Shown piece after piece: positions 1-64,000 of a stretch of DNA of 64,000 nt. The translations under genes and the position numbers were made by a program. Source of the DNA: Ectocarpus siliculosus (lineage: Eukaryota > Sar > Phaeophyceae > Ectocarpales > Ectocarpaceae); NCBI GenBank assembly GCA_000310025.1, contig FN648413.1, positions 187,690 through 251,689 of the forward strand, in the 5' to 3' direction. Below the pieces are notes generated by a model. The model did not search any database, was not told the DNA's origin, and saw only the letters and a list, made by a program, of their open reading frames with translations. Each line of letters starts with the position of its first letter. Position 1 is the stretch's first letter.

Positions 1-954
1 CAATATTCGAAAGGAAGGGTTTATGTCGTTCCTCGGATCCGCAGTAGTAAGATCTGAACAAGACATGATGGAATTCATGCATGGCACCCCTCGCCCGGGA
101 AATCTCCACGTGAGCGAATCATGTCTCCGGAAAGGCTAGAAAATACGTGGATACTTGCGCCAAAGCGGGAATCAATCTACACCCCATTGGCGTCGATCAC
201 TGACCGCAGGATGAAAGCCCGGCATCTGGTGATAGTTGTGTACCGCACTCGCCACCGAAACATCCGCAGCCCTCTTCCACATTGCATACCTGTCAGGAAC
301 AATTGGCCATCGCATGCATGGAAGCGTTGACTTTAATATCTTGTACATCGTGACGAGCGCTCGCGTTTCCATCGACGAACCAACAGTTAGTTGCGGCGTC
401 TTCAATGACGCCGCTAGAGGATGTTGGACCTCGTTTTAGGAGTGAGTACCGCTTGAGGAAGGAGTCGAACGAGGGATTGAAGTGAATATGCGATGCCATT
501 GCTAAACCTGTGTGAGAAACCTGTGTGAGATCGGAGCGCCGAACGATTCTTGTAAGGGGGAGTAGCATTCGCATTACTTACGGTGCGTTCGTCTGCTGTC
601 GCGCAATCCACTTCGGCGGCCGCAAACTTGGAGATTAGAAAGCACGCCCCAGCGAAAAGAAGCCTTGTGGCGGACATGTTCTCGTCCTACAATAGGTTGA
701 CCAAGATAAGACGGCAACGGAGCAAACATTGGCGGGTATTGCAACAAGCAGATATGGCAACACGCAGAAAGGGGTCGCCGAGAGTACTACGGTGGGCAAA
801 GTGGTCTGTGGGAAGGGGTGCTGTCGAAGAAACCTATCCATCCTGTCATTTTGTACACGTCGCGGGCTCTATCTCACCTTCTACGGGGACAATTTGGTGT
901 GCGGTGTAGACTATAGCCTATATATCGAAGAAGGTTCAAATATCCTCCTCCTGT
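1..954. other. No recognisable gene
   Basis: Only short overlapping reading frames occur on both strands. None has a recognisable motif, a splice pattern or a frame clearly better than its neighbours. A degenerate retroelement cannot be excluded, but I see no family motif to support it. Confidence 0.5.
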
Positions 955-2399
955 CCCTTAGTTGTGATAGCAACTCGACGAGTATCGTCGCGTTGCCTGT
1001 CTGAAGCTTTCCAGTTTTTTAGCGGTTAATTAAGTCGAGGGCGCACACCGCGACACGCTCGCCCACCGAGCACGACAAAGAGTTCTGTACACAGAGTAGA
1101 TGACATAAGATGTCACACCCCTTGCACACCCCCTCCCTGAACATTTTGTTTTAATTTTCAAAGCTCGATTACTTCACAGCAGAAAGCGTGGCGTGGCCGG
1201 GCGGGCGTTGGCACCGATAGCTTTCCGAAACAAACCTATCGTTTGACATCCTCGTCGTCGTGGACTAACATTATTCGCTGTGAATATCGATGATGCGATA
1301 TATTATGTCACCTACTGCCGGTACATGCCATGCATAAGAACAAGGAGCACCCTCCATACTCCATTAAGTTTTTGTATTTATTTATTTAGTAGTTGGATTG
1401 AAACCTCTCATTATACCCATCCATGAAGAAGTCGTTTTATACGCTAATACTTCATCATAAGTGCTGCAAAAACTATCCATGGACGAACCCCGCAGTTCCG
1501 TTGTTGTGTTCCGTTGTTGTTGGCTTCACAATCAGTTACAATCCCGTTCGTTCTACTCTCTCTACCCATTACCTTCTTCGTCTGTCCGTACTACTATGTA
1601 TGATATAGTCTGACACTTGACGCGGTCGATCCCCGCCGTGGTCACAGGCTAACTTACCCAGAAAAGTTACACGAAAATAAAATTGACCCTAAGAGGGTCC
1701 GCTAGTCAACGACAGATTTGTCTAGGACCCCCCGCTCGCTTCAATACGCTATGCGAGGTAGTAGCCACAGCCTAGACAATAAAGAAACAAAAGCAAAATA
1801 ATAATAGAGGCGACCTCGTGCGCACCCGAGAATACCGCCAGTCTTCGACCGGCACTTCTCACTACGCCCATCCATCCATGCGCATGCACTTCTTGGTGCC
1901 GCGGGACTCCTCCATGCTTTCAAGAAGAATCAATGCCGCCAATCATCTCGTTGGTCTTTTTCTGTCGTTTACATACATACATGTAGTACGCACGTCACAC
2001 CCGAATGAAAAGGAGACCACACCACCAGAACGCGCTCTCCGCACGCTGGGAAAGAATCCGGGACTAAATGAATGCGGACCCCAGAAGATGCGCTTTTCAC
2101 AGCAGCAGTAGGTTTCCTCTCCGAAACGAAAGAAACGGACGGGAGAAAGGGAAAAAAGAAAAAAGAAGAGGCGTAGTACGCGTTCCCCGTCATGAACATT
2201 TAATATGAGTCGTATTGTGGGAGTGGCAGGAACCTCTCTCTCTCTGCGATCAGGTCAGAAGGCCAACAGTCCCCGGGGCTCTTCTGTTGCACCCACCCAT
2301 GGACGGACAGTAGTAGCATGTCCTTCAGTAGACAACTAACTACTGCTGAAAATATTGGAGACCACAAATCAAACCGACAGGTGGGTCGTGGGTGGGCGG
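955..2399 (+). repeat. Inverted-repeat arm L, first part
   Basis: This stretch is closely similar to the reverse complement of about 41890-43745 (arm R), beginning near TTGTGATAGCAACTCG and running to GGGTGGGCGG. Arm L continues at 9442 beyond the inserted copia element. No protein-coding frame is shared by the two copies, so this looks like a non-coding dispersed element or a segmental duplication. Short modules inside it recur elsewhere in the window, for example the GTGACCACGGGAATCGACC module that leads into CAA repeats. Confidence 0.8.
2395..2399. repeat. Target-site duplication, left copy (GGCGG)
   Basis: GGCGG directly precedes the left LTR at 2400 and is repeated at 9437-9441 directly after the right LTR. 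Arm R (about 41855-41870) keeps the uninterrupted sequence, which confirms the insertion point. Confidence 0.93.
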
Positions 2400-2724
2400 T
2401 GAAAGGTAAACTACGCGGGGTGCAGCAAGCACGTTCTGGACGTTACTTGGGGCACTGGGTAGTCGGCCGTGTTAGGCCGAGAGAGAGAGATTGAGAGAGA
2501 GTTGGAGAGAGAGTGGGAGAAGGAAACTTGATTGGAGAGAGACGGTGGTGGTGGTGGAGAGAGAGAGGAAGAAGTGAGCGCAGCACGCACGCAAGCTTCA
2601 TCGCACCAACCACGCCAAAAGGGTCCCCGTGACCGCACCGATAGTACCCTGCAACACACGAAATTCCCAACACGTATCCCCCTGGGATCCTCACGACCAG
2701 ATACTGCTGCGAGTATATCTAACA
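2400..2724 (-). repeat. 3' LTR of element 1
   Basis: The 325-bp repeat ends in TGAAAGG and TAACA on the plus strand, so TG...CA on the element strand. It contains GA-rich tracts at 2481-2575. The PPT lies directly inside it at 2725-2737. Confidence 0.95.
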
Positions 2725-3035
2725 TCCCCCCTGCTCGCAACAGTTATTCACTGAAAACTTCGCGAACACTCGATATGTCAACCAAAATACATCTCTCCAA
2801 GAATATATGCCATCAATACTCGACCAGAATAACATAAGAGGGAAAAACAATTCTCCAAGAATATATGCCATCAATACTCGACCAGAATAACATAAGAGGG
2901 AAAAACAATTCAAAGGAACATGAATACTGCATCGCGCGTAACAAATACTTGGCGCGAGAAATGAAAGAAAACGGGAAACAAAACGAGAAACAAAACAAAA
3001 CCAAAACACAACCAATCAGAAAAACAATAAAATGT

Positions 3036-4457
3036 TCATGCCAAATTCATTGCAAAATCACGGTGAGACTCGAAAGCGTCCTTCGGCAAGCTCTTCGTGA
3101 GAAAATCTGCACGCTGGTACAGAGACGGCACGTGGATCACCGAAATTTCCTTCCTCTCTACCAGTTCCCTGAGAAAATGGTGCCTTACATCTATGTGCTT
3201 CGAGTTCGAGTTTGAGATGGGGTTCTGCGCTAGTTGAATCGCCCCCTGGTTGTCCTCGAAGACGGGGATACACGGCATGCCGACCTGCGGCAACATGAAA
3301 CGCCAAATCTGCCTCAAAAACAAAATCTCCTTCACTATGTCACCAAGCGCGACGTACTCTGCTTCTGTCGTCGAAAGCGTGACGCACTTTTGCGTTCTGG
3401 AAAACCAAGACACAGCGCCTCCTCCACACGTCACGATTCCCCCTGATACCGACCTACGGTCTGCTGCCTTGCTTGCAAAGTCCGCATCAGCGTACCCCTG
3501 CAAGCTGAATCCTTCTACTGTACCCCTCTGAAACGAAATACCAAAGTGACTCGTCCTCCTCGCATAGCCTAAAATATCCATCGCTGCATTCCAGTGTACC
3601 AGCTTCGGAGATGCGCAATACCTAGCTACTGCCCTTACAGCATTCGCAATGTCTGGCCTAGTTTGAGTCGCCAGCCACATCAACGATCCTACCAGCTCAC
3701 GAAACGGAAAGTCTGTCGCCACCTCATCCGCATCAAAATCAGAAAGCTTCACCCCCGAAGACATCGGAACGCTCTTACCTCCCACTACTCCATATTCTGC
3801 TGCTAGCTCGTCCGCGAAAGTCTGCTGAGAAATCGTCAACCTTCCGGTCTCCTTGTTCCTCTCGTAAAAGCACCCAGAATACCATCTCAACTCTCCCAGG
3901 TTCTTCACTGGCACGGACTTGTTAAGGTCGGCGCCAAACTTATCACATCTCTCCCTCTCTCCCACAGCAAAAATGTCATCTACATGTACTACCAAAATCA
4001 AAACAACACATCCATCCTCAATCAAACGAAACACACAAGCATCGGCCATGCACTGCTCAAAACCTAACGCCACTAAACACCTCTTCAGCATTGCATGCCA
4101 CTGCCTAGATGCCTGTCTCAAGCCATACAGACTCTTGCCTAGTTTTACAATCATTCCAGATAGAGCTCCACATCCCTGTGGCAAACGCATGTACACGTCT
4201 TCCTCCAACTCCGAGCGCACAAAAGCTTGCTCAATATCGAAATGACACAAGTCGAGATTTAACTCGCACGCCAACGCAGCCAACATCCTAACACACGAAA
4301 CAGAAACGGTAGGCGCGTACAGCTCTCCAAAGTCAATGTACTCTCTCTGCATATCACCTCTCGCTACAAGTCTCGACTTCACCTTAGTGGGCCATCCAAA
4401 TTCATCTGCCTTCCAATCGAATACCCACTTAGCGTTAATTGCGTTCTCCACTAGTTG
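3036..4457 (-). CDS. Element 1 reverse transcriptase and RNase H
   Basis: About 473 codons are open from just after the UAG at 4458-4460 to the stop at 3036. The order is RT then RNase H. Visible motifs are NAKWVF and LVARG at the RT start, SLYGL-QASRQW, the catalytic HVDD box, then RNase H motifs ADADFAS, TLSTTEAEY and EDNQGA, ending with KHIDVRHHFLRE. No ATG lies close to the beginning, and the reading frame joins the integrase frame exactly through the UAG. Translation by stop-codon readthrough is therefore the simplest explanation. The segment is intact and looks functional. Confidence 0.92.
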   Translation of the reverse strand, partial: QLVENAINAKWVFDWKADEFGWPTKVKSRLVARGDMQREYIDFGELYAPTVSVSCVRMLAALACELNLDLCHFDIEQAFVRSELEEDVYMRLPQGCGALSGMIVKLGKSLYGLRQASRQWHAMLKRCLVALGFEQCMADACVFRLIEDGCVVLILVVHVDDIFAVGERERCDKFGADLNKSVPVKNLGELRWYSGCFYERNKETGRLTISQQTFADELAAEYGVVGGKSVPMSSGVKLSDFDADEVATDFPFRELVGSLMWLATQTRPDIANAVRAVARYCASPKLVHWNAAMDILGYARRTSHFGISFQRGTVEGFSLQGYADADFASKAADRRSVSGGIVTCGGGAVSWFSRTQKCVTLSTTEAEYVALGDIVKEILFLRQIWRFMLPQVGMPCIPVFEDNQGAIQLAQNPISNSNSKHIDVRHHFLRELVERKEISVIHVPSLYQRADFLTKSLPKDAFESHRDFAMNLA

Positions 4458-4460
4458 CTA
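4452..4460 (-). promoter_or_regulatory. Candidate readthrough stop, UAG-CAA-CUA
   Basis: On the minus strand the integrase frame ends GTFTPAK-UAG and continues in frame as QLVENAINAKWVF, which is RT. The six bases after UAG are CAACUA, matching the CARYYA consensus known from tobacco mosaic virus-type readthrough. Element 2 has the same arrangement at 59290-59298. Function is inferred from the context and its conservation. Confidence 0.7.
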
Positions 4461-6005
4461 CTTCGCCGGAGTAAAAGTCCCTGCTTCCAACAAGCCGTAA
4501 AACTCCCTTTGCATAGAGTCGCTCCAAAGGTGCCGGTGCTCCGACGCCATGGCCTCTTTGTAGCTCTTGGGGACACGAAGGTCGCTGGCCTGGCAGTGAG
4601 GAAGGTCAGGGCGTTGCTGCGGCGGGCGCTGGTCTCGCAGCGTGGCGTCGATGTCTTCCCGGTTGGCGAGGAGCGTGGCAAATGCGAGTGGAAAGCCCGC
4701 TCCTCCAGCCCCCGGGTCCACCGCTGCGAGTGCTCCCGCCTGTTCTCCGGCCCCCGCTCCCCCCGGCTCTCCGGCCTCCGCCCCCCCCAGCTCCCTGCGC
4801 TCCTCATCCACCGCGCTCCGAGCCTCCAGCATCGACACCAGAGTGTTCTTGTCTAGCATCGAGATGAGTCCTGTGCTGTGCCTCGTGCCCGATCTCGTTC
4901 GGCTTGGCAGCCGCGGGTCTATCATACCCTCGGCCTTTGTACCCGGGCGAAGCTGCCGCATGGCGTGAGCCGTAAGCGGGGGCATCGCGGGGTCCGGCGG
5001 CGGCGGCTGGTCTGGATCGAGGGTCGCCAACGGTGACGGCGAAGAGGCAGAAGACGGCTGGCCAGGGGCGGGGGTCGCCGACGGTGGCGGCGAAGTGGCA
5101 GAGGGCGGCTGTGAAGGCGTGGGAGCGGACGGCGGCGTGGTCGCTGGCGGCGGCGTTGCGGCAGGTGGCGTTGCGGCAGTCGAAGGCGTCGGTGCTGGGC
5201 CAAAGTTGATCGAGACGACCGGCGGCGTGAACGGGGGGGGTGTCGGTGCAGCGGTGATACCAGCGGAACCCCCCTCGCCGGCTGGCGCCGACGTCACCCA
5301 CGACACGTTGTTGGTGTAGACGACGCGACCGGTGGACGCCTTGAGGACCTTGACGGTGCCGCTCGGGTGGTTGTCGCCGCCGTTCAGGTAGAAGCAGAGG
5401 GTGGCCTGGTCGTCGAGCTTGGTGCGGCGATCCTCGCGCATGAAGCCGGGCTGGAAGAACGGCAGCACGCGGAACGGCCCTTGCTCGCCGGTGAACATCT
5501 CGTGCGGCGAGCGCCGCCCGGGGTTGGCCTTGGTCGCCGACTGGTTAAGAGCGTCGGCGGCCCACTTCGCCGATTCCATCCAAAGACGGTCACCGCGCTC
5601 GTCGAGGCCGGGGATGGAGGCGAAGTCGACGTTGAACACACGGCCAGCGCTGCGGCGGGCGGCCATGCCGGCCTTCATAATCCGCCAGATGGCGCTCTCG
5701 ACGACGCCGTTGTACTTCGGAGTGCCCAGGCGGGGTGAACTCGACGCCGATGCCGTTGTCGTCGCAGAATTGCCGGAAGTCGCCACGGGTCCACTCGGTG
5801 CCGTTGTCGACGCGGAAACACTCGATGCGCCCGAGGTCGTACCGCCCCACGTCCGCCAGCAGCCTTTTCGTTGCCGCCAGCGCGTCGGACTTCCGCCGGA
5901 GACCGTAGACCTTGTTCCACCGCGAGGCGCTGTCGACGGCGACGAACAGGTAGAGGTTGCCGCCCAGGGAAGGCACCAGCGGTCCACACAAGTCCAGGTG
6001 AACAC
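4458..6005 (-). CDS. Element 1 integrase, C-terminal part and linker
   Basis: This frame takes over after a single extra G near 5728-5730 shifts the integrase out of the upstream frame. It continues from GTPKYNGVVESAIW, which carries the catalytic Glu of the integrase D-D-E triad, through KANPGRRSPHEM, the copia GKGY-like region and a long Pro/Ala/Thr-rich linker. It then reads PDLPHCQASDLRVPKSYKEA and ends at the UAG. The first roughly 90 codons of the open frame overlap the previous one and are shadow. An ancestral copy presumably had one continuous frame from Gag to the UAG. Confidence 0.85.
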   Translation of the reverse strand: MFTWTCVDRWCLPWAATSTCSSPSTAPRGGTRSTVSGGSPTRWRQRKGCWRTWGGTTSGASSVSASTTAPSGPVATSGNSATTTASASSSPRLGTPKYNGVVESAIWRIMKAGMAARRSAGRVFNVDFASIPGLDERGDRLWMESAKWAADALNQSATKANPGRRSPHEMFTGEQGPFRVLPFFQPGFMREDRRTKLDDQATLCFYLNGGDNHPSGTVKVLKASTGRVVYTNNVSWVTSAPAGEGGSAGITAAPTPPPFTPPVVSINFGPAPTPSTAATPPAATPPPATTPPSAPTPSQPPSATSPPPSATPAPGQPSSASSPSPLATLDPDQPPPPDPAMPPLTAHAMRQLRPGTKAEGMIDPRLPSRTRSGTRHSTGLISMLDKNTLVSMLEARSAVDEERRELGGAEAGEPGGAGAGEQAGALAAVDPGAGGAGFPLAFATLLANREDIDATLRDQRPPQQRPDLPHCQASDLRVPKSYKEAMASEHRHLWSDSMQREFYGLLEAGTFTPAK

Positions 6006-8517
6006 GCCCGAGTGGCTTGGACGCCCGCGCTCCCGGCCCCCGCGGCACCGACCCTCGCCTGCCCTTCGCCTTCATGCAGTCCGTGCACGGTTCCAGCTTG
6101 CCGGTGAGCACGATGCCTCTCTGCTGGGCGGTTTCTCTCAAAAGGGGCTCGCAAGCGTGGGCAAGGGAGCGGTGGAAGCGGTTGATGTCAACGGACTTTT
6201 CAGTCGAACCAAGAGCAAACGGGGACGCACCAGGGCCAAGCGCGGCCGCACCGAAGTCAAAATCAGCACCCCCATCAATGCTATCCAAAACAGCAGCTAC
6301 ATTCGCAGCATCAGTCTCAGGGATAAACGCGGGGAAAAACTCTTGATACGGGGTGTCATCATAGCCATCCATGAGCTGCTCGTCGGTGAGCACACTCGTG
6401 TCTCCAAGATCCATACCCGGAAAAGTACCCACACAAACAAACTCGGACGCCGAAGAAGGTACTACGCCGGCAGAGCCAGCGGGAGGGAAACGCAACACGG
6501 ACACCAATGATTCCGCGGAGCCCCCTTTTTGGGAAGGGGAACGCGTGGAGCCAACGGCGGGGGCGGAATCGGGGGCAGTCACGAATGCAGGCAAAGCAGA
6601 AGAGTCTACTATAGTTGCAGATGGGTCGTATGGTAAGCGCATGGCATATGCTGCAGACGCTTTTTCCTCCCTAGCAAATAGCAGTCCATTTTGGAGGGTT
6701 GCACCATGCTCGTCGTGCAGGATTTGTTGCTTTCGAGAAACTGCATGCGTTGAAAACAAATTGAAGCTCAGGTTCTCTACTACAGACACGTCAGTCAGCT
6801 TAACACACATCGTCGTTTTTTCACCTTTCTCATCCTCCTGAAAGAAACTAAGGTTGATGCTACCGATAGCTTGCACTTCTAGCAGTCGACCATCACCTAC
6901 GACGACATACTTCCTATTTGCGGGGATCTCCTGCAGATCGTACATGTGTAGACTACTGTTGGTAAAACTGTTGCTTGCACCTGAATCAGCTACCCATCTC
7001 TCGCTACCAGGCGGCCCCTCACTAGATTCCACACTCAGCAAAGACGAAGCAGACGCAGCAGACTCAACTCCAATCGTCACTCCTATCCTACCAAAAAAAT
7101 CTTCGGGGTGAGACTTGCCTAGGGGCACCGATTGTGCCGTGCAGAGGTGGAGGTAGCCCGAAGATGGAGGCGCGCCAGGAGAAGGGGCAGAGGACGAGGA
7201 GGAAGCGGTGCTGCTGCTGCCCGCGGGGGGGGGCTGACGTGGCTGCTCGGATGATGAATCTTGACCGGCGGGAGGGTAGTAGACGTAGTGGATCCCGCCG
7301 TCAGATGAACGGCTGTCTTCGTACCCGGAGGAGTAGCTGTAGCTGTCCCCGCCGCCGGCGTAGTGGGCGTACCCGGCGTCGTGGTAGCCGTCGTCGTAGG
7401 AGTAGCCTTCGTCGTAGTCGCCGTAATCTTCGTAGTAGCCACCATCATCGTGGGCGTAGTACACAACGTACGCCTGCTCTCTTCCGTGGCCAGAACGCGC
7501 GTGCCCCGGGCCTCTCCCTGCCCGATCTCTCTCGGCACGCCCGTCGCTGCTGTGGCGTCCCGCGGGCCCACGACCCCCCGGGTGACGCCCCAGACGACCA
7601 CCAGGCCCACGTCCACGAAGAGGTCGCGGGGGGGGTGAGGCTTGGCTCCAGCCACCGCCACCATGACCGGTGTGGTGCTGCTGCTCTATCCTCACCCATC
7701 GCCCGCCACCGCGGCCCGGTCCCGGCGGCGGTCTACCCCCTCGCTGGCTACCGCCGCCACCGCGGCTGCCGCCGCCCGAGCGACGTTCCTCGGCGCCCTC
7801 TCTCGAACGCGCACGCCGCAGTTGCTGCTGGAGACGACACTGCTCGTTGGTGTGAAGCTCGGACTGGTGGTAGCGGCAAAATCCGCCGGGGTCGTCGTTG
7901 AACACGTCACTATTTTTCTTCTCTCCGTCACGATTTTGGCCGCCAGCTGCTGCCTGACCGCCGTCTTGACCCCAGGATGCCCCCCCACTGCCCCCGCCGC
8001 GCCGGCCCATGCCGGATGCGGCGAGAGCGAGCTCCACCTCGCGCCTCTCCCCCTTGCTCCTCTCGCGCTCCATCTCCACGTGGGCGTCCCTCACCACAGT
8101 CTCAAGGGTACGCAACGTCAGGACATCATGGGCAAGCAGTATTCCTTTTTGCACGGCATACAACGAAGAGGGAAGGCCACGAGCAATGTCTTTGTTGGCA
8201 TCTGTTTCATCCTTAATCGTGCCTACAGATGCGAGACGCAGGCGAAGGGCCTCTGAGCGGGCAATGTAATCCTGTGGACTCTCGGACTCTTTCATCTCCA
8301 ACTCCTTCCAGTCCTGCTCCAACCTCGACTTTTCTGACTGCTTTTTCTCCTGATAGAACTCGGTCACTATTTTCCAGCCCTTTTGGGGACTCTCACACGC
8401 CAGAATCAAGCTCTGAATCGGGGGATACATAACCTTGCTTATGAGGATATTCCACAGTTTGAAAGACTTGTCTACCACTTCATTTCCAAAAAGTCTCCGA
8501 AGGTCTCCTACATTCAC
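5590..8517 (-). CDS. Element 1 Gag C-terminus, protease and integrase N-terminus
   Basis: Domains in order are: the remainder of the UBN2-like copia Gag (SKVMYPPIQSLIL, LEQDWKELEMKE); a knuckle at FCRYHQSELHTNEQC spaced C-X2-H-X4-H-X4-C instead of the usual CCHC; a Gly/Arg- then Tyr/Asp-rich low-complexity stretch; protease with WVADSGAS; and the integrase zinc-binding HHCC (FHRSLAHAC, CTDCMKAKGR) with catalytic Asp in HLDLCGP and VDNGTEW. The last 50 or so codons are out of frame because of one extra G in the integrase. The N-terminus of Gag lies in another frame (8480-9016). Confidence 0.9.
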   Translation of the reverse strand: MNVGDLRRLFGNEVVDKSFKLWNILISKVMYPPIQSLILACESPQKGWKIVTEFYQEKKQSEKSRLEQDWKELEMKESESPQDYIARSEALRLRLASVGTIKDETDANKDIARGLPSSLYAVQKGILLAHDVLTLRTLETVVRDAHVEMERERSKGERREVELALAASGMGRRGGGSGGASWGQDGGQAAAGGQNRDGEKKNSDVFNDDPGGFCRYHQSELHTNEQCRLQQQLRRARSREGAEERRSGGGSRGGGGSQRGGRPPPGPGRGGGRWVRIEQQHHTGHGGGGWSQASPPPRPLRGRGPGGRLGRHPGGRGPAGRHSSDGRAERDRAGRGPGHARSGHGREQAYVVYYAHDDGGYYEDYGDYDEGYSYDDGYHDAGYAHYAGGGDSYSYSSGYEDSRSSDGGIHYVYYPPAGQDSSSEQPRQPPPAGSSSTASSSSSAPSPGAPPSSGYLHLCTAQSVPLGKSHPEDFFGRIGVTIGVESAASASSLLSVESSEGPPGSERWVADSGASNSFTNSSLHMYDLQEIPANRKYVVVGDGRLLEVQAIGSINLSFFQEDEKGEKTTMCVKLTDVSVVENLSFNLFSTHAVSRKQQILHDEHGATLQNGLLFAREEKASAAYAMRLPYDPSATIVDSSALPAFVTAPDSAPAVGSTRSPSQKGGSAESLVSVLRFPPAGSAGVVPSSASEFVCVGTFPGMDLGDTSVLTDEQLMDGYDDTPYQEFFPAFIPETDAANVAAVLDSIDGGADFDFGAAALGPGASPFALGSTEKSVDINRFHRSLAHACEPLLRETAQQRGIVLTGKLEPCTDCMKAKGRRGSVPRGPGARASKPLGRVHLDLCGPLVPSLGGNLYLFVAVDSASRWNKVYGLRRKSDALAATKRLLADVGRYDLGRIECFRVDNGTEWTRGDFRQFCDDNGIGVEFTPPGHSEVQRRRRERHLADYEGRHGRPPQRWPCVQRRLRLHPRPRRAR

Positions 8518-9016
8518 ACCCCTCTTCCCGACCTTGACCTCGACCTCCAGTTCTCAACGCATCATGCACACCCTCCTCCTGAAAATATGAAATCATCTTA
8601 CCACGAAAAATATCAAACATAATGTACAAGTCCTGCTCCTTCTTTACACTACCAAGCCAAGGTTCGATTTCTGAGCCTGGATTGACACGTAACGTGCCTG
8701 AGCGGGCAAAGCCCTGTTGTTGAGCGATGGCCTCAGCTGTCGCCTTGGCCGCTTGCGCCACGATGTGTGCGACGCTGCTGGGGTCGTTGAATGTGGCTGG
8801 TGTACCCTGGCTGGAGGGTGATGGTTGGTTGCCAGTAGGTGGGACTGGGTTGCCGGTTGGAGTGGCTGGGTTGCCGGCTGGTGGTTGGGCAATGGTGACT
8901 TCACCCTCGTTGATCCTGTTGGCTTCGAGTTCGGCTTGCACTCGTTGCTGGACGATCTCCTCCACTTTTTGTTGTAGCTCTTCCCCGCTGAGGGCGGAGA
9001 GGTCGATGTCCTCCAT
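8480..9016 (-). CDS. Element 1 Gag N-terminus
   Basis: The ATG at 9016 is the first after the 5' LTR and opens MEDIDLSALSGEELQQK. A predicted coiled-coil-like stretch (QKVEEIVQQRVQAELEANR) and a Pro/Thr linker follow, then the Gag core (EPWLGSVKKEQDLYIMFDIF). It leaves frame at a GGGG run near 8519-8522, where one extra G separates it from the next frame. Element 2 is not shifted at this site, so the shift looks like a lesion or a sequencing error and not a programmed event. Confidence 0.85.
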   Translation of the reverse strand: MEDIDLSALSGEELQQKVEEIVQQRVQAELEANRINEGEVTIAQPPAGNPATPTGNPVPPTGNQPSPSSQGTPATFNDPSSVAHIVAQAAKATAEAIAQQQGFARSGTLRVNPGSEIEPWLGSVKKEQDLYIMFDIFRGKMISYFQEEGVHDALRTGGRGQGREEGCECRRPSETFWK

Positions 9017-9111
9017 GGTGTTTGGTGTTGTGGGAGTCTACCGATTGCGCGTGACTGCACAACCCCCGGATGGCTACGCCCGCGCGCAGATACCGTGATA
9101 TCGCACTAGTG

Positions 9112-9436
9112 TGAAAGGTAAACTACGCGGGGTGCAGCAAGCACGTTCTGGACGTTACTTGGGGCACTGGGTAGTCGGCCGTGTTAGGCCGAGAGAGAGA
9201 GATTGAGAGAGAGTTGGAGAGAGAGTGGGAGAAGGAAACTTGATTGGAGAGAGACGGTGGTGGTGGTGGAGAGAGAGAGGAAGAAGTGAGCGCAGCACGC
9301 ACGCAAGCTTCATCGCACCAACCACGCCAAAAGGGTCCCCGTGACCGCACCGATGGTACCCTGCAACACACGAAATTCCCAACACGTATCCCCCTGGGAT
9401 CCTCACGACCAGATACTGCTGCGAGTATATCTAACA
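9112..9436 (-). repeat. 5' LTR of element 1
   Basis: This is the second 325-bp LTR, nearly identical to 2400-2724, and is the promoter LTR of the minus-strand element. The leader between LTR and Gag (9017-9111) begins CACTAGTGCGATATCACGG. I could not match it confidently to a tRNA primer. Confidence 0.95.
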
Positions 9437-11294
9437 GGCGGGACCCTAAGAAACAGCCAGACTCAGCCAGTTTACATCCTCACAGTTTCTTGCAAGCAAG
9501 CAAGAACGAAGGGCGATAAATAAAGAGATACCGCCTACCACAGGAAACAAAGAAGTAGAGGAGAGCAGAGCTACGAAACAAGTGAAGAAACAAGGCCCCC
9601 TTGCCGCTTTGACCCACCGGAAGCTTTCCATGTACCGCAGCAAACAGCAGGGGCAGCACCCACTACCTCACAACATGCAGTACCCGGGTACACGGACTAG
9701 TACGTATTGTAGTAGAAGTTTAGTCTCTCTCTCCGGTAAGAACAATAACGCCCGGGCGAACTTGAACTTGTAGTCACAAGAAAAAACGTCATGATGACGT
9801 ACTTCATTCTGCTTGCCGTGGGAGATGCGCATCGTTACGCGAGGAATGCGTTAACTCCTCGCACAGAATATTATGCTGCCGTAGGCCCTATCCCTCAAGC
9901 TCAACCACAGATGTACCCGATACATGGAGCATCATGTCCAGCTGTAGAAGAATCGAAAAAAAAAACTGTCTTCTTGGTGGCGAAGCGGACCCTCTTTATT
10001 GTGACTCTCCAACTGCTTGCTGTTCGTGGATGGCCACATGGCGACACAGACCGACAAAATCTAGGGTTTGACGTCGGTTTCATTCGCCGCAGGAGGTTGA
10101 AGCTATACTCAAAGTCGGGGAGGGGTCGTGATTTGCAATTCCCTACGGAACCATACTTGAGGCGCCATAAAATTTGCACTGCAGTAGCCGAAGTTGTTAG
10201 TCGGCAGGGAAACACAAAAAAACAAAATTCATGGGTGGGTTGGGTGAGTGGGGGACCCCAAAACAATGAAACAGTCGCGGTTCGCGTTGTTCTGGGGCCC
10301 TACCGGCGAAAAACATCGTCGCCGCTCTGAACCGCTGGAAGCTGTCAAACAGCACTACATGTGCGGCGAACCAAAGCGGCCATGTGCATTGCTTGACGGA
10401 AAGAGGCGGCGCCCATCGCCTCACATGCAGCAACCGGGTACACGGATAGCCTCCTACTCAGCAAGATGCAAAACGATTGCCATTGACGTTCGATGTTATT
10501 GGGACCCTAACGGCAAAAATGCAACAGAGAGAGAGAGAGAGGTAGACTAAAGGAAGGGATACTCGAGAAGACAAGGCATGAAAACTAGAGAAGACACCCA
10601 CTCTCATCCCTTTGGCCCACCGCAGGCTTGAACACGTGTAACGAACGGCGACATCCACCGACGTACGCTCAGCAACAACAAACACGACAAAAGAAAAATA
10701 GTCTAGTCGTCGTTTCCGAACTGCTGTGGAGATACTGTAAGTTGGTGGAGACTTTCTTTCTGGTACGACGTGACAACAAAGAAGAAGAACACGACTATCT
10801 GTCTGTGTAGACTTCAAGCACGACGGACGAACTATTATCTCAATGCGCTTGCCGTCGCGATAGATGCGCACCGCTACCGCTATACGAACGAGCAGACTGT
10901 TGACACACCGGTCTACGATAACCGTACGACCATTGCAGCGCATTCCGGGCACAACAACAGCAACCGCAGCAGCAGCCGCATGTGTACAATGGTCACTCAA
11001 GAACAAACGCAAAAAATAAATTAAAAAGCGATTGTGGCGCGCAGCACGCAGGACCCTCTTTCGCTGTTCAACCGGCCGTTCCCATGGCGAAACAGGGCAA
11101 GGAACAGTCAAGATCGACTCTTGCCGGCCACAGGAGGCGGAAGCTGCTCAAACTCGGGGACGGCTCATGGTTTGCGATTCCACACCGAACCATACTCGAG
11201 GCGCCACGAGATATACACTGTAGCTCGAGATGGGCATTTGAGACAGGGTCGGGCAACGGGTGGGCTATGCGAATAAAGTTTCACGGATATTGAA
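9437..11294 (+). repeat. Inverted-repeat arm L, second part
   Basis: The stretch begins with the right GGCGG target duplication (9437-9441) and is similar to the reverse complement of about 39665-41865. It contains two diverged copies of one roughly 200-bp module (about 9985-10190 and 11034-11225), marked by GGACCCTCTT, AACTCGGGGA and CCATACT-GAGGCGCCA. The same module recurs at 26578-26880. No coding capacity is shared between arms. Confidence 0.8.
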
Positions 11295-11599
11295 AGATGA
11301 GACTGAAGCTACAACGTGGGAAATGTTGGCGTTATCACGAATGCCTCGAGACTTCTTCGTGGGCTCTCAAGATTCGACTCGTGACGACAAAGACTGACGA
11401 AAAATCGATAAGGTTGCAAAATCATGGGGCTGTACGAGGCAGAAAGAGGGGACGGGGGTTAGCAGAGCACCGGTCGGCGGAGCTCTCGAAGCGCTCTTTC
11501 GTGAATCTCCTCGACATAACCCCCCGACATCCCAGAGACGCTTCCGTTGAGAACGAGGCTGTCGACGTCAGGGTGGACTGCAGTTTTCGCAGTGAGGTA

Positions 11600-12810
11600 A
11601 AAGATGCTGTTGGTAACCCCGCTTAATATCAATGGAATTGGGAACACGGGTCGGCGTATGGACGTTGATAGCCGCGGAAAGGTGTCAGAGCTGGACTTCC
11701 CGTGCGCAGGTCGATGAAAGGTCCGAGGCTTGTATGATCTACGTCAGGAACACAAGGGAGAAGCCGCCCAAAGCAGGTAGAGAGCATGAAAAATTCCGGG
11801 TGAAATTCACCAGGAGAGAGAGCAAAGAGTGCTTGGGTGTCGAGAATGAGAAAACTGTCAACTACTGACGTAAGAAAGTTGGGTGAGGGTTTTGCATCGC
11901 GAACATTACAGAGACATAGAGGGTAAAGAAGACAAGAGGGGAGGGCGATGGCGGCAAAGAAGGGACCCGCGAGGGGGGGAGACGGGCAAAACACAAGCTG
12001 CGACCGGGATCGTGGAGCGTGCGCGGGTTATCAAGGATTGAGCGCAAACCGTTGGAAATAGTTGACCAAGTGGATAATGCGATCCAGATGTAGTCGGGGT
12101 CCAGGAGACGTGGGAACGGAAGGATGGAGGCATAGTTATCTAGGGGAAATTTCCGATGGGTAGGGAAGGTAGCAAGGGCTTAGATCCGAATGAAAGGGGG
12201 TAGGGGGGAGTGGTATTCCTGATCAAAGAGCATTTTTTTGGCGTTGAGGATGTAGTAGCAACAACGAAGTTCGCGGAAAGCTCGTGTCTTGAGATGCCTG
12301 GGGAGCGTGGTGAGAAGATTTGATTCTAGGGAACGTACACGTACCACCGTCAAAAGAAGTGGCACCGAAGATATAGGAAAACTTGGGATAATTTGGAAAG
12401 ACGTTCAGATGTTCAGAAGGGAGAAGTTGCCATGGCCGGCGATCTCAACCGGAGTATGGAAAGCTTCCTGCAGGGGACAGGTGATCGGGCAAAACGGAGA
12501 AGAAAAGGTACTAACGGAGCGAAAATGCTTGCATTGTTGGGAGGTGAAGAGCTGATGGCGTAAACGATAGAAGGGAATGCCATAAGCCGGAGTTCACCAG
12601 GCAAAGCGCAGTACTCGATTCTCGACTCAATTCTCGTAGATAGGAGCACACAGATTCCCAACTATTGCATGTAAGCGCAATGAGAAAGGCTCCACCGACC
12701 ACGTCCTCACAAGGGCAAGCTCCGACCGACCTAGGAAGGTAAAGAGTATAAGAGTGAAGTGTTCCGTTGGAAAGTAGAGCGCTTGGGAGGCGAGAGGGCA
12801 CGAGGCAAGC
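11600..12810 (+). pseudogene. LINE ORF2 fragment, endonuclease domain
   Basis: Pieces of an APE-type LINE endonuclease can be read across several plus-strand frames: PLNINGIG near 11615, a GVQETWER-like stretch near 12095, KGLDPNERGVGGVVFLIKEH near 12180-12232, MAGDLN near 12430 (the AGDFN motif) and STDHVLTRA near 12690. Stops and frame changes make it a pseudogene. It breaks at 12811, where a TIR element begins. The next LINE segment is found at about 15391-15922 and the RT at 22687-23170, so these are one original element now in three parts. The 300 bases before it hold nothing recognisable. Confidence 0.75.
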
Positions 12811-14117
12811 TTAGCCTTATTAGGCACGCCGAAGGCGTGCTTCAGGCATGTGCAAAACAGCCCGCCGCAGGCGAAAATTTTGGGGTCAGGCAAAATTTCA
12901 GGCATTTGCCTGACACCAGATTTTTACCTGAAATTCCTTATTTGAATCACGCAACCTGCCTAAAAACTTGCCTGACACTTACCTGAAACCCATTCAAGTC
13001 GTTTTGGTGCCCTCACTACGCAACTGTAGCGCGCAACTAACGTGCACCGGCAGTGTTGGCATTCAGGGCTTACACTGAATGAAGTATTCAGACACGTAGT
13101 TGACGAAAAATATATATTGTTATTTTATGTTGCAAACAACATTTATTTGCCCCGACATACATACATACATACATACTGTACGTTGGTTCCCCCCATTCAC
13201 CCCATGCGTCTCGACTCAGTACTCCACCAACATCAGCAAGAGGTTGCTTGAAGCGGGCGAGGGGCGAGGGGCGAGGTACAGAGAGCGCACAGAGGCTGGA
13301 TGAGCAGAAAGACAGAGAGCGCACAGAGGCTGGAGGAGCAGAAAGAAACAGAGAAAACCATTACTTCGCAAAGAAGATTGTTGTTGTGTACAGATAGATG
13401 CCAAAGAAACCAGACAACAAACAAACAAACGTTCAAAACAAGATTCGGACATTCGACGTTCGACAACAAGCAAAGCATTCCCCGCCGACGCAAGGCATGG
13501 TAAACCGATAATTACCATCCTCCCCCACTTCCATCTGTTTGGTGTGTGCAGAAGCGCTAAATAAATAGACAACGCTAACAGTCAACGAGCTCTGGGGGCC
13601 AGGATTTTTAAAGTATGACCGGAGGTAAATGCGAGCAGCCAGCCAGATTATTGGCGCCCCCTCGGCTTTCCCGCAATCCCTTTCATGTACGCGCGGGCAA
13701 GAAAAGTTAGCTGGCAGCATCTTGCTGCACAACCACACGACACACTGCCAGCACGACACTACCAGCACGACACACCGCTAGCTCAACTACCACTGGCGCA
13801 TCATTCGTCGAGCGCGCAAGGCCGTGCATTTTTTTTTTTTTTAATATGGCACAACGAATCCATCTCTATTTTTTTTTTTTTTTTGGAGGGGGTCCGTGCT
13901 TGATTTGTTCCCCCTCTCTGTGTCTCACGGGCTCCCCTCGGCCCCCTACATACATACCTGCTTATGAGAGTTGGCGTTTATTTTATGATGCCTGACACGT
14001 GTTTTGGCGGTTTGCTGCGTTGCCTGGCGAGAGTCAGGCATCTCAGGCACCAAACACCCTCTCAGGCAACCCCGATCTGAAAAGGGGCTATACATCAGGG
14101 TTGCCTGATAAGGCTAA
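12811..14117. mobile_element. TIR element ending at the assembly gap
   Basis: The left end TTAGCCTTATTAGGCA (12811-12826) is inverted at the right end as TGCCTGATAAGGCTAA (14102-14117). Many TCAGGCA/TGCCTGA copies lie near both ends. The interior has two roughly 34-bp units (about 13275-13340), a CATA repeat near 13158 and two poly-T runs (13829-13842, 13869-13884), but no transposase frame. It interrupts the LINE at 12811. The target duplication cannot be checked because the gap begins immediately after the right terminus. Confidence 0.6.
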
Positions 14118-14422
14118 NNNNNNNNNNNNNNNNNNNNNNNNNNNNNNNNNNNNNNNNNNNNNNNNNNNNNNNNNNNNNNNNNNNNNNNNNNNNNNNNNNN
14201 NNNNNNNNNNNNNNNNNNNNNNNNNNNNNNNNNNNNNNNNNNNNNNNNNNNNNNNNNNNNNNNNNNNNNNNNNNNNNNNNNNNNNNNNNNNNNNNNNNNN
14301 NNNNNNNNNNNNNNNNNNNNNNNNNNNNNNNNNNNNNNNNNNNNNNNNNNNNNNNNNNNNNNNNNNNNNNNNNNNNNNNNNNNNNNNNNNNNNNNNNNNN
14401 NNNNNNNNNNNNNNNNNNNNNN
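14118..14422. other. Assembly gap (305 N)
   Basis: Unknown bases. The gap lies between the right TIR of the preceding element and a cluster of SINE-like repeats, and probably reflects repeat collapse. Confidence 1.
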
Positions 14423-15390
14423 TCGCCGGATGGTCTAATTTTATCGATTAAAAGATATGCTCAGAGCTCGTTAGCACCCAGCCGGATCACATGGGCATGA
14501 GGCTGTTGGTAGCTTAGTCACTGGGATTGAGAGTAGAGATCTCCGGGGCGTACGGTACCCCTCGCCAGACGCCGCTGTTTTTGGCAAACATATGGTGATT
14601 CTTGTGTAGGTGGACCGATTGGGATTCGAACCCGTGCGTGGAACCTTGTGTAAGAACGCTTTGACCATTTAGTGGTATTAGACCACTAAGTCAGCGCAAA
14701 CTAGCCGGATGGTCTAATTTTATCGATTAGGTCTAATTTTATCGATTAAAAGATATGCTCAGAGCTCGTTAGCACCCGGCCGGATCACATGGGCATGAGG
14801 CTGTTTGTAGCTGAATCACTGGGATTGAGAGTAGAGACCTCCCGGGCGTACAGTACCCCTCGCTAGACGCCGCTGTTTTTGACAAACAAATGGTGATTCT
14901 TGTGTAAGTAGACCGATTGGGATTCGAGCCCGTGCGTGGAACCTTGTGTAAGAACGCTTTGACCATTATTAGACCACTAAGTCAGCGCTGACTAGCCGGT
15001 TCGTCTAATTTTATTAAGCTGCGAACAGCCTCAAGCCCATGTGATCCGGCCGGGTGCTAACGAGCTCTGAGCGTATCTTTTAATCGATAAAATTAGACCA
15101 TCTGGCTAGACTAGCCGGATGGTCTAATATGCTTGACTAGCCGGATGGTCTAATTTTATCGATTAAAAGAGCTGACATGGGCTTGAGGCTGTTTGTAGCT
15201 TAATCACTGGGATTGAGAGTAGAGATCTCCGGGGACGGACCCCTCGCCAAACGCTGCTGCACAGTCAATGGCAATTTTACGCAATGAAAAGTGATCCGGC
15301 CGGTATTCGAACTCGTGCGGGTATCCTATAATCGATACAATTAGACCAGTTGACTAGCCGGATGGTGTAATTTTATCGATTACATGTAGA
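14423..15390 (-). repeat. Cluster of tRNA-derived SINE-like units
   Basis: Two direct units of about 300 bp (14423-14720 and 14724-15010) are followed by an inverted piece (15015-15112) and a third, more diverged unit (15130-15390). All are bounded by GCCGGATGGTCTAATTTTAT. On the minus strand units 1 and 2 carry an A-box-like TGACTTAGTGG (14682-14692, 14974-14984) and a B-box-like GGTTCGAATCCC (14621-14633, with one change at 14919-14931). The intervening sequence does not fold as a proper tRNA, so these are Pol III-type SINEs or tRNA relics and not working tRNA genes. Confidence 0.6.
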
Positions 15391-15922
15391 TAGAGGTAAA
15401 TTCCAGGAGGGCTGGTAGTGTAGCGTAATTAAGGAAATTGTCGAGGAGCGCTGAAGACGGAAACATACGTAGGGCACGCCTCAGGGCACAGGGTGATAGG
15501 ACGATGGGAGTAGGGGAACGTAGAGAGGTCTTCAAGCAATACCTGAGAGGGGATTCTGAGGGAAGTTAGGAAAACCGCAGGGTAGAGAGAACACAGGTGA
15601 AGAAACTAGTGAAGAAGAAGAAAACATGCATTTGGGATAAAGTAGTGCAGAAGGCAACGGAGGCCTGGAGGGGAACGAAAAGCAAGTGTGGCAAGGGATA
15701 AGTGGGATGGCAAGGGCAAGCGAGGGATACAGAGGTAGCAACATTGCGAGGTGTGGACGGTGAATTACTCAGCAGTGGGAAGGGAGAGAGGGATTTTCTG
15801 GGGGACAATACAAGAGACTAGGAGTGAGTGCCGTCGGAAAAAGAAATTTCGACCAAGTGATTAAGAAGGAGGTGGGCGCATGGGCCAAAAGAAGATGCAT
15901 CGAAAGCCACCTTGGGAACGTA
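15391..15922 (+). pseudogene. LINE ORF2 fragment, linker between EN and RT
   Basis: Decayed basic coding-like sequence such as KKKKTCIWDKVVQKATEAW (about 15614-15670) resembles the EN-RT linker of the LINE whose endonuclease lies at 11600-12810 and whose RT starts at 22687. The assignment rests on order and position more than on strong motifs. It is cut at 15922 by the chimeric copia-like element. Confidence 0.5.
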
Positions 15923-15987
15923 GCAACACGCTCTCGACAAGAGCCCGCAAGCGTGATAACATAGTACACGCGCCGACACCCCTAACA
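15923..15987 (+). repeat. Truncated 5' LTR of element 3
   Basis: 65 bp beginning GCAACACGCTCTCGAC and ending CCCCTAACA match the terminal 65 bp of the 3' LTR with one difference (A/G). The upstream 176 bp of the LTR, including its expected promoter, are absent. Confidence 0.85.
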
Positions 15988-16041
15988 CGATATCGTGGAG
16001 TCAGCTGACGTCGGTAGGGAAAGGTTCGGGAGGTAGGCACC

Positions 16042-16245
16042 GGAATACAAGGACAGCAGCAGGGCGGTATTTGCTCGCGCTCGTCAAGGAGATCCAGCGA
16101 ACAGGGTTTGGAATACAAGGGCAGCAGCTGCAGGGCGGTTTTTGCCCGCGCGTGCCAAGGAGATCCAGGGTAAGCATTTGGAATACAAGGACAGCAGCAG
16201 CAGGGCGGTTGTTGCCGGCGCGCGTCAAGGAGATCCAGCTATTAG
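16042..16245 (+). repeat. Leader tandem repeat (3 units, 68-70 bp)
   Basis: Units start at 16042, 16110 and 16180 with GGAATACAAGG and each ends with AAGGAGATCCAG. They lie between the LTR remnant and the Gag ATG of element 3, in the position of the packaging/primer leader. Confidence 0.85.
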
Positions 16246-16270
16246 AACAAGAAGCAGTTTAAGTTTAGAC

Positions 16271-19200
16271 ATGGAAGGCGAGGAGAAAGACAAGCAGAAG
16301 CAGAAGGAGTTGGAATTGGGTCTGGCTGAGGCAAAAGCGGAGATAGCAAAGATGAAGCAAGCCCACAAAGAGGTGGAGGAAGAGTGGAAGAAGGAAGCGA
16401 CTACGGCTGCAGATGCGGCGCGTGCAGCTGCAGATGTGGCACGTGCAGCTGCAGACGCGGCGCGCACAGGGCCCTCTGGTGGATTAGGACCCGGGCATCA
16501 AACGGTGAGCATGGCCGACAGCGGCAGCCAGTTGATGAGCGGTCGTTTTGGCACTCGAAACCCGCCGAAGCACCCCAACGAGCCGGGAAAGTTTATGAGC
16601 TGGTCGCGGAGGATGCGGACTTTCCTCGCTGTAGAAGGTCTGGAACAAACCCTCGATCACACACCGCTTACTGGCTACGTTCATATCATCGGCTGTCCGG
16701 ACCGAAACTACCTCAACCGAATTCATGGAGCGCCGCTGGTGACAGCACACTTGCGGGCGTGGGGGTACCTCGTGGAGTCAATCAGCGGTTCAGACATTGA
16801 AGAAACGTTGTTTGCGTGTAGCTGCGTGCCGGAGGCATGGACCGCTATCCGTGAGTGGTCTTTGCCCACTACTGACGCCGAAAAGAGACTGCTTGAGCGG
16901 CAGTTGGAGACTGTGGAGATGTCCCTTGGTGAAAACCCGAAGCTTTTCTTCGCCAGAGTCGACGGTATCGTCAACACGATGCGCGCAGTCGGCATGGAAA
17001 AATCTGAGCGGCACGTTGTACAAACAATTGTCCGCCAACTATCGTCTGATACGATGTCGAACGCAAGACCACCCTATCCAATTCCGACATTTCGCGTGCG
17101 GGGGTTGAAAGCATTGTTCGCAAGGCGTACGCTAACATTGTTGCCAACCAGCTGGAGAAGGTGAAGGTGTCTTCGGCGACGTCGGTGCAGCCAAACCACG
17201 ATCCTCACGCGCTTGCTGCTAGTGGTTTTCGGTCCGGCGGCGACGGCCGCGGCGGCGGCGGTGGCGGCGGCAGCGGCAGCGGCAGCGGCGGCGGCAGCGG
17301 CAGCGGCGGCAGTGGCATCGGTGGGTTTTCTGGTGGCGGGCGTGGACAGCAGCACAATACCGGGCGGTGGACAGCGATACCAGCAGCAACAACACTTCGG
17401 CGTGCAACCGATCCACCCAGGCACAACAGCAGTATCAACAGCAGCTGCCGGGGTCGCGTCAGCAGCTGGGACAACATGCCAGACCGCAACCCCCGCCCCC
17501 ACATCATCCGCCTCCGAATTACCCGACATGGGGGCCTGGGGGTCTCTTCGACTGTGGACGCAACGCCGTGTACCGGCAGGAGGAGTCGGCTCCGCCAGCA
17601 GGCGCTCCGATGGGCGCTGTTCACCGCTGTGAGAGGTGCGGGCGTAGCGGGCATACCTTGAGCATGTGCAATGCGCCGCGGCGATTTGAGGGTGCCTGCT
17701 CTGCGTGTGGTGAGTACGGTCATGTGCGTCGTGTGTGTTCAACAGTCGTCGGTCTTCCTCGTATGCCCCCACACGTCAACGTCGTCACTGCCGGGCAGAC
17801 TCCCAGCGTCGGTGGTAAGTCGATGGTGTACCATCAGCAAGACGGCGGTGGTGCTGTAGTAGGAGACAGTAGTGGTGTGACGTGCGGGCCGCCGGACGGT
17901 GGTTCGATGTACGGGACCTTCACCGGTGCCGTTACACACAACGCTGCGCAATATGCTTCACACCCTACACCCCCCCAGCCGCAACAGCTCCAGCAGCAGC
18001 AGTGGTCACCTCATCAGCAGCTGGAGCAGCAGCAGCCGCCACCGCCGCAGCAGCAGCAGCAATATGGTGTTAGTGGAGTGGGGGGAACCGGATGGAGCAA
18101 TGGTGGAGTACAGCCGTTTGTTGGAGTGCAGCATGAGAGCGGCGGCGAGTTTGAGGACCTTGCGGCCACGGGGGGGTGGTGAAGGTACCGGGGGGGGGGC
18201 AGACGGTGGATTGCTCCATTGTACCTTTGGAGGCTCGGGGCCAACTGGTGGTGCACCGTATCATCTTGGGGGGCATTTCTTTGCCCTACAGTTTGCCCTG
18301 AGTGCTCTCTCTACCCGCGACATGCTGTCATCGATTTTCCCGCGTCGCCGTCCTAGATCGACTGTGTGGATTGGTGATAGCGCGTCTACCGTGCACGCGA
18401 CCAGCGACGGCGCTCACGTCTACGACACTCGCCCTCCCCTCGCCGAGGAGACTTTCCTGTTCATCGGTGACGGTCGCAAGTTGAAGGTGGAGTGTTTTGG
18501 ATCGCTTGATGTAGTGTTCCACTGTAGGGAGGATGTGGTGGTGACGCTGAAGGACATAGCGGTCGTGCCCAATCTTGCGTTTGACCTCGTCTCCCTCAAC
18601 GTCGTTCAGGAGACCCACGACCTCCTCATGAATAGCGCTGGCACTTGGGTCCTCAACGGTCGCGTGCATTTTTCGAAGCTCCCCACCGGTAACTACATTC
18701 AGGCTACTCGGATCGCACATGGCGCCTCCCCACCTGCGATGGTGGCGGCGACGGTGCGGCCTGGGCGGCCCAGGAGTATCAACATCAACGATCTGCATAT
18801 TTCTCTTGGCCACACCAACGACGCGAATGCACGGGAAACCGCGAAGCAGCTGGGAATTCAGGTGACCGGTACCCGGGGATACTGCGCTGGCTGCGGTGAG
18901 GCGAAGGCGATTCGACGCAGCGTTCCGAAGGAGACGAAAGCCAAGGCGGGGAGGCCGTTTGGGCGTGTCTTCATCGATCTGACCGGCCCGTATCCGCCGT
19001 CCACGGGTGGAGCTCGGTACTGCATGATGGTGATGGACGACTACTCCAACGTGGGGTGGACGTTGTTTCTGGCGGACAAGAGCGGTTCCACTTTGTGTGA
19101 CGCTTTTCGCGCGTGGTACGTCGACACCAAGCAGTTGGCGGGGACTCACGGTGGGTTCGGTGTTGCTCGTTTTGATAACGGGACCGAGTTCACCAACGCC

Positions 19201-19625
19201 GGCTTCCGGCACTTACTGTCTGAGCTTGGGGTTGCGGTGGAATTTACCCCTGTCGATGGCGCGAAGCGCAACGGGCGCGCGGAGCGGAAGATCGCGCTTG
19301 TCGTCGAAGGGGGCAAGGCGGCGTGGTTAGAGTTCCCACGGCTCTTCCCGGACTTGGATTTTCCTCGAAACGCAATGGCGTGGACGACGATCTGGCCGGA
19401 GGCGCTTGCTTGGATGAACGACACGCTTAACATGACCGCGCAGGCTCACACACCCGACAAGCTGTGCCCGTGGGAGAAGCTCTACAAGCGACGTGCCACG
19501 ACTCTTCCGCTGCCGTTCATGATGCCCGGTTTCCGTCACCGTCACCGGAAGAACAAGACCGAGTCCAAGGGGGAGCGCTGTTTCTATCTCAACACCAGCA
19601 ACAACAGTGGGTTCATCCACAACCA
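16271..19625 (+). pseudogene. Element 3 Gag, protease and integrase
   Basis: The ATG at 16271 opens MEGEEKDKQKQKELELGLAE, a charged coiled-coil-like stretch followed by Ala-rich AADAARAAAD repeats and the Gag core. Frames change near 17060, near 17400 and near 18180, so it is broken. Two normal CCHC knuckles follow (CERCGRSGHTLSMC and CSACGEYGHVRRVC, about 17630-17735), then protease with WIGDSAS (about 18370; DSA replaces the usual DSG). Integrase follows, with CAGCGEAK, catalytic Asp in FIDLTGP (about 18970) and RFDNGTEF (about 19170), and Glu in GRAERK (about 19275). Sequence similarity to integrase ends near 19620. Confidence 0.85.
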
Positions 19626-19639
19626 CCACCTGTACACCA

Positions 19640-20819
19640 CCCACCTCCTAATTTCCCGACGTGGGGACCTGGGGGGCTCTATGACTGTGGGCGCAACGCC
19701 GTGTACCCGCAAGAGGAGTCAGCTCCGCCGCCAGGCGCTCCGATGGGTGCCGTTCATCAGTGCGTGAGGTGCGGGAGGCATGGACACTCACTCGGCGACT
19801 GCAATGCGCCACGACGCTTTGAAGGCCACGGCACTGCCTGCGGTGAGTATGGTCATCGGCGCCGCATGTGTTGCACAACCGGCCGCATGCAACAGCACGT
19901 GCATGTCGGTGATAGAGAGGGTCTCAACGCGAGTGACAACGACACTATGCCGTACCAGCAGCGGAAGCGACGACGCTGCAGGAGGCACAGGCACAGGCAT
20001 CAGCCGGAGTCGCTCCTCCCCTTTGCAGATGGAGCAGTGGCATGGGGCACAGCAACTGCTGTGGGAGCGGCGACCGGTGGTGGTGGTTTCCCCGCTACGG
20101 TGGCGGGGGGAACGGCCGCGGCGCAGGCACTCGCGGCTGGAGCGGCGGCATCGGAGGCAGCAACGGCGGCGAGAGCGGGGACCCCCGGCAACAGAGTCTT
20201 CCCCGCGGCGGCGGCAGGGGGAACGGCCGGGGAGCAGGCACTTGCTGTTGAAGCGACGGTATCAGTGGTGCCACCGGCGGCGGCACCGGCGACGGATGAG
20301 CTCGAAAGCATGAAAGAAGAGCTTGCTGACATTCGGAGGCAATGGGGGAAATTGGCGGCCAAGAAACCGGCACTGCATGTGCAGCCGGGCCCACCACTTG
20401 TGTCGTCAGCAGGCGTGGCTTCAGCAGCGGAAACAACGGTGGGGACGACGACAGGTATTGGTGTTTTCCCCGACTCGTCGTTGGGGGGAACAGCCGGGGC
20501 GCCGTCAGCTGCAGGAACGGTGGCACTGGAGGTTTCGTCGACCTGCGGCCAGATACCCCCAGCCGTATCAACTGGGGGGGCGATCGCAGTGCCCACATCA
20601 GCAGCTACACCGGCACCAGCAGCGCAAGAAGCGGAGGACGCGTGCGATGAGGATGGCTGTTGGTTGGGCAATGGCGACGAAGGCGGCAACAGCAACGGCG
20701 GCAGCGGCGACGGCAGCTTCGTGGCGTTGTCTGCGGGTGCGGGTGCGGGTGCGGGGCATCCCGGCGCCCATCCGACCGTGTACAATGGTATCTGCGTAGT
20801 GCGGGACGATGGGGGGTAA
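19640..20819 (+). CDS. Second knuckle region and Gag-like tail of element 3
   Basis: From about 19640 the sequence repeats, at roughly 80 percent identity by eye, the knuckle region at 17510-17740: CVRCGRHGHSLGDC and CTACGEYGHRRRMC are both CCHC. A low-complexity Ala/Gly/Thr-rich tail follows, with a short charged helix (ELESMKEELADIRRQWGKL), and stops at 20817-20819. Protease, integrase and RT are not present after this second knuckle. It looks like the 3' half of a Gag-only, non-autonomous relative joined to the integrase of an autonomous one. The open frame starts upstream at 19464, but the part before about 19640 is antiphase to integrase and is shadow. Confidence 0.65.
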
Positions 20820-21203
20820 TGCCAGGGCTGGACATTCGATCGTGGCTGGAAGGGTGCGGCATGAATTGAGAGGCTACGTGTTCGGGAGCTACCGTGCGAG
20901 ATGACCGGTGGTTGCACAATGAGTCTACGCGCGATTCAGGCACGTTCGTGATTGTGTTTATTTGGCTATCTATTTTCTGGGTCGATTTTGTTTGTTGAAA
21001 GCCATGAGTTTGAAAACTGCGTCGACGTAGGCTGTTGTGTTGCGATGCTCACGAACGAACGTGGTGTTTATTGTCTGTGGTACATGCGTTTTTCATTTGT
21101 CAAGGATATGGTTTGCATAGTCTAGGACTTGACCGCGGCGAATGGTGCAGTTGATGTTGTTGGGTCACTGCTAGCACTGCTGTCGAAAATCATGGGGGGG
21201 GAT

Positions 21204-21550
21204 GAATGTGATGCTGAGATGCCATGACCTTCGCCGCAGTACAAGCAGAGTTCTAGCGGACGTTCGGGTTTGATTGTTCATTTTGTTCACGTTCTCCGCG
21301 TTTTACCTGCGGAAAATGAGGAGAAGTCCTCAATTCTTTTTTTGTTTGCAATTCCGCGTTTACCTGCGGAGTTTGCCATGAATGTGATGCTGAGATGCCA
21401 TGATCTTCGCCGCAGCACAAGCAGAGTTCTAGCGGACGTTCGGGTTTGATTGTTCATTTCGTTCACGTTTTCCGCGTTTTACCTGCGGAAAATGAGGAGA
21501 AGTCCTCAATTCTTTGTTTGTTTGCGATTCCGCGTTTACCTGCGGAGTTT
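21204..21550 (+). repeat. 176-bp direct tandem duplication
   Basis: Copies begin at 21204 and 21380 with GAATGTGATGCTGAGATGCC and differ at a few positions. Each contains TCCGCGTTTTACCTGCGGA, an imperfect hairpin, and a second TTCCGCGTTTACCTGCGGA hairpin. Confidence 0.9.
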
Positions 21551-21701
21551 TAGGCAACTTAATTGATACTTGTCTGATTCCTCGTTGCTAGGATAAGAAA
21601 TCCATTTCTTGTTTATTCGCGATTCCGGTTTTTCCCGCGGAGTTCGGAGGTAACTTCATGATATTCGTTTGATTGCTCGTTGTTTGGATCCGAGAGTTGT
21701 T

Positions 21702-21840
21702 GCAGCAGGGGGGCTGTTAGTGTTCGTGTTTTGGGAGATGATGCAGCAGGGGGGCTGTTAGCGTTTGTGTTTTGGGAGATGATGCAGCAGGGGGGCTGTT
21801 AAACGTTATATTTTGGGAGATGATGCAGCAGGGGGGGCTG
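21702..21840 (+). repeat. Fourfold 41-bp repeat of a PPT/LTR-start motif
   Basis: GCAGCAGGGGGGCTGTTAG starts at 21702 and is repeated with exact 41-bp spacing at 21743, 21784 and 21825 (the last has one extra G and TGTCA). Each unit joins a polypurine tract to a TGTTAG-like LTR start, so the array resembles repeated copies of the 3' LTR boundary. Confidence 0.85.
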
Positions 21841-22445
21841 TCAAGAAGTCCATGTCTGGATGTTTGAGAAACGGCATAATTGGCGAAAGTTTCCTCTGGC
21901 GTCTTCGAACGCCGGGTTTTTAACGTTTGTCTATTTGTGCCGCATGTATTTGGTATTGATGACTGTTCTGAACGATGTATTGGAGGAAGGATTTGACATA
22001 TTTTGGTAAGACATGGTTGAGGCCTATGTGCTTCCAAAGCTTATTTCAAATTGGTCAATGAGTTGAAAAACAGTTTTGTGCGAGGATTTTGTTCGAGGTA
22101 TTTGTTGACGCGTTTTGCCAGAGTTGTCCGTCCAGAGTCTTTATGACGTGGCTCTGATGTAATGTTGATCTTTGCTGAGTATTCTTCCAAGGATAATTCT
22201 TTGTGTTTGACTGCTTGAGAATGTGGTGACGACATTTTCTCGAGAGGGGTGCTTGTTAAGACTCTTCGTGAAGTTCCATAGTCGTAGGAGGAGTAGTAAC
22301 CTGAAACTTGAATATTCGATAGATCCGGGAGTTGAGATGATTTGTTGTGGATACGAAAGATGAATGGTTTTTAGATTTGTTGCGTTTTACCTGGCGATAT
22401 GTACGGAGGATCTCGTAGATCGTATCTCGTTCCGAGTAGGGGGGC

Positions 22446-22686
22446 TGTTTGTGTGTGTACTCGGCAGGATACAATTCTCCGAGATCTCCGAGGGGGATAC
22501 GCAGATGAGATATATACGGGTATGATAGACAGACTTGGTGCAGCAGGCTTTGTCTCTTCTTGCTCACGTCTGTCACTCGTTAAACGCTCTAATAATCAAG
22601 GAACTTGAGTCACTCCTTTGTGCAACACGCTCTCGACAAGAGCCCGCGAGCGTGATAACATAGTACACGCGCCGACACCCCTAACA
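22446..22686 (+). repeat. 3' LTR of element 3
   Basis: 241 bp from TGTTTGTGTG to CCCCTAACA (TG...CA), directly after a polypurine tract. The last 65 bp are also present at 15923-15987. Confidence 0.8.
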
Positions 22687-23170
22687 TAGCGGTAGCAAAG
22701 GAGTTCACTGAGGACGAGGTTAATATTTGTGTGAACAAGCGGCGGTGCCTCAAGGCAGTAAGAGCGGATGGGATAGTCAAGACGTTCATGAAGTTTAGGG
22801 GAAGGGGATCATCCAGTGGGTGGTGCTGCTGAACGGCTGGGTGTGGAATGATGAGAATGCGCCAGGTAGATCGAGGGAAAAGGGGTGGTTGTGAACTTGT
22901 TTTGGAAGGAAGACTGGCCCACGGCACGATAAGGGGATCACACTGACTGCTGAACACGGTAGAAATTGCGTTCTGTATGCTGCTGAACGGAAAGACATAG
23001 TTAGAGTATTGGAGAAAGAAGGTACTACTAAGGGCGGAGCAGGTTTCCGAAATAAGTGGGGGTGCCTAGACCATGCATTCACGGTAGGGAGAGTCAAACG
23101 AGGTAAAAAAAGGGCAGGAACCCGACGTACTGCTTCTTCTTGGACGTGGAAGATGATGATGCAGCTCATA
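22687..23170 (+). pseudogene. LINE ORF2 fragment, start of reverse transcriptase
   Basis: Readable blocks, in shifting frames, match the first RT motifs of LINEs: FTEDEVNICVNKRRCLKAVR-ADGI (about 22703-22775), WVWNDE (about 22845), GVVVNLFWKEDW (about 22883-22918), GAGFRNKWGCLDHAFTVGRV (about 23037-23095) and FFLDVED (about 23132-23155). The catalytic YADD block is missing. The segment begins exactly at the right end of element 3, which shows that element 3 inserted between the LINE linker and its RT. Sequence from 23171 to about 23790 has no recognised feature. Confidence 0.75.
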
Positions 23171-23792
23171 TACAAGCGCGACGGTAAAGGCAAGTTTGCC
23201 CCTTGCGACCATAGCAACAACCGCGACGCGGACAGATGTAGCGTATCGTGCACCATCCTCACCCCGTCGACAACGTACCACAAGCCGTGCCAGCTCTGCC
23301 TCGCACCGATGGGAGGTACTCCTTCGCTCGGGAACCCAACCGACCAGGTCAACAGCCGCGGCTAGTCTACAAAGGTAAAAGAATGTTCTCTCTTTGATTG
23401 TATCAAGTATGTATCAAGTAGTTTCCGCCTGATGTGTGCCTGTATGTTGTTCAGATGTTGCATGAAGGCCTGGCATGAAATTATATCGCAACCGCAACCG
23501 CTAAATCTCTTCACAACAATGACCCTTTTGGTTGCTGTTATTGTCAGAGTGGAATATTATCCACGCGGTGTGGCGTCTTTGCGCTGGTGCCAAGTCTTCG
23601 GACGGCAAGAAAGTTCATGCACGTCACCGTCGCCCCCGCCAGCCTTATCGGGGTAAATCATGTGTGCACCCGTTTACATCGGAACGTGATTGTGTAGTGA
23701 CCAGTCGTGCGTGTGCGTAGTTACCTAGATATGGGTGCGCGGATGCATCCGACTGTTGCTGTAAATTAGTAACCCATACGTCACAAAAGTAC

Positions 23793-23978
23793 ACCGTGTT
23801 CACCGGTCGACGTTGTAAAAAATTAACATTTTTTAGTATGGGGAGACCATGTGACATATGTTCCTTATATTTTCCCCTGTCAGTGCACGGAGTTCAACCG
23901 TCGACGTCATAAATAAAAATATCATTTTTTCATAATGTACCACCATGTGATTTTTTTCCTTATATTTTCCCCTGTCAC
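23793..23978 (+). repeat. Pair of ~90-bp AT-rich direct repeats
   Basis: Two diverged copies each contain CCG-TCGACGT and end CCTTATATTTTCCCCTGTCA (about 23863-23882 and 23959-23978). No coding sequence. They abut the MuF-like fragment. Confidence 0.75.
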
Positions 23979-24001
23979 CCATCCGATATCCACTGCAAAG
24001 G

Positions 24002-24205
24002 TGTCCCGACGCAGCGACTAACGAGGAAGACCTGGCCGACGGGTGCACGGGCGAGATCGTCGAGGACGACCTGATCTTCAAGGATTGAGACTCCCCGCCG
24101 CTGCACTACCAGTGCGCCTGCCGCCTGTGGGACCAGACCATCAACGAGATCCTCAACAAGACCGACGAGCACCGCGACCTGGGAACTACCCACCCCGACC
24201 TCTAA
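24002..24205 (+). pseudogene. Fragment resembling a phage MuF head protein C-terminus
   Basis: One frame reads CPDAATNEEDLADGCTGEIV, then an in-frame TGA (24086-24088), then DSPPLHYQCACRLW, stopping at TAA 24203-24205. A Cys-rich block followed by PPLHxxCxCR is the signature of the C-terminal part of SPP1 gp7/Mu gpF-type minor capsid proteins. High GC and regular codon use contrast with the AT-rich repeat on its left. No start codon or N-terminal domain is visible, so it is a remnant or an exon. The family call is by motif only. A virus-derived or bacterial-transfer origin is possible. Confidence 0.4.
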
Positions 24206-24580
24206 AGTAAGACGCGTGTTTCCATTTCAGAAAAAAGTAAACGTCTCAAGAAATTCAAGGTAGATTGTTGCCACCTGCAACTGACTTTCGCCAAATATCA
24301 ATAGAGTAAAGATGCCACCCCATGTCTGACAATCATCGATGTCGGCCGGCGCCAATTCATTGGGTAACTCGTTCAGCAGCCGCATCTCACAATCGCCAAA
24401 CACGATCACATACTGCACGTCACAATCCACACCCCCAGCGAGAGTAACACTCCCTCGAGGAACGTACAAACAACTCCAAATCGACGAACACCTTCAGCTC
24501 GTCGAAATACACAACGAAGATCGCCCACCCAACCCCGAACGACGCCTGAAACTCGAACACCTCAAACCTGTCCGGATAAC

Positions 24581-25206
24581 GTGCAAGCTGAAATCTTAGC
24601 GGAATGTAGACGTCACAATGCAAACAATAACACACCACACGACTCAGACCCTGAACTCGATATGATACGTCAACATTTTAGCCAAATGAGGAATCGTGCA
24701 CCAAGGTTACCGGCACCCAGTCTAGACAGCCATCGCGGTGATGCTAATAGCCAAATCTGCCTTGGAGTGCAAGACATTGACTCGCAATCATTGGACTTCC
24801 TTTCGGCACCTTTTGAGCTAAACCACACGGATTTGGATGATCCACAAAATATCACATGTTCTCACTGCAATGCTCAACTTTGGAAACAAGAAAAGGGATT
24901 AAATTGTTGTAACAAAGGCAAGTCGTGTATCCATCCTCTCCAATCTATCCCCCACCATCTTATGGCGCTGTTTGAAACTACTAAATTCATAAACTTCTGA
25001 CTAACTTCCACCAATTATTCCATGAAACGGTGTGATATCACGATACAACGGGCTTTTCGGATTTACTGCATTAGGCGCAGGCTGTATTCAAAAAAAGACA
25101 TGGACTGAACCGCCAGCCCCGTCAATGCTCACCTTGCATGGACGTGCTTACCACGGCATATTCGACCTCCAACAACATTATGAGAACTATACCGTGTCGA
25201 AGAAGT
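24581..25206 (+). pseudogene. Helitron Rep/helicase N-terminal fragment
   Basis: The first frame (24581-25000) ends with CSHCNAQLWKQEKGLNCCNK and a following LQSIPHHLMALFETT, the zinc-binding and leader block found ahead of the Rep domain in Helitron transposases (C-x2-C...W..E....CC..G). After a frame change near 25035 the sequence continues YNGLFGFTALGAG and PPAPSMLTLHGRAYHGIFDL, matching the next Helitron block. Rep HUH and helicase motifs are absent, so this is a truncated copy. Sequence at 24339-24580 may be its 5' part but has no motif. Confidence 0.65.
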
Positions 25207-25539
25207 GATCGCAGCTAAACGATTTTTTGATGCTCAGATAAACATCCACTTTATTAATGCCTCCACATTACCTCCTCCCCAACAACCTCTTTCTTCTGCT
25301 CTAAATTTACATTATACGGTTATGACACGTACACGTACACGCATTCTGCCGCCAGCGCAGGCACCCTACCGCCTGCACCATCACCGACATCATCACGGCC
25401 ATCACCGTCACGCTTCAACATTAAGAAGCTCGAGACCTGCGTACAAGGCTGCAAACGAAACCATACCTTCCGCAGTGGTAATCGGCAATAACCACCAGGC
25501 AGGGCCGTAAGGGGCAACGATGACCCGAGGCGGGAGGCG

Positions 25540-25890
25540 TCAACTCTTTCACCGTCAACTAGCGGCAACGCCGTCAAACCACTGCGTGCGGTGTTTTTTC
25601 TTACTTTGTCTGAATGTTGTAGGTGTTCGGCTCCTTTCACATTGTGAGGGATACCGCATATCGGCGTCATTGGAGGGGGACATTAGAGAAGGGCGCGACA
25701 TTAGACTGAAGAAGTTAGAATATGACCATTCGAGCGGGACGACACCGAAAAAGTTAGAATAATAGCTCCAGAACATTAGAGGGGGATATTAGAGAAAGGC
25801 GCGACACTGAAGAAGTTTGAATATGAGAGTTAGGCGGCAACACACCAGTACCATCAACTACCGGCAATACCATCGAACAGTTGCAGTGTT
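25540..25890 (+). repeat. Diverged ~150-bp duplication
   Basis: The blocks GGGGGACATTAGAGAAGGGC (about 25675) and GGGGGATATTAGAGAAAGGC (about 25782), each followed by GCGACA and CTGAAGAAGTT, show a local duplication. A CAACTAGCGGCAA/CAACTACCGGCAA pair (about 25555, 25855) belongs to the same event. No coding sequence. The stretches 25207-25540 and 25890-26394 hold nothing recognisable apart from a small CACCGGGGTG/CACCCCGGTG-type inverted pair near 26280-26360. Confidence 0.6.
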
Positions 25891-26394
25891 CGTTCTTTCT
25901 TTGGCCCCTTTGGGATGCATACTGGCCACAGCAAAGCCACTTAGAGAACGTTGCCTAAGAGTGTCACTACGTTCTTACCGACGCAAGAATAGGGAGGCGA
26001 CCGTAGCTTACATCTCCTTTTCGTCCGCACCGGGCGAAGCTAGACAAACAATCACGTACACGGGACTCTTTTGGCTTCATGTTACACCGGGAACGGCACA
26101 TTTATTTCTCGAATACAACGCGAACATCTTCACACCATTCATTCGGTCACCCTGCGGCTTCATGCCCTTGGTATGCTGTGCACAGCCTTCACACCTTCTC
26201 TTTAAGCCTACTACTGAGGACGAGGGCGCCTCTGCGCCCGAAGTCCGGAGCCCTTGTGTATATAACATGATAACATGATATCACTGGGGTGTGTCTTATG
26301 TACCCCCCGGTGATAAATCGATGGTTTGTCAGAAGCGCCCAAAACTATCACCGGGGTGTCGTATTCTGTGGGGGGTGTGCTTTCTTATGTAGGT

Positions 26395-26887
26395 GTGTTA
26401 TCTTGTGTCATATACGGTAAGTGACGCGCATCGCCTACTACGCGAGCAACGCCTACGCCAGCAACGCGTGCAGCCCAAAGCGACAGAGACTGAAGCAATT
26501 CAGCAACAACCGCATGATGGTCACTCACTCACGAAGAAAATCACAAAAAGAAAAAAAAAAAATATATATATATATATGGTGGCGCGCAGCACGCAGGACC
26601 CTCTTTCGTTGTTCACCGGCCATTCCCATGGCAACACAGACAAGGAACAGTCCAGGCCGAGTCGTGTCGGCCACAGCAGGTGGAAGCTGCTGCAACTCGG
26701 GGAGGGGTAATGGTTTGCGATTGCCTACCGAACCATACTTCGAGCGCCACGACACTGTAGCTCGAGATCGGCATTTGAGACAGGGTCGGGCAAGGGGTGC
26801 GGTATGCGAATGGAAGTTGAAAGTTCCACCCACCCACCCACCCACCCCCACGGATATCGAACATTGAGATTGAAGCTAAAGCTTAAG
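26395..26887 (+). repeat. Third copy of the arm module
   Basis: 26578-26880 matches the module at 11034-11290 (GGCGCGCAGCACGCAGGACC through GAGACAGGGTCGGGCAA and a final GATATCGAACATTGAG). It is preceded by a poly-A/AT microsatellite (26548-26577). It shows that the arms contain a dispersed repeat family and are not just a unique duplicated segment. Confidence 0.75.
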
Positions 26888-27340
26888 AATTGTTGTGATT
26901 GTCTTGGAGGATATTTTTTTTTGTTTTGGAAATGATGGTACAGAAGAGGATTGGTATTTGCCGAAGCATGACGATGTATACGAGCAGGGGGGCTATTCGA
27001 TATATTGGGGGTACTCGCAGCGGTTATCTTCGGTACGTACCTACCTACGGAAATTAATTGCAGCGGTGATGAGATGCGGAGGGACGAGAACTTCTTGGGT
27101 ATTTTCCTTGGAAATGAGAAGAGTTTGATGGAGATTCAGAGAGATCCGTTTGGTACTTTTAAGCGTGATGATCGTAACGCCTGCTTGATGCCGTGACAGT
27201 TTTACGAACGCAAGCACGCCCCCGATGAATACAACACGTTTCCCAACACGTTTTCGACCCATCCACGGCCCGTCATGGCCGAGCTGCTCTACACTCATCA
27301 CTCCCAACACACAGAACTGAGCCACCCGAATTATCGATCA
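26888..27340 (+). mobile_element. 3' remnant of an element-2-type copia (tail plus LTR)
   Basis: 26888-26993 matches the 3' untranslated tail of element 2 and ends in the PPT CGAGCAGGGGGGC. 26994-27340 is a 347-bp LTR starting TATTCGATATA and ending TTATCGATCA, related to 54051-54382. Everything upstream of the tail is missing. The LTR breaks an unidentified minus-strand reading frame at 27341. Confidence 0.85.
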
Positions 27341-27728
27341 GGCTTGTGGGACGGCTGATGACACCCAATTTGTGAGCACACAACGCCCTCCACGTCGAAG
27401 TAAGCGGGGTCACATCGGAAAACACAGCAGGAAAATCCGCGGACATCGGCCGGTACGCCGGCATGAATGCAGTGGAGGTGGTAGCAGACGTGGGAAGCAT
27501 GCTGTCATCTCGAGCCCCACTACACAAGGCCTGCAACTCAGGCCGCTGCATGTAGAGCGTATCCGCCACAGAAATAACTTCATGGACCGCCGATGCAGAC
27601 AAAATACCTTCGGAGGGACGGCGAACGTAGGAAAAATCACCCAAAACATCGCGATGACCGCCGAGGCGCGTATCCTTCGCAAGGTCCAAGTCTCGCGGGC
27701 GCTTAGCAAACGCATCGCCAGCCAGCAT
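27341..27728 (-). CDS. Unidentified minus-strand reading frame, cut by an LTR
   Basis: 129 codons from an ATG at 27728 (MLAGDAFAKRPRDLDL...) run into the copia LTR remnant at 27340, where the open frame continues only by chance. Codon use is regular and the frame is the longest on either strand locally. I do not recognise any domain. It may be part of a decayed host or transposon gene. The next stretch, 27729-28115, has no supported feature. Confidence 0.3.
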
Positions 27729-28115
27729 ATCTATCTACAGGAGAAGAAGCAGAGGAGAGGCTAAGTCTAGATTCTCGTGGGTGGTGAGACCAAATAACAG
27801 GCAACCCAGTGGTGGTGAAGAAAGCGTGACAGCAACACACAGCAGCGCGGAGGCCGCGTCCAGCACCCGCTTACCGTGTAATGCCAGCTGTCGCCAAGGT
27901 TAAAGGAGGTGAAGCAGTGGGCGGTAGCTTGCTCTTAGAGATAGATGAAGGTTCTGTCGTTGACACTCTTCTCCACGACGACGTTGAGATGGGAAAGTTG
28001 CTTGTTATTGCAGAGGGACGATGCAAGGGTCTGAGATGAAGTGCTGAGTGGGGATACCACTTCATCTCAGGGGGTAGACAGAATAGACAGTTCTAAGAGG
28101 GTAGGGGTCTGAAGG

Positions 28116-28125
28116 GTATACCTCC
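28116..28125. repeat. Target-site duplication, left copy
   Basis: GTATACCTCC at 28116-28125 is repeated at 28462-28471, exactly flanking the terminal inverted repeats. A 9-10-bp duplication is typical of Mutator-like transposons. Confidence 0.85.
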
Positions 28126-28461
28126 GGCTACCCCTATTTGCACGACGCGCGTGCAAATAAGACGTGCACGCTTCGAAACGCCTCCGTGGATGGGTTGAAA
28201 CTGGGTTATACACACACGTGACCGACCCAACCCAACCCAACCCAACCCACCCAACGCAACCCTAACCCTAACCCTAACCCCAACCCTCACGGACGTCCAA
28301 CCGGGGCCGTGGTGGCGAGACTGGCCACGAACGCGGCTGCGCCACGTTCGCGGTCCGCACGTCAGAACGTGGTCCGCACGCTGCGCGCGCTGTTTTGACT
28401 AATCACAAGTCGAGTCGTGCACGGTCTTATTTGCACTCGCATCGTGCAAATAGGGGTTGCC
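28126..28461. mobile_element. Mutator-type MITE carrying telomere-like DNA
   Basis: A 336-bp element with about 46-bp TIRs starting GGCTACCCCTATTTGCACGA on the left and the inverse of GGCAACCCCTATTTGCACGA on the right, flanked by the 10-bp duplication GTATACCTCC. Each TIR holds its own short palindrome (TTTGCAC...GTGCAAA). There is no coding capacity. The interior contains CCCAA and CCCTAA repeats. Confidence 0.85.
28224..28287 (+). repeat. Interstitial telomere-like repeat
   Basis: Several CCCAA units are followed by three perfect CCCTAA units (28260-28277) and degenerate copies. The motif is the complement of TTAGGG, the telomere repeat of many eukaryotes including brown algae. It lies inside the MITE, not at a chromosome end. 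Confidence 0.85.
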
Positions 28462-28631
28462 GTATACCTCCTGGGACCGACCCACATCCTATCAAAAGAT
28501 AGATGTGCTAGCAGCCACACTACTTATTAACAAGAGTTGAAGGACATTGTGGGGTATGTTTGCCCGATGGTGATCTGGAGGACATACGTGGGCTAGCTCG
28601 CGACTTGTCCTACGTGTGTTTTTCCTTTCCT

Positions 28632-28747
28632 AATACCTTTTTGGGTTCGCCTGTGGCCACGGGAATCGACCCCGTCAAGTGTTAGACTACATAGTGCGGA
28701 CAGAGAAGGTATTGGGCAGAGAGAACGGAACGTTATTTAATGTGAAG

Positions 28748-28784
<37 letters not shown>
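28632..28784 (+). repeat. CAA-tailed dispersed repeat, copy 1
   Basis: The module GTGGCCACGGGAATCGACCC...TGTGAAGACAACAAC ends in about 12 CAA units (28747-28784). Related copies are at about 40955-41108 and 43085-43210 (plus), and 1520-1690 (minus). The complement contains GGGTCGATTCCCG, close to a tRNA B box. This suggests a SINE, although no convincing A box was found. Confidence 0.65.
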
Positions 28785-30706
28785 GGCCGAATGCTGCAGA
28801 GACGACAAGAGGAGGGCGTTCGGGATACCGCGTGCCTGTGCTGGATGTTGGGATGTAACCTTTGTGATAGGTGTATCCCTGGCAGTGGCCACTGTGTAGT
28901 AACGGTGTGCAGAGAGAGGCTCACAGAGTGACTGCAAGGACACTTGTGTTTAAGACCAGATGATATGGTTGTGTTGGCGCTTAGTTGGCCGAAAGGTCAG
29001 AAGAGAGAAAGGAGAAGAAGAGACTGAACGAGTGGGGGAGAGCACCACGGGGGCGAGCCATTCACCGTCATCACGGAAAGGAAACACACACGGGCTATTG
29101 CAACGTACCGATCACGGTAATAGATGGTCACTCCGACCTATGGCAACGTTTCTAGAATATCCTATAGGACAATGGTCCGATGTACCATGCTTCTATGGTT
29201 CAATGTAGGTGTTTACAATGATCCGATTACTGAATCAACATACCGAAGACTATTCCGGTAATACTCCTTAGATGAATACCTACTTACTGTTGTTTACAGC
29301 AGTGCAAACTCTAATGACTGACATTGAGTATTCCAACACTGGACTCTCGCGGCGAAGGCGGACAACAAGCAAATGGTTGCCTGCCGTGGTACAGAGGGAG
29401 GGGTGATGATGCAGGGGGTTGAGAGGTAAAATGGCACAAGGAGGAAGAGGAGGCCAGCAGACTATGTGCGGGTCTTCACCCCCCCCCGTCCTCATTGGCT
29501 GGAAACATCCGCCCTCAAGTCGATGATGTTGATGATCAAACCTACAGACAGTGGGTTGTGCATGCGCGAGTCACACATACTTCGAGAGCACGCACGAAGA
29601 AGCTGGAATGGGTTCGGACTCGTAAATAATAAATACAAGCGACATGCCGGGATTCATTCGAACGTCCGGCAGGTGCTCTCGAACAATTTTGTGTGTTAAA
29701 ACTTCAACCATTCTCAATACTTTTAGAATCTATCATCATGTGAAACATCCGTGGCTTCTGTGGTCCCTCTTTGATCATGGTGGTCGGCCCTCGGTGGACA
29801 GCCTCTCGTGGTCCATGATGATGTTGGAACGTCTTCGGTCATCGTACGAATTTATTAGCGTTGAAGGATCGGTTGTCCGCCAGGATCCTGGTTTTCCGAC
29901 GTACCCGTTATCCACCAAGCTCGGCACGCGAGGCCAAACGATACAGCTCCGAAAAGACAAAACATTGAGGGATATGCTAGATCACCTTTTACCGGGGTGT
30001 GTTCGCCGACGCTGGGGTTCACATCCATCCCCACACAAACACCCAAGATCCATGCGTATCGCTGATGATGCGTATCGCTAGGTGGTTCTACATGTCACCG
30101 AAACTTGCGTCTGTCTGCGGGCGCGGGTCATACAGCATCTTCATGTGTGAGAGACAGCAGTGATCGTGGCAACGACTGGACTGCTGACCAGCGCTTCATG
30201 CAGGGGCATGCGGCCGACAACAAGCTTGTAGGTGCATCGCCGCGAAGCACACGGATTTTTACTGGCGGCGCGGTGCCTCAGAAAAAAAGGCTAAAAAGGA
30301 AAAAGTCTAGGCCTTTCTCTCGCGAAACACCTGTACAGTATATCTCGACGACCACGACGTCGATTCACAAGCAAGCGAAATGCTGCAGATGATGCAGAGC
30401 AGGAGATCACCTAGACGTGGCTGCGCTGTGCATGACTGCTGTCCCCTTTTGTCGACTAACGAGACATGAAGACCATCCCCGGTACTTGGGGGTGCGGGAC
30501 TTGGCCTCAAGAACTTTGTCGAAACCCCCCAAAAGCCCCGCAGAGCAGCCAGCAGCCAGCCGAGCCAGCGAGCCAGCCCACACGCCCACACAGCCATCTC
30601 CTCGGCGAACAAGGCCCATCCGACCCACACACACGATCCCTTTAGCATCACGCGTCGCTCTTCGGCCGTTCGTTGCAGCCCTTCGTGAAGCGAGTCCCTG
30701 CTGGAA
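28785..30706. other. Intergenic region upstream of the DDX51-like gene
   Basis: Reading frames here are short, lack motifs and do not splice together convincingly. I see no RNA gene or transposon terminus. The region must hold the promoter of the helicase gene, but I cannot point to an element. Confidence 0.4.
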
Positions 30707-33700
30707 ATGTTCCACGTGCAGCGTTTCACCGACGAGCAGCAAGATGATGATCATGGCGACGACTCTACCGGCATCCTTAACAGGATGCTCGCTAGAGCCA
30801 AGGCCCGCTCCTCCGCCAAGCGAGCACGTCTAGGGCCTGACAGCAATGATGTCGTACACCAGCAGACCGCTGCAGGCGTGATCCCGCTGGCCGGGGGGTG
30901 TTCCAGCAAGGCATCTGAGGTAGAGGACGATGCCGCTATTAGATCTATGCGGACTAGCGGCGGAGAGGGCTCGGCGAATGGCAGCACCGTGGATCATCGA
31001 GCAACAGCAGAGGATGCTAGCGGGGGCACCGATGACAGCAGCTCTAGCGGGGAAGAGAGCAGCAGCAGCAGCAGCGAAAGTGGGAGTGAGAGCGGAGAGG
31101 AAGATGGAGACAGCAGCGAACCGGGCGCCGATGGGGAAGAAGCCGGTGAGGCCGCCGCGATTGCAGGGGGGCGGGTGGACGGAGAACGCAGCGTTGACGC
31201 CGGGGGACAACAAGGGCCCAGGCCAATGGAGGAGGTGGCCGAGGAGTGGGGGCTAGACCCTAGGCTAACGGAGATACTGCGCCGCGAAGGCGTCAAGCAC
31301 TTCTTCCCCATCCAGGTGATGCTGCAGGGGGTGGCGATAACCGTCTGACTTGGACGACAACAGGTTGCGATCCCGGCAGCAACCACGAACAACGAGTTGC
31401 ATCAGACCTGATTTAGTACAGCAGAGCCCCTGCGTCGTCAAGCAGAGCGTTGCTGGCCTCTTGCAGCATGTCATGTAGTCCACCTCCACGCAGACCGTCT
31501 CTGAAAGTTTTGAGAATGAAGAAAATCCACCAGAACGGTCGCATTGGTGGTGTTAAGCAGTGTAGCCAAGCGGATTGTACGTCCGAGTATCTCTTTGGAG
31601 ATGTGAACAGGTTTCGTTTCTCTGGGATGCTACTCTGGGGGAGTAGAGGGAAAAGGACTGCCGGAGAATCGAAGGCAATCACAGCAAGCACAGCAAGCAC
31701 GCCAGGAGGAGGGTGGGGCAGACCAGAAAGGCCATCTATTTCTCCTTCCGTGTAGTGTCGGACGTCACCTTTTTGTGCGGCATGCATCTGGTTTTTTTGT
31801 GTCGTGATCGACAACAACCCGCCGGCGCCAAAGCGATTCAAGTGCCGTTTGATGTCGGGCTGCGGTGCGAATTTTTTTCTGACTCCTATGTTTGAAGGAC
31901 GAGTTTGTTCGGCAATGCCGCCGTTCGTCGTAATTCCCGGTTTATCGCCGGCCTCCCATTCGCAGCCAGCAAGTCTTGTTTTCGAAGACGCCCCTGTTAT
32001 TTAGCGCTTTGAACTTCTCCACCTAAACTTCACACCGTCGCTTGTGCAATGTTTTGGTCCGTGCCGCGTGGTTGTTGGACTCGACAGGTACGCGTCGTGC
32101 CGGACATCGTGGCCACGGAGCGACACTCGCACGTCCAGAGTCGGGACATCTGCGTGTCCGCCCCTACTGGTAGCGGGAAGACTTTGGTGTTCGTTCTAGG
32201 GGTCTTGCAGGTAAAGTGTTGTTAGAAAGGCTTACCCCATTAGACTACATGTTCACCTTTTAGCGTTTTGTGCCACGTTCGGTACGTCGTACAGCCGCAG
32301 GCTTGCTGGCTTGGGCGGTTTCAGTTGTTTGCTGCAGAATGGAGCTTTGCTCGTTGCTACTTTCAGCTTTGATTGGATATTCCCGCGGGGACCGGGAAAG
32401 GTAGTCGCCGTTTGTTGAACGAATTTTAACCGCCTCACCTCAGGTGGTCAAACAATGCAAGGGAAGCCAGCCAACAAGTGGTATGAGCTACTGCTGTGGA
32501 ACAACCTGTGCGTATGCATTAGCCAGACGCGTTTTCTGTGGCGCTTGGACGTGTTCACCGTATCGTGGCTTGCGTGCCACCCTTAAAGAGCGTGAACACA
32601 GCAGTAGAACGGTTTGGATGCATCCCCGCCACCTTTGCTGGTTAGTAGAGAGTAGCACGGAAGCAGTGCTCAATGTCCTGACGTGCTGCCAGCGGTTCTA
32701 GTGGCTGTTCGGGCATCATTTTCTCTCTACCTGTATTGCGGCGCGCTTTGCTGACGAGCCACTCTTTTCATTGTGCGTTTCCGGATATAGAACGCGTTCC
32801 TCCGCGGTGCCAACATTGTATTAAGTCCCCTCGGCCCGTTCAGATTCCATGCTAAATGTTCTGAACCAAGCGCCGGCGTCGTGTCATTCTATGTTTTATT
32901 TTTGGTATGTCACTCGGAAGTACCGCGGTCCGGTTTACCGAATCCGCTGTTTTATGGCATGCTCTGCATGGTGACCACCAAAATCGCATGGCATCGCTAC
33001 TAGCGGCAATACCGGCCAATAGCGACCTCTCCCTGAACAGTGACCGAACGTGGTGCTTTGGGCCCTCCCAAGTACATATTCCAATTACCGTCACTTCTGT
33101 ATACGTTTGCGGACAACCGCGGCATTCGTTTGCATGGTGTGGCATGAACAAGCCACAAAAACAACGCCGGATGCGGCAAAGACTCTACGACCTACAACCT
33201 CAAAGATTGCATAGTCTACAACCAACTGTTTGCATGACGACGATGACGACGATACTGACGACGACAACGAACGGCAGCAATACTCTCCTTGCTTCAAGCT
33301 CCCCTCTTGCTGCGCTGCCCCTCAGGCGTTGATACGAAGGCGGGTAGTACGGTTGCGCGCCTTGGTGCTGCTGCCGTCGCGAGACCTTGCGATGCAGGTC
33401 CACTCCGTGTTCAAGAAGTACGCGCGAGGCACGGGTCTCCGGGTGGGATTGGCCATCGGCCAGACGAATTTTCTGGAGGAGCAACTGGCCCTTGTGGGAC
33501 CTGTGGCTCTGGCAGGTGACGCCTGTTTGCACGGCACGGGCACGGCTGCTGTTGCGTCTGCTGCTGATGTAGACGTCGTCGCTGGCTTCGTAATTTGTGG
33601 TTCATGCGGTTATCATTGTTGCCGTGGTGTTTAGTGTCGTTGGTGTCTCGTTGTTGCTTTCTTTACGCTGGTCTTGCTCTTGTCGTGAGGTCTGTCGTTT

Positions 33701-36700
33701 CGACGACCTTGATGTTGTCGCTGTCGTTGATATTGCCGTTGCTTGGGGCGATCATGACGGTGGTCGTGGCGGCGGTGCCATCCATGCATTCGCCGCCGCG
33801 CCCTCCTCTTGTCTGTGCGGCCGGCCTCTTATGCTCCACGCACGAACCGGGGTCACCCCGGAACCTTTCCTCCCACCGTGCGTGCCTTCAGCCCTTGACG
33901 TGAGAAAGCGCGCATGTCCCTATCATTCGCTCTTCATCTTTCACGTCCAGGCAACCCCACGGCAACAGCCCGAGCAAGCTTCCTACGGGCGCAAGGCCGA
34001 GCAATCCGACCAAATCCAACGATGGGGGGGTCGAACCTGGATTCTGGGGGATGGTCAGGCACCGGCGCGCCCGCGGGGGGGTCGTCTGAGGTGAGATACG
34101 GTTGGCTACCCGCTGAACCGGTTTTTGAGGGTCTTGGCTACCATCGGCACAATTTCTCGAAGCGGGATTGACGCTGGCTTTACGTGCTCGCTGCGAAGTA
34201 TTTTATGGCCATGATTGGAGTGCTCGACGCGTGAGGGCAATAGGTGTGATCGAAATAGCAAACATCTTCGGAATTTTAATGTTCGAACGGTTCTCCGCTG
34301 CGTGGCTGAGGCCGTCGAGGGGCATGACTTCAGCAGATGCAGCTCACATGGGATGCATCCATCCGGCAACAATTGCTTTATTTCTTGACATGGCGTGCGT
34401 GCTGATTATCGACGTCGTAGTGGCGGTGCGCACGCTGTGTGTGACTTTCTGCACGGTTCATATTTGCGCAAAAATCCTACCTCCAAATCGCCTTAGGGTG
34501 TCGTCATCCGAACGCGGATCACCATTGGGCCCCTTTGCCGCGTCGAACCGAAACATGTCTATGATGGTCTTATCTTGGGCCCCCCAGCCGCATGCAGCCA
34601 ATTCTCTTCGTCTGACCGTGGATGCAGTCGAAGACAACTGTAGGACGTCGTGCCCCAAGCTCTGATTGGGGAATAAGCAGGACTTGAAATTTGCGGTCAT
34701 CTACTCTTATCCTCCTGGCGGCGTTGCACGTGTTCGTGGCGTTCAAGGTGGACATCGTTGTGGCCACCCCCGGACGACTGCTGGACCACCTGACGCAGAC
34801 GCCGGGGTTCACCCTACAGCACCTCCGGTACCTCATTATCGACGAGGCGGACCGATTGCTCAACCAAAGCTACCAGGGCTGGGTCGGCAAAGTCATTAAG
34901 GCCGCCTACCGGTGGGGATATTTGTTGTTTTTTCTTCTGGTCTTTAGTGTCTTCTGTGTATAGTTGATAGTGGCAAAATATGGGTCTCTCTAGAGTCTCG
35001 GAGTGTTTGGCATTTCTTGCGCGTGTGCTGCTCGGTGCGAGACCCCTAGCGTTTGTGCCCCCGTCAAGAGGGAATCGCCCGCGACAGAAGTCGGGGAGAT
35101 GGGAAAATTAATAAATACCATGTCCCGTGTGTTTTTTTATTGTATTTTTTCTTATCTCTTGGCCTTACGTGTTGGGAAATGCGTGAATGCCTGGCCGCGG
35201 AGGTCAGGCCCTCTGTCTTGCGGGTCGGCACGCATACCAGAAAGGCAATTAATGGAGGTCGAAACAATCCGAATGCCATGACCGCGACCATCTCCTGCGG
35301 CCGACTCTCGCTTGCGTTCCGCGTGCCCAGGAAAGAGCCCGGAACCGCGGCTCCGGTCTATGAGCGATTCACTTTCAACGGCGGCGGAAAACGCAATGAT
35401 GTGAGTGGGGGCGCGGGAGCTGAAGATGACGACAGCAGGGGGCAGCAGCAGCCGCAGGATGTGGAAAAGGCCCAGGAGTGCGATAACAACGGCTCGAACA
35501 GTGTCTCCTCCCAGCAGCAACTGGGGGTGACGGGAGTCGGAAAGCGCCCTCGACCCCCCTCCCGCCGCCCGCCCTCGGCGTTCTCGCTTGACCCGGTTAC
35601 GGTGAGAGGGAGGCCCTTGGCGACGGGGGAGCGAATCCGCGGAGCCACCGTCTCAACGCCCCCCCTTCGAAAACTCCTGTTCTCCGCGACCCTCACCAAC
35701 AACCCGCAAAAACTGGCGGGTCTGGACGTGGTGAACCCGCTGATTTACACTGCAACGGAGTTCTCGACGGCCGCCGGGGGCCAGCGGAGGGAAACGAGTG
35801 GGGCCGACGGTGACCCACGACCTTCTCAGGAAACCCGGCGGTCTAACTTGGACGGGATTGGCACGGCGGTGGAAGGGGGGGGGCGTTTCAGCACGCCTGC
35901 CACGCTGGAGGAAACCTATACGGTTTGCGACTCGCAGGTACATGTAGGGCGGTGCTGAGTGGCATGCCTCGTTGTACACCATGGTACATTTGATGAAAAC
36001 GGATGCCATGTTGTACACCTTGGTACAATTGATGAAAATGGCATGGTAGAGTGAGGTTAAGGTGGACCTTGAGTGAAGCCCGTTGGGTTTTTATCCTACG
36101 TGGCCCTACACCCTTGAGGACGTACATGCACGCTTGGAGAGTAGGCGATGTGTTAGGTCGTCGTTTTCCCCCCATGTGACAAGCCTTTTTCTGTTTTGTC
36201 TGGCAGGGCCACTCGTACCGCCCCCCGCCGCGAGAGGCGCTTCAGACACGGGGCCCCCTTGGTCGCGCTGCATGTCTGTTTCGGAAGTATCCAGATAAAG
36301 CTTGCCCACCCGGAACGTTTTCCTCGGTGCAGTCAGAACTGTTCGTGGCTCGTCTTCTTGCGCGTTTTCAACCTGTTTTGTGTGGTTTCTTCCTTTCGCA
36401 CAAACGGCGTCGAATCAATGTTGCTCATTTTCGGGGTTGGTGCGAGTCCACGCAGATTCGTTCCTACATCTCTGAGGACCAACCAGACTGCTGCGATTGA
36501 GGTGCTGAGGAGAGTCCAACAGGTTTCGCGTGTTCAAGACAGCACCCAGTAGTATGTCCCGGCGAACCGTGATATACTCTTTCCGTTGCCGACGCTGCTA
36601 TGTTTCCGCGTGTTCGGCGGTGCTGTCTTGCAGGCGAAACCGCTGGTGCTGCTGTCCCTGCTGCGAGAGATGGTGGGGCGACAGGCAGACCTCTCGGTTG

Positions 36701-39176
36701 TTTTCACGTCTTCCGTCGACTCGACACACCGCCTCTTCCGCCTCTTGCAGCTTTTCGGCGGTAAGGTTTTGACTGTGCGCTTTTTTGTTTTCGGACCGTG
36801 CTTGCGCCGTTAACGAACAAACTATTGATGTATCTGTTTTCTTTCATCCCGTGCGCATTACGTTTTTCTCAATACCCCCAACCGTAGCCCTCACGATAGG
36901 TGTAGTTGTTAGGTTACCACAGTCCGGAGGCGACGTTGGTGGATTGGCTTGGTGCTAGATTTGCCCAGTTTGGACACACGCGCAGTGTGCGCACATAAGA
37001 CCCTTTGAAATGGTAGACTCTGCTGATCTTTCCTGCAGGTGTTGGTGGTGTGCAGTCGTCAATTTTGACTTCAAACACTTGTGGTATTTTTCACAACGCT
37101 TAAGCATGCACCAGGGATCTTTGCGCCTTTCATGTTCACTTCAGGTACCACGAATAGGCGCTGTGCATTCGCTGGTTCGAGGTAAGGCAACTTGTTGTCC
37201 CTCCGCCGTTTGCATCCTCGACCACCGGATTCATCCCGCACCGTGATCGCATCCGTCGCAACCCCTGTCCGTGCGCATCGTTTTTTGCGCAGGGTTCGAG
37301 AGAACGGCGGGAACAGACGCCGAAGGCGGTGGCGGGGACGGTGACACCCACCTCCCCGACGACGCCATACACGGCGACGGCAACGATGACGGCGACGGGG
37401 GCGTGGCCGAGTTTTCGAGCAGCCTCGGGCAGAGGCAGCGGTCCAGCATCATCCGCCGCGCCCGCGCGGGCGCGGTGCGCGTGATCGTGTGCTCAGACGG
37501 GATGGCTCGCGGCATGGACCTGGACGGCGTGGGGCTGGTGGTGAACTACGACGTGCCTTCTCAGGCAAAGACTTACGTGCACCGGTAAGTGGTGAAATTG
37601 GCTGGCACAGACGAAATCGCACGGGTGCCCGCTATTGTGCGGGTGAACGCACATGCTTGACCTATCGAGGGCCCCCAACTGAACATATTGTGCGGTGATG
37701 GTGTTGTACCGTCGCCATCCTTTAAGTACTCTGAAGAGGCTGGACAGATCTGCCCAGCCTCCTCCACGTCCTCCCCCCAAAGAGGGGGCTCACGAAATCA
37801 AGATGCTGCGGGCGCGGCTACCCCTTCGCCCGTGTTTTATGCGCTCTTCCTCCATTTTGTTTTCAGGATGTAGCGTATGAGATTTAGTGTTGTCGTGCTT
37901 TGACCTATATCTTCTATTGTATACCAGGCATTAGTATCATCTAAAAGCCGTAGATGTATTCACGAAGTGTAGATGTATGTATCTGTGTACTTATATCTCA
38001 TGCTAGTAATGGTATTTGTCCATATCATATGCAGTGGACCCCCCATCCCCCCCACCCGTTATCTGGATTTGGTCCTGAATCCAATTTGGGAAATTTCCTT
38101 CCGTTTTTTTTACCTGCGTGCCCCGTGGGCTCCCGTTTTCAGGCTAGTCCGCGAAATCCAGCACGTGTCAGCGATTTGTTGTATCCCGATACAAGGCTGG
38201 CTAAGGGTACACACGAAAACAATTCCGGACACACAGCCCCCCCCCCCCCCTCCCGAGGGCAATTTTGATTTCTGTTTTACATGGGAATGTAGTGTAGGGG
38301 GTTTCGTTCACAAAAATATGTCATTGCCCCCCCCTGCTGCAGAAGGGGTTTCCATCAACGGTGCCCCTTGCGCAATTTTATATAATTAAAACTCCCCCCC
38401 AAGCGGGCTCAGATATCGATCAAAAGTAGGTTTATGTTCGTGATAGTTGCTGCTGTGTGTCGACAGAGTAACGTAGAACAGTTCAAATATCTGGACTGTC
38501 GTTCTGTAGGAATGTTCCTGGAATGTTCTTCGTGGATGGTGCATTGACCCGAGCGTGTTCTCGGTATGTCGGATTGTACGTTGGCCCGAGTTCCGTGTTT
38601 TGCGTGATCGGGTGGATGACTTGGCGTGATGCCGCTGTGGTGTTTGTGCACGCGCACACCTAGCCTACTCCACTTTGCTGACCTGTCTCTCAAGCCAAGG
38701 TCTCAACAATACAACATATTTCCGCCAGAAGCCACGGAGTTTCCAACAGTTTCACGTGTCTTGAATATTTTTTTTCGCATGTACCCTTGGGCTGACGTAC
38801 TTTCTCTTGATCAGCCGGTAAGCTCGCGCAATGGTTTGTGGGGAAAATCGCACCAATACACCAATCTACTACCGCTTGCGCGTTTCGCCCACGTTTGCCT
38901 GGTGGCAGAGTGGGACGCACAGCGCGGGCGGGATCTCGGGGCACTGCCGTCACCATCACCAAGAAGGGACAGGTGAAGCAGTTCCTCAACATGCGCTCGG
39001 GCATCGATAAGAAAAGGGTGCGATTGGACTCGTCCCCCGCCGATCAATCCCGCCTCCTTCCCTTGGCCGGTCGGTACCAGCTCTGCCTGAAGGACCTCAA
39101 GGAGGTGATGGAGGCGGAGAGGACTGGGGAGCTGGACCCTAGTGCTCCTGTTACGGCAACAGAGAGTAACGCGTAG
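30707..39176 (+). CDS. DEAD-box RNA helicase, DDX51/Dbp6 type
   Basis: Nine exons with GT-AG introns and matching phases: 30707-31315, 32088-32210, 33326-33515, 33951-34090, 34748-34911, 35208-35937, 36634-36760, 37293-37584, 38909-39176, giving 880 residues. The order of motifs is complete: Q-like FFPIQ (199-203), APTGSGKT (228-235), PSRDLA (261-266), TPGR (361-364), DEAD (386-389), SAT (568-570), FTSS (676-679), SDGMARGMD (762-770) and [10 protein letters not shown] (791-800). The [13 protein letters not shown] and KLLFSATLT forms fit DDX51/Dbp6, a nucleolar helicase of 60S ribosomal subunit assembly. An acidic/Ser-rich N-terminus precedes the core. Large inserts after motif II (about 430-560) and an acidic one before motif V make it longer than human DDX51 (666). 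Start: first ATG of the open exon. The exon 6 acceptor at 35208 is the least certain. Confidence 0.88.
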
Positions 39177-39591
39177 AGTACTGCTGGTGCTGCTGCTGGC
39201 GTTGCTGGCTTGGGAGGCTTTGAACGGCAGGAGCATGGATGGACTTGAACCTCCCTCCGTTTTTTTCGACCCTCCTGCCTTTAGGCGGCGAGAAGGACCG
39301 GTGCAATGCCTCATAATTCTGCTGCTGGTGAATCTGGTGGTGGATTCATTTCTCGGTGTGGGCGCACAGACGTCAGTCCTCCTCGGCTTGTTGATTCTCC
39401 TGCTGTGCTCCTATGGAAAGGTTGCGGCATGAATTTCTGTTACTCCTGTCGCTGTATGGGGCCTTTTTCGGGGGTGGTTGTGCCAGCGGACGCTCATCCC
39501 AGCTCGGTATTGATTTCGTGTGAAGTCACTCAGTGCACGTGTACCGAGAAACTGGGGAGCTGCCGTATCGAGTTGGTGTTGCTCATGTTAT

Positions 39592-39699
39592 TCTGAAGCT
39601 TTAGCTTCAGTCTCATCTTTCAATATTTCTGAAGCTTTTGTAGCTTCAGTCTCATCTTTCAATATTTCTGAAGCTTTAGCTTCAGTCTCATCTTTCAAT
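39592..39699 (+). repeat. Tandem repeat with palindromes (3 units)
   Basis: Three units of 36-39 bp, TCTGAAGCTTTAGCTTCAGT followed by CTCATCTTTCAATATT; the second has GCTTTTGTAGC. Each contains the palindrome GAAGCT-TT-AGCTTC. Arm L has a single unit at the corresponding end (11288-11305), so the array expanded in arm R. Confidence 0.9.
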
Positions 39700-40764
39700 A
39701 TCCGTGGAACTTTTATTCGCATACATGTAGCCCACCCCTGCCGGACCCTGTCTCAACTACTGCCGATCTCGAGCTACAGTGTAAATCTCGTGGCGCCTCG
39801 AGTATGGTTCGGTGTGGAATCGCAAACCATGAGCCGTCCCCGAGTTTGAGCAGCTTCCGCCTCCTGTGGCCGGCAAGAGTCGACCTTGACTGTTCCTTGC
39901 CCTGTTTCGCCATGGGAATGGCCGGTTGAACAGCGAAAGAGGGTCCTGCGTGCTGCGCGCCACAATCTTTTTTTATTTGTTTTTTGCGTTTGTTTGTTCT
40001 TGAGTGACCATTGTACACATGCGGCTGCTGCTGCGGTTGCTGCTGTTATGCTCGGAATGTGCTGCAATGGTCGTACGGTTATCGTAGTCAGGTTTGACAA
40101 CAGTCTGCTCGTTCGTATAGCGGTAGCGGTGCGCATCTATCGCGACAGCAAGCGCATTGCTTCTTTGTTGCCACTTCATACCAGATGAAAAGAAAGAAAG
40201 TCTCAACCAACTTACAGGCAGTATCTCCACAGCAGTTCGGAAACGACGACTATTTTTCTTCTGTCATGTTTGTTGTTGCTGATCGCACATCGGATGTCGC
40301 CGTTCGTTACACGTGTTCAAGCCTGCGGTGGGCCAGAGGGATGAGAGTGGGTGTTTTCTCTAGAGTTCATGCCTTGTCTTCTCGAGTCTCCCTTCCTTTA
40401 GTCTACCTCTCTCTCTCTCTGTTGCATTTTTGCCGTTAGGGTTCCAATAACATCGAACGTCAACGGCAATCGTTTTGCATCTTGCTGTGAGTAGGAGGCT
40501 ACCCGTGTACCCGGTTGCTGCATGTGAGGCAATGGGCGCCGCCTCTTTCCGTCAAGCAATGCGCATGGCCCCTACGGTTCGCCGCACATGCAGTGCTGCT
40601 GTGTGACAGCTTCCAGCGGTTCAGAGCGGCGACGATATTTTTCGCCGGTAGGGCCCCAGAACAACGCGAACCGCGACTGTTTCATTGTTTCGGGGTCCCC
40701 CACTGACCCAACCCACCCATGAATTTTGTTTTTTGCGTTTCCCTGCCGACTAACAACCTCGGCT

Positions 40765-41055
40765 CTACCAAGATTGAACCAGGGGGGTGTACCTCTTTCT
40801 CTCCGGCCCATGATAGATAGTGACTGCTAGTCTCAGTTGAAACCTCGCATAGCGCGAAGAGGGAGTGGAGGATTCCAGAATATCTGTCGTTGATTTCTAT
40901 TGACTTGCGGACCCCTCGGGGCCAGTTTTTTTTAGTGTACCTTTTTAGGGTAAGTTAACCTGTGACCACGGGAATCGACCGGGTCGAGTGTTGGATTAGT
41001 ACGGACATACGAAGGTACTGGGTAGAGAGAGATCGGAACGGTTTTTAATGTGAAG

Positions 41056-41107
<52 letters not shown>

Positions 41108-41108
41108 C
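40765..41108 (+). mobile_element. CAA-tailed repeat inserted in arm R
   Basis: About 345 bp absent from the matching place in arm L (near 10183). It ends in roughly 17 CAA units (41057-41108) and contains the GTGACCACGGGAATCGACC module. The inverse strand shows GGTCGATTCCC, like a tRNA B box. Presence/absence between the arms marks it as an insertion. Confidence 0.65.
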
Positions 41109-41451
41109 TGCAGTGCAAATTTCATGGCGCCTCAAGTACGGTTCCGTAGGGAATTGCAAAATCACGACCCCTCCCCGACTTTGAGTATAGCTTCAACCTC
41201 CTGCGGCGAATAAGACCGACGTCAAACCCTAGATTTTGTCTGTCTGTGTCGTCATGTGGCCATCCACGAACAGCAAGCAGTTGGAGAGTCACAATAAAGA
41301 GGGTCCGCTTCGCCACCAAGAAAACAGTTTTTTTTTCGATTCTTCTACAGCTGGATATGATGCTACCATGTATCGGGTATAGCTGTGGTTGAGCTTGAGG
41401 GATGGGTCTACGGCAGCATAATATTCTTTACGAGGAGTTAGTTTTCTTAAG

Positions 41452-41551
41452 ATGACACAACGAATCCATCTCTATCATAGAAAAAGAGTCTCAGACAGAT
41501 TAGCAATTAATTCATAGCGTCAGAAAGTACCTGTATGTCTACGATTTCTTA
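41452..41551 (+). repeat. ACACAACGAATC short dispersed repeat, copy 1
   Basis: About 100 bp beginning ATGACACAACGAATCCATCT and ending CCTGTATGTCTACGATTTC. A second direct copy is at 42111-42212 and an inverted copy at about 45384-45470 within intron 1 of the plastid-protein gene. No coding capacity. Confidence 0.75.
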
Positions 41552-42110
41552 TTGTTCTTACCGGAGAGAGATACTAAACTTCTACTACAATACGTACCAG
41601 TCCGTGTAGTACCCGGGTACTGCATGTTGCGAGGTAGTGGGTGCTGCCCCTGCTGTTTGCTGCGGTACATGGAAAGCTTCCGGTGGGTCAGAGCGGCAAG
41701 GGGACCTTGTTTCTTCACTTGTTTCTTAGCTCTGCTCTCCTCTACTTCTTTGTTTCCTGTCGCTGGCGGTCTCTCATTTTTCATCGCCCTTCGGTCTTGC
41801 TTGCAAGAAACTGTGAGGATGTAAACTGGCTGAGTCTGGCTGTTTCTTAGGGTCCCCCGCCCACCCACGAACCACCTGTCGGTTTGATTCGTGGTCCCCA
41901 ATATTCTCAGCAGTAGTTGTCTACTACAGGACATGCGCTACTACTGCTGCGCCCGTCCATGGGTGGGTGCAACAGAAGAGCCCTGGGGACTGTTGGCCTT
42001 CTGACCTGATCGCAGAGAGAGGTTCCTTGCCACTACCACAATGCGACTCTTACTAAATGTCCATGGCGGGGAACGCGTACTTCGTCTCTTCAATTTTTCA
42101 TTTCTCTCAA

Positions 42111-42212
42111 TATGACACAACGAATCAATCTCTATCATAGAAAAGAGTCAGAGACAGAGACAGATTAGCAATGGATTCATAGCACCTGTACCTGTATGTC
42201 TACGATTTCCCA
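42111..42212 (+). repeat. ACACAACGAATC short dispersed repeat, copy 2
   Basis: Same family as 41452-41551, inside a roughly 165-bp block that arm L lacks. Confidence 0.75.
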
Positions 42213-42368
42213 GACAGCATATAGGGACATCTACCCTGCGGGTAACAGGCTCATCAAAACATTGGTAGCTAGCTGCCTTTTTTCTTTTTTCCCTCTCTGC
42301 CGTCCGTTTCTTTCGTTTCGGAGAGGAAACCTACTGTGAAAAGCGCATCTTCTGGGGTCCGCATTCAT

Positions 42369-42672
42369 ATCGTCTGCCGGTCGCCCCGGTGGTCTCCCCT
42401 TGAAACCTTCTAGAGGTCAGGTCAGGGGTTCCCGGCGTAAACGAGCTTTTCTTGCAAAGAAAGTGACTTTTTCTATCGCTTCCGCTCCTGGCCTAGTGGA
42501 TAGCGCTGTTTCGTGTGTACACAGAGGGAAGAGAGTGCTGAACTCTTCTCGCATTAAAAATCGAAGGCGAAGCCGCAGGAGGGTGGGGCTCTTCTGGGTT
42601 ACCACGGGTTGGAGTAAACGGCACTGGTGCTGTGAGCGCTGATTTGAAGTGAAGACAAGTTAGTAAGTAAGG
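42369..42672 (+). mobile_element. tRNA-derived SINE-like insertion in arm R
   Basis: About 304 bp interrupt a site that is continuous in arm L (GAATGCGG...CCGGGAC, about 2055-2075). It contains TGGCCTAGTGG (42491-42501), a perfect match to the Pol III A-box consensus in a tRNA-like GGATAGCGCTG setting, and ends in short GTAA repeats. A clear B box was not found. A SINE is inferred from the A box, the size and the empty site. Confidence 0.6.
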
Positions 42673-43749
42673 AAGTCCCGGATTCTTTCCCAGCGTGCGG
42701 AGAGCGCGTTCTGGTGGTGTGGTCTCCTTTTCATTCGGGTGTGACGTGCGACTACATGTATGTATGTAAACGACAGAAAAAGACCAACGAGATGATTGGC
42801 GGCATTGATTCTTCTTGAAAGCATGGAGGAGTCCCGCGGCACCAAAAAGTGCATGCGCATGGATGGGCGTAGTGAGAAGTGCCGGTCGAAGACTGACGGT
42901 TTTTTCGGGTGCGCACGAGATCGCCTCTATTATTATTTTGCTTTTGTTTCTTTATTGTCTAGGCTATGGCTACTACCTCCCATAGCGTATTGAAGCGAGC
43001 GGGGGGTCCTAGACTAAACCGTCGTTGACTTGCGGACCCTTCTTTAGGGTCAATTTTATTTTCGTGTAACTTTTTTGGGTAAGTTAGCCTGTGACCACAG
43101 CGTGGATCGACCGCGTCAAGTGTCAGACTATCATACATAGTAGACGAAGAACGTACTGGGTAGAGAGAACGAACGGGATTGTAATCGATTGTGAAGACAA
43201 CAACAACGGAACTGCTGGGTTCGTCCATATGGATAGTTTTTGCAGCACTTATGAAGTATTAGCGTATAAAACGACTTCTTCATGGATGGGTATAATGAGA
43301 GGTTTCAATCCAACTACTACAAATAAATACAAAAACTTAATGGAGTATGGAGGGTGCTCCCTGTTCTTATGCATGGCATGTACCGGCAGTAGGTGACATA
43401 ATATATCGCATCATCGATATTCACAGCGAATAATGTTAGTCCACGACGACGAGGATGCCAAACAATAGGTTTATTCGGAAAGTTAAACCTATCTATCGGT
43501 GGTGCCAACGCCGCCCGGCCACGCCACGCTTTCTGCTGTGGAGTAATCGAGCTTTGAAAATTAAAACAAAATGTTCAGGGGGTGTGACATCTTATTATGT
43601 CATCTACTCTGTGTACAGAACTCTTTGTCGTGCTCGGTGGGCGACCGTGTCGCGGTGTGCGCCCTCGAACCCATTAACCGCTAAAAAATTGGAAAGCTTC
43701 AGACAGGCAACGCGACGATACTCGTCGAGTTGCTATCACAATTGAAGGA

Positions 43750-44403
43750 GAAGTAACCAGAAAAGGGTACCCGGGTGGATTATCACCATTTCAGGGTATA
43801 CTTGGAAATCACCACGACACCAATCTCCGACAGCATCCGCCGTAGGTCGCGGCGAAACCAATAAACCGCTGTCGTGTCCTGTGCCTCGGAAGCATGATGC
43901 ACGAGGCAGGTCGTGCCCGTTTTTCTCTTTCTCTGTGCCTCTCTCTCTCTCTGTGCTTTTACTGATCAGCACCACAACGAACGAACTCGCGCGTCAAGCG
44001 AGTCCGACCCTCTGTCGAGAGGGGCCGGTATCCTATGGAGGCGGGGCCCATCAACGAGCGAGCGTTGTTGGTGTGGGTATGTATGTGCGGTACACGGTAT
44101 GTGCGGTACACGGTTTTTTCTACGGGTTTTATGCTAGAGCGTCGGGCGCCGAAATTATTTGACCATTTCTGGGTACAACATCGACCTCTTCCGGGTACAC
44201 CAGTAACCAATATCGGTCACACCAGAGGGTCCTAATGCCAGCGGTAGTTGTACCCAATGGAGATTTCTTCCGAAATGGGTGTACGGTGGTTTTTCGGCCA
44301 ATCAGCTGACAGCCTGGGGGTGCAAGCGTGTTGATTTCTAAGTTTACCCTAAAGTGGTGATAAAGTACCCGCGGGTATAGCCGTTTCTGGTTATTGGTGT
44401 TTT
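43750..44403. mobile_element. Non-autonomous TIR element with 8-bp duplication
   Basis: TTGAAGGA at 43742-43749 is repeated at 44404-44411. Between them the ends are inverted copies over about 65 bp with mismatches: AGTAACCAGAAA...TTATCACCATTTCAGGGT on the left against the complement of ACCCTAAAGTGGTGATAA...TTTCTGGTTATT on the right. The 654-bp interior has no transposase. An 8-bp duplication points to a hAT-like system. It ends 160 bp before the ATG of the next gene. Confidence 0.7.
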
Positions 44404-44563
44404 TGAAGGAACTTTGAAAAGTGTTCCATCCGCGTCGCCCCCTCGGTAAGATGTTGAGTGCAGCTGCAGACTGCTACAGACACACGGCAAGGTCAGCACG
44501 AGACACAGGCCCCAGGGGAGAGCGAGAGATTGTCTCTCTGTCGCACACGCCGCGGTCGAAGCG

Positions 44564-46483
44564 ATGCCTTCGTCTATCACAAGCCCGTGCTGGCTGCTGC
44601 TCTTGGCGCTCCTCAACGCTCTCGCGAGAGCAAGGGCGTTTTCTTTGGGAATCAACGCGATAGGGAGCGTGATTTCGTGCCGAACTTGGTACCGGGAAGA
44701 CGCTGCTGTGACCGGCACGATCCGCCCGGGAAGAGGGTCGCCACTCCACATGAACCAATCTTACAAGAACGACGCAGAGGTAGGGGTAGAGTGCTTAGCG
44801 GTTCGGCATTCGCCGCTCCGTGTTAGGGTCTGTCCGGCTGTGCATGTCTTTCAGAACGATGAGAACTGCAACGACACATGATCTTGAAGAACAAACCTAT
44901 CTACTGTACAGCAGTCGTAGCACTCCCGTCATAGATAGCACGTGATTGCCCGCTATCCGTAGGGCTTCAGTGCTTCGTTTAGCGTTGAAAATAGCACCTC
45001 TATGCAACACCCTACTAGGAGGACTCAAGGAAGGCTGTGGGGTAACCGGAGCTTTGCCGTTGAACTTTATCACTTTATCACTTTATCGAGGCAAGAAACA
45101 CAGATGCGGCGGAATCGCTACCCCGGGAGGTGACGTGGCCACTAAGGCGCCAAAGGTGTGGAGTGCAGCAGAGCAAGATACAAGATGCGTACCTGTATGC
45201 CAGTAGCCAGTATACCGCACGAAAGCTGAAACAACACATCCCCGTACACACGAACCCAAGAATCGGGAGGTGGTGCATAGCATACAGATAGACACACAAG
45301 ATGGCTACCGAACTTTCTATTTGAGCCTGTGACCAACAGGGCAGATATCGCTGTATGCTGCTCGGGAATTCGTGGAAATACAGGTAGCTTCCGCTGACGC
45401 TATGGATTCATTGTTATTATATCTGAGACTCTTTTCAACAGGTAGATATGGATGCGTCGTGTCATACTAAGATTATGATATTCCTGTGTGGGCCTTCCTC
45501 CTGTGACTGATCCCGGTTAGTTCGTCCAGGAATTTAGTTTTTTAAATGTGTGAGGACCGATTTCTAGACATTTCAGGAATTTATACGATACACCCCACGA
45601 AGGCTAAGCGCTGCAACTCAATGCTGTTGCTGTACACCTGCTTGTAGCACCAACATAACCCCTACGACATGATAAATATATATTGTGATATGGGTGTGTT
45701 TATTTTTATTTATTATTTTTCAGGTTTGGGGAGTACATATCGAAATGTGTGAGATCCAATTTCTAGATAACTGGGATGACAACATCAAAAATTAATCCGT
45801 ATCTGAAGAAGGAGGCAGCAACCGATTGTCGTAGCCACGAGAAGAATGCGATCACAAAGAGTACGTGGGCACCGTGTGCGTTCCCAGGAGATCAAACGTC
45901 GGTCCAACGACTGCATCTCACACCCCGTTTCTCTGGCCCTGGACCTTGTTTCTTCGCTTGCGCGTGCAGGCGGAGTTCTACGCGAAGCGGTTGCTGGACC
46001 TCATCACGCACAACGCTTTGCTGACGGCAAATACGTACTGGATGGAGCTCAGAGGTCGGTCCGCTGCCGAGATCTTGTTCCGTGTAGAGCTGCTAGTGAC
46101 ATTGCAGCAATACAAGTCTACATGCAGATGCTTGAGCGGCACGACGACATGGCCGTACTTTCGGCACCAAAAGAGTTGGGAATGGCACAAAGAGCAGGAG
46201 CCGTTTCTCTCCTGCGCGTTTTCCGTTTCGGTGCAATTCGACCGACGCAATGAAACAGCACATCACCCGTGTGCTACGACCTTTTTGTATTGTAGCAATG
46301 AGGGTCACCGGGTCCATATCTAGGTGTCTTGCAAGCGGCGTCAGGACTGGTTAGATTTAATCGGGTAAATGCTCACGGCAGGCCATCAGGAATACCCCGT
46401 TGAGTTGAATAACCTTGCTTGAAACTGGTGCTATGACGGGGCCGTACCCTTCACTCTCTGTCTGTCTGTCTCTGTCTCTGCCC

Positions 46484-46519
<36 letters not shown>

Positions 46520-47960
46520 GCTCCCTCCTTCATTCCCACCCCAGTCTCTCCCCCCCGCCTCCTCACCCTCTCTCTCGCCCCCGTTCCATATATCTCTGCA
46601 ACACCGACGAGATTCCACCATTGCACAACCCCACCTTCAGATTCATCGTTCTTGTTCTCTGTAACCTGCCTCCATTCGCCGCTATGTACTACTACCACCA
46701 TGACGTGCAGGAAACATGTACATCGAGTGGCTTAACAGGTATATCGAGGAGCGGGGGGGTGTTGAGGACGTCGGCTGGCATGCCTTCTTCGCCGGTATGC
46801 TGCGAGCACCTCCCGAGGATGTAGTGGTCAAGAAGCTCATCAAGAGCCCTAGGGGGGGCTCAGGCAACAACCCTTTCCTGGCTGACAGGTGGAGTGTGTG
46901 GGGTGTGTTTCACAGGGTGGTGTTACCAGGACCACTTTGTTCATACGGCAGCAGCTTGCGGCGATATCGAACTAGTTTTCACGGAGCTGGACTCGATGCT
47001 TCTGATGTCTCGATGTCGTCCGAACTGTACTGTTGTTTTCGCTCACAGAAGCATGGTGCTTCCTGGAGCACGTGCCGAAAAATCATGGGTTCATTCAGAT
47101 TGTATGCAGGTTGGTGGTGTACAAACGTTCTGCGTTGCAGACGTCGTTTGAGCGGGGGATTCCGTCAGATGCCACACTTGACGTAAATGAGTTCTGCCTA
47201 TGTTGGGAGGACATAATGCTGCAAGCCGCTTGCGCGTCGTTTTCTCCATCGCCCGACCGCTCTCGTCCGCACAACAACCGATATTTTTCGGACAAATCGA
47301 GCTTCCTTTAAGTTTTGGTCATCAAACCCTCGCCATGACTGGGGCCCCTGTCGTGCGTCTTGCTTGCTTACCGCAGCACGCCCCTCACGTGTGTATGACA
47401 CCCGTTGATCCTGTTGATCCCAAATTCCAGTCCCAACGCTGACCATGTTCTGTCACACCGGATACGGCATGGATCACACACCCTTGGTATGCCAACCTAG
47501 CGGAGAAATTATTTCGAACGCCGAGGTAATCGCTGAGGGGGGGGGCTGATATTTATCGTGAGGTGCGCACGGCGTACATCGCATGTTTTCCTCCGCGTCA
47601 GGAAGCCTGTGGAGTACAACGAGACTATTGAGCCAACAACCATCGCGCGCCGCCTCATGGAGATCCGGGAGCAGGTGGCGGAGCAGCTCGGCTCTGACCT
47701 GCAGCAGATCTCTGCGGAGAATGCTCGGCTGCAGGCAGACTACCACTACGAGGCGAGCGTTCTTGTTCGTTTTTCTGGCCTAGCGGCTCGGCTCTGGCGT
47801 ACAGCTGATATGTGTGCTTAGACCGCGAGGCTCTGCCGGCAGGGGTACCACACGAAGATATTTCTCGTGTTCGGAGTTTTAGTTGCCAGTCGCCGGTCAT
47901 GAGGGATGACTTCGTTTGATGCCTTGGCAGCAGATCCTGTCCTTCACCGATTCGTCCTGA
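44564..47960 (+). CDS. Small, probably plastid-targeted protein of unknown function
   Basis: Five exons with GT-AG introns and consistent phases: 44564-44779, 45970-46054, 46711-46888, 47602-47758, 47931-47960, giving 221 residues. Residues 1-27 look like a signal peptide (SPCWLLLLALLNALARA) and the next residues are R-A-F-S-L; Phe at the cleavage site is the hallmark of bipartite plastid leaders in algae with secondary plastids. The mature part is helical: AEFYAKRLLDLITHNALLTA, then MYIEWLNRYIEERGG, and a C-terminal block IARRLMEIREQVAEQLGSDL. The last block loosely recalls the Rubisco chaperone RbcX (R-EH-AEE pattern), but this is weak. Exons 3 and 4 are the best supported. Exon 1 is chosen for the leader and phase, and exon 5 is the least certain. 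A TIR element lies just upstream. Confidence 0.62.
45384..45470 (-). repeat. ACACAACGAATC short dispersed repeat, inverted copy 3
   Basis: The reverse complement reads TATGACACGACGCATCCATA and continues with AAAAGAGTCTCAGA, matching 41452-41551. It lies in intron 1 of the plastid-protein gene. Confidence 0.65.
46483..46517 (+). repeat. CT microsatellite in an intron
   Basis: A run of about 16 CT units inside intron 2 (46055-46710) of the small plastid-protein gene, within a longer pyrimidine-rich tract before the acceptor. Confidence 0.9.
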
Positions 47961-48288
47961 GGCTTGCTGGTTAGCCTAAGCCTGCGACCGCGGAAGCCGT
48001 ATCTTGCCCCGCCGGGTCGGCCAATACACAGAGGCCAGAACGGGTGCTCTACTCAAGCATTGTCACATTGTACAGTCACAAAAGCAATCTAAACAACGAG
48101 TGGATGAACGGCAAGATCAGTGGCGTGTCAACAACACCCGTGACCCCTCCCCAGCATCAGCGCATTGACCAAGACAGGAGCGTGACTGAACCGGAAACTA
48201 GAAAGACCATCACGGTATCGACGCACTTGGAAGAGGGGACGAGCGGTTTCGTAGGCTGATCGTAGGGGATACGCTGTGTCCATAGCTT

Positions 48289-50498
48289 TTGCCCATGGCT
48301 TTTTTGCGAAGCAGCAGTTGCACGAGTGAAAGCCCCAACAACATTATGCTCGCAACACACACCTCCAAACCAACGTGGCACCCTACGACTGTCTTAAGCA
48401 GCATAGCCAAACCTTTCTTCAGCCGTAGCCTATTGTTGATGCTGTGGATTGAGGCCGACACCCTTTTTTTCATGTCGAACCGAAGCAACTCCGCCCCCCC
48501 GTCGTGCTGCCTACAGTCCGAGCTTGGGCCGGATCGAGCCCAAGCATTGCGTCTCTCAAGTTTAAAACCGATGACCGACGTGGATCCCTCTTCCGGTACC
48601 GGCAACCCACCGCGACGACGCTCTACATATAAGGACGCTTTAGAGGTGACTTTTTTTTATTCCGGCATGTATTCATTGGGTATGAACGCGTGTTGGGACG
48701 CTCAAACTGGTCGCAGGGTTGGTAGCTCAGGAAGGGTTAGTGTAAGACTGTATGGTCTGTAGATTTGTGTTTGGTTCATCGAGGCTCGCTGGGCTCTTCG
48801 AGACAAGAACACGTCAGCGGTGTGGGCTGTTCGAGCTTGGCAAACGTCACTGATGACAGTTGATTCACACCAACACGTGCTTTGCTTTCATCTCGCACAA
48901 CGCGTTGATGGCACCACTGCTATGTTCTGATGAACCCACTCCAGAGGCGTGCCTTGGATATCGATGATGGTTTGTGTTGGGGCGGCCGTACTGGCACCCA
49001 TTTGGAAAGCTTTGTCTCTCGCGCCCGAGTGTCCTTGTCGATGGTGCCTCGTTTCGCTCTCGTCATCGGCCGTGATGTTGCCTGGAGCTGAGAGGCGGAA
49101 GAAACCCGTTTTGTTTTCTGGAAACCTCTCAACCATACCGAGTACACGCATCCCTCTGTGTCGTAAGTGGAAGGCGCGCTTCGATCGTAGGTCTTGTTCA
49201 ATGTGCTCGGGATACTGTGCTCTGCTTCCCCCGCTCTGATGCCTTCACGTCGGGCAGGCGAACACCGCATTGTCCCACGATGCCGGTTGAATCGTGTCCC
49301 CTGCTAGTCCCCCCTTGTATGTCCCGACTCTGATGCCTATTGGATCCTTGTACTATTGTACCGCCAACAGCATCAACGCCGCTGTGTTGTTCCGCGAAAT
49401 CGCAATGTATAGCTCGTGACGGCGGCGAGTATGAGGCGCGTCAAGGCGGAGTTGCGAATACGAGGGGATATGGTCACGTTGGACTGGTTGGATCGTTTCT
49501 CGAGCCGCGAGCTGGAGCAGAGGTGATGCCCCCTGCCCCGTTGGGTTAAGTTTGGGTCTTATATGGTACAGGGTGGTTCTGCAGTGCGATGCACGTTCAA
49601 CTGAGGAGTATGCCACCCTCTCTCCCCCGCAGACCAGTAGCGCGCCTATTTTGTAAGTAGTAATCCAAGGTGCCGACATTGACCCCGCCTCGGCTGCCTC
49701 AATAGATTTCTGGAAACGGTTTCGAGAAGGAGCAAGTAACCTAGCGTATCGCACGACTAAATAGGTAAATAATCTTGATGGGCAGGACAACGTTCAGAAG
49801 GTCCCGTCAAGTGCTGAGTTCCACGCTTTGTTGCCACCCGCTCTCTACTCAGCAAGATCTTAGCATTTCGCCCTATGTGGATGTTTGGTGATCTCACAGC
49901 AGAAGGAGAGCCGGCATGACATGTCAATATTCTGCCGATGTAGCCTACAACGTACCACCCATGTACGATACGCCCTCTTCTCTGACACCCACCACCGTTG
50001 CTGATGGTTACCGTTGTACTTGATGGATTTGCTCGGGCAGGGGGAACGCCCTCCTTGAGTCTCTGTTCGCGGGGCCGATGGTGCTCATCAAGGACCCGCT
50101 CCGTGATCGACCAAAAGTCGTCGAGCCGCTTAAGGTGGCCCAGGAGATCATGCAGGTCCGTGATTGGCTTAACCTTAGTACCAAGGTGACAAGGGCAAGC
50201 TGGTGCGTGATTGTTGTTGTTGTTGTTGTTGTGTGGCGGACTGAAGTGAGTGTAATTTCCCTTCGCCCTGTCACACATCACCCGCCCACACTTCGTCAAG
50301 GCAGTTGTTTCAAACGCATGACTCGGCCTTTACCGTTTCGTAGAAGACGGAGAGTATGTGCTAGTGGTGTTTATTCCTTTCTCGGTCGTTTCGACTCGTC
50401 TCAGTTCGTATCGGGAGTACTGGGGTATTTTGCGGGCGACATCCCTATCGCTACTTCGGCAAGTTCCCAATAAAGCATGCTCCGGCCTCGATAACTGG

Positions 50499-50538
<40 letters not shown>

Positions 50539-50716
50539 GCCGCTGCCGCCGCTGGGATTCCTTGTTCAGGGGAGAGAGGTCGTAGCCGAAGAGCTCATCA
50601 CGGTCTTGAAAGGGGTGCCGCAAGATCACCTTGCTATGACGGTTTCGCTTCTCAACGAGAAGTGGGAATCTACAGGAGATCCAGAGAGCGGAGAACCGGA
50701 CTTCCGCGAGAGCTAG
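48289..50716 (+). CDS. Spliced gene of unknown function, 3' exons resolved
   Basis: Three 3' exons join in phase: 49371-49415, 50041-50155 and 50570-50716 (TAG at 50714-50716). They encode INAAVLFREIAMYSS, then GNALLESLFAGPMVLIKDPL through VAQEIMQ, then GREVVAEELITVLKGVPQDH to the C-terminus FRES. The GT-AG sites are good. A candidate first exon is 48289-48645 (open frame to TYKDALE, donor GT at 48646), but a connecting exon of the right phase between 48646 and 49370 was not found, so the 5' half is uncertain. I do not recognise the family: a helical, Leu/Val-rich protein with no obvious catalytic motif. A CTG microsatellite lies 30 bases before the last acceptor. Confidence 0.5.
50501..50537 (+). 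repeat. CTG microsatellite before a splice acceptor
   Basis: About 12 CTG units followed by CCGCCGCTGCCGCCGCTG, inside the last intron of the preceding gene. The acceptor CAG is at 50567-50569. Confidence 0.95.
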
Positions 50717-52662
50717 GCGCTGGCCTGATGACAAATGGTGTGCTCTTCTTGTAGATGGGGCCGCGAGACGTAATGCGGTGTCGCGGGCGTGATGAAGTTT
50801 GCCGGACGAAGGAGCAAGAGTAGCGCTACACATATTGAGTCAGGGTCGTACGAGCAACAATGCAGTATTCACTATTCGCCGAAACTTGTACATGATGTGC
50901 GAAGTATATGGTGTGAGATGGCGCATGTACCCCGAAACCACCCTCTGAGAATTTCGGTTTCATGGTCGCCTGTGGGAATGGGTGAAAAGTCAAGTTTCTC
51001 CTCTCCGCGCGATGATCTTTGGCATTTCACGTCACAAATAGTGTCTGCACCAAGATTAGTCGTGAAGGATGTCAGGAAATGGGTCTGTCCCGTCGTTTGT
51101 TCGGGTCCAAGTCCCAAGTCCCAACGAGAAAGTGTCTCAAGTGGCTGTGTTTCCCCCTCACAAAAGGGTTGGGTGTGATCTGTAGGGGTTTCAAGTCTTG
51201 GGTGGGGTATTAGAAAAGTGTTCCAGAACTCATATAATAGTAGTACTTGTATCCGAAATGGCATCGGAAGTGTCATAGAACTCAACGGAACGCAAGTTGT
51301 GACCCCAAGTGCAGGCAGCAGGTGGCTTACGGTGCCGGCACGACTTTACCGTCGCGGACAGTCATATGCAGTCATCTCCTCCAGTCACAGGCAATGAAAA
51401 CGGAGCAACACTCCTCTTCTTGTTCCGCAATGGTGACTTTGGGCGTTTGTGCCCACGTCCGCTACAGCTCTGACGGTAGCACACCCTACGGCGATTTACT
51501 TCTGAAGCAATGCCCACGAGGCTACCGTCGCATCTGGGTCTAATCCCTCACACAGACATTTTTTCTAGCGGTATCTTCGTACTGCGCGTATATGCCCGTC
51601 TTGCTCGAGGCGGACACAGATTCCTACCGGTGGCGGGTACGTTGTTGAGACTGCCGGGTCAATACCTCACAAAACCACCCCGTGCAAGCCCAGCCTACGT
51701 GCTGACTAATCCACACTGGAATATCGAACGAGCACGAGCAGCGGGCGTAGACACGACAACGCGAAAACCAACCGGGGCCTCCGTGCTGTGCATCGCACCG
51801 AATGCATCCATGCTGTCGTCTTCGTCCAGCAGACCTCTGCCTTATCGTTCTGGACATGCGACACGTCTGCGTGCAGAAGGACAACGCCACGAAATGTGGC
51901 CGTGGTTTGCTAAGTAAGTCGATACCAGGTAGAGTCGTGGACCAAACACACAGCGACGAAGCAGGGACCACAAAAAATGTGGTGAAAGTGATCATCTTCG
52001 TAACTGGAGCGGCCGTCCGCCTCCATGGCCGTCCTCTCCTTGACATCGTCACACACACACACACCCCCTTCATTCACCCGTCATTGCCAGTCTGAGCTCC
52101 CTCACTCTCGCTTTCTGGGGTCTTCGACGGTAATGAAGCCGCGAAGTCCAATCCCTCACACAAATTGGAAACCATCATTCGGCGCTGGTTCAACTTGTTT
52201 TCCGGGCACTCGCCGCGACAACGGCTTCATGGCGGTGAAGGCTGTAGATAAAGGTAATCATGCAGCAAGCATTCGGGTCTGGCTGGCTGTGGAGTGAGAT
52301 TGAAAGAGAGCACTGGATGCATAAGATCTTGTGCTCGTCGTGCTCATGACGACCAGGTTCTTGTGTTGGATATGTAATCTAGGGGTATTGGTTGACAAGT
52401 GGCCGAGACGTTGAAGCAGCTGTATACCGACGCGTAGATCAGCTTCAGCCAGCCGGCTGTGTCATGTTCTTCGACTCGCACGCACGACGGTATTGCTTAG
52501 GTCAGTCCATATCGTAGCACGCACTAAGTGAAAAGTTTGGGTGCGTTGTGCACAACGGCCCTGATGACACGCCGGTGACATCTGCCACAAGATTCACTCC
52601 ACATCGAGTCATGTTCAAGTGAATCTTCCGCGCTCGCTCATTCACAATTCATTGCCGTTTCC
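50717..52662. other. Intergenic, no gene recognised
   Basis: Several open frames of 60-150 codons occur on both strands without motifs or splice logic. A short CA repeat is at about 52050-52063. No transposon ends were found. Confidence 0.4.
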
Positions 52663-53096
52663 TGTGGAGACCACCTTCAGAAACTCCCCAACGTCTGTCG
52701 AGGACGATTCCCTCTTTTCACAATGTCGTCGACGCGAGATGTCACAGCAGTGTCTGCTTTTGGGTGCAAAAGACACGGGTTCAAAACCCGCTGGTAACCA
52801 AATTTTCTTCCGGAAAACGGAAAAAGAAAAACGGTGGGTGGGCCAAGGGAGGACGCACTGGCTATCGAACTCGGAACTTCTGTAAACGTGGCGGACGTAG
52901 CGAATCCGTAAAACACGTACAGAGGATTGTGAGGAATGTGAATCGCCCCGCCGCCAGCCGGTCGGGTTCCGGTTACCCCAAGAAGACTTCTCTTGCCTGG
53001 AAAACAAGAAAAAGTCTCGAAAAAAGGGGGGGGTAATGTGGAGACCACCTTCAGAAACTCCCCAACGTCTGTCGAGGACGATTCCCTCTTTTCACA
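52663..53096. mobile_element. SINE-like insertion between 60-bp direct repeats
   Basis: A 60-bp sequence starting TGTGGAGACCACCTTCAGAA is present at 52663-52722 and identically at 53037-53096. The 314 bp between contain CACGGGTTCAAAACCCGC (52781-52798), a good tRNA T-arm/B box, preceded by GATGTCACAGCAGTG, a weak A box, and end in a poly-A/poly-G tract before the second repeat. The arrangement looks like a tRNA-derived SINE flanked by an unusually long target duplication, or a tandem duplication around it. 53097-53712 holds nothing recognisable. Confidence 0.65.
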
Positions 53097-53712
53097 TTCC
53101 CGTCTTCTCGGTTGACTGCACGAGGCGTACAGTCGTGTGACCACCGTCACCCCGTTCTTTTCGACTCTGTTGAGTGTTTTATATTTTTTTTCCAAGAGAA
53201 TTGCGTTGTGTCCCATAAGCCTTGCCTGTACATATGCTTCAGGCAAAAAAAAGCAAATACTTTCAATGAGCTGCCATAGGTTGAAAATGCCTTCTTGCTG
53301 TGTCCTCCCTGCACTGGGGGCATGGACTAGTATCTACATAGGCCTTCTGGGTTACCTAGATCAACAGCGTGACGCTTAAAAGGATGAACATGCATTGAAG
53401 CTGGCGAACTCGGAGGAAGGTTGTAGCAGAGCCTGGAATGAAACTTGACATGGCAATGCTATTTGCTCCACTATTATAGTGGAGAAACTTCGTACCTCCA
53501 CCAGACATATCTTCTCCCACAGACCTCCAATCTACCTCAAACCAACCGTATCGTGTAGGAAAGGGCTACAACTATCTAATTTAGGCAGTTACTCTACCGG
53601 TGGACCGATAAGTGCTACTGCTGTAGGTTGGCTCTGGGTGCATAACTTCTACAGTAGTAGGTGGATGGGCTGGAGTTGGCGCAAGGTTTGGGGTTGATGG
53701 GAGAATTTCTAT

Positions 53713-54050
53713 TTAGCTTGCTTTGCTAAGACTTAAGTGCTAGGTTAGCACGGATGCGACAAAACCTAGGTTGATACTGCTTGGGTAGGTGCTTAGCCTG
53801 TTTCCTGACGCGGTAGGCGCACCTGTGGAGGAACGGAAGGATGCCGCGCTACCATAGCGTGGAGACCGGAGGGAGGAGGGGGATGAATTGGATGGGAGAA
53901 AGGCTTCAGCTGCTGGTGGACACTATGTTGCCGGCCCCAGGCTCTTCCCGCCCTTCCCCCCCCCACGCCCTGTTATGGCTGTGTGTGTTTTACCGTGTCA
54001 TCGTATATATCGAAAGTCTTATTGTGTGACTGTTATCACCTCGTACTGTC
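53713..54050 (+). repeat. 338-bp flank duplication, left copy
   Basis: The sequence from TTAGCTTGCTTTGCTAAG to CCTCGTACTGTC directly precedes the left LTR of element 2. The same 338 bp, apparently without change, recur at 61965-62302 beyond the right end of the element. Confidence 0.95.
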
Positions 54051-54382
54051 TATTCGATATACTCGTAGCATAGCATGGGGGTGGTATATTGCGTATACAT
54101 ATGCGGGGATTGCAGTGACGAACTACGGAGGGACAAGAAGTTTCTTTGTGTTTTCCTTGGGAGTGTAGTAGATTGGTGGAGATTCATGGAGATTCGTTCT
54201 GGGTATTAAAGCGTTATGCGTGACTTGATGCCGTGATGGAATGACGAGCTCAAGCACGCCCCCGATGAATACAACACGTTTTTCACCACGTCTACACGTC
54301 TTTACCTACCCGTGCGGCCCGTCATGGCCGAGCTGCTCTACGCTCCCATCACACACAACTGAGCCACCCGAATTATCGATCA
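54051..54382 (+). repeat. 5' LTR of element 2
   Basis: 332 bp from TATTCGATATACTCG to TTATCGATCA. The right boundary is fixed by comparison with the remnant at 26994-27340, where homology stops at the same CA. Confidence 0.93.
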
Positions 54383-54466
54383 CGCTAGCGTATGACACGT
54401 CGTCTACGAGATTCGAGTCGAGCTTAGTTTGGAGTATCGCTTTGCGGCGATCAGCAGCAGCCACCG

Positions 54467-57390
54467 ATGAACGACACCGAGCAAGATCGAGTGAGCGCCC
54501 GACTAGCAGAGGAGGAAGCCCGGATCAACTACTTGGTCGAACAGAGGGTAGAAGCAAGACTGGCCGAGATGTCGAGGCAAGAAGCAGAGGAGCGGAGGAC
54601 AGATGACGTCCGGACCGGAAGAGAGCACGAGGATCGCCACCAGCAACACGCGGGGCGGCCATCGGCCAACCCGACGACCGACGAAATCGCCCGCACACTC
54701 GCCGACGCCCTCACCGGTCGACTTCACGTCTCATCAGGGGACATGGGTAGAGTACCCATTAACGCAGGGACGGTTCGAATGACTGAGACTAAGCGCCTAG
54801 CGCCTTGGGATGGTGTTTTCAAGCAAGGGGAGGATGAGCAGGCTAAGTTTTTGATATTTCGATCGAACATGGTAGCTATGTTTGCCCAGGAAGGAGTGCG
54901 TGACGTAGTACTGACTGAAAAAAAAATTCCAGTTGGGAAAGAAGGCGTGAGCATGGAGGAGATGCGTAGGGTGCATTCGAGTGGACGGGTAGAAAAGGCA
55001 ATAACGGCGTGGAATCTGCTGATCACGACAGTGACATACATGCCAATCCTAACCCAGATCATCGCCGATGGGAGCCCTAGTGGAGGTTGGAAGATATTCC
55101 TCAATTATTACGAGCCGCGTGCCAGGGCCGAAAAAGAAAGGCTGTCATCTCAATATCACGCTCTTGAGATGAAAGTAGGGGAGACCCCGCAAGAGTACTT
55201 CGGGAGATTTGCTGTTTTGCGCAGTAGGCTCGCCTCGCACGGTGTTGTTTTCTCCGACGATGATGCCAATGCCCACATGGTATACCACCTTTCCGACGAG
55301 TACTCGGTAGAGAAGAAGATTCTGACCATGTCACCGATTCCCCCCTCGCGCGAGACAATTGAAAAGGCTGTGCGAGATGCTCATGCGGACTCGGTTCGCC
55401 GTCGGGAGGGGGAACCGAAGAATGGCGCGGGGCACGCGTTCGTCGCTTCCGGTGGCATCCGGGGCGATGGACGTGTCCAAAATGGGTCGAGTGGAAACGG
55501 CGGGGGTCAGGACGGAGACGGAGGCGCCCGGAGTCGGAGCAGGAGCAGGGTGAGAGGAAACAAGAAAGGCGGAGGTGAGAGAGGAGCCGACAACGACCAC
55601 TGCTACCTACATCCGCGCTTGTTCCACACCAACGCCCAGTGCTACACCCAGCGCGACCGTCGGAAGGAGCAGGAGCAGCAGCAGCCCCAACAGCAGCAGT
55701 CTCAGCAACAGCAACCCCAACAGCAGCAGTCTCAGCAACAGCAGCCTCAGCAACAGCAGCCTCAGCAACAGCAACTTCACGGACCGCCGCCGCAGCAGCC
55801 GAGCTACAGTGGGGGGGGCTGGGGCGGTGGGCCTCAGCACGGACCTCACAGCGGCTACGGAGGACAGCATCAGCACAGGTATGCAGCGCCCGCTCGTCCT
55901 CCACAACCGCCTTGGCGGCCTCCGTACGGGCACGCTAATGTGATGCACGCGTATAGTGCTATGCCCTACGGGGGGCCCGCGAATGGTACCGAGTATGGCG
56001 GGTGGGAGCAGCAGCAGCAGCAGCAGCAGCCTTCGCCAGACTACTACCAGCAGCAGCCGTACTACCCGCCTCCGACACCGTACTACCAGCAGCAGCAGCC
56101 ACCATCGCAGCCTCCGCCACCGCCGTCGTTTCAGCCGCAGCAGCAGCAGCACTCCACCCATGCCCCGCCCCAGTCGCCCTCTCCCGGAGCAGCAACCTAT
56201 CCGCCTGGGCATCTCCACTCCCTGATGGCACACTTTGTGTCCGCTGACGAGATGAGTTCGCTTTCGGTTTCGAGTGATGTAAGCAGTGTCGCATGTGGTG
56301 ATGATCTTGGCTTTGCTTTGTCTGCACAGAGTTGCGAATACAGTCCTGGTAGGGAGGTATTTTGGTCTGATAGCGGTGCAAGCAACCATTTTGTGAGTAA
56401 CAGCTCCAAGATGTACAACATCTCGCCTGTCCCCCCCGGCAAAGAATTCATCAAAGTAGGCAATGGTGCTTATTTGCGCGTGGAGTGCGTAGGTAGTGTC
56501 AATCTGGCATTTCACATGGCAGGAGGTCGATCGGGAGAAGCGGATTTCTGTGTCCAATTGACAGACGTGTACGTAGTACCAGGGATTTCGTTCAACTTGT
56601 TCTCTCTGCACCACACGCAGAAAAAGCACAGGATAATGTTGGATGAGAGGGGTGTGCACCTTTTCGGTGGTCGGCTTAGTTTCGCATACTCGGATATCGG
56701 ATGCTCTCTATCGGCCACCCGCTTGCCTCCCTCGTACCGCGACGGTGATGTAATCCCCTCTACCGTTGTCCCTCCCCCCGTTGTCCGCCAAGCGTCTCCG
56801 CCTGGTGTTGGTACTGGCCTTTTTGCGCAAAACCCCCCTCCCCCTTCTCAGATTTCAGGATCGGGTGCAGGATGCGGTCCGAGTTCGAGCTTCCCGTCCA
56901 TCGGTCCCGCCGGTGTTGTACCTTCGGCTTCGAGCTTCCCGTCCATCGGTCCCGCCGGTGTTGTACCTTCGGCTTCGAGCTTCCCGCCCATCGGCGCTGC
57001 CGGTGTCGTACCTTCGAGTTCGAGCATCCTGTCCACCACTTCCGGTGTAGTACCTCCGAGTGATGCTTCCCCGCCTATCGATGTTGATTTAGTGTCTCCG
57101 TCGATCCGAGATTTTCAGCCTGCCCTAGCCGCAGCCATCGCCTCATCCGACGTCCTGTCCCCCTCAGTCGTGAACCCGAATGTGTCGCGAGAGATAGAGA
57201 TCATGCCCCTTGAGTCCCAGGATAATTTGCCTTTGATGGACATGAGTATGTTCTTGGATGTAGGCTTGATGAACGGACAGGACTCGGTCCCGCCGGGTGA
57301 CTTTTATCCCGACCCATTAGGCGTATGTGAGTCCGTGAAGCCCCCCGTTGCGTTCGCTGTGATGCAAGATGAGTTGGACGTGCTCAGAAG
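54467..57390 (+). CDS. Element 2 Gag and protease
   Basis: The ATG at 54467 opens MNDTEQDRVSARLAEEEAR, a charged coiled-coil-like stretch, followed by the Gag core (LAPWDGVFKQGEDEQAKFLI; AWNLLITTVTYMPIL), a knuckle HCYLHPRLFHTNAQC with C-X2-H-X4-H-X4-C spacing as in element 1, and a long Gln/Pro/Tyr-rich low-complexity region (about 55665-56180). Protease with FWSDSGASNHF follows near 56360. A Ser/Pro linker contains a 54-bp tandem unit (FPSIGPAGVVPSAS, 56888-57000). The frame then shifts near 57385 and the codons after that are shadow. Confidence 0.9.
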
Positions 57391-59040
57391 ACTTTGTTGT
57401 CGAGTGCCGTGTGAAGCAAGATGTAGGTCCCCCCTCCCTTTCCCATGCTTTGGCGATTATCGCCCCCGGTGGTCCAGCGTTCACTGTAGGAAAACCCACG
57501 TCCACCATCGACATTAATTTGTTCCACGCTTCCACCGGCCACGTGAATGAATTCTTGATGAGGGAAACCGCAAAGCAGCAGGGTGTTCAATTGGTGGGGG
57601 AACTGCAGCCATGCGTCGGCTGCATCGAGGCGAAGGGCAGGAGGGCCCCGGTGCCGCGGCGTGGAGTCACCCGCGCGGCGGTACCGTTCGGCAAGGTGCA
57701 CATCGACATCACCGGCCCGTACTCTGAGGCGTTCGATGGTTCTCGTTACCTGATCATGTTCGTGGACAGCGCGTCGCGGTGGCAACGGGCGTACGGCATG
57801 CGGGCCAAGAGCGACACCCTGACGTACACGCGGCGCTTCCTCGCCGACCTGAACGGCAACGGCACTCCGGGGTGTTTCCGCATGGACAACGGTGGTGAGT
57901 TCACCAGTGCTGCCTTCGTCGCGTTCTGCGACGCCGCTGGCATCCGGCGCGAGTACACCGCACCCGACACCCCGAAGCAGAATGCGGTCGTCGAGAGCGC
58001 AATCTGGCGCGCTATGAAGGGGGGCCACGCCGCCCGTCGCCACGTCCTCTCCATGGGCCACGTCGACCTCGCCTCTATCCCCGGTATGGACGCCAACGGA
58101 CACCGGCTGTGGCTTGCATCGGCGATCTGGGCCTCCGGCTGCTTCAACCGTTCCGCGACGTCGGCCAACCCGGCCTGGATGTCGCCGTTCGAGGCCTTCT
58201 TCGGACGTAAACCGCCGCTCAACGTCGTCCCTTTTTTCCAGGAGGGGATGATGCGCGTGAAGCGCGCCAGCAAGGCGGACGTCCAATCCGTGCGTTGCTT
58301 CTACATGCACGGAGCGCGCAACCACTCCGCCGCCACTGCCGTCGTTCTCCGCGCCGACACCGGAAGGATCTGCCTGTCCAACAACGTCGTGTGGATCAAC
58401 CGCCGCACCGCCGTGCCGGCGCCGGTACCGGCCAGCGGGGGGGGCTCTTCGGTCACCGCGGCGCCCTCGCCGGCCGCCGCCGTTCCTGCAGCCGCTGCCG
58501 CACCGCCACCGCCATGGGCATCGCGGACGTACACCTACACCCCGCCCACAGCGACCACCGCTTCGCCGCCGCCCACTTCTCCGTCGATCTTCACAGGGTC
58601 CGGAGCCGCGTCGCCGATCTCCACGGCGTCTTCGAGTGCACCGCCGTCCACCGCAGCCACGCCGCCCCGTCCACCGCCGACACCCCCGCCCGCAAGCGCC
58701 GCCGCTCCCGCTCCCCATCACCCGCCGCTTTCACAGCGAGCCGTCAGAGAATTGGGCGAGAAGGAAACCAGAGTGCATGGCCGTACGCGCGGCGACCGAG
58801 TGCGCTTCATGGATGAGCAACAGCAACCGCCGTCGCCGTCAGGTGGCGGCACCGCTCTCCAACACCGCCTTGGGCTGCTGTCGATGATGGGCAAGGATGC
58901 GCTCGTCTCGTCGCTCGCCACCCGGGAGGCCGTCGATCAAGGACGTCGAGACCTGCCACCGTCCGCCAGCATCGCCCCTCCCGCTCCCCCACCGCCGCAA
59001 AGATACGAGTTTAGCAGGCCATGGGAGCGGGGGGGCCGCA
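57385..59040 (+). CDS. Element 2 integrase and linker
   Basis: After a single-base shift the frame reads EDFVVECRVKQDVG, then the zinc-binding module (LFHASTGH...CVGCIEAKGRR), the catalytic residues Asp in HIDITGPY (about 57705), Asp in RMDNGGEF (about 57880) and Glu in NAVVESAIW (about 57990), then a Pro/Ala/Ser-rich linker. Near 59030-59050, in a G-rich tract, the frame shifts again and the linker continues in the 58897-59292 frame. The long minus-strand frame over this region is an antisense shadow. Confidence 0.88.
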
Positions 59041-59292
59041 GGAGCTGGAGGGCCGGGGGGCCTGCACATGTTCGCAGCAATGTTCGCCACCCGCGAGGAC
59101 GTGGAAGCCACTCTTCGTGGCAAGCGCCCTCCTGACAAGATGCCGGACCTCCCTCACTGCCTCGCCAGCGACCTCCGCGTGCCGAAAACGTTCAAGGAGG
59201 CCATGCGGTCTCAACATTCAGAGTTGTGGGATGATGCAGTCGGTCGGGAGTTTTTCGGTCTGTTGGATGCAGGTACTTTTAGTCCGGTGTAG
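59041..59292 (+). CDS. Element 2 linker before reverse transcriptase, ending at UAG
   Basis: This reads GGLHMFAAMFATREDVEATL, PDLPHCLASDLRVPKTFKEA and LLDAGTFSPV, then UAG at 59290-59292. Element 1 has the homologous PDLPHCQASDLRVPK and LLEAGTFTPAK, then UAG. The conserved peptide directly ahead of the stop shows that the two stops are at the same place. Confidence 0.88.
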   Translation, partial: GAGGPGGLHMFAAMFATREDVEATLRGKRPPDKMPDLPHCLASDLRVPKTFKEAMRSQHSELWDDAVGREFFGLLDAGTFSPV

Positions 59293-59298
59293 CAACCA
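59290..59298 (+). promoter_or_regulatory. Candidate readthrough stop, UAG-CAA-CCA
   Basis: The UAG is followed in frame by CAACCA, which fits CARYYA, then by QPVENFINAKWVF of the RT. The third codon differs from element 1 (CCA versus CUA), yet both satisfy YYA. See the matching site at 4452-4460. Confidence 0.7.
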
Positions 59299-60715
59299 GT
59301 AGAAAACTTCATCAACGCCAAGTGGGTATTCAACTGTAAGGCAGACGAGTACGGATGGCCGACGAAATTCAAGGCAAGACTTGTAGCGCGGGGGGACATG
59401 CAGAGGGCTTCGATTGATTTTGGAGAATTGTTTGCACCCACCGTATCCGTGTCTAGTGTGCGTTTGTTGGCAGCTTTGGCATGTGAGCAGAACCTTGACT
59501 TGTGTCATTTCGATATTCAGCAGGCGTTTGTGCAGTCTGAGCTTGAAGAGGATGTTTTCATGCGTCTCCCGCAAGGTTGTGGTAGGTTATCTGGACTGAT
59601 CGTGAAGCTATGCAAGAGTCTGTACGGTTTGAAGCAGGCGTCACGACAATGGCATGCGCACCTGACGAGGTGTTTGTTACTTTTAGGATTTGTGCAGTGT
59701 TTGGCGGATGCATGTGTTTTTCGATTTATGGAGGATGGATGTGTGATCATGATCATCGTGGTCCACGTGGATGACATTTTTGCCGTAGGGCAGAAGGAGA
59801 GATGTGACAAGTTTGGCAGAGACCTCAACGAGATGGTCCCCGTGAAGAACCTTGGGGAGTTGAGGTGGTACTCCGCGTGCTTTTACCAGAGAGATCTAGA
59901 GAGAGGCCTTTTGAGGATCTCGCAGCAAAGGTTTGCAGAAGAGTTGGCTGCAGAGTACGGCGTATGAGTGGGGGAAGAGTGTGCCCTTGCCTGTGAGCAT
60001 GAAGCTCACCGACTTTGACGAGGACGAAGCGTGTGCTGATGTCCCTTTCCGCGAGTTGGTAGGATCCCTGATGTGGTTGGCCACTCAAACCAGGCCGGAC
60101 ATCGCGAATGCAGTACGAGCAGTAGCGCGGTATTGCGCGTCTCCCAAGATGGTGCACTGGAAGGCAGCACTTGGTATTTTAGGGTACGTGCGTAGGACGA
60201 GTTGGATGGGGATTACATTTGAGAGGGGTGTGGTGACTGGCATGAGCATGCAGGTGTTCGTGGATGCTGACTATGCGAGCAAGGCAGCAGACCGTAGGTC
60301 GGTTTCAGGAGGACTAGTGATGTGTGGGGGTGGGTGTGTGACTTGGTTTTCGAGGACGCAGAAGTGCGTTACGCTTTCCACAACGGAAGCAGAGTATGTG
60401 GCAATTGCCGACGTCTTGAAGGAGGTGCTTTTCTTGAGGCAAGTTTGGCGTTTTATGTTGCCAGATGCAGGTATGCCGTGCATTCAAATCTTCGAGGATA
60501 ATCAGGGAGCGATTCAGATTGCGCACAACCCGATCACGAACTCAAACTCGAAGCACATTGATGTACGGCATCACTTTATCAGGGAACTGGTAGAGAGGAA
60601 AGAGATTTCGATTACTCATGTGGCGTCGGAGTTTCAGCATGCAGATTTCTTGACGAAGGCTATCAGCAAGGAATCTTTTGCGTTGCACAGAGACTTTGTG
60701 ATGAATTTGCAGTGA
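59293..60715 (+). CDS. Element 2 reverse transcriptase and RNase H
   Basis: RT runs in frame from the UAG through LVARGDMQRASIDFGELFAP, SLYGLKQASRQW and the catalytic HVDD box (about 59765) to AAEYGV, where TGA at 59965-59967 results from a base loss or gain near 59968-59985. The +1 frame (59933-60715) then gives WGKSVPLPVSMKLTDF, LATQTRPDIANAVR, and RNase H motifs DADYAS, TLSTTEAEY and EDNQGA, stopping at 60713-60715. Element 1 has no shift here, so it is a lesion specific to this copy. Confidence 0.9.
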
Positions 60716-61016
60716 CAGAGGTGTTTTGGGATCAAATCGTGCTTTGCCGTTGAGTGGAAGAGAGAGGATATGTACGAGTTTGAACAAGAGATAGAGAGGG
60801 TCAAGTGGAGATGGTAGTGTTTTGGAAGGTTAATGTTCGGGATTTTTCTTGATGATTTGGAAGAGTTGGTATGCGATTGATTGTTTTTGGAGGTATTGTT
60901 TTGGTGTTGGAGTTTTCGATTTTGTCTTGGTTTTGATTTGTTTTGGGATGAACTGGTATGATAAGGATGACTTTGATATTTTGTTGGAGCATGACGATGC
61001 ATACGAGCAGGGGGGC

Positions 61017-61348
61017 TATTCGATATACTCGTAGCATAGCATGGGGGTGGTATATTGCGTATACATATGCGGGGATTGCAGTGACGAACTACGGAGGGAC
61101 AAGAAGTTTCTTTGTGTTTTCCTTGGGAGTGTAGTAGATTGGTGGAGATTCATGGAGATTCGTTCTGGGTATTAAAGCGTTATGCGTGACTTGATGCCGT
61201 GATGGAATGACGAGCTCAAGCACGCCCCCGATGAATACAACACGTTTTTCACCACGTCTACACGTCTTTACCTACCCGTGCGGCCCGTCATGGCCGAGCT
61301 GCTCTACGCTCCCATCACACACAACTGAGCCACCCGAATTATCGATCA
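61017..61348 (+). repeat. Right LTR of element 2
   Basis: 332 bp matching 54051-54382, preceded by the polypurine tract at 61003-61016. Unlike a normal 3' LTR it is followed directly by another copy of the element leader and Gag. Confidence 0.93.
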
Positions 61349-61963
61349 CGCTAGCGTATGACACGTCGTCTACGAGATTCGAGTCGAGCTTAGTTTGGAG
61401 TATCGCTTTGCGGCGATCAGCAGCAGCCACCGATGAACGACACCGAGCAAGATCGAGTGAGCGCCCGACTAGCAGAGGAGGAAGCCCGGATCAACTACTT
61501 GGTCGAACAGAGGGTAGAAGCAAGACTGGCCGAGATGTCGAGGCAAGAAGCAGAGGAGCGGAGGACAGATGACGTCCGGACCGGAAGAGAGCACGAGGAT
61601 CGCCACCAGCAACACGCGGGGCGGCCATCGGCCAACCCGACGACCGACGAAATCGCCCGCACACTCGCCGACGCCCTCACCGGTCGACTTCACGTCTCAT
61701 CAGGGGACATGGGTAGAGTACCCATTAACGCAGGGACGGTTCGAATGACTGAGACTAAGCGCCTAGCGCCTTGGGATGGTGTTTTCAAGCAAGGGGAGGA
61801 TGAGCAGGCTAAGTTTTTGATATTTCGATCGAACATGGTAGCTATGTTTGCCCAGGAAGGAGTGCGTGACGTAGTACTGACTGAAAAAAAATTCCAGTTG
61901 GGAAAGAAGGCGTGAGCATGGAGGAGATGCGTAGGGTGCATTCGAGTGGACGGGTAGAAAAGG
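61349..61963 (+). pseudogene. Truncated second copy of element 2 leader and Gag
   Basis: The sequence repeats 54383-54998, with a Gag ATG at 61433 and about 150 identical codons. One A is missing from the A run near 61885, which shifts the frame so that translation stops at 61913-61915. The copy ends at AGAAAAGG (61956-61963); one extra G follows and then the second 338-bp flank copy starts at 61965. The element thus ends in the order LTR, internal, LTR, truncated internal. Confidence 0.93.
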
Positions 61964-61964
61964 G

Positions 61965-62302
61965 TTAGCTTGCTTTGCTAAGACTTAAGTGCTAGGTTAG
62001 CACGGATGCGACAAAACCTAGGTTGATACTGCTTGGGTAGGTGCTTAGCCTGTTTCCTGACGCGGTAGGCGCACCTGTGGAGGAACGGAAGGATGCCGCG
62101 CTACCATAGCGTGGAGACCGGAGGGAGGAGGGGGATGAATTGGATGGGAGAAAGGCTTCAGCTGCTGGTGGACACTATGTTGCCGGCCCCAGGCTCTTCC
62201 CGCCCTTCCCCCCCCCACGCCCTGTTATGGCTGTGTGTGTTTTACCGTGTCATCGTATATATCGAAAGTCTTATTGTGTGACTGTTATCACCTCGTACTG
62301 TC
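61965..62302 (+). repeat. 338-bp flank duplication, right copy
   Basis: Same sequence as 53713-54050. It is followed at 62303 by AGGGTCACTG, which is probably the original right-hand neighbour of this segment before the retrotransposon arrived. Confidence 0.95.
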
Positions 62303-62303
62303 A

Positions 62304-62340
62304 GGGTCACTGAACGCATGTACCTTGCGTTCGGTGACCC
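62304..62340. repeat. 15-bp stem hairpin
   Basis: GGGTCACTGAACGCA (62304-62318) is inverted as TGCGTTCGGTGACCC (62326-62340) with one mismatch (a possible G-U pair) and a 7-base loop. It directly follows the right flank duplication. Confidence 0.85.
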
Positions 62341-62395
62341 TCTTCTCTATGTTCTCCTCTCCTCACGCCTTCGCTATTCTCGTCCGTTCGTTCTC

Positions 62396-62418
62396 TCGAT
62401 GCACTATAGGTGCATCGA
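62396..62418. repeat. 9-bp perfect stem hairpin
   Basis: TCGATGCAC, loop TATAG, GTGCATCGA. It lies 56 bases beyond the previous hairpin. Confidence 0.85.
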
Positions 62419-64000
62419 GCAGGCCGAACAAGACTTGAGCATCCCTGTAGGTCAACGATCGATGATGGCGGAAGCACAGTCCCGAGGCTCGGTTCCAGCG
62501 AAGGGGTCGTTCCAACGGTTCACTGGTCGGTTCTCCCTAGTCTAGAACGAAAGATCCAGCCTCCAGCCTCTCCCAGCCGTCGCTCTCGCTCTCCCCCCTC
62601 GCACACAATCATCATGGACCCCAACATCACGCCGGACAACATACATATCGCTACCCGACTCCACCATCGACTCAAGAACAGCCACTGCTACTGTGGCAAG
62701 ACAACGGGTGAGGCCGTACACTCGAACTAATGTACATACAGTCAGTGGGCACGAATGTGAATGTCATCATTCATTGCTTCGTGCTGATGCTGTCCGCAGT
62801 GTTGCTGCCCAAGGGCGGTAACTCTCCCCGTTCTTGCCGAGGGCTGGAAAAGCAGAGCGTACTGTCTCCAAGGAGCTGCACGTCACGGCGGTACTCAAAC
62901 GTCCGTAGTCAAGAAGGGACAAGCGCCGGAAACAACAGCAAGACGTGCTCGCCCTTACAGTATAGGCACGAATGCGGTTTAAAGGGGGTGATTGTTGTAC
63001 AGCAGTATAAGCGAGACAATCGCTGAGGCACATACATGCAGACATCGCCAGCACTTCGGTAGAAACTCGTCTCTTGGAGCTCGTCTATGAACCGGAAGCG
63101 CCAGAGGTTCTGACATGTAGACCGGTACATGTAGATAGCTGGATCTAGTTCGTTCCGAAGCTCCTACAGTGACACTATAATCTGTCACTCACGTAGCTCA
63201 TTGGGTAATCGTTTTACACGTATTGTTGTTCATGGTGATCGACCCCGTATGTTCTTCACCAGGCAGTCAACCTTCTACAAGCAATGTTCCGCAAGCTTAT
63301 GCTATCACCCGGGCCCACCATTCATTACGTCTCTGGCAGGCGGTTCCGTGGGCCAGCGATCAACTAAAGCCTGCGCTTCTCTGACGACCAAGATGAACGA
63401 CCGTCATCATCACGGCCCACACACACCGATCAGGCGAGGAAACTGTTATTGTTCTGCCGTTGAGCAGGAGAGCTACTGTAGCACCAAACGTGGGAAAAAC
63501 ACACACACACAATACCACACCCCCATAGCACAGAGGTTCAAGGAACAGTGGGCCAGACTCCAGGGGTGGCCCCACGCTCAATCACTCACCTAATTATTTG
63601 CTTACAAGGGCGTGACACCACACGTACCACAGACACCGCAAATTATTGTCTACAAAAAGTCTGATATTAGATATCACGCCCCGGTACGAATGACACACCG
63701 GTGTGATGACTTTGTAATCTTGATCATATGTTATCACGCAATCTCGGGAAAATGAAGAGCTTGGCCAGTTAGCTAAACATCCAACGCACAGTCGAAGAAG
63801 TTGTGGCTAGGCGTACCGGTAGGTTCAGTAGACCCAGACGCCAGGTGAGCGATTGTGTGCATCATATTGTCAGAGGCGGGAAGGGACGGGGAAATCAAAA
63901 TGGATATGCAAGGGCTTGGTTTCCCAAGAATGAACGCTTGGGCGACAGACCCAGGCGAGCTGCTACTAGCGTCGGATGGAAATGAACGACCTTGAGGGTC
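62419..64000. other. No gene recognised at the right edge
   Basis: A short ATG frame at 62614 (MDPNITPDNIHIATRLHHRL) follows a pyrimidine-rich leader and could be a fragment of another Gag, but it stops after 38 codons. A CA microsatellite is at about 63497-63510. No splice-consistent gene or repeat terminus was found. Confidence 0.35.

Follow-up and report, generated by a model that had tools for sequence, protein, structure and literature searches.

Retroelements must balance their structural proteins against their enzymes, and the known solutions are a frameshift, a stop codon or splicing at the gag/pol border, along with the stop that stands before env in SIRE1. The original SIRE1 paper is reportedly that of Havecker and Voytas from 2003. 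Members of the Pseudoviridae possess one, two (gag, pol) or three (plus env) ORFs (PMC8515867), and in the available passages of a 2019 survey of plant elements, the two-ORF groups carry GAG or GAG-PROT in ORF1 and the remainder in ORF2 (PMC6317226). Type I readthrough is defined, in the accessible parts of the literature, by a UAG that is stimulated by a following CAR-YYA (PMC11166343, PMC2754532). A 2025 survey of transposable elements in Ectocarpus lists 35 Copia families and reports that Copia accounts for the nine gene-encoding families with the highest expression (PMC12477816); the terms stop codon and readthrough are absent from its main text, and annotation notes in its supplements may mention a stop. 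No report of a leaky stop at the position described below was recognised in the open-access literature, which was represented mostly by titles and the starts of abstracts and left subscription papers mostly outside, and none of the passages searched describes readthrough in brown algae.

In the window, that is, the whole 64,000-nucleotide stretch of Ectocarpus siliculosus DNA analysed here, two Ty1/copia elements carry an in-frame UAG within the gene for reverse transcriptase (RT). The codon and its context were found to be conserved in seven families of the genome (F1–F7) and in one relative from outside it (L001), with intact in-frame coding on both sides and constraint after the stop. Comparison of these sequences makes it very probable that the UAG is a programmed type I readthrough stop of a Ty1/copia clade, resembling that of tobacco mosaic virus (TMV), which would yield an RT‒RNase H fusion as a minority product.

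Two elements of the window share the stop codon

Element 2, the copy in which the stop was first noticed, lies on the forward strand and has the following features.

54428..57517, plus strand: ORF with gag and a protease-like domain (Pol_BBD; Pfam)
57363..59135, plus strand: integrase ORF (rve; Pfam), in a different frame, with a TGA end at 59133-59135
58888..59292, plus strand: ORF closed by the UAG, with the integrase C-terminal extension and the RT N-terminal helix
59290..59292, plus strand: UAG stop codon (family F2), inside the RT N-terminus, read from the sequence
59293..59298, plus strand: CAACCA, a CAR-YYA hexamer directly 3′ of the UAG
59293..59967, plus strand: RT ORF (RVT_2; Pfam), directly 3′ of the UAG
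59915..60715, plus strand: RT end and RNase H region, in a different frame, placed by aligning it with the unbroken 473-aa frame of element 1

The UAG at 59290 and CAACCA as its next six bases are exactly where the first-pass annotation had reported them. RT was also said to continue in frame past the stop, and it does: LLDAGTFSPV-stop is followed in the same frame by QPVENFINAKWVF..., which matches the RVT_2 reverse transcriptase profile (E 2.1e-39, Pfam). The further claim that the UAG terminates the integrase frame of element 2 has to be given up, since the integrase ORF (57363-59135) runs in another frame and closes earlier, at the TGA. The frame of element 2 changes three times: from gag/protease-like (54428-57517) to integrase (57363-59135), between the integrase core ORF (57363-59135) and the UAG-closed ORF (58888-59292), and from RT (59293-59967) to RNase H (59915-60715). 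A Pfam search of the last of these ORFs gave no match, and we take it to be the RNase H region partly from its motifs. Element 2 is a damaged copy with several lesions of its own, and alone it could be a wreck. Judging from its homologues, the UAG itself is not damage; it goes beyond chance because the homologous codon is UAG in element 1 and in nearly all relatives examined.

Repeats in swapped order bound element 2. Its 338-bp flank (53713-54050) is repeated at its 3′ end (61965-62302) with 100% identity, and its LTR and gag start (54050-54998) are repeated there with 99.9% identity (61016-61963), a layout like that of a tandem or rearranged insertion or of an assembly artefact.

Element 1, on the minus strand, is 75.6% identical in nucleotides to element 2, on the plus strand, over 1480 aligned columns.

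9111..9436, minus strand: 5′ LTR stretch
5590..8553, minus strand: ORF with gag, protease-like domain and integrase core
4458..6071, minus strand: integrase C-terminal ORF, ending in GTFTPAK-UAG
4458..4460, minus strand: UAG homologous to that of element 2 (family F1)
4452..4457, minus strand: CAACTA, a CAR-YYA hexamer
3036..4457, minus strand: RT‒RNase H ORF, 473 aa, unbroken, beginning directly after the UAG
2399..2724, minus strand: 3′ LTR stretch

At its border, ...LLEAGTFTPAK is followed by UAG-CAA-CUA and then by QLVENAINAKWVF and the 473-aa RT‒RNase H frame; the one frame change of element 1 is located within the integrase. The direct LTRs of a Ty1/copia element are present (2399-2724 and 9111-9436) and are identical at 325 of 326 positions. 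A single difference between them indicates that this UAG-bearing copy inserted recently.

Elsewhere in the window, a third copia-like element (16037-20819) contains a gag ORF (16037-17164), an integrase ORF (17881-19767) and an internal repeat (17501-17739/19634-19872), and no RT was found among its ORFs tested. The segments 9440-11311 and 39677-41856 form an inverted repeat pair, 92-95% identical in four aligned pieces, to which 2154-2399 is matched at 87%. Two ORFs (30689-31348 and 35050-35958) resemble, on visual inspection, exons of a gene for a DEAD-box helicase; a Pfam search gave no match for either.

The stop codon across families of the genome

The codon was read throughout the window's own 189-Mb genome (492 contigs). 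Protein queries scored the best 90-91 of 858, 844 and 862 candidates, so that copy numbers are lower bounds. For the 90 best RT copies scored by protein search, the border was fetched in 84 and readable in 83. TAG occupies the border codon in 80 of these 83 directly read copies, always with CAA next and in 79 cases with CAA-YYA; the other three have no in-frame TAG, one showing AAG and two being frame-shifted or rearranged. Of two copies without in-frame TAG (C27:1085540-1086955 and C119:125761-127173), one has its border rearranged and an open frame of 1596 aa, and the other has AAG and an open frame of 909 aa.

Families were defined by RT identity to element 1, namely F1 (93-100%), F2 (about 75-77%, including element 2), F3 (73-74%), F4 (70-71%) and F5 (61%). 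Pattern searches were run with the stop codon left as NNN and the flanks, including the hexamer, matched within 3 mismatches; as the hexamer is part of the flanks, these searches test the free codon and not the hexamer independently. TAG was found in 134 of the 136 pattern matches from the five families (F1 35/35, F2 63/64, F3 12/13, F4 17/17, F5 7/7), the two exceptions being one AAG and one CAG, so the sense codon in most family members that the first-pass annotation had named as the telling observation against readthrough is not what F1–F5 contain. Families F6 and F7 emerged when the RT of L001 was used as the search query. Fifteen further copies were fetched, and 13 have TAG: eight of F6 with TAG-CAA-CGA (TAG-CAG-CGA in one of them) and five of F7 with TAG-CAG-CCA, while two show no recognisable border. 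Five F5 copies in this search were read only via the pattern or L113.

A stop elsewhere in the 473-codon RT occurs in only 17 of the 90 scored copies, so that decay is not shared among copies in the way the border stop is. Many F1 and F2 copies among the best 90 RT matches are nearly identical to one another. The recent insertion of UAG-bearing copies indicates that the arrangement is compatible with transposition.

Nucleotide context of the stop codon

UAG-CAR-NBA fits all eight lineages (F1–F7 and L001), and the strict TMV-type CAR-YYA fits six of them (F1, F2, F3, F4, F7 and L001). F5 and F6 have CAR-CGA, and two F2 pattern matches have CAA-GCA; both agree with NBA and not with YYA. The first codon after the stop encodes Gln in 8/8 lineages, as CAA in seven (with CAG in one F6 copy) and as CAG in F7, and the second is CTA/TTA, CCA or CGA, with A as its last base in every lineage. 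This is so even though, over the three complete RT frames counted, A stands at 16-18% of third positions; CAA makes up 17 of their 56 Gln codons. The codon before the UAG varies freely (AAG, GTG, TTG, CCC, GAG, GCT, GAA, TCG). The TMV-type hexamer persists among families that have diverged to saturation at synonymous sites.

The first-pass annotation had recognised UAG-CAR-YYA as the readthrough context of TMV, in agreement with the type I definition in the accessible part of PMC11166343. The sequence features of type I readthrough are present here: a UAG stop, CAR-YYA 3′ of it in six lineages, and in-frame open coding sequence under selection. For type III, as in murine leukaemia virus (MLV), the signs differ: CAACCA/CAACTA is not a purine-rich spacer, and folding of pseudoknot-free structures gave no consistent signal. 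A conserved downstream RNA structure was not found in five lineages (z from -0.9 to 1.6), and F4 alone reached z -3.2; if such a structure is needed for readthrough, it was missed here.

Coding frames and the position of the stop in the RT fold

The F1 copy L126 has a single frame before the UAG, open for 1570 codons (1563 from the first ATG) and holding gag, Pol_BBD and rve. Its domain order is that of Ty1/copia, Retrotran_gag_2, Pol_BBD and rve, then UAG and RVT_2. A separate Pfam match for protease or RNase H was not found in L126; a DSGAS motif and further motifs read by eye are presumably those of protease and RNase H. The UAG is the sole interruption of L126 from gag on, so that it lies inside pol as the earlier reading had it. 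The corresponding F2 copy, L127, is not intact. Upstream of the UAG, 65 of 83 copies have no stop for at least 300 codons or as far as the fetched sequence extends, and a further in-frame stop occurs within 300 codons in the other 18.

Constraint after the stop was estimated over 26 codons in 15 pairs, drawn from one copy each of F1–F5 and L001 and anchored on the KWVF motif, with F3 and L001 one codon out of register with the other families around the UAG. The values of pS range from 0.62 to 1.19 and those of pN from 0.06 to 0.32, which shows strong amino-acid constraint on the codons directly after the UAG. The first Met after the UAG is at codon 36 in elements 1 and 2 and at codon 100 in L001. 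Constraint together with so distant a Met indicates that the stretch is translated in frame as protein without a near AUG.

Aligned with three sense relatives, the stop column is position 9 of the 244-position RVT_2 profile (Pfam). The first-pass annotation had put the UAG between integrase and RT, which holds in that most of RT lies 3′ of it; it is nevertheless inside the RT domain, at about position 9 of 244, and not in a linker. For L002, a sense relative, the predicted model has a mean pLDDT of 89.5 and is similar to retroviral RTs, with a best Foldseek E of 9e-11; a search of solved structures by sequence gave no RT match. The stop column is residue 50 of this model and falls in a coil; helix 25-42 and strand 45-47 precede it, and strand 59-67 follows. 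Such a coil may accept whichever residue is inserted at the UAG. With the UAG inside the RT fold, the terminated product should carry the first RT helix, and RT should be complete only after readthrough.

Relatives outside the genome and sense controls

L001, an outside contig filed under a bacterial metagenome bin, is probably of algal origin. It reads GTFGEA-UAG-CAA-CCA after 190 open codons, and its RT is 66% identical to that of element 1. After about position 2050 of L001, another gag-like frame comes behind the RT end, the arrangement that copies in tandem or with circular permutation would show.

Among proteins, the best matches come from gene models of Ectocarpus sp. CCAP 1310/34. In that strain, models P0057, P0091, P0123, P0125, P0128, P0129 and P0134 skip the UAG via a predicted intron, and P0121 ends at it; they are probably annotation artefacts hiding the readthrough site. 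A region search with the integrase C-terminus found nothing but 16 Ectocarpus gene models, and a search of viral contigs gave no relatives.

The matches listed include 120 RT proteins of the 260-827 aa class, 103 of which are not Ectocarpus gene models. Of these 103, 77 start no more than 30 residues past the site, 19 start 31-60 past it and three later still, and four extend upstream. In the longer size class, all 91 listed non-Ectocarpus proteins are fused to upstream sequence, and these integrase‒RT proteins are at most 52% identical to the RT of element 1. A tree of 152 RTs was built with a quick method that gave long-branch warnings. On this tree 5 changes account for the state "stop", compared with an average of 50.6 after shuffling; 77 of the 80 "stop" rows have the stop inferred from the start chosen by the gene caller and not from DNA. 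One clade (SH-aLRT 99) unites 79 stop rows with 4 sense rows, and a single stop row, P0118, stands among sense rows. By alignment, the sense residues in the stop column of the clade are Gln in P0003, Trp in P0088 and P0103, and Leu in P0124, an Ectocarpus gene model. All are one step from UAG, and their presence inside the clade implies that the stop can be lost. In P0003, P0088 and P0103 the residue is possibly a recoded gene call instead; the Trp of P0088 and P0103 may reflect a genuine TGG or a TGA that the gene caller translated as Trp.

As controls, two sister groups of copia elements were taken from the same genome. All border-reaching copies (34/34 and 10/10) are open, with frames of 505-1852 aa, the sense codon being read as sequence in 4 copies and the others judged by frame length. 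Among 30 copia loci from a bacterial genome collection, 26 have a readable border, L001 included, and the other 25 are all open for at least 150 codons upstream of the border.

Alternative explanations

Several other readings would account for a stop at this place. An ordinary nonsense mutation in dead copies would suit the several other frame changes of the cited copy, element 2, but TAG in 134/136 pattern matches, in two more families and in L001, with saturated synonymous sites between them, makes this extremely improbable; moreover, the 1/326 LTR difference of element 1 speaks for recent insertion of a UAG-bearing copy, and L126 has no other interruption. If the nuclear code of the alga assigned an amino acid to UAG, the frame would run on without a break. 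Ectocarpus, however, uses the standard genetic code, the sister copia groups of the same genome have no UAG at this column, and UAG is otherwise rare inside RT frames, so that we give this idea the least credence of all.

Splicing could remove the stop, either by an intron that spans the UAG or with the UAG as a 3′ splice site (...UAG|CAA). The gene models P0091, P0123, P0128, P0129 and P0134 have a GTFTPAK|MLAAL junction, P0125 restarts exactly at QLVEN, and Ogre elements are described, in the available passages of PMC6317226, as splicing out an intron between GAG-PROT and the remainder. But introns of the GTFTPAK|MLAAL kind would cut out KWVF...RLVARG, a conserved segment that shows amino-acid constraint, and the predicted introns vary between families (P0135, P0136, P0138), as expected of gene-finder artefacts. 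An acceptor alone would take CAG as well as TAG, and CAR-NNA would be left without a reason. We therefore hold splicing to be improbable, though the strongest of the rivals. Slightly less probable again is separate translation of RT by re-initiation or internal initiation past the stop. Candida Tca2 lends it some weight, as in yeast its junction showed promoter activity but was not read through, according to the accessible part of PMC2194720. Here, however, the first Met is at codon 36 (window elements) or 100 (L001), inside the RT fold, the codons ahead of it are constrained, and UAG-CAR-NNA would again go without a reason. Non-AUG initiation of RT could still occur.

Proposed mechanism and comparison with known systems

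A programmed readthrough stop would operate as follows. The genomic RNA would present one frame with gag, the protease-like domain, integrase, UAG and RT‒RNase H. Most ribosomes would halt at the UAG and release Gag-PR-IN with a short N-terminal stub of RT, and the CAR-YYA/NBA hexamer would let a minority insert an amino acid and make the Gag-PR-IN-RT-RNase H fusion. The amount of RT relative to Gag and integrase would then be set by the leakiness of one codon. As the stop falls within the fold of RT, readthrough would be the sole source of RT. Readthrough, its rate, the product ratio and proteolytic processing are inferred.

We further think it fairly likely that this clade moved translational control from the gag/pol border into the RT gene. 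RT would be made only as a fusion across the UAG, with one leaky codon setting its dose per particle; Gag, protease and integrase would be made together, and the terminated product would end in a C-terminal tail formed by the conserved RT helix. A single origin of the stop would predate the spread of the clade beyond this genome, and a few losses would have followed. A stop conserved inside RT while synonymous sites are saturated would mean that integrase can be produced at the level of Gag while RT is rationed. The families supply the same putative readthrough site many times over, as natural replicates within a brown alga, gene models that end at the UAG or splice around it are likely wrong, and the question of RT dose can be approached with a short reporter.

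The closest likeness is to the replicase of TMV, with type I readthrough at UAG followed by CAR-YYA, which six of the eight lineages share; as in type I sites, no conserved downstream structure was seen and the upstream codon is not conserved. Unlike in TMV, the UAG belongs to a retrotransposon, where it separates integrase from most of RT, and two lineages have CGA as the second codon. Among Ty1/copia elements, the soybean Sirevirus SIRE1 also combines an in-frame stop with suppression, as reported in the accessible parts of PMC2829016 and PMC2194720. Its stop parts pol from an envelope-like ORF, whereas pol is split here inside the RT domain; a stop before position 10 of the RVT_2 profile is not a pol/env suppression site of the SIRE1 type. 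Tca2 of Candida and VdLTRE5 of Verticillium are likewise Ty1/copia elements with one in-frame stop between two ORFs; as far as the available passages describe them, that stop is a UGA at gag/pol, and in VdLTRE5 it stands without CARYYA. The gag-UAG-pol of MLV (type III) resembles the present case in that an in-frame UAG sets the amount of RT. The MLV stop, however, lies at the gag/pol border and, in the sources as available, needs a purine-rich spacer and a pseudoknot, none of which was seen here. Finally, as in two-ORF plant LTR retrotransposons, the polyprotein is split over two ORFs, but the division is a different one: ORF1 comprises gag, the protease-like domain and integrase, and ORF2 comprises RT‒RNase H.
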